Assembly: GCA_029204225.1 (NCBI GenBank)
Contig: CM055094.1
Coordinates: 19,474,702-19,538,701, forward strand
Length of the DNA stretch: 64,000 bases
Direction of reading: 5' to 3'
Source: Diphasiastrum complanatum
Taxonomy: Eukaryota; Streptophyta; Lycopodiopsida; Lycopodiales; Lycopodiaceae
Shown here one piece after another: positions 1-64,000 of this stretch. A program made the translations under genes and the position numbers. Position 1 is the stretch's first letter. Every line of letters begins with the position of its first letter. The notes below the pieces were generated by a model. That model was given only the letters and a program-made list of their open reading frames with translations, ran no database searches and had not been told where the DNA came from.

Positions 1-412
1 AAAATCATAAGCATGCTAGTAAGTCGACTCTGATAGGACGAAAAGACGGGGACAAGTCAGTTCCAACGACGGCATCTAATTCGATCGGGAGCTCTTCTCA
101 GCCAGATTTAATTTCGTCGACCGGTTGGAGAGCTCCATTCCTCAAAGATACGTACGTCTATGAAATGCTTTCACCAAAGCAAATTCAGAATGATCCTTCT
201 TTCGACCCAAGTTTTCGTAGAGGACGAGCGCTAGCATGGAGATCGGAAGACAACATATCTACATATCCTTGCAACTTTGCGATAATAGATGGCTCGTTCT
301 CTTCTCAGAAGGAATGTCATACATCAATCAATAATTCCTAGGAACTGAGTTCCGATTCTCGCGATCCTAAAATCCAGCTACAACAGAAGTTCTGCCTGAT
401 TCTGATACTGTC
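1..412 (+). pseudogene. Partial leading unit of module A tandem repeat
   Basis: This stretch repeats the DNA beginning at 666 with a period of 665 bp, so it is the broken upstream unit of the tandem array that forms the module A ORF. It runs out of frame because of small indels near its end (compare the bases before the ATG at 413 with those before 1080) and is cut by the window edge. It encodes the same GRKD-DKSVPTT and GWRAPFLKDTYVYEM segments as the next unit. Confidence 0.7.
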
Positions 413-1357
413 ATGGGCCAAAGGTTTGAGCAAGATCCACAATTTTTCATCAATCCCAACAAAGTGGTCCTTCACATGGAGGATACCAGGATCTATTTAC
501 GGATTCAATACTTTCCTGCAGACTCCATACATATCTTCGAAGAGATGTGCACTTCAGGATTTATTATCAATGCTGATGAGGGTTACATGTACACCCAGAG
601 ATCAAAAGCATTTACTGGTCGAAGACAAATACTGACTCGAAACTGCTTCAACTGGCTACGTGAGCAAAATCATAAGCATGCTAGTAAGTCGACTCTGATA
701 GGACGAAAAGACGGGGACAAGTCAGTTCCAACGACGGCATCTAATTCGATCGGGAGCTCTTCTCAGCCAGATTTAATTTCGTCGACCGGTTGGAGAGCTC
801 CATTCCTCAAAGATACGTACGTCTATGAAATGCTTTCACCAAAGCAAATTCAGAATGATCCTTCTTTCGACCCAAGTTTTCGTAGAGGACGAGCGCTAGC
901 ATGGAGATCGGAAGACAACATATCTGCATATCCTTGCAACTTTGCGATAATAGATGGCTCGTTCTCTTCTCAGAAGGAATTTCATACATCCATCAAGAAT
1001 TTTTGCAAATTAACTTCCGATTCTGATGATCCTACAATCAAGCTACAACACAAGTTCTGCCAGTTTCTGATGACTGTCATGGGCCGAAGGTTTGAGCAGG
1101 ATCCACAATTTTTCATCAATCCCAAAAAACCGGCGCTTCACATGGAGGATACCAGGATCTATTTACGGATACAATACTTTCCTGCAGACTCCATACAAAT
1201 CTTCGAAGAGATGTGCACTTCAGGCTTTATCATCAATGCTGATAAGGCTTACACCCAGAGATCAAAAGCATTTGCTGGTCGAAGACAAATGCTGACTCGA
1301 ACCTGCTCCAAGTGGCTGCGCGAGCAATATCATAAGCATGATGCCCACTATTCCTGA
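413..1357 (+). CDS. Module A: unrecognised protein with duplicated domain
   Basis: An open frame of 314 codons with no family I recognise. It holds one domain twice: residues about 1-90 and about 223-314 both read FEQDPQFFINP, then LHMEDTRIYLRIQYFPADSI, then a FEEMCTSGFIIN segment and a KWLREQ-HKH end. The linker (about 95-222) carries GRKDGDKSVPTT, GWRAPFLKDTYVYEML and CNFAIIDGSFSSQKE. The duplication matches the 665-bp DNA period, so it arose as a tandem DNA duplication. The inverted copy at 23607-25104 keeps the same two-domain layout and adds an upstream part with a hydrophobic start and a coiled-coil-like stretch. The true start is therefore probably upstream of this window and the ATG at 413 is internal. 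Frame retention in two diverged copies suggests a once-functional protein; function unknown. Confidence 0.5.
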   Translation: MGQRFEQDPQFFINPNKVVLHMEDTRIYLRIQYFPADSIHIFEEMCTSGFIINADEGYMYTQRSKAFTGRRQILTRNCFNWLREQNHKHASKSTLIGRKDGDKSVPTTASNSIGSSSQPDLISSTGWRAPFLKDTYVYEMLSPKQIQNDPSFDPSFRRGRALAWRSEDNISAYPCNFAIIDGSFSSQKEFHTSIKNFCKLTSDSDDPTIKLQHKFCQFLMTVMGRRFEQDPQFFINPKKPALHMEDTRIYLRIQYFPADSIQIFEEMCTSGFIINADKAYTQRSKAFAGRRQMLTRTCSKWLREQYHKHDAHYS

Positions 1358-1689
1358 ACAAATGTTATGAAGAAAATCCTTTAGGCGCAATTTCTTGAAT
1401 TGAGTACATTGAAAACATCAACATTTGTTGATTGGAGCTTTTAAGATTGACCATTATAGTCATCTAGGGCCAATGTATATGGCACTCAACTGCTAATCTA
1501 TCTCTCCACTGCTTTTGAAATGTCCACTTTAGTTCATGATCTATGATCCTTCTTCTCGTTGTGTATATATATATGTTCTCATCGTTGATATTTGATTTAA
1601 TGTATTAAATGAACATTGAATGCGCATTAAATCAAAATCAACAATAATTAGGTTACACATATTATGTTCAAAAAATATTTAGACACACA

Positions 1690-1902
1690 ATGAAAATATC
1701 ATATCGACAAGAGAGAACATATCACGGCAAAAGGACTAGACATAAATTGTTTGTTAGTGATCATCCATCCAAAGTAGGCGCACCACTTCCAAATTCTAAT
1801 GTTACTCCAAGCCTTTTTGTGAGACTACTAATATTTTTGGAAAACACATGTTCTTCATATTCCAAGCATGCTCAGCATACCTCCAAGCACATAGCAAAGT
1901 AA
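1690..1902 (+). CDS. Short ORF conserved in three copies, uncertain
   Basis: A 70-codon frame downstream of module A. Its copies at 23053-23265 and 42635-42847 (both minus strand) keep start, stop and length, with a few amino-acid changes (for instance R/G near residue 9 and H/Q near residue 18). The product is basic at its N-terminus (KISYRQERTYHGKRTRHK) and matches no family I know. The surrounding 1358-2100 is otherwise AT-rich non-coding DNA with the same copies. It may be chance retention within a young duplicate. Confidence 0.25.
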   Translation: MKISYRQERTYHGKRTRHKLFVSDHPSKVGAPLPNSNVTPSLFVRLLIFLENTCSSYSKHAQHTSKHIAK

Positions 1903-2099
1903 ACCGTACATCTTCTTTCCTTGCCCTACTTGTTGGTCTTCATCTCGTATGGTAAGTACTCGACCCTTGATTGTTCCTTTGAATAAGAGCTTTTTGCTAT
2001 AGTTTCAAGAGAGAAGCTTCCTGGGAAAGGGTCAACTTGGGAGTAGCTTAATATATTGATGTCATTTCAAATCATGATATCTTCATGGTTGTCACTCAA

Positions 2100-2530
2100 A
2101 ATAATAGTAAACTGTTTGGTAACTTGGGGTAGCTTGATATGTAGCTAGACAACTAAAGAACAAATCACCTCTAGATGGCTTCACAAGCTTGTCTAACTCA
2201 TTCTTATAATTACTACCATTGTGTCTAACTTGCCAAATGCTAGGTGTAAAAGTATTTGACAAATGCATAACTCTTTACTCTCCAAGTCTTAAGACTTACC
2301 AAGTGTTGTTTGCAGCTCATACTAGATGCTTTGAGAAGTTATATTAAGAATTGGGGGGGGGGGGGGGGGGGGGGGGGGGTTATCGCAAAGAATCCGATCT
2401 TGCCAAATACTAGGTGTAAAAGTGTTTGACATATTCCTAACTCTTTACTCTCCAAGTGTTGTTTTTAGCTCATAGTACATGCTTTGAGAATAATGTTACT
2501 GGTTATATTAATTTGGGGGGATTGTAAAGA
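2100..2530 (+). repeat. Interspersed repeat ending in a G-run
   Basis: A module of about 400 bp beginning near AACTTGGGGTAGCTTGATAT and ending in TATATTAATTTGGGGGG. Relatives lie at 11010-11230, 16400-16570, 22440-22870, 26260-26420, 42030-42450, 44620-44780, 53010-53150 and 58340-58580. The last 150 bp are duplicated here (2230-2380 and 2395-2525), each ending in a G-run. The purine run followed by ATTG resembles a retroelement polypurine tract, but no LTR is evident. Confidence 0.6.
2353..2379 (+). repeat. Poly(G) tract, 27 bp
   Basis: An uninterrupted run of 27 G. The homologous site in the other copies is a C-run of 23 (22580-22602) or 20 (42165-42184) on the plus strand, so its length varies between copies. 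Confidence 0.95.
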
Positions 2531-4145
2531 ATCGAACTTGAGTGTACAAGCCCAACTCAAGTGCAGACACCAACTCACCACACATGGGAAGATCATTAAA
2601 TTTTAATTTGAAGAAAAATCAAAATTAAAAAAAAATGAAAAACTATTTCTCCTTAGAGGCATTGTGGTCATCATCTAGACGAGCTGTGCTTGCTTGAATC
2701 AATAGAAACAAAGAAAATAATAATAACCAGTTTTTATCCTATTAATGCACCAATAATATATAAATATAATTGAATTAAATGGGAAGATTATAATATTTAT
2801 CGCTTCATTTAAACATTGATCTACTAATTTCAATGATTTCGTTCAAATTCGAATTCCAATGATTTGTGAAGTGTGAATGAATGCAATGTAACTTGCATAT
2901 GTTTGGAACATAGCATAGATTCATTATATGCTTTTTAACTATGTGTTATTTAGTCGTGTAACAAGGAATAAGCATTTTTTTTAACAAATTTTCAATTTGT
3001 TTTTGGAAACCCTAGATTACAACATTTTAATATATTAACAAAATTGACTTAATTTGCATGAACAACTTTGAGTTTTGAAAATCCTAGATTACAGCTTCAT
3101 TCAATCTTCAAATTTCCAAGCTCGTTCAAACTTCAATGAAATATAATTCATTCCAAAATCCATTCTCGAATCCTAGAACGATGTATTTTAAAAACTTTTG
3201 TAATGTGAAAGAGAGATCACTGAGCTAAAACATGACCCTGATTGCATTCTGAATTGCTTTCAAAAACTTATAAATTGTATTCATCAATGGAGATGTCTAG
3301 AGGACATGGTGTGAAAAATTGTCAACTAGTTTGGTTTTTTATTTGGCAATTTTGGAGGCCAAAATGAATCTCAACTTTGAGTTAGTTTCATATTTGTTAA
3401 TAAGGGCCTAAATAGTAGTTTAACTACCTCTGGCAAGTAGATAAGTGGATGAGGTCGAGTTTGGACCCATTCTAATTGGCTAAATTTTGGTACATTGCTT
3501 TCAAAAAGCTTATAAATTGTATTCATCAATGGAGATGTCCAGAGGAGATGGTGTGAAAAATTGTCAACTAGTTTGGTTTTTCATTTGGCAATTTTGGAGG
3601 CCAAAATGAATCTTAACTTCGAGTTAGTTTCATATTTGTTAATAAGGGCCTAAATAGTGGTTTAACTACCTCTGGCAAGTAGATCAGTGGATGAGGTCGA
3701 GTTTGGACCCATTCTAATTGGCTAATTTTGGTACATTGCATCTAGACTAGATTTTCTAGGTTTTTGATAAAGTATCTAGAAGTTTCCAAATTAGGTCAAG
3801 TTTGGGGCAAGTGGCCAAATGACATTTTGGAAGATATAAATAGTTGTACCTAAGTGGAGAAATAATCATCAAAGTTTCTTTCTTTGTGGAGAATTCATCT
3901 CTTATGTCCATCTCATGTGATTTTCTCTATCTTGGTTTTCTATGTGTAGAATGTTGATTTTCTTGTAGATCTTGATTCCACACGTGTGACGATTATAATA
4001 TATATGATTTTGTTAAACATCGATCTACAAACATTTCAATGATTTTTCTTCAAATTCAAATTTAACGATCTTCCCATGTGTGGTGAGTTGGTGTATGCGC
4101 TTTTGTTGGGCTTGTACACTCAAGTTTGATTCTTTGGGATCCTTC
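2521..4145. mobile_element. 1.6-kb element with about 100-bp inverted ends
   Basis: The left end (2523-2624) reads AAAGAATCGAACTTGAGTGT, then a stretch through CCAACTCACCACACATGGGA. The reverse complement of the same stretch forms the right end (about 4040-4140). Internal sub-terminal stretches (2811-2871 and 4014-4072) are related too. No transposase frame is visible, so this looks like a non-autonomous inverted-repeat element or fold-back repeat. A second, inverted copy is at 40437-42027. Target-site duplications are not obvious. Confidence 0.55.
3258..3740 (+). repeat. Tandem duplication of about 242 bp
   Basis: Two nearly identical tandem copies starting at TTATAAATTGTATTCATCAA lie inside the inverted-end element. 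The same duplication is present in the inverted copy near 40850-41310, so it predates that duplication. Confidence 0.8.
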
Positions 4146-4266
4146 GCCAACTGTGGTTTCAATACTTTCTCTGCAAGATTCTCATTTGAAATTTGCTTGG
4201 GACCCTTCTTATCTCCATCAGATATTTGTTTCAACGTTGATGCTAGGCCATACCACAGGCAAGTAG

Positions 4267-4424
<158 letters not shown>

Positions 4425-5200
4425 CCAGTCAAGCCTACATGGCAGACCCACGTGGTATAGCTTAGTTGGCTTGCCACACAAGCCTATGTCAAGCCTATAT
4501 GGCAGACTGTATCAAGCCTATATCATGCCTATATGACCTACCACGCAAGCCTATGATAGGCCTACATGGCTTGCCACATGGCAAGTCCCAAGCCTATGTG
4601 GTTTATCTCATGACATGCCTACATGGCTTGCCACATGGCAACTTGGGAGCCCCAGCTCTCTCTCTCTAGCTCCACTCAAGCCTACATGGCAGAGCTTGGT
4701 TGGCTTGCCACACAAGCCTATGGCAAGCCTATGTGGTATCCTGTGACATGCTTACGTGGGAAGCATCACAAATATGCCATGCCTATGTGGCCTGCCATGC
4801 ATGCCTATGGCTTATCTCATGACATGTCTACATGGCTTGCCACATGGCAACTTGGGAGCCCCAGCTCTCTCTCTCTAGCTCCACTCAAGCCTACATGGCA
4901 GAGCTTGGTTTGCTTGCCACACAAGCCTATGGCAAGCCTATGTGGTAGCCTGCGACATGCTTAGGTGGGAAGATTAATATGCCATGCCTATGTGGCCTGC
5001 CACGCAAGCCTATGGTAGGCCTGTATGGTTTGCCAAGTGGCATCTTTTGAGCCCACCTATATATATATATATATCTCTAGGTCCACTCAAGCCTACGTGG
5101 CACAGGGCTCAGTTGGCTTGACATACAAGGTTATGGTAGGCCTACAGGGCTTGCCACATGGCAACCCTCAAGCCTGCATGATTTGCCATGTGGCATACCG
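4425..5200 (+). repeat. Degenerate array of GGCTTGCCACATGG-type units
   Basis: Imperfect short repeats built on AAGCCTACATGGC, GGCTTGCCACATGGCAA and CCTATGGTAGGCC, with a larger duplication of about 230 bp inside it (4610-4740 and 4800-4940, both containing CAACTTGGGAGCCCCAGCTC). Related arrays are at 12150-12600, 39950-40120 and 56940-57380. No convincing coding frame is present. Confidence 0.75.
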
Positions 5201-5589
5201 CTGTCATAGGTGTTTCGAAATCTCATGACAAGAAGCATGTCCTTGGGCATCAGTGTTACCCCCTTGCCATGAATGGAACACAGCATCGAATCCTCAAACA
5301 ATTTTGTCTGGAAGTCCTCGTATGCAATATGGAGGGCCTCCAATGCAGCGATATTCCACCTCACTGCATAGGGCAGATGGGTTGTCATATCTTGTGTAAC
5401 CTCCCTCACAGCCCGATACAAGGCTGCTTTTGGGATCACAAGTTTGGTGTACCTCTGCAAGGCCCTGATGTCCCTCAACCATGGACGGCGAGGTCTTCCA
5501 CGTCTTTGCGGACGTATGGGTTCAGATGTCTGGAGACGGGACGGTTGAACAAAATGGGTAAGCCTAGCAGTTTGCTTCGTCCGAGCCAT
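5131..5589 (-). CDS. Divergent centromere-type (CENH3-like) histone H3 ORF
   Basis: A 152-codon frame. Residues 1-9 are MARTKQTAR, identical to the H3 tail start; residues 10-37 are an Arg/Pro-rich divergent tail. The histone fold begins near residue 38: RDIRALQRYTKLVIPK matches the H3 alpha-N/RYQKSTELLI region, YRAVREVTQDM matches alpha-1, IAALEALHIAYEDF matches alpha-2 and LFEDSMLCSIHGKGVTLMPK matches [20 protein letters not shown]. Trp78 (VRW) before alpha-2 and a loop 1 several residues longer than in canonical H3 are hallmarks of CENP-A/CENH3. After about residue 126 the frame runs through a non-histone tail into flanking repeat DNA, so the native C-terminus is lost or replaced. No intron is seen, so it could be a retrocopy. 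Immediately upstream lies a truncated module C, and no G-box block is present here. Expression and function are unknown. Confidence 0.7.
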   Translation of the reverse strand: MARTKQTARLTHFVQPSRLQTSEPIRPQRRGRPRRPWLRDIRALQRYTKLVIPKAALYRAVREVTQDMTTHLPYAVRWNIAALEALHIAYEDFQTKLFEDSMLCSIHGKGVTLMPKDMLLVMRFRNTYDSGMPHGKSCRLEGCHVASPVGLP

Positions 5590-5641
5590 TAAGGCCGGAT
5601 ATCTATACCATGCGAGGACAAAGATACAACAGAAGAGAGAG

Positions 5642-6724
5642 CTAAATTATCTCGCGTAATGGCGACACTGAGAACTCTAAGGGTGATATCGCTACAACGC
5701 GAGAGAGTGGCAGAGACAGGCGGGGAGGGGCAGGAAATTGTTTTATATGTACTTGTCCAAATGCCTCTTTGATAATTTCAAACATTGTGTCATATGCATC
5801 CCTGCTAATACGAGAATAATCACATGATCCTTGTATCAATTTTCGGTCAATGATCTTGCCGACTTCACCCATAAGCGCCTCTGCAATCTTGGGCTTGATT
5901 CAAGAATATCGTTGATTTCCAAGTAGACTCGTCGTTGACTTGGCTGTAAGTACTGCACTCAAAGACTTTCCAATCATGTCCTTGTCTTTCAGATTTTCAT
6001 TGGTGACTAAAGCTGCTCTGCAAAATAAAAATAAGATTTAGAAAAAAACAATTCACAACCATTGATGTGCTAGATGAAACAAAACACATGAATAGTTTAA
6101 AACATAATCCTACTTGAAAGCATATATTCTTTTTTTCCATTGACCCCCACTTGTTGAGAGCTCGTCAATAGTGTTTAAAATAACTCTTTTTTGCTTATTG
6201 TTCAGTATTTTCTTCCGTAATGTGTTTACTTCTACATTTATTTGACAATATGAGGTACACAATGTTTGTACAATTAGTTTCATATTGTCAGTTTCTTGGT
6301 TGGGATTTAATATAATATCTTGCAAACGAGAATTATCTATCTTCAATATTTCATTTTCTTCTTTTGTTTGCAAAAAAAAGGTTTATTTTTCTCAGTAGTC
6401 AGTAAGCAAATCATTCAACATATTTTCCAAACAGTGGATTTTCTTCATTGAATAACTAATGCCATAACTTTTCAATCGTTCACAATAACCCAATAGACTA
6501 TTGTGTCCTTCACACAAAAACAGTATGAGTTGTGTGACCGATCTAAAATTTGGATGTTGCATTGAGCTTGGATCGATTGGATACAAACATCCATCAACCC
6601 ATAGATCATAATGTTTCCTGTCTTTCATCCTTTGGTGAGCTGGTAAGGTGGATCCTTTCAGATTTTTTCTCGACAGTGGAGCATATTCTATGGGAAGATC
6701 AATATGGAGATGATATTTAGACAT
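5642..6724 (-). pseudogene. Module C gene, left-arm copy (broken, 3' truncated)
   Basis: Reading down the minus strand: a first part (6724-6392, MSKYHLHIDLP), a coiled-coil-like part (6373-6110), an intron of 96 bp (6113 to 6018, GT...AG kept) and the start of exon 2 (GKSLSAVLTAKSTTSLLGNQ). Two parts are joined by a region with stops. Exon 2 carries a TGA at 5900-5902 where the copy at 38091-38093 has CGA, a CpG-decay type change. After HIKQFPAP (about 5735) it is fused to sequence upstream of the histone-like ORF; relative to 38.26-39.63 kb about 1.36 kb, including the last exon and the G-box block, is missing. Confidence 0.55.
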
Positions 6725-6764
6725 ATTAATAATCGATAGATTAATCTAGTAGAAAACCCACATG

Positions 6765-7190
6765 TTATATATCTTGTAAGCTATTAAAACTCGTCTTAAT
6801 TATATAAAAAAATAACAGTAAAAGTTTGAAATGACCTTGGCACTCTTTTTGATCCATCACACTCCATGTTTCTTGCCTTATATGCAAAATCAAAGCTTTG
6901 CAGTTATGAGCAAAGTAAGCAAAATATTTTTTCAATAGATGTGTGTTGAAATTGCAAATTTTAGATTGCAAGAGTTTGAGATAACCTTGCCGTTCCATTT
7001 GATCCAACGCACTCCATATTTTCAGAATTTCAAAAATTTAGATTCACGTTGGCGCTCATTGTGATCCAAAATATTCAAAGTTTCTTGCCATGATTTGCAG
7101 ATCGATAAGACTATTTTTCTTTGATGTGAACGCTTTTGTAGATGGAAAGAAAACTTTGATGTGCAATACGATTTGCATTTACATGAGAAG
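6765..7190 (-). repeat. Linker with three related DQ-ERQ-GHFK segments
   Basis: Between modules B and C lies a stretch holding three imperfect copies of a 40-50-bp sequence that can read DQMERQGYLKL, DQKECQGHFKL and DHNERQRESKF in varying frames. Frames are interrupted. Copies lie at 13560-13930, 36830-37230, 55700-56020 and 62670-63030. Confidence 0.45.
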
Positions 7191-7195
7191 TCATG

Positions 7196-8330
7196 TTAGT
7201 TAATGGTAGAAAATAGAATCTTGAAGTATGGACCCCACGCGTTGTGGCTACCCAACTTCCAGTTAACTACATATGTTACTAGTGAGGTCAAGTCATCGGA
7301 GTTGTGCGGGCAGACCAAAAACTCGATCGGAGTTTTAAAATTCGACGATTTTCTCTCTCTTACATGGCATTTCTTAGACAGCCCTTTTGGGCCATGGAAC
7401 TCCTCGAATGTAAACTCCATATCATTTGAGTCTGTTTCATCTGATGAAGCATGACGCTTCGCTTGTATCGATCCGTCATCTGTGACATAGAGTACATGGG
7501 TGTCTTTCTCGATGTAAGCTTCACTAGGTCGACCGTCTGGTGCTTTGCAGTTGGCCCTTGTGGAGAGAAAGAACTCTTTCTCTTTTGAGAAGCCGCTTGC
7601 GTGGAATCTGTTGCAATAGGCCTAGAAGTAGAGCTGGTATTCTTGGCTGGTTTTGAGGGAGTCTCCCAAGCTTTTATCTGCTAGCATCAAGTGGTCTCAA
7701 AATCGCGGTCAGTGGCTAAACTGCTGCAAAGTGACATCTATCAGAAGATAGCCCAATAACTGGAGGTTTGCTTGTTCTTGATATAGTCATGGAGGCAGTT
7801 GGAAGCAAACTGGGCCCAGTCATAAAGGTTCTGATCGTGTAGTTTAGAATCAGCCATCATGTGAAATAGTTTCATGGGGATACGCGTGACCGCACGAAGC
7901 AGCTAAGGGCTTATCATTTATGACCTCGATAAGGTAACCATCTTTTTTTTCCCATTTGTCCACTGAGGGGTCTATGTATTTGAAGTATGTTGTGGACTCA
8001 ATCTTTTTGAGGGTCCTATTGACTGTGTTTGGTCCCGTAGGGAAGCCAAATGTATTGAGGTCAACTCCAGAAATAGGGATAATATAAACACAATTTTGGT
8101 TAGGAGGTAACATGAACTGGAAAATCTGATGGTGTGGTTATAAGCAATATGCAATCGAAACGGGCTCTGATAGCCACTGATGAAAAGAGAAAGTTGGAAC
8201 TCTATGTGGCTCGAGAATTAGTGTGCCTCCTGGTACCAAGTATTCATCTCAGAGATATCGAGGCTTTCCATGGTGATGTCAATTCTGTCTTGAGTTGGGT
8301 CATCAGAACTGGAAGATGTTGTGGCAGACA
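7196..8330 (-). pseudogene. Module B, left copy 1 (broken)
   Basis: Minus-strand relic of an unrecognised protein. The order is: a short N-terminal frame (MSATTSSSS type) ending at a stop near 8218-8220 (TAA here, TAG in the six other copies); a frame MLPPNQNCVYIIPISG (8113-7850) with NTFGFP, KIESTTYFKYIDPSVDKW and IEVINDKPLA; a degraded middle; and a C-terminal frame FEEFHGPKGLSKKCHV to WGPYFKILFSTIN (7420-7196). It has the FEEFHGPKG insert and lacks the HEDTTTLVQPPP segment (see 13943 copy). Confidence 0.5.
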
Positions 8331-8429
8331 GGTTCTGGACTCGGCTGATGACTCTGTTGAAGGTTCGGCTCTGGCAACAGACAAGTGGAGTCTCAGTTCG
8401 GTCGACTGTGGAGGGCTTCGGATCGGTTG

Positions 8430-8600
8430 TCTTTAGATGGACTCGGCTCAGTCAACTTTGTATGCAGAGTATGGACGCTCAGCTCAGTCCACAGTGAATG
8501 CAGAGTATGGACGCTCGGCTCAGTCCACAGTGATTGCAGAGCATGGGGCCTAGGCTCTCTGAGCAGTGTATGTAGAGTATTGCTCGGCAGTGTATGGAGA
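8430..8600. repeat. 39-bp minisatellite upstream of module B
   Basis: About four imperfect copies of a 39-bp unit containing GCAGAGTATGGACGCTC and CTCAGTCCACAGTGA. In one minus-strand frame it encodes repeated 13-residue blocks of the type TLHSLWTEPSVH. All module B copies are preceded by this repeat with differing copy number. Confidence 0.7.
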
Positions 8601-8654
8601 CTAGAAATTTGTGAAAAACTTTGGAGCAATGTTGCTCTGATAGGATGTGGAAAC

Positions 8655-9085
8655 GATGATTATTGCATGATGATTCAACTGATCTTGTAGGAATGATTTG
8701 AAGAGGCATATTTATGTGCATATGATTCCTTTTGGTTCAGGTTAGGTCGTAATTTAAAAAATATTTTTCTTGATACAAGAATTGTGATTTAAAACACTTT
8801 TAAAATTTAAAAAAAAAAATTAAAAACTTTTGTTTTAATAAGCAAAAAGTTTTTTTTTAGTTATTCTCATGGTTGTGTCCAATGATTTTATTTTGAATAG
8901 TATTATTATTTCATATAAGGTGATGTGCAAAGATTAATAAAAAATTTTTTTAGCATTACAATATCTTTATTTGAAGCATTTTAAATATGGGTATTTTTTT
9001 TATAAAATTAAATTTTTTTTTTGTCTCCATGTCATTTATTTTTTTTGGGATCATCGTGTTTCATTATGAACAATCTTAGTAAATT
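8655..9085. other. Copia leader remnant joined to AT-rich DNA
   Basis: 8655-8745 repeats the stretch that precedes copia gag at 17400-17490 (TTGGTTCAGGTTAGG end), then switches abruptly to AT-rich DNA with A and T homopolymers shared with 19690-20090, 32380-32700 and 60700-61030. No gene seen. Confidence 0.5.
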
Positions 9086-9087
9086 CT

Positions 9088-9960
9088 TCCCTGGTGCATC
9101 CTTCCAAAATTAGATGAATGGCTTTTTTCTTTGGCTACACAAGCTCGCCAGAGATGTTGTTAAGTCACACATACTTTTCTCTTTTTACACCAGCACATGA
9201 TTGATTTGCTGCAAACCCTTCTGCTAAACTCCTTGCCAACTTAGGAGATGCTGAAAACATCAGAGAGATTGAATGCCTCCTCAAAAGACCACATTTTTTC
9301 ACTGTCCAAGATAAATTCTTCCAAAACTCAAATGAAAGGTCTGGTTCTTTCAACCTAAACAACCCTAGTTCGGTGGTTTATGGACAAAATATGGGAAAAA
9401 GAAAGAAGTATACATGATATAAAGGAAAGGAAGGACAAGGCAGTGGTGCAAAAGAAGACTTACTGGCTAAAAGACTGAACTTTTACAGGTATTAACTAGC
9501 TCGCAGGATGTTGAGGATCTGCATAGAAGAACTCTCACTAGGAATACGGTGGATCGACTACAGCTCAACACGCGCAAGGACAAGGCAAAGATATTTTTAC
9601 ATTTATGCTACTGTAACAGAATGTTTGAGACCATTCATGTGAGACACTTTTACACTCGTATTTTATTGCAGATCTTTGGCCTTATATACACAAGTCCTTC
9701 CATGATATTGTGTTTGCTTGGTCATACTTACCTAACATCAAAAGTGAATGGTACTTTCTGTTTGATGTTTTCTGCAATTTTGAAATTGAAAATCTATCTT
9801 TATGTTCTTGCTCTTTTCTGAAACATTTCAAAGATTTCATTTTGGAAAAATTTGACTATGTGCTTAAAACGGACTGCAATATAATTAGAAGTATGTACCT
9901 CATAAAATCTTACCTATTTAGGAAAAACATCATTGAACTCTTGTTTTAAATCTTGCATTA
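9088..9960 (+). pseudogene. Module G relic, unrecognised
   Basis: Short overlapping frames shared with 20095-20990 (direct) and 31425-32360 and 59790-60690 (inverted). The protein-like segments are LHKLARDVVKSH (about 9133-9170), a stretch with DKFFQNSNER (about 9310), DVEDLHRRTLTRNTVDRLQL (about 9505-9570) running to about 9821, and FDVFCNFEIENLSLCSCSF in another frame (9710-9949). Stops and frame changes interrupt every copy. I recognise no family. Confidence 0.35.
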
Positions 9961-9976
9961 AAAGCTGTTCTTGATG

Positions 9977-10870
9977 CTAATTTTTGGTGTTAAAGCATGT
10001 TAACACATTCACATCACAATGCATATGAGATTTCAAAACAAGATGAAAAAGCTCATACTTAGAATTATGTAGTTTTTCCATAACTTCCACCAAGGAAACC
10101 ATCAGTGATGGGAGTACATTAGTCTCCCCATAAATAGAGACTATCTGGTCAAACTTATCTTTAAATACAATATTATGGTTTTTAAAATCTATTTTCAACG
10201 AATCTGATTTATCAAAAAACCATTCATATCCTAGGATTACATAAGTTCTATCAAGATTCATAACATGGAAGTCGAGCCGCTCAACATGATCTTGCATCCG
10301 AACCTCCAAATTAGGGACTTTCACATCCCAAACTTCTGTGTCTGACCCTGAGGCTAGAGGACCACATAATGTTGAGCACTGGCCATGGTGGGCACCCGAA
10401 GCTTCTATACAAGCCGCACATTCAAAAAGTTGTGAGTACCTCCAAATTCAAACATTATACTTATGTCTTTTCCTAGAATATTGCCTTTAACTTGAAACCA
10501 TTGATTAGACTTGAAAGAAAGTGTACTGAAGTTACAAGTATATTCACAACCATTTAACAAATCAACTTTCAATTCACAACCATTTAACAAATCGACTTTC
10601 AATTTACCTGTCGGTAAATCCATCGCCATGAAACTTGATGATTTATTTTCCCTCTCGGATCTCTGTTTGGCATGATGCCCAAGTTTGTTGGCAAGCAGTA
10701 GCTTCTAGTTCATCAAAAAATAGATTTTTTATCTTATTATTTTTTGGCTTTTCATTCTTAGGCTTTTGGGCTGATTGGCTGTGCAAACTCTTCCGTGAGG
10801 CAATCACGGTGCTATCGTAGGCTTTAGCTACTCGGATAGCATCTTTCAATATGGAGGACATTCCCTTTGC
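9977..10870 (-). pseudogene. Ty3/gypsy aspartic-protease segment (broken)
   Basis: Three minus-strand frames: 10861-10643 (KDAIRVAKAYDSTVIASRKS, a gag/linker piece), 10629-10405 and 10324-9977. The second reads QWFQVKGNILGKDISIMF and then EFGGTHNFLN, aligning with the D-F/S-G-A/S-T-H-N-F active-site region of plant gypsy proteases; Asp is Glu here, so it should be inactive. The third has VMNLDRTYVILGYEWFF and IDFKNHNIVFKDK, the usual protease C-terminal part. No gypsy RT or integrase follows, and downstream DNA is module G in opposite orientation. Confidence 0.7.
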
Positions 10871-11230
10871 ACTTTTTTTTTAAGGCTTTCAATTGCCTTA
10901 ACCCAAAAAAGTAAATAGGAAAAAGTAATGGCAAACCTAAATGCAATAAAGGAACTTCCAAAATTCCTATTCAAGAGCAAAAATTCCAAAATCCCCCCCC
11001 CCATTAATATAACTAGTAACATTATTCTCAAAGCATCTACGATGAGCTACAAACAACACTTGGAGAGTAAAGAATTAGGAATCTGTCAAATACTCTTGCA
11101 TCTAGTATTTGGAAAGTTAGACATAATGATAGTATCATAAGAATGAGTTAGAGAAGCTTGTGAAGCCATCCAGTGGTGTGTTGTTGTTTTATTAGTTGCC
11201 TAGATACATATCAAGCTACCCCAAGTTACC
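10870..11230 (-). repeat. Interspersed repeat, inverted copy
   Basis: The minus-strand relative of the 2100-2530 module, with a C-run at 10993-11002. It lies directly downstream of the RT relic, and the RT frame runs into it at about 11230. Confidence 0.55.
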
Positions 11231-12117
11231 ACAGACCTATTATATGAGTTAAACACAGGTCTATATGAGGCAAGGTGTATATATTGCAAAAAGCAAAAAG
11301 GAAGGTCTCCCCTTTTATCATATTTGGACAGATGTGTACAACCGGTAATTGGGTTAAAGGTAATTGTAATATTCATAAAGTTCACCAAATTACATGTGTT
11401 GTCGTTTCCGTCTATCTCAAGGTATTCTAGGGGATAGATCCAAAAAGGATTGTCAGGTGTTCTTGGTTGAGTCTTGTCTAGGAAACGTCCAACCGTATGA
11501 TTATTGATAAAGCATATATTGTCAATGTACCTGAACGAATATTTGAAGTCGTTTATAAATATAATTTCCCCTAATCTTGCAAGCCTCTTAATAAACTACA
11601 TTTAAAAAAAAGAAAGGTACCAATTACAAGACATTGGTGAATATGAAAAACCCATTGGTATTCCCCCAACCTGTCGCCAAGTATGATCCCCAAGTCTGAT
11701 AATGCAATTGTCTATCAAATAGGAATTCCAAATGCATAAGGTATTCTTGCGGTCTATAGTACTCCATTCATATGAACCTGTATTTTTCGAAACCCATTTA
11801 AAATCATTGGTTCCAGATATTCGTTTGTATTTGAGCAATTTGATTTTGGCAATTTTAGATGCCGAACAAATCATTTTAGTCATAATAGTTTTCAAATCGT
11901 CAATCCCGTTCAAAGGAATATTGCTTTTTTGGGGGTAACCTAATTCTTTGCTTGCTGGTTTTTTGAGTTTGTAATGCAATTTTAGGCTGAAATTTTCAGC
12001 ACACAAGGCTTGTAGGAGGGCGAGTTCCTGCATCCATCTAATGTGTGGTTTCGACACATTTTGGTGCTGATTTTTTAGATTTGATACTTGCTGTTTTTTG
12101 TGTCTTTTTGGGCACAT
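11200..12117 (-). pseudogene. Penelope-like-type reverse transcriptase, left copy
   Basis: The frame 12117-11602 opens with MCPKRHKKQQVSNLKNQ (basic) and runs through LIDNCIIRLGDHTWRQVGGI into the motif GIPMGFSYSPMSCNWYLSFF, where an A-rich indel near 11600 breaks it. Beyond, another frame carries the catalytic box, but it reads YIDN (Asn codon at 11518-11520) in place of YIDD, then the C-terminal part with FNPITGCTHLSKYDKRGDLP. The GIPMG, YIDD and YDKRGD signatures resemble reverse transcriptases of the Penelope-like group found in protists, animals and some plants. The N-terminal RT motifs are not visible, so it is probably 5' truncated. A G-box/TATA block lies upstream on the same strand. 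Confidence 0.65.
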
Positions 12118-12149
12118 TTAGGGTTTGAAAAAGTTTATCTTCTTGGCTG

Positions 12150-12600
12150 GTTTTTATGGCAAGAGATTTGAGCCCACCTATATATATATATAGATCTCTA
12201 GGTCCACTCAAGCCTACGTGGCACAGGGCCCAGTTGACTTGACATACAAGGTTATGGTAGGCCTACATGGCTTGCCACATGGCAACCCTCAACCCTGCAT
12301 GATTTGCCATGTGGTAGACCTACGTGGCTTGCCATGTGGTAGTGTGCGATAGGCTTCGCAAATAGCAGACCACGTAGGCAGAGCCTGGTTGGCTTGCCAG
12401 CCTATGATGGGCCTACGTGGCTTGCCACGTGACTAGCCCCAAGCCTGCATGATTTGCCACATGGCAGTCATACGTGACTTGACACGTGGGCACCTATCAC
12501 AGCCTTGGTCAATCGCAGGCCTATGTGGCCTGCTACACAAGTCTATGGTAGGCCATGTGGTAAACCACACAAGCCTATGGTAGGACTTAGTGGTTGTAGT
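12150..12600. repeat. Degenerate GGCTTGCCACATGG-type array
   Basis: Relative of 4425-5200, inverted relative to 56940-57380. It lies between the TATA block and the RT frame, so a transcript from the TATA box would carry it as a long 5' leader. Confidence 0.7.
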
Positions 12601-12686
12601 TGTAGCCTTGTAGCCTCAACTCGTCGTATGTTGACCTTTCTGAAATCCCTGGAATCACCGGCCATTGTACAATCCCCGGGAATGGA

Positions 12687-13105
12687 CTTATATAGGAGAA
12701 AAAAGTTGGCACGTGTGAATCCCAGCGACACGTGGCCCAGTCAGTAGCTGACATGTGGAACCACACGTTTGTATACGCATTTGTGAAACTGCACATCTGG
12801 ATCAACACGTGTGGGATCCCATGTGGGGACACGTGGCTGAATGGATCAGTGACATGTGTTCTTGCATGTATCGGCTTGCACGTGTGGTCACGTGGCCCAA
12901 TCAGTACTTGACGTGTGGGACCACACTTCTTTATCCGCATGTGTGAAACTTGCACATGTGGCCATGTGGTCGAATGGCTTGGTGACGTGTGTTCTGGCAC
13001 GTGTTATCTCGCACGTGTGGGCTCGTGGCCGAATGGCAGATTGACGTGTATTGTAGCACGTGTGGTCTCACACGTGTGGACTGTTGTATTACGTGCCGTA
13101 GATCT
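12687..13105 (-). promoter_or_regulatory. G-box-dense promoter-like block with TATA box
   Basis: On the minus strand a TATATAA box (12694-12688) is preceded by about 400 bp holding ten perfect CACGTG palindromes plus many ACGTG/GACGTG variants. Chance expectation for a given 6-mer in 400 bp is about 0.1. CACGTG is the plant G-box/ABRE core bound by bZIP and bHLH factors. The block is partly built of tandem units of about 160 bp with TTGGGCCACGTG. It points toward the RT relic at 12117. Confidence 0.6.
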
Positions 13106-13207
13106 GATCCGTTGTTGGATCGACGAGTGTACGGCTTGGGTTTTATTGGTTCTAGCTATATAAATGTTGTTTGATCAGTTAAACATTTCGCTTAGTTTTG
13201 GATTTTC

Positions 13208-13500
13208 ACTCCCTGTAGCTCTTGGTGTGTGAACCAAATGACATTCCACCTTAAAATCACCTATTCTAGGAACATTGAGTGGTGTGTCACTCATATGATT
13301 CTTAATTATCTCTGGATATTTTGTTTTACTAAAAATCCAAAATAGAATTTCATGATCTTCTTTAAAACCTGTTTGAAACTTGTTTCCTGTCTGGTAAGGT
13401 GGATCCTTTCAGATTTTTTCTCGACAGTGGAGCATATTCTGTGGGAAGATCGATATGGAGATGATATTTAGACATCTTAATAATCGATAGATTAATCTAG
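13208..13500 (-). pseudogene. Internally deleted module C
   Basis: The C-terminal segment (FKEDHEILFWIFSKT) is joined to the first codons of the MSKYH part; the middle of the gene, intron included, is gone. The same junction occurs at 56090-56400, with a further small deletion here. It ends just upstream of the G-box block. Confidence 0.55.
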
Positions 13501-13559
13501 TAGAAAACCAACTTGTTATATATCTTGTAAGCTATTAAAACTATTCTTAATTATAAAAA

Positions 13560-13935
13560 AAGATTAATTGGAAAAGTTTGAAATGACCTTTGCGCTCTTT
13601 TTGATCCATCACACTCCAAGTTTCTTGCTTTATATGCAAAATCAAAGCTTTGCAGTTATGAGCAAAATAAGCAAAATATTTTTTCAATATATGTGTGTTG
13701 AAATTGCAAATTTCTGAATTGCAAAACTTTGAAATAACCTTGCCGCTCCATTTGATTCAACACACTCCGTATTTTCTGAATTTCAAGATTCACGTCGGCG
13801 CTCATTGTGATCCAAAATATTCAAAGTTTCTTGCCATGATTTTCAGATCGATAAGACTGTTTTTCTTTGATGTGAACGCTTTGAGTAGATGGAAAGAAAA
13901 CTTTGATGTGGAATATGATTTGCATTTACATGAGA
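13560..13935 (-). repeat. Linker between modules B and C, copy 2
   Basis: Copy of 6765-7190 with the three DQ-ERQ-type segments, interrupted frames. Confidence 0.4.
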
Positions 13936-13942
13936 AGTTATG

Positions 13943-15050
13943 CTAGTTAATGGTAGAAAATAGAATCTTGAAGTATGGACCCCACGCATTGTGGCTATCC
14001 AACTTCCAGTTAACTACATACGTTACTAGTGAGGTCAAGCTCCATATCATCTGAGTCTGTTTCATCTGATGAAGCATGACGCTTCGCTCGTATCTTGGTC
14101 CTTTGCCTGGATTGTTGTGTTGGTGGTGGTTGGACGAGTGTGGTGGTGTCTTCATGTTGAGCAAAAGACTCTTCAGCAGAATGATCCTTCGTCTGTGACA
14201 TAGAGGACATGGGTGTCTTTCTCGATGTAAGCTTCACTAGGCCAACTGTTTGGTTCTTTGCAGTTGGCCCTTGTGGAGAGAAGGAACTCTTTCTCTTTTG
14301 AGAAGCCACTTGCGTGGAATCTGTTGCAATAGGCCTAGAAGTAGAGTTGGTATTCTTGGCTGGTTCTGAGGGAGTCTCCCAAGCTTTTATCTGCTAGCAT
14401 CAAGTGGTCTCGAACTCGAGGTCGGTGGCTCAACTGCTACAGTGACATCTATCAGAAGATAGCCCAATAATTGGAGGTTTGCTTGTTCTTGATATAGTCA
14501 TGGAGGCAGTTGGAAGCAAACTGGGCCCAGTCATAAAGGTTCTGATCGTGTAGTCTAGAATCAGCCATCATGTGGAATAGTTTCATGGGGATACGCATGA
14601 TCTTGGACCTATAGCGCTATGTATATTTCGTCAGATAGGCGCATGGAGCAGCTAAGGGCTTATCATTTATGACCTCGATACGGTAACCATCTTTTTTTTT
14701 CCATTTGTCCACTGAGGGGTCTATGTATTTGAAATATGTTGTGGATTCAATCTTTTTGAGGGTCCTGTTGACTGTGTTTGGTCCCCTAGGGAAGCCAAAT
14801 GTATTGAGGTCAGCTCCAGAAATAGGGATAGTATAAACAAAATTTTGGTTAGGAGAACTGGAAAATCTGATGGTGTGGTTATAAGCAATATGCAATAGAA
14901 ATGGGCTCTAATAGCCACTAAAAAGAGGAAGTTGGAACTCTATGTGGCTCAAGAACTAGTGTGCCTCCTGGTACCAAGTGTTCATCTCAGAGATATCGAG
15001 GCTTTCCATGGTGATGTCAATTATGTCTTGAGTTGGGTCATCAGAACTGG
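13943..15050 (-). pseudogene. Module B, left copy 2
   Basis: This copy carries the alternative C-terminal region: a frame from 14309 to 14010 encodes SFSPQGPTAKNQTVGL, then a Ser/Thr/Gln-rich stretch with HEDTTTLVQPPPTQQ and SDETDSDDMELDL, which is absent from the 7196 copy. It lacks the FEEFHGPKG insert. The middle frame (14895-14617) has a 9-bp deletion removing the MLPP start found elsewhere, which links it in frame with the upstream segment. The stop after the N-terminal frame is at 14956-14958. Confidence 0.5.
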
Positions 15051-15189
15051 AAGATGTTGTGGCAGACAAGTTCTGGACTCGGCTGATGACCCTGTTGAAG
15101 GTTCGGCTCTGGTAACAGACAAGTGGAGTCTCGGCTCGATCGACTGTGGAGGGCTTCGGATCGGTCGACTTTTGATGGACTCGGCTCAG

Positions 15190-15310
15190 TCAACTTTGTA
15201 TGTAGAGTATGGACGCTCAATTCGTTCCACAATGAATGTAGAGTATGTACGCTAAGCTCAGTCCACGGTGATTGTAGAGTATGGGGGTGCGGCTCTATGA
15301 GCAGTGTATG
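15190..15310. repeat. 39-bp minisatellite, copy 2
   Basis: About three units of the TATGGACGCTC/GTCCAC repeat, diverged from the 8430 copy. Confidence 0.65.
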
Positions 15311-15489
15311 TAGAGTATTGCTCGGCAGTGTATGGAGAATAGAAATTTGTGGAAAAATTTGGAGCAATGTCGCTCTGATAGGATGTGGAAACGATGATGT
15401 TTCTTCGCGATAACGTACTAGTAGAGAGATTTCAACCCAAATCGGTGTTGAATGTGTGGTTTTGACAAGCTGCAGTAGCACCACCCCTC

Positions 15490-16170
15490 AGCCTTCTCGT
15501 GCTAGATGTGACGATTTTTGTGTAATGTAGCAAGTCTCGACAGCTTAGGATTTTTGAAAATGGATGATGATGGCACTCTGGATCCGTGGTGGATGTATGT
15601 AGATGGTGTCCAAGGATGCAAAGGAGTAATCAAGCACGGTCGTAGCGAATGATAGATCGCCACTAAAAGATGGAAAATCGATCCTTTGAAGCTATAGCTT
15701 TTCAAAGCTTATGAATTCCATTTCCATGCTTGAAGAAGGAAGTGCCAGCATCAAATCTTCTCCCATCAGAGTTTGTTTTCATTTCCTAAAAAGCATGCAT
15801 GGCAACATAGCAGTAAAGCGTGATATTGTGAATTTTTGTAATGTTCTGCAACATTTGCTTACATACATAGCTACACCAAATGAGAAAATTAAGGACCTAG
15901 ATTCTTAAAGAGTTTTATGAGGTTGAAGTTCTAGTTTTTCTACAAATCAACTTCCTCTGAAAGTTTCTTTTTGGTGGAAATGATACTATTTATACCAAGT
16001 GTAGGCTAATTTATAATGGCAAAGATCGAGTTCACAGCTCACCATGATTATGATCATTTGCAAGTAGCCTATTATAAGCAAATTGTGCTGCACTTTCGTG
16101 TTATCTTAGCACATTTGAATGTAGCTTGTGATATTATCGGTTCGATATTCTAGTAGCTTTTCTGCACCAT
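15490..16170 (+). other. Duplicated segment with two conserved short ORFs
   Basis: Shared with 21580-22220, 26530-26880, 30000-30830, 44850-45230, 48400-49080 and 53400-54080. A 65-codon frame at 15711-15908 (MNSISMLEEGSASIKSSP start, IATPNEKIKDLDS end) is kept at 30285-30482 and nearly whole at 53658-53840. About 110 bp later a frame containing KIEFTAHHDYDHLQVAYYKQ is kept at 48427-48609 and 53413-53595. No family is recognised; these may be exons of one decayed gene. Confidence 0.35.
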
Positions 16171-17435
16171 TAGAGGTAAGAGAAAGAGAGCACAATCAGA
16201 TAATGATGCAATAGGTTGGTCCGGTATCTCCAATTTCTAGGAATTTGGTCATGAAGACAATCCGGCTCGAATCATGCACAGAAAAATTGATGAGTGTTTG
16301 CCATCTTGTTTGCATGTATGTGATGATTTTTGTTGTTTAATTATATCGATGTCGATTGAAACTATGATAACTTCCTGGTTGTCATTCGTAATATTAAAAG
16401 TTTTTTTTCACCTTATCTTGGGGCAAGTTGACAAATAGCAAGGTAACAAATTGGGACTCGGCAAGAACTCACTCCAAATGACTTTTTGAGCTTCACTAAC
16501 TTGTTCTCATGAATTTATCATTGTGTCTAACTTGCCATATACCAGTTTTATAAGTATTTGCTTGATGCTTTACTCTTAAATGAACCATAATGGTACCCCC
16601 CTTTGCATGTGCCATAGTCCTAGAGCTCTAAAATTAACAATGTATACACATGTATGGAAGTTTTCAAGACATACTGATGTTTTTGCATCCACTTGTCTTT
16701 AAGCTTAAACATGTTCTTTGTAGTTCCTGAAGAAGTCTTGAAAGTTTGAAGCTTGTGTGTTAAGCCAAGTGTTGTTGTAGTTCATCGTAGATGCTTGGAG
16801 TTCATTATTGGCCACCTCCAAGGACATAGCCTTAAAAAAATTTGTCTAGGCCCCTTCATTTTTTAACACTTGCTTCTTGTACAACCAAATTACCTTCCAA
16901 TTTTTTCAAGCCTATTTGTGGTAAAGTGTCTCACATCTCTATGGAACATATGCACAAAAGTGAATCACTTTCTGCCACGTGATGATAGTGATACATTGTG
17001 CACTAGGGAATCACATTGTTGATAAGTTGGATTCACATTTACATCATGAAGCAAATAGTCTTGTAAGTTTCGTGTTCAACTGGATCGGAAGCTCACTACA
17101 ATGGATGTTGAGATTAATATATCATGCTATCTCTAGCCTAATAGCCACACACTAGATGGTTGGATCCAGAAAATATTCACACAAAGGGACACAAGTCTAC
17201 CACATAGGTCTGCCACATAGTTTTCAATCAATCAAAAAGGAAGGTAGATCCTTATCTTTGGTACTGTGATAGTTAGTTCTTAGACTTATTGAGATCTTAG
17301 AAATTAAATTTTAGGGTCAGCCCAAAGTTTATGACAATTGCTCATCAAGTGAATGCAATTCTAGTCAAGATTGTGTTCAATTTTGCTTGATTTGTGATAT
17401 AGTTTGGATTGATTATTGCTTGATGATTCAACTGA
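16170..17435. other. Non-coding duplicated DNA
   Basis: No supported gene. It is an inverted copy of 52090-53380. It contains a diverged member of the interspersed repeat (16400-16570) and a segment (16980-17330) that recurs near 29650-29900, 35270-35530, 48020-48270 and 52350-52610. Confidence 0.5.
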
Positions 17436-17439
17436 TCTT

Positions 17440-18612
17440 GTAGAAATTATTTGAAGAAGCATATTTATGTGCATATGATTCCTTTTGGTTCAGGTTAGTT
17501 GAATCCTATATCCTTGTGAAGTCGAGATCAAGGAGGAGGCAGTTTTACATCCAATTTTTATGCAAATTCAAGCTAGTTTCCATTCTTGTTAACATTAATA
17601 GATATGATTTGGCTTAAGATCGGGTAGGATCATATTGAGAGGTCAAGTTTTGAGCTTTCTCAAGTCCCTAGGTAGTGGGATACCTAGTCTTTTAATCATT
17701 TCTATTTTGCATCTATTCAAAAAGAAGCAAACTCAAAGTCCAGCAAATCTTGGTCAAGAGGAAGAGGAGAGCTCTCATGAAGATTTCGTCATGATGCCAA
17801 GTTTCTCTTCTTCAAGCATAAGAGGTGAAGACCCTTGGTGGATAGATAGTGGGGCTAGCTCCCACATGACAAATAAGAGGGAGTATTTTTCAACCTTATC
17901 TACCTATGAAGGACCTATCAAGTCAATTTTTACAACAAATAATTATGCTTGTAAGATAGAAGGAATAGGATCCATACCTTTATGCTTGGGATTTTCAAGG
18001 AAAATCAAGATTGATGGAGTACTTTACATTTTTAGTATCACTAAGAACTTGCTTAGTCTAGGACAATTGCTTGACAATGGTTTGATTGTGGAGTTCGCCA
18101 CAAATACATGTAACATCGAGAAGGATGGCAAGATCATTGCTAAAGGCATAAGGTTTGGAAGATTGTTCAAACTAGATGCCTATGTGGATGCTAATATTGT
18201 GATGCTAGCCAAGGAGACCAAGCTATCCAACCATATTCTATGGCACAAAAGACTTGGCCACATCAACTCAAAATCATGGAGATCATGTGCAAGGAGGAGC
18301 TTGCCTCAGGACTTCCAAGATCCTTAGCAAAGTTTATATGATATTCCAACTCTCTACAATGACAACATTTCAGTCCAACACCTTGCAACCAACCCAATCT
18401 TCCATGCAAGACCAAAACATATCGAGATCTCTCATCATTTTGTGTCAGAGAAGGTGCAATCTAAGGAGATATCTTTGGAGCATGTGGCAAGTAGTGAATG
18501 TGTTGCTGATATCCTCACTAAACCACTTCAAAGAGCTGCATTTGTGAAGTTAAGGTCAGCCCTAGGGTTGATAGCAATTCTATGTTATCTTCAAACTAGT
18601 TGTGAGGAGGAG
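17440..18612 (+). mobile_element. Internally deleted Ty1/copia derivative, copy 1
   Basis: The gag leader and first gag codons (to about 17562) are followed by an unrelated spacer, then a frame 17635-18327 with a protease active site WWIDSGASSHMTNKREYF, the IDGVLYI and LLSLGQLLDNG protease/linker motifs and the GAG-pre-integrase LWHKRLGHINSKS. Integrase and nearly all of the reverse transcriptase are missing; the sequence jumps to the RNase H end (KVQSKEISLEHVASSECVAD, then ILTKPLQ, 18442-18560). A purine-rich GAGGAGGAG tract follows, then a TGTT that begins a candidate LTR. It would need a helper to move. Confidence 0.8.
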
Positions 18613-19082
18613 TGTTATTTACACAAGCTAGTTTGCATGAATTCCACTTGTATATGACTTTGAGGCCATGATGTGAGATGTCACACATGCCAAAAGCATA
18701 GGATACCTTATTCTAAGTCAAATTGTTAACCTAGCTTTGGAATGATACCTTTGGAATGTGTCCAAAGAGTGCATAGATAGGGTAGAAAAAAAGTAGGAGC
18801 TTAAAATAGCAGTTTTTGCATTGTTTTTGGATCTCGAGGTATCGACCCTAAATAGGGTGGATCAACTGGATCTTTAGGTTGGATGTTAGGGTTAGGTTGT
18901 GATGATTACATAGAAGCCGTAATACGCTCAAATTCGAGCTCTACATGTATAAATATGTGATGGGATTTCCATCCAATTATGAGCAAAATTGAGATTTTCC
19001 TTCTTGACTAGTTTGAGTCTATGATTTGACTGATGAATGCTATTGGCTTATGCTTTTATCATTGAATGAGATTGGAGTTGCA
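18613..19082 (+). repeat. Candidate 3' LTR of the copia derivative
   Basis: Starts TGTTATTTAC right after the purine tract and may end at TGCA (19082), about 470 bp. The copies at 33399-33875 and 50589-51058 have matching ends and lengths. No second LTR is recognisable on the gag side, so the boundaries are inferred. Confidence 0.45.
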
Positions 19083-20090
19083 GGTATAGTACGCAGGCAG
19101 CAGCAAGCCGTACATCCACATGTGTGAAGAGTTTTGGAGATAATTCATGGAGTTCAAGCCAAGATAAACTAGGAATCAATGCATTGATTAGTAATCTAGC
19201 TTCTAGATCTTGTTTGGATTTTAAGTAGGTGCTTTCTCCATCATTTCTAGAATCAAATGGGTTTATTTTGCTGTATTTTTATCAAAAAGAACCCCAACCT
19301 CCTACTAGTGGAAAAGTGGGTGATAAAGGGAAGTTGGCTGATGTCCTAGTTCAGGATAAATGTGGTTACAGTTGTCAAGGAAATTGTGGAAGAGGTGCAA
19401 ATTGACACTGCAATGGCTCCTTCAGAAAAACAAAAAATGTAAATGATCTTGATGATTTCTCGGAGTAATAAATTCTCTTTTATTTTAGAAAACAATTGCG
19501 TTTATATTTCTTGAAATATTGTGTATTGAAATCTTTTTGATTAATTTAATGTTTTTAAATTTGTTTGTATTAAAAATATAGATTTAGCAGTTTTTTAATG
19601 ATTTAAATATTAGCAAAACTAAAATTGCAACGAACTGTCAGTTTTTTAATATTTTTATTTTGCGTTGTGTTTAAATATAATTAAAGATTTAAAAACCAAT
19701 TAAAATTTTGTCATAATTTAAAAAATATTTTTCTTGATACAGAAATTGTGATTTAAAACACTTTTAAAATTTTTAAAAAAACATTGAAATTTTTTGTTTT
19801 AATAAGCAAAAAGGTTTTTTTTAGTTATTCTAATGGTTGTGTCCAATGATTTTATTTTGAATAGTATTATTATTTCATAAAAGCTAATTTGCAATTATTA
19901 ACAAAAATCTATTAACAAAATTTTAGTAGGTTGATTAATTTTCTTGCAAAATACAACATTTTTTTTAGCATTACAATATCTTTATTTGAAGCATTTTAAA
20001 TATGGATATTTTTTTATAAAATTTAAAAAAAACAACAAAAAAAAGAGCCTCCATGTCATTTTTTTTTTTTTTTGGGTCATCGTGTTTCAT
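19083..20090. other. Spacer, AT-rich in its second half
   Basis: 19083-19440 is shared with 33010-33400 and 50200-50590 but shows no frame. 19440-20090 is very AT-rich with homopolymers; its 3' part is shared with 8750-9080 and its inverted copies. Nothing functional seen. Confidence 0.5.
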
Positions 20091-20094
20091 GATG

Positions 20095-20995
20095 AACAAT
20101 CTTAGTAAATTCTTCAGTGGTGCATTCTTACAAAATCAGATGAATGGCTTTTTTATTTGGCTACACAAGCTCGCCAGAGATGTTGTCAAGTCACACCTAC
20201 TTTTCTCTTTTTATGCCAGCACATGATTGATTTGTTGCAAACCCTTTCTGTTAAACTCCTTGCCAACTTAGGAGATGCTGAAAACATCAGAGAGACTGAA
20301 CGCCTCCTCAAAAGAACAAATTTTTTCGCTGTCCAAGATAAATTCTTCCAAAACTCAAATGAAAGACCTGGTTCTTTCAACCTAAACAACCCTAGTTCGG
20401 TGGTTTTTGGACAAAATATGGGAAAAAGAAAGAAGTATACATGATATAAAGGAAAGAAAGGACAAGGGAGTGGTGCAAAAGAAGACTTACCGGCTAAAAG
20501 ACTAAACTTTTACAGGGATTAACTGGCTCACAGGATGTTGAGGATCTGCATAGAAGAACTCTCACTAGAAATATGGTGGATCGACTACAACTCAACACGC
20601 ACAAGGACAAGGCAAAGATATTTTTTCATTTACAATACTGTAATAGAATGTTTGAGACCATTCGTGTGAGACACTTTTACACTTGTATTTTACTACAGAT
20701 CTTTGGCCTTATATACACAAGTCCTTCCATAATATCGTGTTTGCTTGGTCATACTTACCTAACATCAAAAGTGAATGGTACTTTCTGTTTGATGTTTTCT
20801 GCAATTTTGAAATTGAAAATCTATCTTTATGTACTTGCTCTTTTCTGAAACATTTCAAAGATTTCATTTTGGAAAAATTTGATTATGTGCTTAAAATGGA
20901 CTGAAATATAATTAGAAGTATGTACCTCATAAAATCTTACCTATTTAGGAAAAACATCATTGAACTCTTGTTTTAAATATTGCATTAAAAGCTGT
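20095..20995 (+). pseudogene. Module G, copy 2 (longest first frame)
   Basis: The frame 20157-20444 (95 codons) reads from ATQARQRCCQV through LLANLGDAENIRETERLLKR and FFQNSNERPGSFNLNNPSSV to GQNMGKRKKYT; its inverted copy 31983-32270 is identical in length. A second frame 20573-20848 starts VDRLQLNTHKDKAKIF. An AG after a T-rich stretch near 20514 could be a splice acceptor, but no donor gives an open junction. Unknown function. Confidence 0.35.
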
Positions 20996-21003
20996 TCTTG
21001 ATG

Positions 21004-21233
21004 CTAATTTTTGGTGTTAAAGCATGTTAACACATTCACATCATCATTCACATCACAATGCATACGAGATTTCAAAACAAGATGAAAAAGCTCATACTTA
21101 GAATCATGTAGTTTTTCCATAACTTCCGCCGAGCAAACCATCGATGATGGGAGTACATTAGTCTCCCCATAAATAGAGACTATATGGTCAAACTTATCTT
21201 TAAATACCATAGTATGGTTTTTAAAATCTATTT
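21004..21233 (-). pseudogene. Gypsy protease C-terminal fragment
   Basis: The last 68 codons of the protease segment (VFKDKFDHIVSIYGETNVLP). It is cut at about 21233, where it abuts the minisatellite region of module B at a short TTTAAAA-type match. The same junction occurs at about 31196 and 49460. Confidence 0.6.
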
Positions 21234-21480
21234 ACAAGTGGAGTCTCGGCTCGATCGACTGTGGAGGGCTTCGGATCGGTCGACTTTTGATGGACTCGGC
21301 TCAGTCAACTTTGTATGCAGAGTATGGATGCTCAGCTTGGTCCACAGTGAATGCATAGTATGGATGCTTGGCTCGGCTCTATGAGCAGTGTATGTAGAGT
21401 ATTGCTAGGCAGTGTATGGAGACTAGAAATTTGTGGAAAAATTTGGAGCAATGTCGCTCTGATAGGATGTGGAAACGATG
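21234..21480. repeat. Minisatellite region fused to protease fragment
   Basis: Two to three 39-bp units plus flank, with the same order as upstream of module B, but no module B follows: the other side is the 21580-22220 segment. Confidence 0.6.
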
Positions 21481-21579
21481 ATGTTTCTTCACGATAACGT
21501 ACTAGTAGAGAGCTTTCAACCCAAATCGGTGTTGAATGTGTGGTTTTGACAAGCTCCAGTAGCACTACCCCTCAGCATT

Positions 21580-22220
21580 TGGCTCGTGCTAGATGTGATG
21601 ATTTTTGTGTAATGTAGCATGTCTCGACAGCTTAGGGTTTTTGAAAATGGATGATGATGGCGTTCTGGATCCATGGTGGATGTATGTAGATGGTCTCCAA
21701 GGATGCGAAGGAGTAATCAAGCATGGTCGTAGCAAATGATAGATCGCCACTAAAAGATGGAAAATCAATCCTTTGAAGCTATAGCTTTTCAAAGCTTCTG
21801 AATTCCATTTCCATGCCTGAAGAAGGAAGTGCCAGCATCAAATCTTCTCCCATCAGAGTTTGTTTGCATTTCCTAAAAAGCATGCATGGCAGTAAAGCAT
21901 GATATTGTGACTTTTTGTAATGTTCTGCAACATTTGCTTACATACATAGCTACACCAAATGACAAAATTAAGGACCTAGATTATTAAGCAGTTTTATGAT
22001 GTTGAAATTCTAGTTTTTCTACAAATCAACTTCCTCTGAAAGTTTCTTTTTGGTGAAAATGATGCTATTTATACCAAGTGTAGGCTAATTTGTAATCGCA
22101 AAGATCGAGTTTGCAGCTCACCATGATTATGATCATTTGCAAGTAGCCTATTATAAGCAAATTGTGCTACACTTTCGTGTTATCTTAGCACACTTGAATG
22201 TAGCTTGTGATATTATTGGT
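21580..22220. other. Copy of the short-ORF segment, decayed
   Basis: Matches 15490-16150, but the 65-codon frame is broken by a 12-bp deletion and substitutions. It ends at about 22220, where sequence switches to the inverted-end element. Confidence 0.45.
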
Positions 22221-22224
22221 TCTC

Positions 22225-22440
22225 TATCTTGGTTTTCTGTGTAGAATGTTGATTTTCTTCTAGATCTTGATTCCACACGTGTGAAGATTATAATATATAT
22301 GATTTTGTTAAACATCGATCTACAAACATTTCAATGATTTTTCTTCAAATTCAAATTTAATGATCTTCCCATGTGTGGTGAGTTGGTGTCTGCACTTGAG
22401 TTGGGCTTGTACACTCAAGTTCGATTCTTTGCAATCCCCC
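22225..22440. mobile_element. Remnant of the inverted-end element, chimeric end
   Basis: The inner part matches 3920-4040, but the terminal repeat has the variant bases of the opposite end (GGTGTCTGCACTTGAGTTGG). Such a swap is expected from recombination between the two inverted ends. About 1.4 kb of the interior is absent. Confidence 0.5.
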
Positions 22441-22870
22441 GGAATTAATATAACCAGTAACATTATTCTCAAAGCATGTACTATGAGCTAAAAACAACAC
22501 TTGGAGAGTAAAGAGTTAGGAATATGTCAAACACTTTTACACCTAGTATTTGGCAAGATCGGATTCTTTGCGATAACCACCCCCCCCCCCCCCCCCCCCC
22601 CCAATTCTTAATATAACTTCTCAAAGCATCTAGTATGAGCTGCAAACAACACTTGGTAAGTCTTAAGACTTGGAGTGTAAAGAGTTATGCATTTGTCAAA
22701 TACTTTTACACCTAGCATTTGGCAAGTTAGACACAATGGCAGTAATTATAAGAATGAGTTAGAAAACCTTGTGAAGCCATCTAGAGGTGATTTGTTGTTT
22801 AGTTGCCTAGCTACATATCAAGCTACCCCAAGTTACCAAACAGTTTACTATTATTTTGAGTGACAACCAT
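22440..22870 (-). repeat. Interspersed repeat with 23-bp C-run
   Basis: Inverted counterpart of 2100-2530, including its internal duplication. The C-run is at 22580-22602. Confidence 0.65.
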
Positions 22871-23052
22871 GAAGCTATCATGATTTGAAATGACATCAAT
22901 ATATTAAGCTACTCCCAAGTTGACCCTTTCCCAGGAAGCTTCTCTCTTGAAACTATAGCAAAAAGCTCTTATTCAAAGGAACAATCAAGGGTCGAGTACT
23001 TACCATACGAGATGAAGACCAACAAGTAGGGCAAGGAAAGAAGATGTACGGT

Positions 23053-23265
23053 TTACTTTGCTATGTGCTTGGAGGTATGCTGAGCATGCTTGGAATATGA
23101 AGAACATGTGTTTTCCAAAAATATTAGTAGTCTCACAAAAAGGCTTGGAGTAACATTAGAATTTGGAAGTGGTGCGCCCACTTTGGATGGATGATCACTA
23201 ACAAACAATTTCTGTCTAGTCCTTTTGCCGTGATATGTTCCCTCTTGTCGATATGATATTTTCAT
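23053..23265 (-). CDS. Short ORF downstream of module A, copy 2
   Basis: 70 codons, colinear with 1690-1902; same position relative to module A. Unknown, possibly not coding. Confidence 0.25.
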   Translation of the reverse strand: MKISYRQEGTYHGKRTRQKLFVSDHPSKVGAPLPNSNVTPSLFVRLLIFLENTCSSYSKHAQHTSKHIAK

Positions 23266-23606
23266 TGTGTGTCTAAATATTTTTTGAACAGAATATGTGT
23301 AACCTAATTATTGTTGATTTTGATTTAATGAGCATTCAATGTTCATTTAATACATTAAATCAAATATCAACGATGAGAACATATATATATACACAACGAG
23401 AAGAAGGTATATCTAGATCATAGATTATGAACTAAAGTGGACATTTCAAAAGCAGTGGAGAGATAGATTAGCAGTTGAGTGCCATATACATTGGCCCTAG
23501 ATGACTATAATGGTCAATCTTAAAAGCTCCAATCAACAAATGTTGATGTTTTCAATGTACTCAATTCAAAAAATTGCGCCTAAAGGATTTTCTTCATAAC
23601 ATTTGT

Positions 23607-25104
23607 TCAGGAATAGTGGGCATCATGCTTATGATATTGCTCGCGCAGCCACTTGGAGTAGGTTCGAGTCAACATTTGTCTTCGATCAGCAAATGCTTTT
23701 GATGTCCGGGTGTAAGACTTATCAGCATTGATGATAAAGCCTGAAGTGCACATCTCTTCGAAGATTTGTATGGAGTCTGCAGGAAAGTATTGTATCCGTA
23801 AATAGATCCTGGTATCCTCCATGTGAAGCGCCGGTTTGTTGGGATTGATGAAAAATTGTGGATCCTGCTCAAACCTTCGGCCCATGACAGTCATCAGAAA
23901 CTGGCAGAACTTGTGTTGTAGCTTGATTGTAGGATCGTCAGAATCGGAAGTTAATTTGCAAAAATTCTTGATGGATGTATGACATTCCTTCTGAGAAGAG
24001 AACGAGCCATCTATTATCGCAAAGTTGCAAGGATATGCTGATATGTTGTCTTCCGATCTCCATGCTAGCGCTCGTCTTCTACGAAAACTTGGGTCGAAAG
24101 AAGGATCATTCATTTCATAGACGTACGTATCTTTGAGGAATGGAGCTCTCCAACCGGTCGACGCAATTAAATCTGGCCGAGAAGAGCTCCCGATCGAATT
24201 AGATGTCGTCGTTGGAACTGACTTGTCCCCGTCTTTTCGTCCTATCAGAGTCGACTTACTAGCATGCTTATGATTTTGCTCACGTAGCCAGTTGAAGCAG
24301 TTTCGAGTCAGTATTTGTCTTCGACCAGTAAATGCTTTTGATCTCTGGGTGTACATGTAACCCTCATCAGTATTGATGATAAATCCTGAAGTGCACATCT
24401 CTTCGAAGATATGTATGGAGTCTGCAGGAAAGTATTGAATCCGTAAATAGATCCTGGTATCCTCCATGTGAAGGACCGCTTTGTTGGGATTGATGGAAAA
24501 TTGTGGATCTTGCTCAAACCTTTGGCCCATGAAAGTCATCAGAAACTGGCAGAACTTATGATGTAGCTAGATTGTAGGATCGCGAGAATCGGAACTCAGT
24601 TCCCAGAAATTATTGATTGATGTATGACATTCCTTCTGAGAAGAGAACGAGCCATCTATTATCGCAAAGTTGCAAGGATATGCTGATATGTTGTCTTCCG
24701 ATCTCCATGCTCATCTTCTACGAAATCTTGGGTCGAAAGAAGCCTTTCATTCACGTGCGTATCTTTGAGGACTGGAGCTCTCAACCGGTAGACGCCATTA
24801 ATTCTGGCTGAGAAGAGCTCCCGATCAAATTAGATGCCGTCGTTGGAACTGACTTGTCCGCGTCTTTGCGTCCTACCAGAATCGAATTACTGATATCATG
24901 TGCCTCCAAATCTCTTCCGCATATAGATTTCGTAGTTTCTGATATTTTGGCCAAACGGATTTTCTCAGCCGCCGAAACTATGTTCATTTCTAGGTCCTGC
25001 TCCGTCTTCCTAAGCCGATGTTGGATCAACAATCCTTTTCGGAGACTCTTCAGCCTTCTGTAAATGACGAAAATAAGAGGCGAAATCAGAAGGACAGAGA
25101 ACAT
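23607..25104 (-). pseudogene. Module A, most complete copy
   Basis: Read on the minus strand. The upstream part (25104-24781) encodes MFSVLLISPLIFVIYRRLKS, a hydrophobic N-terminal helix followed by basic residues, then an Ala/Glu-rich helical stretch (EQDLEMNIVSAAEKIRLAK) likely to form a coiled coil, then GRKDADKSVPTTAS. Between 24781 and 24540 frames break. The 310-codon frame 24539-23607 holds the two-domain part. It lacks several residues after DTYVYEM compared with the 413 copy. The layout suggests a membrane-anchored or secreted protein with a repeated C-terminal domain. The (GA)n tract lies directly upstream of the hydrophobic start. Unknown family. Confidence 0.5.
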
Positions 25105-25109
25105 CGATA

Positions 25110-26525
<1,416 letters not shown>

Positions 26526-26529
26526 ATAT

Positions 26530-27130
26530 CATGCTTTACTGCCATGCTGCCATGCATGCTTTTTAGGAAATGAAAACAAACTCTGATGGGAGAAGATTTG
26601 ATGCTGGCACTTCCTTCTTCAGACATGGAAATGAAATTCAGAAGCCCTGACAAGCTATAACTTCAAAGGATCGATTTTCCATCTTTTAGTGGCGATCTAT
26701 CATTCGCTACGACAGTGCTTGATTACTCCTAGGTATCCTTGGACACCATCTACATACATCCACCACGAATCCGGAGCGCCATCATCATCCATTTTCAAAA
26801 ACCCTAAGCTGCCGAGATCTGCTACACTACACAAAAATCGTCACATCTAGCACAAGCCAAATGCTGAGGGGTAGTGCTCCTGGAGCTTGTCAAAACCGCA
26901 CATTCAACATCGATTTGGGTTGAAAGCTTGCTACTAGTACGTTACTGCGAAGAAACATCATCGTTTCCACATCCTATCAGAACGACATTGCTCCAAATTT
27001 TTCCACAAATTTCTAGTCTCCATACACTGCCGAGCAATACTCTACATACACTGCTCATAGAGCCAAGCCCACATACTCTGCATTCACTATGGGCCGAGCT
27101 GAGCGTCCATACCCTCCATACAAGTTGACC
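26530..27130. repeat. Short-ORF flank and minisatellite, copy
   Basis: 26530-26870 matches the 15490-15700 segment in inverted orientation, and 27040-27130 holds about two 39-bp minisatellite units with the frame SPHTLHSLWAELSVHTLHTS. Confidence 0.5.
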
Positions 27131-27199
27131 GAGATGAGTCCATCAAAAGTCGACCGATCCGAAGCCCTCCACAGTCGACCGAGCCGAGACTCCACTTGT

Positions 27200-27960
27200 C
27201 TGTTACTAGAGCCGAACCTTCAACAGAGTCCTCAGCCGAGTCCAAAACATGTCTGACACAACATCTTCCAGTTCTGATGACCCAACTCTAGACAGAATTG
27301 ACGTCACCATGGAAAGCCTCGATATCTATGAGATGAACACTTGGTACCAGGAGGCACACTAGTTCCTGAGCCACAAAGAGTTCCAACTCCCTCTTTTGAT
27401 CAGTGGCTATCAGAGCCCATTTCGATTGCATATTGCTTATAACCCCACCGACAGATTTTCCAGTGCATGTTCCCTATTTCTGGACTGACCTCAATACATT
27501 TGGATTTTCTAGGGGACCAAACACAGTTAGTAGGACCCTCAAAAAAATTGAATCCATAGCATACTTCAAATACATAGACCCCTCAGCGGACAAATGGAAA
27601 AAAAAGATGGTTACCGTATTGAGGTCATAAATGATAAGCCCTTAGCTGCTCCATGTGCCTATCTAGCGAAATATACACAGCGCTATAGGTCCAACATCAC
27701 GCGTATCCCCATGTAACTATTCCACATGATGGCTGATTCTAGACTACACAATGAGAACCTTTATGACTTGGGCCCAGTTTGCTTCCAACTGCCTCCATGA
27801 CTATATCAAGAACAAGCAAACGTCCACGTTATTAGGCTATCTTCTGATAGATGTCACTTTGCAGCAGTTGAGCCACCGACCTCGAGTTCGACACCGGTTG
27901 ACACTAGCAGATAAAAGCTTGGGAGACTCCCTTAGAACCAGCGATCCACTATTCTCACCT
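27200..27960 (+). pseudogene. Module B, 3' truncated by copia
   Basis: N-terminal short frame with stop TAG at 27360-27362, then the YFKYIDPSADKW and VINDKPLA segments split over frames, then WAQFASNCLHDYIKNKQT and LADKSLGDSLRTS. At about 27960 the sequence switches to an antisense copia gag. The MLPP part is partly deleted. Direct copy: 45540-46353, with the same truncation. Confidence 0.5.
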
Positions 27961-29350
27961 TGAAGTTGAGGCTTCTGCTATCGCTGCTGCACTTGATTCT
28001 TGCCCTTGGAATAGTCTTTCTTCTTGGTGTACAGGGCTATGGATTTGTCTTTGATGGACAGGCCATTGGTCTTTCTTCACATTTCTTCCTGAAGAAGATG
28101 ACCGATCACCTTTTGAAGAGTGAGGCCGGGTTGTGTGGAGATCATCACCCCTTTAGCAATGATCTTGCCATCCTTCTTGATGTTACAAGTATTTGTGGTG
28201 AACTCCACAATCAAACCATTGTCAGGCAATTGCCCTATACTAAGCAAGTTCTTAGTGATACTGAAAATGTAAAGCACTCCATCAATCTTGATCTTCCTTG
28301 AAGATCCCAAGCATAAAGGTATGGATCCTATTCCTTCTATCTTATAAGCATAATTATTTGCTATAAAAATTTACGTGATAGGTCCTTCATAGGTAGATAA
28401 GGTTGAAAAATACTCCCTCTTACTTGTCATGTGGGAGCTAGCCCCACTATCTATCCACCAAGGGTCTTCACCTCTTATGCTTGAAGATGAGAAACTTGAC
28501 ATCATGACGAAATCTTCATGAGAGCTCTCCTCTTCCTCTTGACCAAGGTTTTCTTGACTTTGAGTTTGCTTCCTCTTGAAGCACTCCGAGGCATAGTGCC
28601 CCGTCTTGCCACAAAAGTAGCATTTGATCTTCGACTTATCCTTCTTTGGCTTGCTCGAGCTTTGACTTCGTTCTTCTTGAATGCAACACCTTCGCCTTTG
28701 TATTTTCTCTTGATCTTGATGAAAAGAGCCTTGTCATCTCCATCATTGAGGGAGAGCTTCTCCATCCTTGACTTGATGTGAGTTCTCCTACTCTCCTCGA
28801 CCATGAGGAATCCTTGGAGATCTTCAAGTGAAGGCAACTTGCCCATGATTGCATAGCCTTGCACCAAGTTAGCAAAATCCACACTTAAACCATTCAAGAT
28901 TGGTTGAACAAGTTCACTTTCCTTGATGGAATCTCCTCTGTAAGCAAGCTCTTTGTTTAAGTCCTTGACTCTCAGCACATATGGATTTGATTCTTCAAGG
29001 ATATCAACCTTGAAGTATTCTTGGATTCATATATCTTTTGAAGAGTTTCCCATGATTCTGGAGCCAAGATGCAAGCACCTACCTCCTTAAGAAGCTGATG
29101 AGCTACATTCATTTTATACAATGGAGAGCAACCTTGCACCTCCTTTTGTATTTTGTAGCTTCTTGAGGGTGAATAGGCTCATCCTCTTCGCCACTCCCTA
29201 TATCCATTAGATCTTGTAAAATAAGGATTGATTCCATTCTTAGCTTCCAAATTGAATAATTAGAAACATTCAATCTATCATGTGAATCCAAAAGATATGC
29301 ATTCATTGATCTCGACTGCCTCCTCCTTGATCTCGACTTCACAAGGATAT
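27961..29350 (-). mobile_element. Ty1/copia gag-protease relic, chimeric
   Basis: On the minus strand: gag start (29342-29109, NYSIWKLRMESILILQDLMD), gag body (28978-28502, QPILNGLSVDFANLVQGYA), a CCHC zinc knuckle CYFCGKTGHYASEC about 28615-28570 that needs a frame shift relative to the gag body, then SSHEDFVMM, the DSGASSHM protease site (about 28450) and IDGVLYIFSITKNLLSIGQL. After KIIAKG (about 28140) it jumps to another gag-type piece, VMISTQPGLTLQKVIGHLLQ to KDKSIALYTKKK, which ends at 27961. Integrase, RT and RNase H are absent. There are several stops. It is probably a product of recombination between copia elements. Confidence 0.75.
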
Positions 29351-30280
29351 AGGATTCACCTAACCTGAACCAAAAGGAATCATATGCACATAAATATGCC
29401 TCTTCAAATCATTCCTACAAGATTAGTTGAATCATCATGCAATAATCAATCCAAACTATATCACAAATCAAGCAAAATTGAACACAATCTTGACTAGAAT
29501 TGCATTCACTTGATGAGCACTTGTCAAAAACTTTGGGCTGACCCTAAAATTTAATTTCTAAGATTTCAATAAGTCTAAGAACTAACTGTTATAGTACCAA
29601 ATATAAGGATCTACCTTCCTTTTGATTGATTGAAAACTACGTGGCAGACCTACGTGGTAGACCTATCTCCCTTTGTGTGAATATTTTCTGGATCCAAACA
29701 TCTAGTGTGTGGCTATTAGGCTAGAGATAGCATGATATATTAATCTCAACATCAATTAGAGCGAGCTTCAGATCCACTTGAACACGAAACTTACAAGACT
29801 ATTTGCTTCATGATGTAAATGTGAATCCAACTTATCAACAATGTGATTCCCTAGTGCACAATGTATCACTATCATCACGTGGCAGAAAGTGATTCACTTT
29901 TGTGCATATGTTCCATAGAGGTGTGAGACACTTTACCGCAAATAGGCTTGAAAAAATTGGAAGGTAATTTGGTTGTACAAGAAGAAAGCGTTAAAGATTG
30001 TGCTCTCTTTCTCTTACCTTAAATGGCGCAAAAAAGCTACTAGAATATCGAACCAATAATATCACAAGCTACATTCAAATGTGCTAAGATAACATGAAAG
30101 TGCAGCACAATTTGCTTATAATAGGCTACTTGCAAATGATCATAATTATGGTGAGCTCCAAACTCGATCTTTGCCATTACAAATTAGCCTACACTTGGTA
30201 TAAATAGCATCATTTCCACCAAAAAGAAAATTTTAGAGGAAGTTGATTTGTAGAATAACTAGAATTTCAACCTCATAAAA
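29351..30280. other. Copia leader and non-coding duplicated DNA
   Basis: 29340-29470 is the gag leader shared with 17400-17540 and 34990-35110. 29470-30000 matches 35110-35640 and 47860-48380. 30000-30280 carries the decayed KIEF-HHDYDH frame. No intact gene. Confidence 0.5.
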
Positions 30281-30284
30281 CTCT

Positions 30285-30482
30285 TTAAGAATCTAGGTCC
30301 TTAATTTTCTCATTTGGTGTAGCTATGTATGTAAGCAAATGTTGTAGAACATTACAAAAACTCACAATATCATGCTTTACTGCCATGCTGCCATGCATGC
30401 TTTTTAGGAAATGCAAACAAACTCTGATGGGAGAAGATTTGATGCTGGCACTTCCTTCTTCAGGCATGGAAATGGAATTCAA
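30285..30482 (-). CDS. Conserved 65-codon short ORF
   Basis: Same frame as 15711-15908, with changes such as L/P at residue 7 and F/L; start and stop kept. Unrecognised; may be a decayed exon. Confidence 0.25.
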   Translation of the reverse strand: MNSISMPEEGSASIKSSPIRVCLHFLKSMHGSMAVKHDIVSFCNVLQHLLTYIATPNEKIKDLDS

Positions 30483-30572
30483 AAGCTTTGAAAAGCTATA
30501 GCTTCAAAGGATTGATTTTCCATATTTTAGTGGCGATCTATCATTTTTTACGACCATGCTTTATTACTCCTT

Positions 30573-30806
30573 CGCATCCTTGGACACCATCTACATACAT
30601 CCACCATGGATCCAGAGCGCCATCATCATCCATTTTGAAAACCCTAAGCTGCCGAGACATGCTACATTACACAAGAATCGTCACATCTACGCATCCTTGG
30701 ACACCATCTACATACATCCACCATGGATCCAGAGCGCCATCATCATCCATTTTCAAAAACCCTAAGCTGCCGAGACATGCTACATTACACAAAAATCGTC
30801 ACATCT
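30573..30806 (+). repeat. Private 117-bp tandem duplication
   Basis: Two copies of the stretch starting CGCATCCTTGGACACCATCT (30573 and 30690). None of the other copies of this segment has it, so it is younger than the large duplications. It lies next to the conserved short ORF. Confidence 0.85.
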
Positions 30807-30831
30807 AGCACGAGCCAAATGCTGAGGGGTA

Positions 30832-31424
30832 TTGCTACTGGAGCTTGTCAAAACCACACATTCAACACCAATTTCGGTTGAAAGCTCTCTACTAGTACGT
30901 TATTGCGAAGAAACATCATCGTTTCCACATCCTATCAGAGCGACATTGCTCCAAATTTTTCCACAAATTTCTAGTCTCCATACACTGCCGAGCAATACTC
31001 TACATACACTGCTCATAGAGCCGAGCCCCCATACTCTGCAATCACCATGGACCGAGCCGAGCATCCATATTATGCATTCACTGTGGACCAAGCTGAGCAT
31101 CCATACTCTGCATACAAAGTTGACTGAGCCGAGTCCATCAAAAGTCGACCGATCCGAAGCCCTCCACAGTCGATCGAGCCGAGACTTCACTTGTAAATAA
31201 ATTTTAAAAACCATACTATGGTATTTAAAGATAAGTTTGACCAGATAGTCTCTATTTATGGGGAGACTAATGTACTACCATCATCGATGGTTTGCTCGGC
31301 GGAAGTTATGGAAAAACTACATGACTCTAAGTATGAGCTTTTTCATCTTGTTTTGAAATCTCGTATGCATTGTGATGTGAATGATGATGTGAATGTGTTA
31401 ACATGTTTTAACACCAAAAATTAG
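30832..31424 (+). pseudogene. Minisatellite-protease chimera, copy 2
   Basis: Minisatellite region (units about 31020-31130) joined at about 31196 to the gypsy protease C-terminal fragment (31218-31424, VFKDKFDQIVSIYGETNVLP). Inverted relative to 21004-21560. Confidence 0.6.
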
Positions 31425-32360
31425 CATCAAGAATAGCTTTTAATGCAAGATTTAAAAAAGAATTCAATGATGTTTTTCCTAAATAGATAAGATTTTATGA
31501 GGTACATACTTCTAATTATATTGCAGTCCGTTTTAAGCACATAATCAAATTTTTCCAAAGTGAAATCTTTGAAATGTTTCAGAAAAGAGCAAGAACATAA
31601 AGATAGATTTTCAATTTCAAAGTTGCAGAAAACATCAAACAGAAAGTACCATTTACTTTTGATGTTAGGTAAGTATGACCAAGCAAACACAATATCATGG
31701 AAGGACTTGTGTATATAAGGCCAAAGATCTGTAATAAAATACAAGTGTAAAAGTGTCTCACATGAATGGTCTCAAACATTCTAGTACAGTAGCGTAAATG
31801 TAAAAATATCTTTGCCTTGTCCTTGTGCGTGCTGAGTTGTAGTCGATCCACCATATTTCTAGTGAGAGTTCTTCTATGCAGATCCTCAACATCCTGTGAG
31901 CCAGTTAATCCCTGTAAAAGTTTAGTCTTTTAGCCGGTAAGTCTTCTTTTGCACCACTCCCTTGTCCTTTCTTTCCTTTATATCATGTATACTTCTTTCT
32001 TTTTCCCATATTTTGTCCAAAAACCACCGAACTAGGGTTGTTTAGGTTGAAAGAACCAGGTCTTTCATTTGAGTTTTGGAAGAATTTATCTTGGACAGCG
32101 AAAAAATTTGTTCTTTTGAGGAGGCGTTCAGTCTCTCTGATGTTTTCAGCATCTCCTAAGTTGGCAAGGAGTTTAACAGAAAGGGTTTGCAACAAATCAA
32201 TCATGTGCTGGCATAAAAAGAGAAAAGTAGGTGTGACTTGACAACATCTCTGGCGAGCTTGTGTAGCCAAAGAAAAAAGCCATTCATCTGATTCTGGAAG
32301 AACGCACCAGGGAAGAATTTACTAAGATTGTTTATCATGAAACACGATGACCCAAAAAAG
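31425..32360 (-). pseudogene. Module G, copy 3
   Basis: Inverted copy of 20095-20990. The 95-codon frame (32270-31983) is unchanged in length, and the distal frame (31744-31427) runs FITDLWPYIHKSFHDIVFAW to CIKSYS, the longest version of that part. Confidence 0.35.
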
Positions 32361-33010
32361 AAAAGAAATGACATGGAGACCCATTTTTTTATGTCGTTTT
32401 TTTTGTTTAATTTTATTAAAAAAATATCCATATTTATAATGCTTTAAATAAAGATATTGTAATGCTAAAAAAAAAGTTGTATTTTGCAAAAAAATTAATC
32501 AACCTACTAAAATTTTGTTAGTAGATTTTTGTTAATAATTGCAAATTAGCTTATATGAAATAATAATACTATTCAAAATAAAATCATTGGACACAACCAT
32601 TAGAATAACTAAGAAAAACCTTTTTGCTTATTAAAACAAAAGTTTCAATGTTTTTTTAAAAATTTTAAAAGTGTTTTAAATTACAATTCTTGTATCAAGA
32701 AATTTTTTTTTCAAATTATGACAAAATTTTAATCAGTATTTAAATCTTTACTTATATTTAAACATTAAATGATTGCAAATGAAATTATTTCTAAAAACTT
32801 CTTATAAAAACACAACGAAAAATTAAAATATTAAAAACCTGACATTTCGTTGCAATTTTAGTTTTGCTAATATTTAAATCATTAAAAAACTGCTAAATCT
32901 ATATTTCTAATACAAACAAATTTAAAAACATTAAATTAATCAAAAAGATTTTAATACACAATATTTCAAGGAAATATAAACGCAATTGTTTTCTAAAATA
33001 AAAGAGAATT
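32361..33010. other. AT-rich spacer
   Basis: Homopolymer-rich DNA, inverted copy of 19440-20090. Nothing coding seen. Confidence 0.55.
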
Positions 33011-33398
33011 TATTACTCCCAGAAATCATCAAGATCATTTACATTTTTTGTTTCTTTGAAGGAGCCATTGCAGTGTCAATTGGCACCTCTTCCACAATTT
33101 CCTTGACAAGTGTAACCACATTTATCCTGAACTAGGACATCAGCAAACTCCCCTTTATCACCCACTTTTCCACTAGTAGGAGGTTGGGGTTCTTTTTGAT
33201 TAAAATATAGCAAAATAAACTCATTTGATTCTAGAAATGATGGAGAAAGCACCTACTTAAAATCCAAACAAGATCTAGAAGCTAGATTACTAATCAATGC
33301 ATTGATTCCTAGTTTATCTTGGCTTGAACTCCATGAATTATCTCCAAAACTCTTCACACATGTGGATGTACGGCTTGCTGCTGCCTGCGTACTGTACC

Positions 33399-33875
33399 TG
33401 CAACTCCAATCTCATTCAATGATCATAAAAAATCATAAGCTAATAGCATTCATCAGTCAAATCATAGACTCAAACTAGTCAAGAAGAAAAATCTCAATTT
33501 TGCTCATAATTGGATGGAAATCCCATCACATATTTATACATGTAGAGCTCGAATTTGAGCGTATTACGGCTTCTATGTAATCATCACAACCTAACCCTAA
33601 CATCCAACCTAAAGATCCAGTTGATCCACCATATTTAGGGTCGATACCTCGAGATCCAAAAACAATGCAAAAACTACTATTTTAAGCTCCTACTTTTTTT
33701 CTACCCTATCTATGCACTCTTTGGACACATTCCAAAGGTACCATTCCAAAGCTAGGTTAATAATTTGACTTAGAATAAGGTATCCTATGCTTTTGGCATG
33801 TGTGACATCCCACATCATGGCCTCAAAGTCATTTACAAGTGGAATTTATGCAAACTAGCTTGTGTAAATTTAACA
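33399..33875 (-). repeat. Candidate LTR of copia derivative, copy 2
   Basis: Minus-strand TGTTAAATTT start at 33875 after the purine tract, candidate TGCA end at 33399. It differs from 18613-19082 by scattered substitutions and small indels. Confidence 0.45.
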
Positions 33876-35000
33876 CTCCTCCTCACAACTAGTTTGAAGA
33901 TAACATAGAATTGCTATCAACCCTAGGGCTGACCTTAACTTCACAAATGCAGCTATTTGAAGTGGTTTAGTGAGGATATCAGCAACACATTCACTACTTG
34001 CCACATGCTCCCAAGATATCTCCTTAGATTGCACCTCCTCTGACACAAAATGATGAGAGATCTCGATATGTTTTGGTCTTGCACGGAAGATTGGGTTGGT
34101 TGCAAGGTGTTGGACTGAAATGTTGTCATTGTAGGGAGTTGGAACATCATATAAACTTTGCTAAGGATCTTGGAAGTCTTGAGGCAAGCTCCTCCTTGCA
34201 CATGATCTACATGGATTTTGACTTGATGTGGCCAAGTCTTTTGTGAGGTAGAATATGGTTGGATAGCTTGGTCTCCCTGGATAGCATCACAATATTAGCA
34301 TCCACATAGGCATCTAGTTTGAACAATCTTCCAAACCTTATGCCTTTAGCAATGATCTTGCCATCCTTCTCGATGTTACATGTATTTGTGGCGAACTCCA
34401 CAATCAAACCATTGTCAAGCAATTGTCCTACACTAAGCAAGTTCTTAGTGATACTAGAAATGTAAAGTACTCCATCAATCTTGATTTTCCTTGAAAATCC
34501 CAAGCATAAAGGTATGGATCCTATTCCTTCTATCTTACAAGCATAATTATTTGCTGTAAAAATTGACTTCATAGGTCCTTCGTAGGTAGATAAGGTTGAA
34601 AAATACTCCCTCTTATTTGTCATGTGGGAGCTAGCCCCACTATCTATCCACCAAGGGTCTTCACCTCTTATGCTTGCAGAAGAGAAACTTGGCATCATGA
34701 CGAAATCTTCATGAGAACTCTCCTCTTCCTCTTGACCAAGATTTGCTGGACTTTGAGTTTGCTTCTTCTTGAATAGATGCAAAATAGAAATGATTAAAAG
34801 ACTAGATATCCCACTACCTAGGGAATTGATAAAGCTCAAAACTTGACCTCTCAATAAGATCCTACCCGATCTTAAGCCAAATCATATCTATTAATTTTAA
34901 CAAGAATGGAAACTAGCTTGAATTTGCATAAAAATTGGATCTAGAACTACCTCCTCCTTGATCTCGACTTCACAAGGATATAGGATTCACCTAACCTGAA
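33876..35000 (-). mobile_element. Internally deleted copia derivative, copy 2
   Basis: 215-codon frame 34854-34207 with the DSGASSHM protease site and HKRLGHIKSKS, then the RNase H tail (34201-33953). The same integrase/RT deletion as at 17440. The His-Lys-Arg box is preceded by LP in place of LW. Confidence 0.8.
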
Positions 35001-35715
35001 CCAAAAGGAATCATATGCACATAAATATGCCTCTTCAAATAATTTCTACAAGATCAGTTGAATCATCAAGCAATAATCAATCCAATTATATCACAAATCA
35101 AGCAAAATTGAACACAATTTTGACCAGAATTGCATTCACTTGATGAGCACTTGTCAAAAACTTTGGGCTGACCCTAAAATATAATTTCTAAGATCTCAAT
35201 AAGTCTAAGAACTAGCTATTACAGTACCAAAGATAAGGATATACCTTCCTTTTGATTGATTGAAAACTACGTGGCAGACCTACGTGGTAGACCTGTGTCC
35301 CTTTGTGTGAATATTTTTTGGATCCAAACATCTAGTGTGTGGCTATTAGGCTAGAGATAGCATGATATATTAATCTCAACATCCATTGGAGTGAGCTTCC
35401 GATCCACTTGAGCATGAAACTTACAAGACTATTTGCTTCATGATGTAAATGTGAATCCAACTTATCAACAATGTGATTCCCTAGTGCACAATGTATCACT
35501 ATCATCACGTGGCAGAAAGTGATTCACTTTTGTGCATATGTTCCATAGAGATGTGAGACACTTTACCACGAATAGGCTTGAAAAAATTGGAAGGTAATTT
35601 GGTTGTACAAGAAGCAAGCGTTAAAAAATGAGGTGGCCAATAATCAACTCCAAGCATCTATGATGAACTACAACAACACTTGGCTTAACACACAAGCTTC
35701 AAACTTTCAAGACTT
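35001..35715. other. Copia leader and non-coding duplicated DNA
   Basis: Direct copy of 29350-30000 and 52080-52700. It joins module B at about 35735 with loss of the minisatellite, unlike the other module B copies. Confidence 0.5.
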
Positions 35716-35719
35716 CTTC

Positions 35720-36811
35720 AGGAACTACAAAGAACCCCTCGATATCTCTGAGATGAACACTTGGTACCAGGAGGCACACTAGTTCCTGAGCCACATAGAG
35801 TTCCAACTTCCTCTTTTGATCAGTGGCTATCAAAGCCCATTTCGATTGCAGAATGCTTATAACCACACCGACAGATTTTCCAGTTCATGTTACCTCCTAA
35901 CCAAAATTTTGTTTATATTATCCCTATTCCTGGAGCTGACCTCAATACATTTGGCTTCCCTAGGGGACCAAACACAGTCAATAGGACCCTCAAAAAGATT
36001 GAATCCACAACATACTTCAAATACATAGACCCCTCAGTGGACAAATGGGAAAAAAACGATAGTTACCGTATCGAGGTCATAAATGATAAGTCCTTAGCTG
36101 CTCTGTGCGCCTATCTAACAAAATATACATAGGGCTATAGGTCCACATGATGGCTGATTCTAAACTACACGATCAGAACCTTTATGACTGGGCCCAGTTT
36201 GCTTCCAACTGCCTCCATGACTATATCAAGAACAAGCAAACCTCCAGTTATTGGGCTATCTTCTGGTAGATGTCACTTTGCAGCAGTTGAGCCACCGACC
36301 TCGATTTTGAGGCCACTTGATGCTAGCAGATAAAAGCTTGGGAGACTCTCTCATAACCATCCAAGAATACCAACTCTACTTCCAGGCCTATTGCAAGAGA
36401 TTCCACGCAAGCGGCTTCTCAAAAGAGAAAGAGTTCTTTCTCTCCACAAGGGCCAACTGCAAAGCACCAAACGGTTGACCTAGTAAAGCTTACATCGAGA
36501 AAGACACCCATGTACTCTATGTCACAGACGAAGGATCGATACAACCGAAGTGTCATGTTTCATCAGATGAAACAGACTCAAATGATATGGAGTTTACATT
36601 CGAGGAGTTCCATGGCCCAAAAGGGCTGTCTAAGAAATGCCATGTAAGAGAGAGAAAATTGTCGAATTTTAAAACTCTGACCGAGTTTTTGGTCTGCTCG
36701 CACAACTCCGATGACTTGACCTCACTAGTAACGTATGTAGTTAACTGGAAGTTGGGTAGCCGCAACGCGTGGGGTCCATACTTCAAGATTCTATTTTCTA
36801 CCATTAACTAA
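35720..36811 (+). pseudogene. Module B, copy 4
   Basis: Stop TAG after the N-terminal frame at 35780-35782; frame 35887-36132 (MLPPNQNFVYIIPIPGADLN to AYLTKYT); degraded middle with QEYQLYFQAYCKRFHASGFS and EAYIEKDTHVLYVTDEGS in shifting frames; C-terminal frame 36587-36811 from FEEFHGPKG to PYFKILFSTIN. It lacks the HEDTTTLVQPPP segment. It is followed by the linker and module C in the same orientation. Confidence 0.5.
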
Positions 36812-36829
36812 CATGACTTCTCATGTAAA

Positions 36830-37230
36830 TGAAAATCGTATTGCACATCAAAGTTTTCTTTCCATCTACTAAAGCGTTCACATCAAAGAAAATTAGTCTT
36901 ATTGATCTGCAAATCATGGCAAGAAACTTTGAATACTTTGGATCACAATGAGCGCCAACGTGAATCTAAATTTTTGAAATTCAGAAAATATGGAGTGTGT
37001 TGGATCAAATGGAGTGGCAAGGTTATCTCAAACTTTTGCAATTTCAACACACATCTATTGAAAAAATATTTTGCTTATTTTGCTCATAACTGCAAAGCTT
37101 TGATTTTGCATATAAAGCAAGAAACATGGAGTGTGATGGATTAAAAAGAACGCCAAGGTCATTTCAAACTTTTCCAATTATTATTTTTTATTATGAAGAC
37201 GAGTTTTAATAGCTTACAAGATATATAACA
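36830..37230 (+). repeat. Linker between modules B and C
   Basis: Holds the three DHNERQ/WIKWSG/DQKERQ-type segments and a stretch FNTHLLKKYFAYFAHNCKAL in a frame of 80 codons (36902-37144). It could be a decayed exon of the B or C gene. Confidence 0.4.
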
Positions 37231-37268
37231 AGTGGGTTTTCTACTAGATTAATCTATCGATTATTAAG

Positions 37269-38950
37269 ATGTCTAAATATCATCTCCATATTGATCTTTC
37301 CACAGAATATGCTCCACTATCGAGAAAAAATCTGAAAGGATCCACCTTACCAGCTCACCAAAGGACGAAAGACAGGAAACATTGTAATCTATGGGTTGAT
37401 GGAAGTTTGTATCCAATCAATCCAATCTCAATGCAACATCCAAATTTTAGATCGGTCACACAACTCATACTGTTTTTGTGTGAAGGACACAATAGTCTAT
37501 TGGGTTATTGTGAAAGATTGAAAATTTATGGCATTAGTTATTCAATGAAAAAATTCCACTGTTTGGAAAATATGTTGAATGGTTTGCTTACTGACTACTG
37601 AGAAAAAGAAACTTTTTTTTGCAAACAAAAGAAGAAAATGAAATCTTGAAGATAGATAATTCTCGTTTGCAAGATATTATATTAAACCTCAACCAAGAAA
37701 CTGACTATATGAAACTAATTGTACAAACATTGTGTACCTCATATTGTCAAATAAATGTAGAAGTAAACCCAATACAGAAGAAAATACTGAACAATAAGCG
37801 AAAAAGAGTTATTTTAAAAAGTATTGATGAGCTCTCAACAAGTGGGGGTCAACGGACAAAAAGAATATATGCTTTCAAGTAAGATTATGTTTTAAAATAT
37901 TCATGTGTCTTGTTTCATCTAGCACATCAATGGTTGCGAATTGTTTTTTTTCTAAATCTTATTTTTGTTTTGCAGAGCAGTTTTAGTCACCAATGAAAAT
38001 CCGAAAGACAAGGACATGATTGGAAAGTCTTTGAGTGCAGTACTTACAGCCAAGTCAACGACGAGTCTACTTGGAAATCAACGATATTCTCGAATCAAGC
38101 CCAAGATTGCAGAGGCCCTTATGGGCGAAGTCAGCAAGATCGTTGACCAAAAATTGATACAAGGAGCATGTGATTATTCTGGTATTAGCAGGGGTGCATA
38201 TGACACAATGTTTAAAATTATCAAAGAGGCATTTGGACAAGTACATATAAAACAATTTCCTATTCCCCGGCCCTTTCAAATCAAATTAGAGAGGGATGTG
38301 TTAAACAAGGGTTTGCAAAACATCATTGGTATTCCTTACCATATCAATGAAATTTATAACTCAAAACATGGCACTTTGTCATATGATTCTACCAACAATA
38401 TGTTTGTAGATCTGAATCATTTATAGAGATTTATTGTAAAGTTTTATGGAATCACAAATGAAATTGTTGGAAAATTGATATTAGTTCTCCAAGTTAGATG
38501 AATCAGAAGTAATAAAGGGACAAAAGCTGGAAAGGGTTAGTTTTACACTTATGAATGGAACATTAAGCAATACGATAAACTCGGAGAGTCTTAATTTCAG
38601 TGTGCAGTCCGAAAATAATATTTGGTGGTTGGCAGCTTTCCAAGTTTAAATCTATTCTATTTCATTTCAATAAATTAATGGTTTTGTGTTTTAAGCTAAT
38701 ATTAGTTTGTTATTATAATTCTCTTAAAATAGTTCATGATTTTGTGTTTCAAACAGGTTTTAAAGAAGATCATGAAATTCTATTTTGGATTTTTAGTAAA
38801 ACAGAATATCTTGAAATAATTAAGAATCATATGAGTGACACACCAATCAATGTTCCTAGAATAGGTGATTTTAAGGTGGAATGGTATTTTGTTCGCACAC
38901 CAAGAGCTACAGGGAGTGAAAATCCAAAACTTAGCGAAATGTTTTAACTG
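37269..38950 (+). pseudogene. Module C: intron-containing unknown gene, best copy
   Basis: Part 1 (37269-37601) opens MSKYHLHIDLSTEYAPLSRK and ends at TGA 37599-37601, which is CGA in the 63426-63428 copy. Part 2 (37619-37882) is heptad-like (EENEILKIDNSRLQDIILNL). A 97-bp intron follows, donor GTAAGA at 37879 and acceptor TTTTGTTTTGCAG ending 37975; splicing keeps the frame into exon 2 (AVLVTNENPKDKDMIGKSLS to about 38426). Exon 2 ends at a TAG. A later open stretch (about 38530-38650, NIWWLAAFQ) and a last segment (about 38756-38947, FKEDHEILFWIFSKT to NPKLSEMF) may be further exons. No family recognised. The G-box block and the histone-like fragment follow on the same strand. Confidence 0.55.
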
Positions 38951-39029
38951 ATCAAACAACATTTATATAGCTAAAACCAATAAAATCCAAGCCGTACACT
39001 CGTCGATCCAACAGCGGATCGGATCTATG

Positions 39030-39440
39030 GCGGGTAATACAACCGTCCACACATGTGAGACCACACGTGCTACAATACATGTCAATCTGCCATTCGGCCA
39101 CGTGCCCACACGTGCAAGCAAACACGTGCCAGAACACACGTCACCACACCAGTCGACCACATGGCCACATGTGCAAGTTTCACACATGCGGATACAGAAG
39201 TGTGGTCCCACACGTCAAGTACTGATTGGGCCACGTGACCACACGTGCGAGCCGATACGTGCAAGAACACATGTCGCTGATCCATTCGGCCACGTGTCCC
39301 CACATGGGATCCCACACGTGTTGATCCAGACGTGCAGTTTCACACATGCATATACAAATGTGTGGTTCCACATGTCAGCTATTGACTGGGCCACGTGTCG
39401 CTGGGATTCACACGTGCCAACTTGTTTCTCCTACATAAGT
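39030..39440 (+). promoter_or_regulatory. G-box-dense promoter block facing the histone-like ORF
   Basis: Ten CACGTG sites within about 380 bp, inverted relative to 12687-13105. The TATA box has decayed to TACATAA (39432-39438; TATATAA in the other copies). Sequence identity with the other blocks ends at about 39459, some 20-25 bp beyond the TATA box, where the histone-associated leader begins. Confidence 0.6.
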
Positions 39441-39499
39441 CCATTCCTGGGGATTGTATAGGTTTTCGCGTAATTTGCTGTCATGTTTGATTGCTTCCA

Positions 39500-39720
39500 T
39501 ACGACCTGCATGCGTGATATCGCCATCATGCGAGCGACCTCGTCTCCAGGCCTATTCCTGACACCCTCTCACGTCGTAGCGATATCAGCCTGACTTTCCT
39601 AGTATCGCCATCATGCAAGCCCCTGCCTCTCCCCACCTGTCTTTGCCACTCTCTCGCGTTGTAGCAATTTCACCCTTAGAGTTCTTAGTGTCGCCATTAC
39701 GCGAGATAATTTAGCTCTCT
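39500..39720 (+). repeat. Two 104-bp repeats in the histone-like leader
   Basis: Two diverged copies of a CpG-containing unit with TATCGCCATCATGCGAG and TCTCGCGTTGTAGCAAT-type sequence lie just upstream of the histone-like start. The left-arm copy (5600-5730) retains only the proximal one. Confidence 0.6.
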
Positions 39721-39949
39721 CTTCTGCTATATCTATGTCCGCACATGGTATAGATATCCGGCCTCAATGGCTCGGACGAAGCAAACTTCTAGGCTTACCC
39801 ATTTTGTTCAACCGTCCCGTCCCCAGACATCTGAACCCATACGTCTGCAAAGACGCGGAAGACCTCGCCATCCATGGTTGAGGGACATCAGGGCCTTGCA
39901 GAGGTACACCAAACTTGTGATCCTGAAAGCAGCCTTGTACCGGGCTGAA

Positions 39950-40282
<333 letters not shown>

Positions 40283-40436
40283 TGAGTGAGGAGTCACACA
40301 TGAACTACTTCCCTGTGGTATGGCCTAGCATCAACATTGAAAATAATATCTGATGGAGATAAGAAGGGTCCCAAGCAAATTTCAAATGAGAATCTTGCAG
40401 AGAAAGTATTGAAACCACAGTTGGCGAGGGATCCCA

Positions 40437-42027
40437 AAGAATCGAACTCGAGTGTACAAGCCCAACAAAAGCGCATACACCAACTCACCACACATGGGAA
40501 GATCGTTAAATTTGAATTTGAAGAAAAATCATTGAAATGTTTGTAGATCGATGTTTAACAAAATCATATATATTATAATTTTCACACTTGTGGAATCAAG
40601 ATCTACAAGAAAATCAACATTCTACACATAGAAAACCAAGATAGAGAAAATCACATGAGATGGACATAAGAGATGAATTCTCCACAAAGAAAGAAACTTT
40701 GATGATTATTTCTCCACATAGGTACAACTATTTATAGCTTCCAAAATGTCATTTGGCCACTTGCCCCAAACTTGACCTAATTTGGAAGCTTCTATATACT
40801 TTATCAAATACCTAGAAAATCTAGTCTAGATGCAATGTACCAAAATCAGCCAAATAGAATGGGTCCAAACTCGACCTCATACACTGATCTACTTGCCAGA
40901 GGTAGTTAAACCACTATTTAGGCCCTTATTAACAAACATGAAACTAACTCGAAGTTGAGATTCATTTTGGCCTCCAAAATTGCCAAATGAAAAACCAAAC
41001 TAGTTGACAATTTTTCACACCATGTCCTCTAGACATCTCCATTGATGAATACAATTTATAAGTTTTTGAAAGCAATGTACCAAAATTTAGCCAATTAGAA
41101 TGGGTCCAAACTCGACCTCATCCACTTATCTACTTGCCAGAGGTAGTTAAACCACTATTTAGGCCCTTATTAACAAATATGAAACTAACTCGAAGTTGAG
41201 ATTCATTTTGGCCTCCAAAATTGCCAGATAAAAAACCAAACTAGTTGACAATTTTTCACACAATGTCCTCTAGACAATTCCATTGATGAATACAATTTAT
41301 AAGTTTCTGAAAGCAATTCCGAATGCAATCAGGGTCATGTTTTAGCTCAGTGATCTCTCTTTCACATTACAAAAGTTTTTAAAATACATCGTTCTAGGAT
41401 TCGAGAATGGATTTTGGAATGAATTATATTTCATTGAAGTTTGAACGAGCTTGGAAATTTGAAGATTGAATGAAGCTGTAATCTAGGATTTTCAAAACTC
41501 GAAGTTGTTCATGCAAATTAAGTCATTTTTGTTAGTATATTAAAATGTTGTAATCTAGGGTTTCCAAAAACAAATTGAAAATTTGTTAAAAGAAACGCTT
41601 ATTCCTTGTTACACGACTAAATAACATATAGTTAAAAAGCAATATAATGAATCTATGCTATGTTCCAAACATATGCAAGTTACACTGCATTCATTCACAC
41701 TTCACAAATCATTGGAATTTGAATTTGAACGAAATCATTGAAATGAGTAGATCAATGTTTAAATGAAGCGATAAATATTATAATCTTCCCATTTAATTCA
41801 ATTATATTTATATATTATTGGTGCATTAATAGGATAAAAACTCGTTATTATTATTTTCTTTGTTTCTATTGATTCAAGCAAGCACAGCTCGTCTAGATGA
41901 TGACCACAATGCCTCTAAGGAGAAATAGTTTTTTAAATTAAAATTTAATGATCTTCCCATGTGTGGTGAGTTGGTGTCTGCACTTGAGTTGGGCTTGTAC
42001 ACTCAAGTTCGATTCTTTACAATCCCC
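40437..42027. mobile_element. Inverted-end element, second full copy
   Basis: Inverted copy of 2521-4145, with both ends present (40437-40520 and 41941-42027) and the internal tandem duplication. Small indels separate the two copies. Confidence 0.55.
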
Positions 42028-42029
42028 CC

Positions 42030-42450
42030 AAATTAATATAACCAGTAACATTATTCTCAAAGCATGTACTATGAGCTAAAAACAACACTTGGAGAGTAAA
42101 GAGTTAGGAACATGTCAAACACTTTTACACCTAGTATTTGGCAAGATCGGATTCTTTGCGATAACCCCCCCCCCCCCCCCCCCCGATTCTTAATATAACT
42201 TCTCAAAGCATCTAGTATGAGCTACAAACAACACTTGGTAAGTCTTAAGACTTGGAGAGTAAAGAGTTATGCATTTGTCAAATACTTTTACACCTAGCAT
42301 TTGGCAAGTTAGACACAATGGCAGTAATTATAAGAATGAGTTAGACAAGCTTGTGAAGCCATCTAGAGGTGATTTGTTGTTTAGTTGCCTAGCTACATAT
42401 CAAGCTACCCCAAGTTATCAAACAGTTTACTATTATTTTGAGTGACAACC
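42030..42450 (-). repeat. Interspersed repeat with 20-bp C-run
   Basis: Copy of 22440-22870; C-run at 42165-42184. Confidence 0.65.
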
Positions 42451-42634
42451 ATGAAGCTATCATGATTTGAAATGACACCAATATATTAAGCTACTCCCAA
42501 GTTGACCCTTTCCCAGGAAGCTTCTCTCTTGAAACTATAGCAAAAAGCTCTTATTCGCAGGAACAATCAAGGGTCGAGTACTTACCATACAAGATGAAGA
42601 CCAACAAGTAGGGCAAGGAAAGAAGATGTACAGT

Positions 42635-42847
42635 TTACTTTGCTATGTGCTTGGAGGTATGCTGAGCATGCTTGGAATATGAAGAACATGTGTTTTCCAA
42701 AAATATTAGTAGTCTCACAAAAAGGCTTGGAGTAACATTAGAATTTGGAAGTGGTGCACCTACTTTGGATGGATGATCACTAACAAACAATTTCTGTCTA
42801 GTCCTTTTGCCGTGATATGTTCCCTCTTGTCGATATGATATTTTCAT
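42635..42847 (-). CDS. Short ORF downstream of module A, copy 3
   Basis: 70 codons, nearly identical to 23053-23265. It remains at its usual distance from module A although the module is truncated here. Coding status uncertain. Confidence 0.25.
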   Translation of the reverse strand: MKISYRQEGTYHGKRTRQKLFVSDHPSKVGAPLPNSNVTPSLFVRLLIFLENTCSSYSKHAQHTSKHIAK

Positions 42848-42999
42848 TGTGTGTCTAAATATTTTTTGAACAGAATATGTGTAACCTAATTATTGTTGAT
42901 TTTGATTTAATGGGCATTCAATGTTCATTTAATACATTAAATCAAATATCAACGACGAGAACATATATATATACACAACGAGAAGAAGTTATATCTAGA

Positions 43000-43571
43000 T
43001 CATAGATTATGAACTAAAGTGGACATTTCAAAAGCAGTGGAAGAATCGGAAGTTAATTTGCAAAAATTCTTGATGGATGTATGACATTCCTTCTGAGAAG
43101 AGAACGAGCCATCTATTATCGCAAAGTTGCAAGGATATGCTGATATGTTGTCTTCCGATCTCAAAGAAGGATCATTCTGAATTTGGTTTGGTGATTGATC
43201 AAGCATTTCATAGACGTACGTATCTTTGAGGAATGGAGCTCTCCAACCGGTCGACGCAATTAAATCTGGTTGAGAAGAGCTCCCGATCGAATTAGATGTC
43301 GTCGTTGGAACTGACTTGTCCGCGTCTTTGCGTCCTACCAGAATCGAATTACTGATATCATGTGCCTCCAAATCTCTTCCGCATATAGATTTCGTAGTTT
43401 CTGATATTTCAGCCAAACGGATTTTCTCAGCCGCCGAAACTATGTTCATTTCTAGGTCCTGCTCCATCTTCGTAAGCCGATGTTGGATCAACAATCCTTT
43501 TTTGAGACTCTTCAGCCTCCTGTAAATGACAGAAATAAGAGGCGAAATCAGAAGGACAGAGAACATAGATA

Positions 43572-43608
<37 letters not shown>
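43000..43608 (-). pseudogene. Module A, copy lacking the repeated domain
   Basis: Single open frame of 206 codons from within the (GA)n tract (43576-43608) through MFSVLLISPLISVIYRRLKS, the helical stretch and GRKDADKSVPTTTS to HTSIKNFCKLTSDS, where it joins 3' flank. Both FEQDPQFF domains are deleted. The frame is uninterrupted from the hydrophobic start, which supports a real upstream exon. The short GA tract adds four or five Ser-Leu pairs if translated from the upstream ATG; the ATG of MFSVLL is a likelier start. Confidence 0.5.
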
Positions 43609-43609
<1 letters not shown>

Positions 43610-43610
<1 letters not shown>

Positions 43611-44990
43611 TTCCATGCATTGCATTCTATTTGTACTATCTCGGGTTAGACGTTGAGGCATTGTAATCATATGTATAGAGCATCCCATCCTTAAAGGAGA
43701 ACTTGTGACCATTCTCTAGGTGACTTGAATAAGCCCGCCCTCCATTCATTTCAAAGTCAAGAATAATCCATGCCCCTTTCACACTCATAGCCATCTATAC
43801 TATACAAACCCCCCCCCCCCCCCCCTTACAACAATCAAATTTTACTTGTCCAAGAATAGAAGAAAGATAAGCATGAGAAAAGGTCACAATTGTACCACAT
43901 TTTAGTTGCCCAAGACAAAGGTAGTGCAAGAGAAATTAAGGCAACAGGAAAGGTTTGTTTGAAGGGAGCTTTTCATGTCACATAAGCACGAAGAGATGTG
44001 ACGAAATCAAAGGTGAAAGTAGATTAATATTGATGTGTGATGTCCCTTTGTGTGAATATTTTCTGGATCCAAACATCTAGTGTGTGGCTGTTAGGCTAGA
44101 GATAGCATGATATATTAATCTCAACATCCATTGGAGTGAGCTTCCGTCCACTTGAACACAAAACTTACAAGACTATTTGCTTCATGATGTAAATGTGAAT
44201 CCAACTTATCAACCATTACAAAAAATTTGAGCACAAAAGGGGCCTTTCATAAACATACCTTTTATTTTTTTCTCAAAAGTTTCTTCCACATGGTCCAATC
44301 AAAACACCCAAATTTGAAATCTACGTAACGTAGCTCCTTCAAATTGATTTTTTTTTTCTTTTTAAAAGAACTGTAATTTTGCGTCGGGGCAGCCCGTAAA
44401 TAAGCCATTTTATTTGTAGTATAGTATGCAACTCAGCAAAAAAATAGTGTAACTTTTGAACGACAACTCGGATAGAGACGATTACGGTGCCATTAGAAAG
44501 CCCTCGACGAGAGCTTTTTCAATGACACGCAACATGACCCAGTTCCGAGCTACAGTGAAGAAGTTATGGCCAGTAAGGGAGTAGCATTATGGTGCATTTA
44601 AGAGTAAAGGATCAAGCAAATACTTATAAAACTGGTATATGGCAAGTTAGACACAATGATAAATTCATGAGGATAAGTTAGTGAAGCTCAAAAGACATTT
44701 GGAGTGAATTCTTGCCGAGTCCCAATTTGTTACCTTGCTATTTGTGAACTTGCCCCAAGATAAGGTGTAAAAATACTTTTAATATTACGAATGACAACCA
44801 CGAAGCTATCATAGTTTCAATCAACATCGATATAATTAAACAACAAAAATCATCACATACATGGGAACATTACAAAAAATCACAATATCACGCTTTACTG
44901 CCATGCTGCCATGCATGCTTTTTAGGAAATGAAAACAAACTCTGATGGGAGAAGATTTGATGCTGGCACTTCCTTCTTCAGGCATGGAAA
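43610..44990. other. Non-coding duplicated DNA
   Basis: Direct copy of 25305-26620, including the 370-bp block at 44215-44585 and a 17-bp C-run (43809-43825). No gene supported. Confidence 0.45.
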
Positions 44991-44999
44991 TGAAATTCA

Positions 45000-45500
45000 G
45001 AAGCCTTGACAAGCTATAACTTCAAAGGATCGATTTTCCATCCTTTAGTGGCGATCTATCATTCGCTACGACAGTGCTTGATTACTCCTTTGCATCCTTG
45101 GATACCATCTACATACATCCACCACGGATCCGGAGCGCCATCATCATCCATTTTCAAAAACCCTAAGCTGCCGAGATCTGCTACATTACACAAAAATCGT
45201 CACATCTAGCACGAGCCAAATGCTGAGGGGTAGTGCTCCTGGAGCTTGTCAAAATTGCACATTCAACACCGATTTGGATTGAAAGCTCGCTACTAGTGCG
45301 TTACTACGAAGAAACATCATCGTTTCCACATCCTATCAGAACGACATTGCTCCAAATTTTTCCACAAATTTCTAGTCTCCGTACACTACCGAGCAATACT
45401 CTACATACACTGCTCATAGAGCCGAGCCCCCATACTCTGCATTCAATATGGACAGAGTTGAGCGTCCATACTCTGCATACAAAGTTGACCGAGACGAGTC
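45000..45500. repeat. Module B leader with minisatellite
   Basis: Two 39-bp units around 45420-45490, embedded in a 134-codon plus frame (45233-45637) whose protein is dominated by the repeat and is probably not a real product. Confidence 0.5.
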
Positions 45501-45539
45501 CATCAAATGTCGACCGATCCGAAGCCCTCGACAGTCGAC

Positions 45540-46353
45540 CGAGCCGAGACTCCACTTGTCTGTTACCAGAGCCGAACCTTCAACAGAGTCCTCAGCCGAG
45601 TCCAGAACATGTATGCCACAACATCTTCCAGTTCTAATGACCCAACTCTACACAGAATTGTCATCACTATGGAAAGCCTCGATATCTATGAGATGAACAC
45701 TTGGTACCAGGAGGCACACTAGTTCCTGAGCCACATAGAGTTCCAACTTTCTCTTTTGATCATTGGCTATCAGAGCCCATTTCGATTGCATATTGCTTAT
45801 AACCCCACCGACAGATTTTCCACTTCATGTTGCCTCCTAACCAAAATTTTGTTTATATTATTCCTATTTCTGGAGCTGACCTCAATACATTTGGCTTTTC
45901 TAGGCGACCAAACACAGTTAGTAGGACCCTCAAAAAAATTGAATCCATAGCATACTTCAAATACATAGACCCCTTAGCGGACAAATGCAAAAAAAAGATG
46001 GTTACCGTATTGAGGTCATAAATGATAAGCCCTTAGCTACTCCATGTGCCTATCTAGCGAAATATACACCGCGCTATAGGTCCAAGATCACGCATATCCC
46101 CATGAAACTATTCCACATGATGGCTGATTCTAGACTACACAATGAGAACCTTTATGATTGGGCCCAGTTTGCTTCCAACTGCCTCCATGACTATATCAAG
46201 AACAAGCAAACCTCCACGTTATTAGGCTATCTTCTGATAGATGTCACTTTGCAACAGTTGAGCCAGCAACCTCGAGTTCAAGACCAATTGATACTAGCAG
46301 ATAAAAGCTTGGGAGACTCCCTCAGAACCAGTGATCCACTATTCTCACCTTGA
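45540..46353 (+). pseudogene. Module B, copy 5 (best middle part)
   Basis: Stop TAG at 45720-45722. The middle frame 45985-46353 is open for 122 codons: GYRIEVINDKPLATPCAYL, HIPMKLFHMMADSRLHNENL, YDWAQFASNCLHDYIKNKQ and LADKSLGDSLRTS. The other copies have a stop after LTKYT. It is truncated at 46350 by antisense copia gag. Confidence 0.5.
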
Positions 46354-47760
46354 GTGTGAGGCTTCTGCTATTGTTGCTGCACTTGATTCTTGCCCTTGGA
46401 ATAGTCTTTCTTCTTGGTGTACAGGGCCATGGATTTGTCTTTGATGGACATGCCGTTGGTCTTTCTTTGCATTTCTTCCCGAAGAAGATGACCGATCACC
46501 TTTTGAAGAGTGAGGCCGGGTTGTGTGGAGATCATCACCCCTTTATCTTGCCATCCTTCTTGATGTTACATGTATTTGTGGAAAACTCCACAATCAAACC
46601 ATTGTCAGGCAATTGCCCTATACTAAGCAAGTTCTTAGTGATACTGAAAATGTAAAGCACTCCATCAATCTTGATCTTTCTTGAAGATCCGAAGCATAAA
46701 GGTATGGATCCTATTCCTTCTATCTTATAAGCATAATTATTTGCTATAAAAATTTACGTGATAGGTCCTTCATAGGTAGATAAGGTTGAAAAATGCTCCC
46801 TCTTACTTGTCATGTGGGAGCTAGCCCCACTATCTATCCACCAAGTGTCTTCACCTCTTATGCTTGAAGATGAGAAACTTGACATCATGACGAAATCTTC
46901 ATGAGAGCTCTCCTCTTCCTCTTGACCAAGGTTTTCTTGAGTTTGAGTTTGCTTCCTCTTGAAGCACTCCGAGGCATAGTGCCCCGTCTTGCCACAAAAG
47001 TAGCATTTGATCTTTGACTTATCCTTCTTTGGCTTTCTCGAGCTTTGACTTGGTTCTTCTTGAATGCAACACCTTTGCCTTTGTATTTTGTCTTGATCTT
47101 GATGAAAAGAGCCTTGTCATCTCCATCATTGAGGGAGAGCTTCTCCATCCTTGACTTGATGTGAGTTCTCCTACTCTCCTAGACCATGAGGAATCCTTGG
47201 AGATCTTCAAGTGAAGGCAACTTGCCCATGATTGCATAGCCTTGCACCAAGTTAGCAAAATCCACACTTAAACCATTCAAGATTGGTTGAACAAGTTCAC
47301 TTTCCTTAATGGAATCTCCTCTGTAAGCAAGCTCTCTGTTTAAGTCCTTGACTCTCAGCACATATGGATTTGATTCTTCAAGGATATCAACCTTGAAGTA
47401 TTCTTGGATTCATATATCTTTTGAAGAGTTTCCCATGATTCTTGAGCCAAGATGCAAGCACCTACCTCCTTAAGAAGCTCATGAGCTACATTCATTTTAT
47501 ACAATGGAGAGCAACCTTGCATCTCCTTTTGTATTTTGTAGCTTCTTGAGGGTGAATAGGCTCCTCCTCTTTGCCACTCACTATATCCATTAGATCTTGT
47601 AAAATAAGGACTGATTCCATTCTCAGCTTCCAAATTGAATAATTAGAAGCATTCAATCTATCATGTGAATCCAAAAGATATGCATTCATTGATCTCGACT
47701 GCCTCCTCCTTGATCTCAACTTCACAAGGATATAGGATTCACCTAACCTGAACCAAAAGG
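46350..47760 (-). mobile_element. Ty1/copia gag-protease relic, copy 2
   Basis: Colinear with 27961-29350, same chimeric downstream gag piece. Frames: 47830-47492, 47633-47355, 47361-47179, 47148-46885. A stop (TAG) splits the gag body near 47180, where copy 1 is open. The zinc knuckle region (about 46955-46995) is kept. Confidence 0.7.
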
Positions 47761-48865
47761 AATCATATGCACATAAATCTAACCTGAACCAAAAGGAATC
47801 ATATACAAGATCAGTTGAATCATCATGCAATAATCAATCCAAATATCTCACAAATCAAGCAAAATTGAACACAATCTTGACTAGAATTGCATTCACTTGA
47901 TGAGCACTTGTCAAAAACTTTGGGCTGACCCTAAAATTTAATTTATAAGATCTCAATAAGTCTAAAAACTAACTATTATAGTACCAAAGATAAGGATCTA
48001 CCTTCCTTTTGATTGATTGAAAACTACATCATAGACCTACGTGGTAGACCTATGTCCCTTTGTGTGAATATTTTTTGGATCCAAACATCTAGTGTGTGGC
48101 CATTAGGCTAGCGATAGCATGATATATTAATCTCAACATCAATTGGAGCGAGCTTCCGATCCACTTGAACACGAAACTGACAAGACTATTTGCTTCATGA
48201 TGTAAATGTGAATCCAACTTATCAACAATGTGATTCCCTAGTGCACAATGTATCACTATCATCATGCGGCAGAATGTGATTCACTTTTGTGCATATGTTC
48301 CATAGAGATGTGAGACACTTTACCGCAAATAGGCTTGAAAAAATTGGAAGGTAATTTGGTTGTACAAGAAGCAAGCGTTAAAGATTGTGCTCTCTTTCTC
48401 TTACGTTAAATGGCGCAAAAAGGCTACTAGAATGTCGAACCAATAATATCACAAGCTACATCCAAATGTGCTAAGATAACATGAAAGTGCAGCACAATTT
48501 GCTTATAATAGGCTACTTGCAAATGATCATAATCATGGTGAGCTGCAAACTCGATCTTTGCCATTACAAATTGGCCTACACTTGGTATAAATAGCATAAT
48601 TTCCACCAAAAAGAAACTTTTAGAGGAAGTTGACTTGTAGAAAAACTAGAATTTCAACCTCATAAAACTCTTTAAGAATCTAGGTCCTTAATTTTCTCAT
48701 TTGGTGTAGCTATGTATGTAAGCAAACATTGCTAGAACATTACAAAAAGTCACAATATCACGCTTTACTACCATGTATGCTTTTTAGGAAATGAAAACAA
48801 ACTCTGATGGGAGAAGATTTGATGCTGGCACTTCCTTCTTCAGACATGGAAATGGAATTCAGAAG
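47760..48865. other. Copia leader, spacer and short-ORF segment
   Basis: Includes a partial duplication of the leader (47745-47805) and the KIEFAAHHDYDH frame (48609-48427, minus). The 65-codon frame is broken here by a deletion of about 12 bp near 48770. Confidence 0.45.
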
Positions 48866-49199
48866 CTTTGAAAAGCTATAGCTTCAAAGGATCGATTTTC
48901 CATCTTTTAGTGGCGATCTATCATTCGCTACGACCATGCTTGATTACTCCTTTGCATCCTTGGACACCATCTACATACATCCACCATGGATCCAGAGTGC
49001 CATCATCATCCATTTTGAAAAACCCTAAGCTGCCGAGATCTGCTACATTACACAAAAATCGTCACATCTAGCACGAGCGAAATGCTGAGGGGTAGAGCTA
49101 CTGGAGCTTGTCAAAACCACACATTCAACACCGATTTGTGTTGAAAGCTCTCTACTAGTACGTTATCGTGAAGAAACATCATCGTTTCCACATCCTATC

Positions 49200-49687
49200 A
49201 GAGCGACATTGCTCCAAATTTTTCCACAAATTTCTAGTCTTCATACACTGCCGAGCAATACTCTACATACACTGCTCATAGAGCCGAGCCCCCATACTCT
49301 GCAATCACCGTGGACCGAGCCAAGCGTCCATACTATGCATTCACTATGGACCAAGCTGAGCGTACATACTCTGCATACAAAGTTGACTGAGCCGAGTCCA
49401 TCAAAAGTCGACCTATCCGAAGCCCTCCACAGTCGATCGAGCTGACACTCCACTTGTAAATAGAATTTAAAAACCATACTATGGTATTTATAGATAAGTT
49501 TGACCAGATAGTCTCTATTTATGGGGAGACTAATGTACTCCCATCATCGATGGTTTGCTCGGCGGAAGTTATGGAAAAACTACATGACTCTAAGTATGAG
49601 CTTTTTCTTCTTGTTTGTAAATCTCGTATGCATTGTGATGTGAATGATGATGTGAATGTGTTAACATGCTTTAACACCAAAAATTAG
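49200..49687 (+). pseudogene. Minisatellite-protease chimera, copy 3
   Basis: Minisatellite units about 49290-49385 and the junction at about 49460 to the protease fragment 49481-49687 (VFIDKFDQIVSIYGETNVLP). A direct copy of 30832-31424 without its private duplication. Confidence 0.6.
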
Positions 49688-49689
49688 CA

Positions 49690-50150
49690 TCAAGAACAGC
49701 TTCTAATGCAAGATTTAAAAGAAGAGTTCCATGATGTTTTTCCTAAATAGGTAAGTTTTTCTGAGGTACATACTTCTAATTATATTGCAATCTGTTTTAA
49801 GCACATAATCAAATTTTTCCGAAATGAAATCTTTGAAATGTTTCAGAAAAGAGCAAGAACATAAAGATAGATTTTCAATTTCAAAATTGCAGAAGACATC
49901 AAACAGAAAGTACCATTTACTTTTGATGTTAGGTCAGTATGACCAAGCAAACACAATATGATGGAAGGACTTGTGTATATAAGGCTAAAGATCTGTAATA
50001 AAATACAAGTGTAAAAGTGTCTCACATGAATGGTCTCAAACATTCTATTACAGTAGCATAAATGTAAGAATATCTTTGCCTTGTCCTTGTGCGTGCTGAG
50101 TTGTAGTCGATCCACCATATTTCTAGTGAGAGTTCTTCTATGCAGATACA
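49690..50150 (-). pseudogene. Module G, truncated copy 4
   Basis: Keeps the VDRLQLSTHKDKAKIF frame (50151-49843) but lacks the 95-codon frame. About 1.08 kb present at 31880-32960 is missing, with the junction at about 50147. Confidence 0.4.
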
Positions 50151-50588
50151 ATATTTCAAGAAATATAAATGCAATTGTTTTCTAAAATAAAAGAGAATTT
50201 ATTACTCCCAAAATTCATCGAGATCATTTACATTTTTGTTTTTTTGAAGGAGCCATTGCAGTGTCAATTGGCACCTCTTCCACAATTTCCTTGACAGTTG
50301 TAACCACATTATAGTCCTGAACTAGGACATTAGCAAACTCCCCTTTATCACCCACTTTTCCACTAGTAGGAGGTTGGGGTTCTTTTTGAAAAGAATACAG
50401 CAAAATAAACCCATTTCATTCTAGAAATGATGGAGAAAGCACCTATTTAAAATCCAAACAAGATCTAGAAGCTAGATTACTAATCAATGCATTGATTCCT
50501 AGTTTATCTTGACTTGAACTCCATGAATTATCTCCAAAACTATTTACAGATGTGGATGTACGGCTTGCTGCTGCCTGCGTACTATACC

Positions 50589-51058
50589 TGCAACTCCAAT
50601 CTCATTCAATTATCATAAAAAATCATAAGCCAATAGCATTCATCAGTCAAATCATAGACTCAAACTAGTCAAGAAGGAAAATCTCAATTTTGCTCATAAT
50701 TGGATGGAAATCCCATCACATATTTATACATGTAGAGCTCAAATTTGAGCATATTACGACTTCTATGTAATCATCACAACCTAACCCTAACATCCAACCT
50801 AAGTTGATCCACCCTATCTAGGGTCGATACCTCGAGATCCAAAAACAATGCAAAAACTGCTATTTTAAGCTCCTACTTTTTTTCTACCCTATCTATGCAC
50901 TCTTTGGACACATTCCAAAGGTACCATTCCAAAGCTAGGTTAATAATTTGACTTAGAATAAGGTATCCTATGCTTTTGGCATGTGTGACATCCCACATCA
51001 TGGCCTCAAAGTCATTTACAAGTGGAATTTATGCAAACTAGCTTGTGTAAATTTAACA
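50589..51058 (-). repeat. Candidate LTR of copia derivative, copy 3
   Basis: Same ends as the other two; about 470 bp. A small internal deletion removes part of the GATCCAGTTGATCC region near 50800. Confidence 0.45.
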
Positions 51059-52080
51059 CTCCTCCTCACAACTAGTTTGAAGATAACATAGAATTGCTAT
51101 CAACCCTAGGGCTGACCTTAACTTCACAAATGCAGCTCTTTGAAGTGGTTTAGTGACAACACATTCACTACTTGCCACATGCTCCAAAGATATCTCCTTA
51201 GATTGCACCTTCTCTGACACAAAATGATGAGAGATCTCGATATGTTTTGGTATTGCATGGAAGATTGGGTTGGTTGCAAGGTGTTGGACTGAAATGTTGT
51301 CATTGTAGAGAGTTGGAACACCATATAAACTTTGCTAAGGATCTTGGAAGTCATGAGGCAAGCTCCACCTTGCACATGATCTCCATGGATTTTGAGTTGA
51401 TGTGGCCAAGTCTTTTGTGAGGTAGAATATGGTTGGATAGCTTGGTCTCCTTGGCTAGCATCACAATATTAGCATCCACATAGGCATCTAGTTTGAACAA
51501 TCTTCCAAACCTTATGCCTTTAGCAATGATCTTGCCATCCTTCTCGATGTTACATGTATTTGTGGCGAACTCCACAATCAAACCATTGTCAAGCAATTGT
51601 CCTACACTGAGCAAGTTCTTAGTGATACTAGAAATGTAAAGTACTCCATCAATCTTGATTTTCCTTGAAAATCCCAAGCATAAAGGTATGGATCCTATTC
51701 CTTCTATCTTACAAGCATAATTATTTGCTGTAAAAATTGACCTGATAGGTCCTTCTTATGCTTGAAGAAGAGAAACTTGGCATCATGACGAAATCTTAAT
51801 GAGAGCTCTCCTCTTCCTCTTGACCAAGATTTGCTGGACTTTGAGTTTGCTTCTTCTTGAATAGATGCAAAATAGAAATGATTAAAAGACTAGATATCCC
51901 ACTACCTAGGTACTTGAGAAAGCTCAAAACTTGACCTCTCAATAAGATCCTACCCGATCTTAAGCCAAATCATATCTATTAATGTTAACAAGAATGGAAA
52001 CTAGCTTGAATTTGCATAAAAATTGGATGTAGAACTGCCTCCTCCTTGATCTCGACTTCACAAGGATATAGGATTCACCT
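51059..52080 (-). mobile_element. Internally deleted copia derivative, copy 3
   Basis: Frames 51677-51351 (KIKIDGVLYISSITKNLLSV to LPHKRLGHINSKS) and 51375-51124 (RNase H tail). A further deletion near 51750 removes the protease active site DSGASSH. Part of the SSECVADIL region is deleted too. Confidence 0.75.
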
Positions 52081-54080
52081 AACCTGAACCAAAAGGAATC
52101 ATATGCACATAAATATGCCTCTTCAAATAATTCCTACAAGATCAGTTGAATCATCAAGCAATAATCAATCCAAACTATGTCACGAATCAAGCAAAATTGA
52201 ACACAATCTTGACTAGAATTGCATTCACTTGATGAGAAATTGGCAAGAACTTTGGGCTGACCCTTAAATTTAATTTCTAAGATCTCAGTAAGTCTAAGAA
52301 CTAACTATTACAGTACCAAAGATAAGGATCTAGCTTCCTTTTGATAGATTGAAAACTACGTGGCAGACCTACGTGGTAGACCTATGTCCCTTTGTGTGAA
52401 TATTTTCTGGATACAAACATCTAGTGTGTGGCTATTAGGCTAGGGATAGCATGATATATTAATCTCAACATCCATTGGAGTGAGCTTCCGATCCACTTGA
52501 ACACGAAACTTACAAGACTATTTGCTTCATGATGTAAATGTAAATCCAACTTATCAACAATGTGATTCCCTAGTGCACAATGTATCACTATCATCACGTG
52601 GCAGAAAGTGATTCACTTTTGTGCATATGTTGATGTGAGACACTTTACCACAAATAGGCTTGAAAAAATTGGAAGGTAATTTGGTTGTACAAGAAGCAAG
52701 CGTTAAAAAATGAAGGGGCCTAGACAAATTTTTTCAAGGCTATATCCTTGGAGGTGGCCAATAATCAACTCCAAGCATCTGCAATGAACTACAACAACAC
52801 TTGGCTTAACACACAAGCTTCAAACTTTCAAGACTTATTCAGTAACTACAAAGAACATGTTTAAGCTTAAAGACAAGTGGATGCAAAAACATCAGTATGT
52901 CTTGAAAACTTCCATACATGTGTATACATTGTTAATTTTAGAGCTCTAGGACTATGGCACCTGCAAAGGGGGGTAGCATTATGGTGCATTTAAGAGTAAA
53001 GGATCAAGCAAATACTTATAAAACTGGTATATGGCAAGTTAGACACAATGATAAATTCATGAGAATAAGTTAGTGAAGCTCAAAAAGTCATTTGGAGTGA
53101 GTTCTTGCCGAGTCCCAATTTGTTACCTTGCTATTTGTGAACTTGCCTTAATATTACGAATGACAACCACGAAGCTATCATAGTTTCAATCGACATCGAT
53201 ATAATTAAACAACAAAAATCATCACATACATGCAAACAAGATGGCAAACACTCATCAATTTTTCTGTGCATGATTCGAGCCGGATTGTCTTCATGCCCAA
53301 ATTCCTAGAAATTGGAGATACCGGAACAACAGATTTACATTTTTCTAGAACCTATTGCATCATTATTTGATTGTGCTCTCTTTCTCTTACCTTAAATGGT
53401 GCAAAAAAGCTACTAGAATATCGAACCAATAATATCACAAGCTACATTCAAATGTCCTAAGATAACACGAAAGTGCAGCACAATTTGCTTATAATAGGCT
53501 ACTTGCAAATGATCATAATCATGGTGAGCTGTGAACTCGATCTTTCCCATTATAAAGTAGCCTACACTTGGTATAAATAGCATCATTTCCACCAAAAAGA
53601 AACTCTCAGAGGAAGCTGATTTGTAGAAAAACTAGAACTTCAACCTCATAAAACTCTTTAAGAATCCAGGTCCTTAATTTTCTCATTTGGTGTAGCTATG
53701 TATGTAAGCAAATGTTGCAGAACATTACAAAAATTCACAATATCACACTTTACGGCCATGCTGCCATGCATGCTTTTTAGGAAATAAAAACAAACTCTGA
53801 TGGAAGCAGATTTGATGCTGGCACTTCCTTCTTCAAGCATGGAAATGGAATTCAGAAGCTTTGAAAAGCTATAGCTTCAAAGGATAGATTTTCCATCTTT
53901 TAGTGGCGATCTATCATTCGCTACGACCGTTCTTGATTACTCCTTCGCATCCTTTTACACCATCTACATACATCCGCCACGGATCCAGAGTGCCATCATC
54001 ATCCATTTTCAAAAACCCTAAGCTGCAGAGATATGCTACATTACACAAGAATCGTCACATCTAGCACGAGAATGCTGAGG
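52081..54080. other. Non-coding duplicated DNA with short ORFs
   Basis: Inverted copy of 15490-17430. It includes an interspersed-repeat relative (53010-53150), the KIEFTAHHDYDH frame (53595-53413) and a 60-codon version of the LEEGSASIKS frame (53840-53658). No recognised gene. Confidence 0.45.
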
Positions 54081-54084
54081 GGTA

Positions 54085-54400
54085 GTGCTACTGGAGCTTG
54101 TCAAAACCACACATTCAACACCGATTTGGGTTGAAAGCTCTCTACTAGTACTTTATCGCGAAGAAAGATCATCGTTTCCACATCCTATCAGAGCGACATT
54201 GCTACAAAATTTTCCACGAATTTCTATTGTCCATACACTGCCGAGCAATACTCTACATACACTGCTCGTAGAGTCGCGCTCCCATATTCTGCAATCACCG
54301 TGGACCGAGCTGAGGGTACATACTCTGCATTCGCAGTGGAATGAGCTGAGCATCCATACTCTACATAAAAAGTTGACTGAGCCGAGTCCATCAAAAGTCG
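54085..54400. repeat. Module B leader with minisatellite
   Basis: Diverged 39-bp units at about 54270-54370; the inverted partner of 15190-15310. Confidence 0.55.
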
Positions 54401-54489
54401 ACCGATCCGAAGCCCTCCATAGTCGATCGAGCCGAGACTCCACTTGTCTGTTATCAGAGCCAAACCTTCAACAAAGTCATCAGCCGAGT

Positions 54490-55640
54490 CCAGAACATGT
54501 CTGCCACAACATCTTCCAGTTCTGATGACCCAACTCAAGACATAATTGACATCACCATGGAAAGCCTCAATATCTCTGAGATGAACACTTGGTACCAGGA
54601 GGCACACTAGTTTCTGAGCCACATAGAGTTCCAACTTCCTCTTTTCAGTGGCTATCAGAGCCCATTTCTATTGCATATTGCTTATAACCACACCGACAGA
54701 TTTTCCAGTTCATATTACCTCCTAGCCAAAATTTTGTTTATATTATCCCTATTTCTGGAGCTAACCTCAATACATTTGGCTTCCCTAGGAGACCAAACAC
54801 AGTCAACAGGACCCTCAAAAAGATTGAATCCACAGCATACTTCAAATACATAGACCCCTCAGTGGACAAATGGAAAAAAAAAGATGGTTATCGAATCGAG
54901 GTCATAAATGATAAGCCCTTAGCTGCTCCATGCGCCTATCTAATGAAATATACATAGCGCTACAGGTCCAAGATCATTCGTATCCCATGAACTATTCCAC
55001 ATGATGGTTGATTCTAGACTATATGATCAGAACCTTTATGACTGGGCCCAGTTTGCTTCCAACTGCCTCCATGACTATATCAAGAACATGCAAACCTCCA
55101 GTTATTGGGCTATCTTCTGATAGATGTCACTGTAGCAGTTGAGCCACCGACCTCGAGTTCGAGACCACTTGATGCTAGTAGATAAAAGCTTGGGAGACTC
55201 CCTCAGAACCAGCCAAGAATACCAACTCTACTTCCAGGCCTATTGCAACAGATTCCACGCAAGCGGCTTCTCAAAAGAGAAAGAGTTCCTTCTTTCCACA
55301 AGGGCCAACTGCAAAGCACCAAATGGTCGGCCTACTGAAGCTTACATCGAGAAAGACACCCATGTCCTCTATGTCACAAACGAAGGATCATTCTGCTGAA
55401 GAGTCTTTTGCTCAACATGAAGACACCACCACACTGGTCCAACCACCACCAACACAACAGTCCAAGCAAAGGACCAAGATACGAGCAAAGCATCAAGCTT
55501 CATTAGATGAAACAGACTCAGATGATATGGAGCTTGACCTCACTAGTAGCATATGTAGTTAACTGGAAGTTGGATAGCTGCAACGCATGGGGTCCATACT
55601 TCAAGATTCTATTTTCTACCATTAACTAACATAACTTCTC
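54490..55640 (+). pseudogene. Module B, copy 6
   Basis: Stop TAG at 54608-54610. C-terminal frames 55139-55399 (RTSQEYQLYFQAYCNRFHAS, SGFSKEKEFLLSTRANCKAP, YIEKDTHVLYV) and 55323-55562 (HSAEESFAQHEDTTTLVQPP to SDDMELDLTSS). It has the HEDTTTLVQPPP segment and lacks FEEFHGPKG, like 13943. The VTYVVNWKL tail is out of frame. Confidence 0.5.
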
Positions 55641-55699
55641 ATGTAAATGCAAATCGTATTGCACATCAAAGTTTTCTTTCCATCTACTCAAAGTGTTCA

Positions 55700-56400
55700 C
55701 ATCAAAGAAAAACAGTCTTATCAATAAAAGAAACTTTGAATATTTTGGATCACAATGAGCGCCAACGTGAATCTTGAAATTCAAAAAATACGGAGTGTGT
55801 TGGATCAAATGGAGCGGCAAGGTTATTTCAAAGTTTTGCAATTCAAAAATTTGTAATTTCAACACACATATATTGAGAAAATATTTTGCTTATTTTGCTC
55901 ATAACTGCAAAGCTTTGATTTTGCATATAAAGCAAGAAACTTGGAGTGTGATGGATCAAAAAGAGCGCGAAGGTCATTTCAAACTTTTCCAATTAATTTT
56001 TTTTTATAATTAAGACAAGTTTTAATAGCTTACAAGATATATAACAAGTTGGTTTTCTACTAGATTAATCTATCGATTATAAAGATGTCTGAATATCATC
56101 TCCATATTGATCTTTCCACTAAATATGCTCCATTGTCTAGAAAAAATCTGAAAGGATCCACCTTACCAGCTCCCCAAAGGACGAAATACAGGAAACAAGT
56201 TTCAAATAGGTTTTAAAGAAGATCATGAAATTCTATTTTGGATTTTTAGTAAAACAAAACATCCAGAGATAATTAAGAATGATATGAGCGACACACCACT
56301 CAATGTTCCTAGAATAGGTGATTTTAAGGTGGAATGGCATTTGGTTCACACAGAAGAGCTACCAGGAGTGAAAATCCAAAACTTAACGAAATGTTTTAAC
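55700..56400 (+). pseudogene. Linker plus internally deleted module C
   Basis: Linker 55700-56020, then the first part of module C (MSEYHLHIDLSTKYAPLSRK region from 56085) joined at about 56200 to the C-terminal segment. About 1.4 kb of the gene is absent relative to 37.37-38.75 kb. Junction shared with 13208-13500. Confidence 0.55.
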
Positions 56401-56479
56401 TGATCAAACAACATTTACATACCTAAAACCAATAAAACCCAAGCCGTACACTCGTCGATCCAACAACGGATCAGATCTA

Positions 56480-56890
56480 TGGCGCGTAATACAACCGTCC
56501 ACACGTGTGAGATCACACGTACTACAATTCGTCAATCTGCGATTCGGCCACGTGCCCACACGTGCGAGCGAACACGTGCCAGAACACACGTCATCAAACC
56601 ATTCGACCACATGGCCACATGTGCAAGTTTCACACATGCGGATACAAAAGTGTGGTCCCACACGTCAGGTACTAATTGGGCCACGTGACCACACGTGCGA
56701 GCCGATACGTGCAAGAACACATGTCGCTGATCCATTCGGCCACGTGTCCCCACGTGGGATCCCACACGTGTTGATCCAGACGTGCAGTTTCATACATGCA
56801 TATACAAACGTGTGGTTCCACATGTCAGCTACTGACTGGGCCACGTGTCGTTGGGATTCACACGTGCCAACTTTTTTCTCCTATATAAGT
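56480..56890 (+). promoter_or_regulatory. G-box-dense promoter block with intact TATA
   Basis: About eleven CACGTG sites and a TATATAA box at 56882-56888 with transcription expected near 56910-56920. The downstream DNA is the repeat array and then the RT relic at 57451. Confidence 0.6.
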
Positions 56891-56939
56891 CCATTCCCGA
56901 GGATTGTGCAATGGCCGGTGATTCCTGGGATTTCAGAAA

Positions 56940-57380
56940 GCTCAACATACGATGAGTTGAGGCTACAACTACAACCACATAGTCCTACCATAGGCTTGTG
57001 TGGTTTACCGTATGGCCTACCATAGACTTGTGTAGCAGGCCACATAGTCCTGCGATTGACCAAGGCTGTTATAGGTGCCCACGTGTCAAGTCACGTACGG
57101 CTGCCATGTGGCAAATCATGCAGGCTTGGGGCTAGCCACGTGGCAAGCCACATAGGCCCATCATAGGCTGGCAAGCCAACCAGGCTCTGCCTACGTGGTC
57201 TGCTATTTGCGAAGCCTATCGCACACTACCACATGGCAAGCCACGTAGGTCTACCACATGGCAAATCATGCAGGCTTGAGGGTTGCCATCTGGCAAGCCA
57301 TGTAGGCCTACCATAACCTTGTATGTCAAGTCAACTGGGCCCTGTGCCACGTAGGCTTGAGTGGACCTAGAGATCTATAT
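56940..57380. repeat. Degenerate GGCTTGCCACATGG-type array
   Basis: Inverted partner of 12150-12600; about 440 bp of leader between the TATA box and the RT frame. Confidence 0.7.
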
Positions 57381-57450
57381 ATATATATAGGTGGGCTCAA
57401 ATCTCTTGCCATAAAAACCACCCAAGAAGATAAACTTTTTCAAACCCTAA

Positions 57451-58369
57451 ATGTGCCCTAAAAGACACAAAAAACAGCAAGTATCAAATCTAAAAAATCA
57501 GCACCAAAATGTGTCGAAACCACACATTAGACGGATGCAGGAACTCTCCCTCCTACAAGCCTTGTGTGCTGAAAATTTCAGTCTGAAATTGCATTACAAA
57601 CTCAAAAAACCAGCAAGCAAAGAATTAGGTTATCCCCAAAAAAGCAATAATTCCTTTGAACGGGATTGACGATTTGAAAACTATTATAACTAAAATGATT
57701 TGTTCGGCATTTAAAATTGCCAAAATCAAATTGCTCAAATACAAACGAATATTTGGAACCAATGATTTTAAATGGGCTTCGAAAAATACAGGTTCATATG
57801 AATGGAGTACTATAGACCGAAAGAATACTTTATGCATTTGGAGTTCCTATTTGATAGACAATTGCATTATCAGACTTGGGGATCATACCTGACGACAGGT
57901 CGGGAGAATACCAATGGGTTTTTCATATTCACCAATGTCTTGTAATTGGTACCTTTCTTTTTTTGAAATGCAGTTTATTAAGAGGCTTGCAAGATTAGGG
58001 AAAATTAAATTTATCAACGACTTCAAATATTCCTTCAGGTACATTGACGATATATGCTTTATCAATAATCATACGGTTGGACGTTTCCTAGACAAGACTC
58101 AACCAAGAACACCTGACAATCCTTTTTGGATCTATCCCTTGGAATACCTTGAGATAGACAGAAAGGACAACACATGTAATTTGGTGAACTTTCTGAATAT
58201 TACAATTACCTTTAACCCAATAACTGGTTGTACACATCTGTCCAAATATGATAAAAGGGGAGACCTTCCTTTTCGCTTTTTGCAATATATACACCTTGCC
58301 TCATATAGACCCGTGTTTAACTCATATAATAGATCTGTGGTAACTTGGGGTAGCTTGATATGTATCTAG
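57451..58369 (+). pseudogene. Penelope-like-type reverse transcriptase, right copy
   Basis: Three frames: 57451-57669 (basic start MCPKRHKKQQVSN), 57656-57892 and 57914-58369. They are split by a 1-bp insertion near 57655 and a TGA at about 57890 (TGG in the left copy). The third frame holds MGFSYSPMSCNWYLSFFEMQ, the catalytic YIDD at 58040-58051 in FRYIDDICFINN, the DNPFWIYPLEYLEI segment and LVNFLNITITFNPITG, then YDKRGDLPFRFLQYIHLASY. The catalytic residues are intact here, whereas the left copy is mutated there but open in the first part. No GIY-YIG nuclease domain is evident, and the region after about 58340 is the interspersed repeat. Confidence 0.7.
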
Positions 58370-58600
58370 GCAACTAATAAAACAACAACACACCTCTGGA
58401 TGGCTTCACAAGCTTCTCTAACTCATTCTTATGATACTATCATTATGTCTAACTTTCCAAATACTAGATGGAAGAGTATTTGACAGATTCCTAATTCTTT
58501 ACTCTCCAAGTGTTGTTTGTAGCTCATTGTAGATGCTTTGAGAATAATGTTACTAGTTATATTAATTGGGGGGGGAGATTTTGGATTTTTTGCTCTTGAA
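58340..58600 (+). repeat. Interspersed repeat with short G-run
   Basis: Starts within the end of the RT frame; G-run at 58568-58575. Inverted partner of 10980-11240. Confidence 0.6.
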
Positions 58601-58808
58601 TAGGGATTTTGGAAGTTCCTTTATTGCATTCAGGTTTGCCATTACTTTTTCCCTATTTACTTTTTTGGGTTAAGGCAATTGAAAGCCTTAAAAAAAAAGC
58701 AATTTTTGTTGAGTACTTTGTAGACCTAGCAACCGTAACCTTTTAGAGGTGTATGCTATTTTTTTCCATTTGAAAAAGGCTTCTAATAATCACTTAAGGG
58801 TCACTTGA

Positions 58809-59762
58809 TTGGAAGTTGGCACAATGGCAATTCATAGTATGGATTATCAGCCGATTACCAAAAGGAGTGCAAATGGAATGTCCTCGATATTGAAAGATGC
58901 TATCCGAGTAGCTAAAGCCTACGACAGCACCGTGATTGCCTCACGGAAGAGTATGCACGGCCAATCAGCCCAAAAGCCTAAGAATGAAAAGCCAAAAAAT
59001 AATAAGATAAAAAATCTATTTTTTGATGAACTAGAAGCTACTGCTTGCCAACAAACTTGGGCATCATGCCAAACAGAGATCCGAGAGGGAAAATAAATCA
59101 TCAAGTTTCATGGCGATGGATTTACCGACAGGTAAATTGAAAGTCGATTTGTTAAATGGTTGTGAATTGAAAGTTTATTTGTTAAATGGTTGTGAATATA
59201 CTTGTAACTTCAGTACACTTTCTTTCAAGTCTAATCAATGGTTTCAAGTTAAAGGCAATATTCTAGGGAAAGACATAAGTATAATGTTTGATTTTAGAGA
59301 TACTCACGACTTTTTGAATGTGCGGCTTGTATAGAAGCTTTGGGTCCCCACCATGGCCAGTGATCAACATTATGTGGTCCTCTAGCCTCAGAGTCAGACA
59401 CAGAAGTTTGGGATGTGAAAGTCCCTGATTTGGAGGTTCGGATGCAAGATCATGTTGAGCGGCTCGACTTCCATGTTATGAATCTTGATAGAACTTATCT
59501 AATCTTAGGATATGAATGGGTTTTTGATAAATCAGATTTGTTGAAAATAGATTTTAAAAACCATACTATTGTATTTAAAGATAAGTTTGACCAGATAGTC
59601 TCTATTTATGGGGAGACTAATGTACTCCCATCACCGATGGTTTCCTCGGCGGAAGTTATGGAAAAACTACATAATTCTAAGTATGAGCTTTTTCATCTTG
59701 TTTTGAAATCTCGTATGCATTGTGATGTGAATGTGCTAACATGCTTTAAGACCAAAAATTAG
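58809..59762 (+). pseudogene. Ty3/gypsy protease segment, right copy
   Basis: Three frames: 58809-59096 (SSILKDAIRVAKAYDSTVIA), 59110-59334 and 59415-59762. The active-site region reads MFDFRDTHDFLN: the catalytic Asp is kept but the Gly is Arg and the next residue Asp. The third frame has VMNLDRTYLILGYEWVF. A 30-bp tandem duplication (59147-59206) repeats LLNGCELKV. No RT or integrase of the gypsy type follows. Confidence 0.7.
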
Positions 59763-59789
59763 CATCAAGAACAGCTTTTAATGCACGAT

Positions 59790-60690
59790 TTAAAACAAGA
59801 GTTCAATGATGTTTTTCCTAAATAGCTAAAATTTTTTGAGGTACATACTTCTAATTATATTGCAGTCCATTGTTAGCACATAATCAATTTTTTCTGAAAT
59901 GAACTCTTTGAAATGTTTTAGAAAAGAGCAAGAACATAAAGATAGATTTTCAATTTCGAAATTGCAGAAAACATCAAACAGAAAGTACCATTCAGTTTTG
60001 ATGTTAGGTAAGTATGACCAAGCAAACACAATATCATGGAAGAACTTGTGTATATAAGGCCAAAGATTGTAATAAAATACGAGTGTAAAAGTGTCTCACA
60101 TGAATGGTCTCAAACATTCTATTACAGTAGCGTAAATGTAAAAATATCTTTGCCTTGTCCTTGCGCGTGCTGAGTTGTAGTCAATCCACCGTATTCCTAG
60201 TGAGAGTTCTTCTATGCAGATCCTCGTGATCCTGCGAGCTAGTTAATACCTGTAAAAGTTCAGTCTTTTAGCCAGTAAGTCTTCTTTTGCACCACTGCCT
60301 TGGCCTTCCTTTCCTTTATATCATGTATACTTCTTTCTTTTTCCCATATTTTGTCCAGAGACCACCGAACTAGGGTTGTTTAGGTTGAAAGAACTAGGCC
60401 TTTCATTTGAGTTTTGGAAGAATTTATCTTGGACAGTGAAAAAATGTGGTCTTTTGAGGAGGCGTTCAATCTCTCTGATGTTTTCAGCATCTCCTAAGTT
60501 GGCAAAGAGATAAGCAAAAGGGTTTGCAGCAAGTCACTCATGTGCTGGCGTAAAAAGAGAAAAGTATGTGTGACTTGACAACATCTCTGGCGAGCTTGTG
60601 TAGCCAAAGAAAAAAGCCATTCATATAATTTTGGAAGGATGCACCAAGGAAGAATTTAATACGATTGTTCATCATGAAACACGATGATCC
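59790..60690 (-). pseudogene. Module G, copy 5
   Basis: Inverted partner of 9088-9960; the 95-codon frame is broken near 60505 by an indel. Confidence 0.35.
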
Positions 60691-60694
60691 CAAA

Positions 60695-61130
60695 AAAAAG
60701 AAATCACATGGAGACCCATTTTTTTTTTTTTATAAAAAAATACCCATATTTAAAATGCTTCAAATAAAGATATTGTATTGCTAAAAAAAATGTTGTATTT
60801 TGCTTGATAATTAATCAAGCTACTAAAATTTTGTTAATAGATTTGTATTAATAATTGCACATTAGCTTATATGAAATAATAATACTATTCAAAATAAAAT
60901 CATTGGACACAACCATTAGAATAACTAAAAAAAAACTTTTTGCTTATTAAAACAAAAGTTTTTATTTTTTTTAAAAAAATTTAAAAGTCTTTTAAATTAC
61001 AATTCTTGTATCAAGGAAAATATTTTTTAAATTATGACCTAACATAAACCAAAAGGAATCATATGCACATAAATATGCCTCTTCAAATCATTCCTACAAG
61101 ATCAGTTAAATCATCATGCAATAATCATCG
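60695..61130. other. AT-rich spacer and copia leader remnant
   Basis: Inverted partner of 8655-9085; same abrupt junction between the copia leader and AT-rich DNA. No gene. Confidence 0.5.
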
Positions 61131-61189
61131 TTTCCACATCCTATCAGAGCAACATTGCTCCAAAGTTTTCACAAATTTCTCGTCTCCGT

Positions 61190-61340
61190 ACACTGCCGAG
61201 CAATACTCTACATACACTGCTCAGAGAGCCTAGCCCCCATGCTCTTCAATCACTGTGGACCGAGCCAAACGTCCATATTCTGCATTCATTGTGGACTGAA
61301 CTGAGCATCCATACTCTGCATACAAAGTTGACTGAGCCGA
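61190..61340. repeat. 39-bp minisatellite, copy
   Basis: About three to four units; inverted partner of 8430-8600. Confidence 0.65.
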
Positions 61341-61479
61341 GTCCGTCCAAAGACGACCGATCCGAAGCCCTCCACAGTCGACCGAGCCGAGACTCCACTT
61401 GTCTGTTACCAGAGCCGAACCTTCAACAGAGTCGCGAGCCAAGTCCAGAACCTGTCTGCCACAACATTTTCCAGTTCTG

Positions 61480-62624
61480 ATGACCCAACTCAAGACAGAA
61501 TTGACATCACCATGGAAAGTCTCGATATCTCTAAGATGAACACTTGGTACTAGGAGGCACACTAGTTCCTGAGCCACATAGAGTTCCAACTTCCTCTTTT
61601 GATCAGTGGCTATCAGAGCCCGTTTCGATTGCATATTGCTTATAACCACACTGACAGATTTTCCAATTCATGTTACCTCCTAACCAAAATTTTGTTTATA
61701 TTATCCCTATTTCTGGAGCTGACCTCAATACATTTGGCTTCCCTAGGGAACCAAACACAGTTAGTAGGACCCTCAAAAAAATTGAATCCATAGCATACTT
61801 CAAATACATAGACCCCTCAGCGGACAAATGGAAAAAAAAGATGGTTATCGTATTGAGGTCATAAATGATAAGCCCTTAGCTGCTCCGTGCGCCTATCTAA
61901 CAAAATATACATAGGGCTATAGGTCCAAGATCACGCGTATCCCCATGAAACTATTCCACATGATGGCTGATTCTAAACTACATGATCAGAACCTTTATGA
62001 CTGGGCCCAGTTTGCTTCCAACTGCCTCCATGACTATATCAAGAACAAACAAACCTCCAGTTGTTGGACTATCTTCTGATAGATGTCACTTTGCAGCAGT
62101 TGAGCCACCGACCTCAATTTTGAGACCACTTGATGCTAGCAGATAAAACCTTGGGAGACTCCCTCAGAACCAGCCAAGAATACCAACTCTACTTCTAGGC
62201 CTATTACAACAGATTCCACGCAAGCGGCTTCTCAAAAGAGAAAGAGTTCTTTCTCTCCACAAGGGCCAACTGCAAAGCACCAAACGGTCGACCTAGTGAA
62301 GCTTACATCGAGAAAGACACCCATGTACTCTATGTCACAGACGAAGGACCGATACAAGCGAAGTGTCATGCTTCATTAGATGAAACAGACTCAAATGATA
62401 TGGAGTTTACATTCGAGGAGTTCCATGGCCCAAAAGGGCTGTCTAAGAAATGCCATGTAAGAGAGAGAAAATCGTCGAATTTTAAAACTCCGACCGAGTT
62501 TTTGGTCTGCCCGCACAACTCCGATGACTTGACCTCACTAGTAACGTATGTAATTAATTGGAAGTTGGGTAGCCACAACGTGTGGGGTCCATACTTCAAG
62601 ATTCTATTTTCTACCATTAACTAA
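61480..62624 (+). pseudogene. Module B, copy 7
   Basis: Stop TAG at 61563-61565. Frames 61670-61864 (MLPPNQNFVYIIPISG) and 62400-62624 (FEEFHGPKG to FKILFSTIN). A FEEF-type copy, lacking HEDTTTLVQPPP. Confidence 0.5.
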
Positions 62625-62669
62625 CATGACTTCTCATGTAAATGCAAACCGTATTGCACATCAAAGTTT

Positions 62670-63030
62670 TTGTTCCATCTACTAAAGCGTTCACATCAAA
62701 GAAAAACTGTCTTATCGATCTGCAAATCATGGCAAGAAACTTTGAATATTTTGGATCACAATGAGCGCCAACGTGAATCTAAATTTTTGAAATTCGAAAA
62801 ATACGGAGTGTGTTGGATCAAATGGAGCGGCAAGGCTATCTCAAACTTTTGCAATTCAAAAATTTGCAATTTCAACACACATCTATCGAAAAAATATTTT
62901 GCTTATTTTGCTCATAACTGCAAAGCTTTGATTTTGCATATAAAGCAAGAAACATGGAGTGTGATGGATCAAAAACATCGCCAAGGTCATTTCAAACTTT
63001 TTCAATTATTTTTTTTATAATTAAGACGAG
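62670..63030 (+). repeat. Linker between modules B and C, longest frame
   Basis: A 116-codon frame (62670-63020) runs through the whole linker without a stop here: WQETLNILDHNERQRESKFL, then a KICNFNTHLSKKYFAYFAH stretch and WSVMDQKHRQGHFKLFQ. This is the best argument that the linker was coding. Confidence 0.4.
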
Positions 63031-63095
63031 TTTTAATAGCTTACAAGATATATAACAAGTGGGTTTTCGACTAGATTAATCTATCGATTATTAAG

Positions 63096-64000
63096 ATGTC
63101 TAAATATCATCTCCATATTGATCTTCCCACAGAATATGCTCCACTGTCGAGAAAAAATATGATAGGATCCACCTTAGCAGCTCACCAAAGGACGAAAGAC
63201 AGGAAACATTGTGATCTATGGGTTGATGGAAGTTTGTATCCAATCGATCCAAGCTCAATGCAACATCCAAATTTTAGATTGGTCACACAACTCGTAATGT
63301 TTTTGTGTGAAGGACACAATGGTCTATTGGGTTATTGTGAAAGATTGAAAAGTTATGGCATTAATAATTCAATGAAAAAAATTCACTGTTTGGAAAATAT
63401 GTTGAATGGTTTGCTTACTGACTACCGAGAAAAAGAAACTTTTTTTTGCAAACAAAAAAAGAAAATGAAATCTTGAAGATAGATAATTCTCGTCTGCAAG
63501 ATATTATATTAAACCTCAACCAAGAAACTGACAATATGAAACTAATTGTACAATTATTGTGTACCTCATATTGTCAAATAAATGTAGAAGTAAACACATT
63601 ACGGAAAAAAATATTGAACAATAAGCAAAAAAGAGTTATTTTAAAAAGTATTGACGAGCTCTCAACAAGTGGGGGTCAACGGAAAAAAAGAATATATGAT
63701 TTCAAGTAGGATTATGTTTTAAACTATTCATGTGTTTTGTTTCATCTAGCACATCAGTGGTTGTGAATTGTTTTTTTCTAAATCTTATTTCTATTTTGCA
63801 GAGCAGCTTTAGTCACCAATGAAAATCCGGAAGACAGGGACATGATTGGAAAGTCTTTGAGTGCAGTACTTACAGCCAAGTCAACGACGAGTCTACTTGC
63901 AAATCAACGATACTCTCGAATCAAGCCCAAGATTGCAGAGGCCCTTATGGGCTGAGTTGGCAATATCATTGACCGAAAATTGATACAAGGAGCATGAGAT
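63096..64000 (+). pseudogene. Module C, right copy (cut by window end)
   Basis: Part 1 (63096-63476) reads through the CGA at 63426-63428 to 126 codons, then shifts out of frame at a T8 run just before the coiled-coil part (63446-63709). The intron is 63706-63801 (donor GTAGGA, acceptor TATTTTGCAG). Exon 2 begins with a KAALVTNENPEDRDMIG-type segment and has a TGA near 63954 (GAA-GTC region at 38130). The downstream part lies outside the window. Confidence 0.55.

Follow-up and report, generated by a model that had tools for sequence, protein, structure and literature searches.

Why does an open reading frame (ORF) with the look of a centromeric histone H3 lie among transposon relics in the genome of the lycopod Diphasiastrum complanatum? 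The stretch of DNA analysed here (the window, 64,000 nucleotides, C3:19474702-19538701 in genome numbering) contains such an ORF on its minus strand, at 5131-5589, with 152 amino acids. A preliminary description made from the sequence alone had taken it for a CENH3/CENP-A-like histone and left several origins in play. The features on which that description relied are present: the translated ORF begins with MARTKQTAR, alignment places a Trp at residue 78, and the motif LFEDSMLCSIH is found. The eight residues after Met are those of H3 (ARTKQTAR), after which the N-terminal tail diverges and Lys9 is replaced by Leu. The reading as an H3-type protein is sound for codons 1-126, which comprise an H3-like tail and a histone fold and for which the profile check gave a clear histone-fold match (Pfam Histone, E 4.5e-20, 72.6 bits, cut-off 26.4). 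PDB sequences agree, with 174 distinct sequences matching the ORF at E <= 0.001; each of the 60 listed among these 174 bears the name of H3, an H3 variant, cnp1 or an H3/CENP-A chimera. Residues 127-152 are not histone; they are a read-through into tandem-repeat DNA, at a place where the complete gene instead continues into a linker and a protease. A chance match is excluded because of the profile E-value and the further genomic matches described below. With a 22-row alignment, AlphaFold predicts that the window fold consists of four helices that follow one another as in H3, although confidence is low (pLDDT 53.9); the model from the single sequence was poor (pLDDT 38.5). Foldseek with the 22-row model gave E <= 0.001 for rank 1 only, and of the best 14 PDB matches all but rank 5 (yeast UAF complex) have nucleosome titles, with CENP-A at rank 14; such matches prove little because the model is so weak. 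A tRNA scan of the window found nothing, nor did Rfam at its gathering threshold.

The histone part is highly repeated. Protein search of the genome (1.74 Gb, 5,176 contigs) with the window ORF yielded 7,378 first-look candidates, and all of the 150 that were scored match. Counted by hand, 92 of these 150 fall within C3:18.5-30.2 Mb or C14:49.4-49.9 Mb and take up the first 86 rows; most of those 86 rows match over all 152 residues and so represent the truncated form with its repeat tail. The remaining 58 rows are scattered over many contigs and mostly match residues 1 to ~135 at 80-88%; eight of them combine an open frame of 330-382 amino acids with a stop-free match. Twenty dispersed copies (L009-L028), picked from the protein-search list, were read. 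Their mutual similarity extends up to 4.7 kb or more upstream of the histone ATG; downstream, in the longest copies, it breaks off sharply after ~3.9 kb at a point that they share. The pattern of this 3' terminus, with <= 3 mismatches, occurs 333 times in the genome versus 0 for a reversed-pattern control, and hand comparison places 12 of 63 listed exact 3' termini ~2.7-3.9 kb downstream of a scored histone start in the right orientation. Terminal inverted repeats (TIRs) of the type CATTAGAGGAGTT...CCAAAAGG stand at both ends of L014, L018, L021 and L028, where they flank the histone ATG; these are four of the five copies for which upstream DNA was fetched, and in the fifth (L023) the 3' end was found and the other TIR was not. 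TIR-to-TIR distances in the four are 8.8-10.1 kb (the L018 element occupies C8:17887388-17897366), and no target-site duplication was seen by eye in any of them. The carrier of the histone is a dispersed, high-copy DNA transposon with TIRs, roughly 9-10 kb long.

In one family of this element (family A), the complete histone-bearing gene has four exons and about 517 codons, with splice sites common to the copies. In exon 1 lie the tail, the histone fold, a basic linker rich in Ser and Pro (PPRKKRKQAQPKRSQPKPRSPSSSPSPPP) and the beginning of a protease-like domain. NKHWSV, MNSLHA and SSQQDDAFSCGWYSIWNV are encoded by exons 2 and 3, and the C-terminus by exon 4. L014 was the final reference copy, L012 and L009 being frameshifted in exon 2, and a 15-copy set was assembled by leaving out L010, L012, L023, L026 and L027 of the 20 as truncated, interrupted or frameshifted. 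None of these 15 is intact, each having at least one stop, frameshift or gap over the exons. The protease-like domain contains KHW, QQD and SCGW motifs. Of the residues presumed catalytic, His survives in 13 of the 14 copies in which its site is present, the Gln pair is complete in 13 of 15, and Cys is found in 11 of 15. Three fragments were compared with Pfam Peptidase_C48 (cut-off 20.7 bits), of which those of L014 (23.4 bits) and L022 (20.8 bits) match and that of L015 (SCEW for SCGW) does not; at E <= 1, eight of 14 members match and six do not. We consider the assignment to the C48 (Ulp1-like) cysteine proteases likely rather than certain, and any activity hypothetical, because the Pfam match is marginal, two PDB sequence searches returned no Ulp1, hhalign against an unverified yeast Ulp1 sequence aligned the HW and QQ..CG motifs at only P 0.06, and Asn replaces the usual catalytic Asp in all 14 copies that retain this site.

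Seen against this complete gene, the window holds remnants of several element copies (Table 1). Relative to L018, copy 1 lacks ~4.2 kb between gene A, the gene upstream of the histone gene, and the histone leader, together with all beyond codon 129; copy 2 lacks ~2.9 kb and all beyond codon 60, and it matches the first over 326 bp at 93.9%. The two histone copies have flanks in common and different internal deletions.

Table 1. Positions of element copies, their parts and derivatives in the window.
Positions	Strand	Feature	Basis
4268..5199	.	(TC)n tract and tandem repeat, period 209, entered by the truncated histone ORF	
5131..5211	-	Read-through tail: last 26 codons and stop, tandem-repeat DNA	5046-5199 repeated at 12167-12320 and 57248-57401, 95%
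5212..5589	-	Histone-fold part, codons 1-126: H3-like tail, alphaN, alpha1, long loop 1, alpha2, alpha3	Pfam, PDB sequences, 5735-5202 aligned to L018 at 85%
5590..5734	-	5' leader of histone gene; ends at 5734 by internal deletion relative to L018	Alignment with copy 2; L018 8066 then 12315
5732..7411	-	5' part of copy 1: gene A fragment and 5' TIR ending 7411/7412	L018 6388-8066 at 93%; TIR match
12666..14039	-	Histone-less derivative: upstream region 12666-13379 and gene A fragment 13391-14039	
36596..38889	+	5' TIR (36595) and gene A part of copy 2	
38890..39458	+	Region upstream of second histone gene; CACGTG-type motifs abundant, TATA-like motif near end (by eye)	L018 11586-12614 versus 38890-39947, 84%
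39622..39947	+	Second histone-gene start: leader and first ~60 codons, ATG 39767, truncated into the same kind of repeat as the ORF copy	
55533..56905	+	Second histone-less derivative, counterpart of 12666-14039	
62408..64000	+	Third 5' TIR and gene A fragment, ends at window edge	

Most of the 64 kb window is made up of long duplications, both inverted and direct, shuffled into a mosaic in which pieces > 1 kb are ~83-97% identical. One inverted duplication pairs 5819-17823 with 64000-51754 in two pieces at 93-94%. A tandem repeat family with units like CAAGCCTATGTGGCTTGCCACATGG occupies 4589-5199, where it adjoins a long (TC)n tract, 12167-12590 and 56980-57401, and flanks the histone relic and the histone-less counterparts. 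Other repeats share the window. Duplicated fragments of Copia-type retrotransposons lie at 17608-18324 (+), 34210-34881 (-) and 47495-47833 (-), recognised by Pol_BBD and gag_pre-integrs at 17791-18327, by DUF4219 at 47495-47833 and, for 34210-34881, by similarity. Broken ORFs at 11203-12117 (-) and 57893-58366 (+) look reverse-transcriptase-like by eye (IPMGFSYSPMSCNWYLSFF...YIDDICF), perhaps of Penelope-like type, and the two pieces scanned have no Pfam match. A repeated ORF with internal duplication at 371-1354 (+), 23610-24566 (-) and 43003-43626 (-) has a weak Pfam match to IP5PC_F Ig-like (E 0.007).

The fold is not confined to family A. When the genome was searched with the Arabidopsis CENH3 fold, 150 rows were scored, of which 13 reached the score of canonical H3; the three of these 13 that were read (L029, L031, L035) are canonical H3, and six other rows that were read all carry transposon-type folds, belonging to family B (L047), family C (L046, L050, L051) and family D (L048, L049). 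Tested copies of B, C and D match Pfam Histone at 89-102 bits. The long loop 1 that had been put forward as a CENH3 hallmark is real in the window ORF, where it exceeds that of H3 by four residues, but it fails as a general mark: among the copies read, loop 1 is four residues longer in A, one longer in C and of canonical length in B and D. Past the fold, B and C continue into sequence that can be aligned to the beginning of the protease domain of A (alignment only), and the D copies end soon after it, L049 at RRERN directly after the fold and L048 a few codons later. Within family C, L046 and L051 differ at third codon positions by 0.29 in the fold and 0.09 in the protease head, a pattern that looks like exchange of the fold through recombination.

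Gene A is a candidate transposase. Pieces of it have no Pfam match above cut-off, and the MULE domain is absent from the ORFs scanned. The L017 piece at -3806 to -2964 from the histone ATG, with GDLKSLKCMFNVSHGANSKHPCLYC, has no Pfam match and recalls by eye the RNase H-type transposases with a zinc-binding motif. In L048 (D), a gene-A-like N-terminal domain (38% identity, E 8e-16) and the fold are encoded in one 391-residue frame, which indicates that the fold travels with gene A. At C17:36.1 Mb, L058 with L049 has the D fold after a long poly-proline stretch in the same 394-residue frame, where the N-terminus of L048 is instead gene-A-like.

Did the fold come from CENH3 or from canonical H3? 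Published marks of CENH3 are a longer loop 1 and the absence of Gln69, Phe85 and Thr108 (PMC4359364, PMC7598501). The window ORF has three of these four and keeps Gln69. At that position, A also has Gln, B and C have Arg and D has Asp; Phe85 is replaced by Trp in the window, A and B and by Val in D, and is Phe in C; Thr108 is replaced by Ser in the window, A, C and D and by Ala in B. The motifs LIP-x-A-x-F and VRE-V/I-T are common by eye to the transposon fold and plant CENH3. In a tree of 16 sequences, the A, B, C and D folds form one group (bootstrap 81) beside plant CENH3 (62) and apart from H3 (95); this placement is a lead only because most references, including all plant CENH3, were unverified sequences. 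Forcing A, B and C to group with H3 is rejected by the AU test, weakly (p 0.040 without D, 0.039 with D), but not by the KH and SH tests (about 0.08). The CENH3-type origin suggested earlier is thus weakly favoured over canonical H3 by these residues and this tree.

The CENH3 of the host was sought with the Arabidopsis fold and with its second half (150 rows each) and was not recognised among the rows read. Five rows of the second-half search were read, of which L052, L053, L054 and L056 are canonical or near-canonical H3 exons and L055 belongs to family C. The D copies L048 and L049 were considered as host CENH3 and ruled out, as their fold occurs in at least 150 places (150 of 150 scored places match, among 6,156 candidates). 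Introns and the many transposon copies may hide the host gene.

Selection is best judged between families. Families A and B differ in the histone fold by pS 0.72-0.75 and pN 0.17-0.18 and in the protease head by pS 0.73-0.80 and pN 0.34-0.36, and differences in the fold at codon positions 1, 2 and 3 are about 0.26, 0.13 and 0.52. Because synonymous sites between A and B are saturated, yet the fold differs little, selection has kept the fold; the comparison indicates that it has been carried for a long time and conserved, more so than the protease head. Within family A (15 copies), the fold has an omega of 0.25 (0.15-0.44), a value biased downwards because it was the histone part whose protein match decided which copies were taken. 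The protease, to which this bias does not apply, has 0.41 (0.30-0.56); the tail has 0.42, the linker 0.58 and the C-terminus 0.75. These within-family values are only supportive, because intron pseudo-frames (0.55-1.05, with two of three intervals below 1) and shifted frames (0.59-0.97) show that the measure is low even without coding. Alignment columns that do not vary among 22 sequences from A, B, C, D and host H3 include H3 R83, E105, D106, H113, K115, T118, L126 and R129, which we take to have roles in DNA or histone contact; a nucleosomal role of the transposon fold is possible because such contact-type columns are invariant.

Taken together, the window ORF is very probably a truncated, array-amplified relic of exon 1 of a high-copy TIR transposon gene that encodes a histone fold, a linker and a likely C48 protease downstream of a candidate transposase, with B, C and D also carrying the fold. 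Among the origins listed in the preliminary description, a histone carried by an element is the one that held, since the fold lies inside exon 1 of a TIR-bounded transposon gene with dispersed copies. The same architecture, a fold wholly in exon 1 of a four-exon gene between TIRs, speaks against a decayed paralog and against a retroposed host CENH3, dead or alive. Retroposition would suit the intron-free histone part and the CENH3-like features; set against them are the presence of the same DNA, with leader and flanks, inside TIR-bounded elements elsewhere, the histone segment that in other copies runs on into more exon-1 sequence of a longer gene, and a search of the ends of that segment in which neither a poly(A) tract nor a target-site duplication was seen. 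Retroposition is therefore extremely improbable, and a host gene or retrocopy reading of the window ORF was rejected in favour of a truncated exon-1 piece. Could the truncated C3/C14 frame nevertheless have become a free-standing H3-like protein? Six of the eight best copies (L001, which is the window's own, L002 and L005-L008) keep the 152-residue frame with a nearly identical repeat-derived tail, and among these eight pN is 0.017 versus pS 0.069, a low pN that is partly due to their being picked as best protein matches. However, 38 of the first 86 rows, all C3/C14, carry a stop (hand count), the upstream region is deleted in the window copy, and the two in-window histone copies, compared over 59 codons of which seven differ, show five nonsynonymous and three synonymous changes, close to the 6:2 expected without selection. 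Such a new protein is very improbable, and the window ORF copy, without linker, protease, 3' end and upstream region, is most likely inert.

Two further readings concern the complete gene. The fold could have been captured once and now be a non-functional passenger, in keeping with the lesions in every aligned copy and with the frequent capture of host exons by transposons described in one review (PMC13317346). Yet the synonymous saturation between A and B with few amino-acid changes, the slower change at codon positions 1 and 2 than at 3, the residues invariant from A to D and host H3, and the stronger conservation of the fold than of the protease head all tell against a passenger, which we regard as improbable. 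A different function is also conceivable, in which the histone-protease protein is a targeting factor whose CENH3-like fold brings the transposition complex to (peri)centromeric chromatin as a safe integration site. The CENH3-like residues, the tree placement and the block of copies on C3 and C14 would fit this, but the remaining rows of family A and those of family D are spread across many large contigs, and the C3/C14 block is largely the truncated derivative and looks like segmental amplification rather than fresh insertion; targeting of this kind is rather unlikely, if less so than a passenger.

If the transposon gene has a working product, how might it act? In the wider interpretation, an entire group of plant-type DNA transposons would have domesticated a centromeric histone and kept it under selection as a working part, which in family A would be fused to a deSUMOylase-type protease, so that the protein docks on nucleosomes to undo silencing or steer integration; we hold the arguments for and against it to be evenly matched. 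The more specific sequence of events is tentative and somewhat doubtful. The family-A protein would enter the nucleus by its basic linker; its histone fold could pair with H4 or use histone chaperones and thereby dock on chromatin; the tethered protease might then strip SUMO, or a mark like it, from proteins of the silencing machinery or the centromere; and related copies would thereby escape silencing or integrate where they are tolerated. By analogy with Ulp1-carrying Vandal/KAONASHI elements, a chromatin-docking anti-silencing protein is our guess. Why a transposon keeps its own histone is in any case a testable question.

Several known systems resemble parts of this element. Plant CENH3 and CENP-A have in common with it the histone fold, the replacement of Phe85 by Trp (A and B) and of Thr108 by Ser or Ala (all four families), and the neighbouring position in the tree; they differ in that the fold is here part of a transposon gene and in family A precedes a linker and protease, and in that a long loop 1 occurs in family A only (among the copies read), which retains Gln69. 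CENH3 searches by loop 1 or single residues in such genomes will match very many transposon copies. Giant viruses such as medusavirus encode histones and are likewise mobile genetic elements with their own core-histone fold. A viral origin was considered here and rejected, as the viral contig collection held no relative of the histone or of the gene A piece, and the medusavirus nucleosome ranked 17 (E 3.2) in the fold search. DNA transposons of the Spy type make no target-site duplication and are flanked by AAA/TTT; TIRs without a visible duplication are also found here, whereas the flanks are not AAA/TTT (compared by description only). We know of no earlier core histone as an element-encoded component of a eukaryotic transposon, and this one would be the first, if true. 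No core-histone fold as a conserved part of transposon families surfaced in the results of literature searches confined to open-licence papers, and its presence in several diverged families is new as far as we know; it offers a test of whether selfish DNA writes its own variant nucleosomes. The nearest parallel is provided by the KAONASHI/KIU genes of Vandal non-TIR MULEs, in which, according to the review, a DNA transposon carries an accessory gene with a Ulp1/C48-type protease domain that is conserved in eudicots (PMC13317346). Those elements are MULEs without TIRs, whereas the element here has TIRs and no recognised MULE transposase, and it has a histone fold, whereas the word 'histone' is absent from the main text of that review (PMC13317346). 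The same source states that hypomethylation of related elements is directed by VANC proteins; it records Ulp1 domains in transposons without an explanation for them and calls their precise role unknown (PMC13317346). How transposons use Ulp1-type proteases could be tested directly with the element described here, in which a histone would tether the protease to chromatin.
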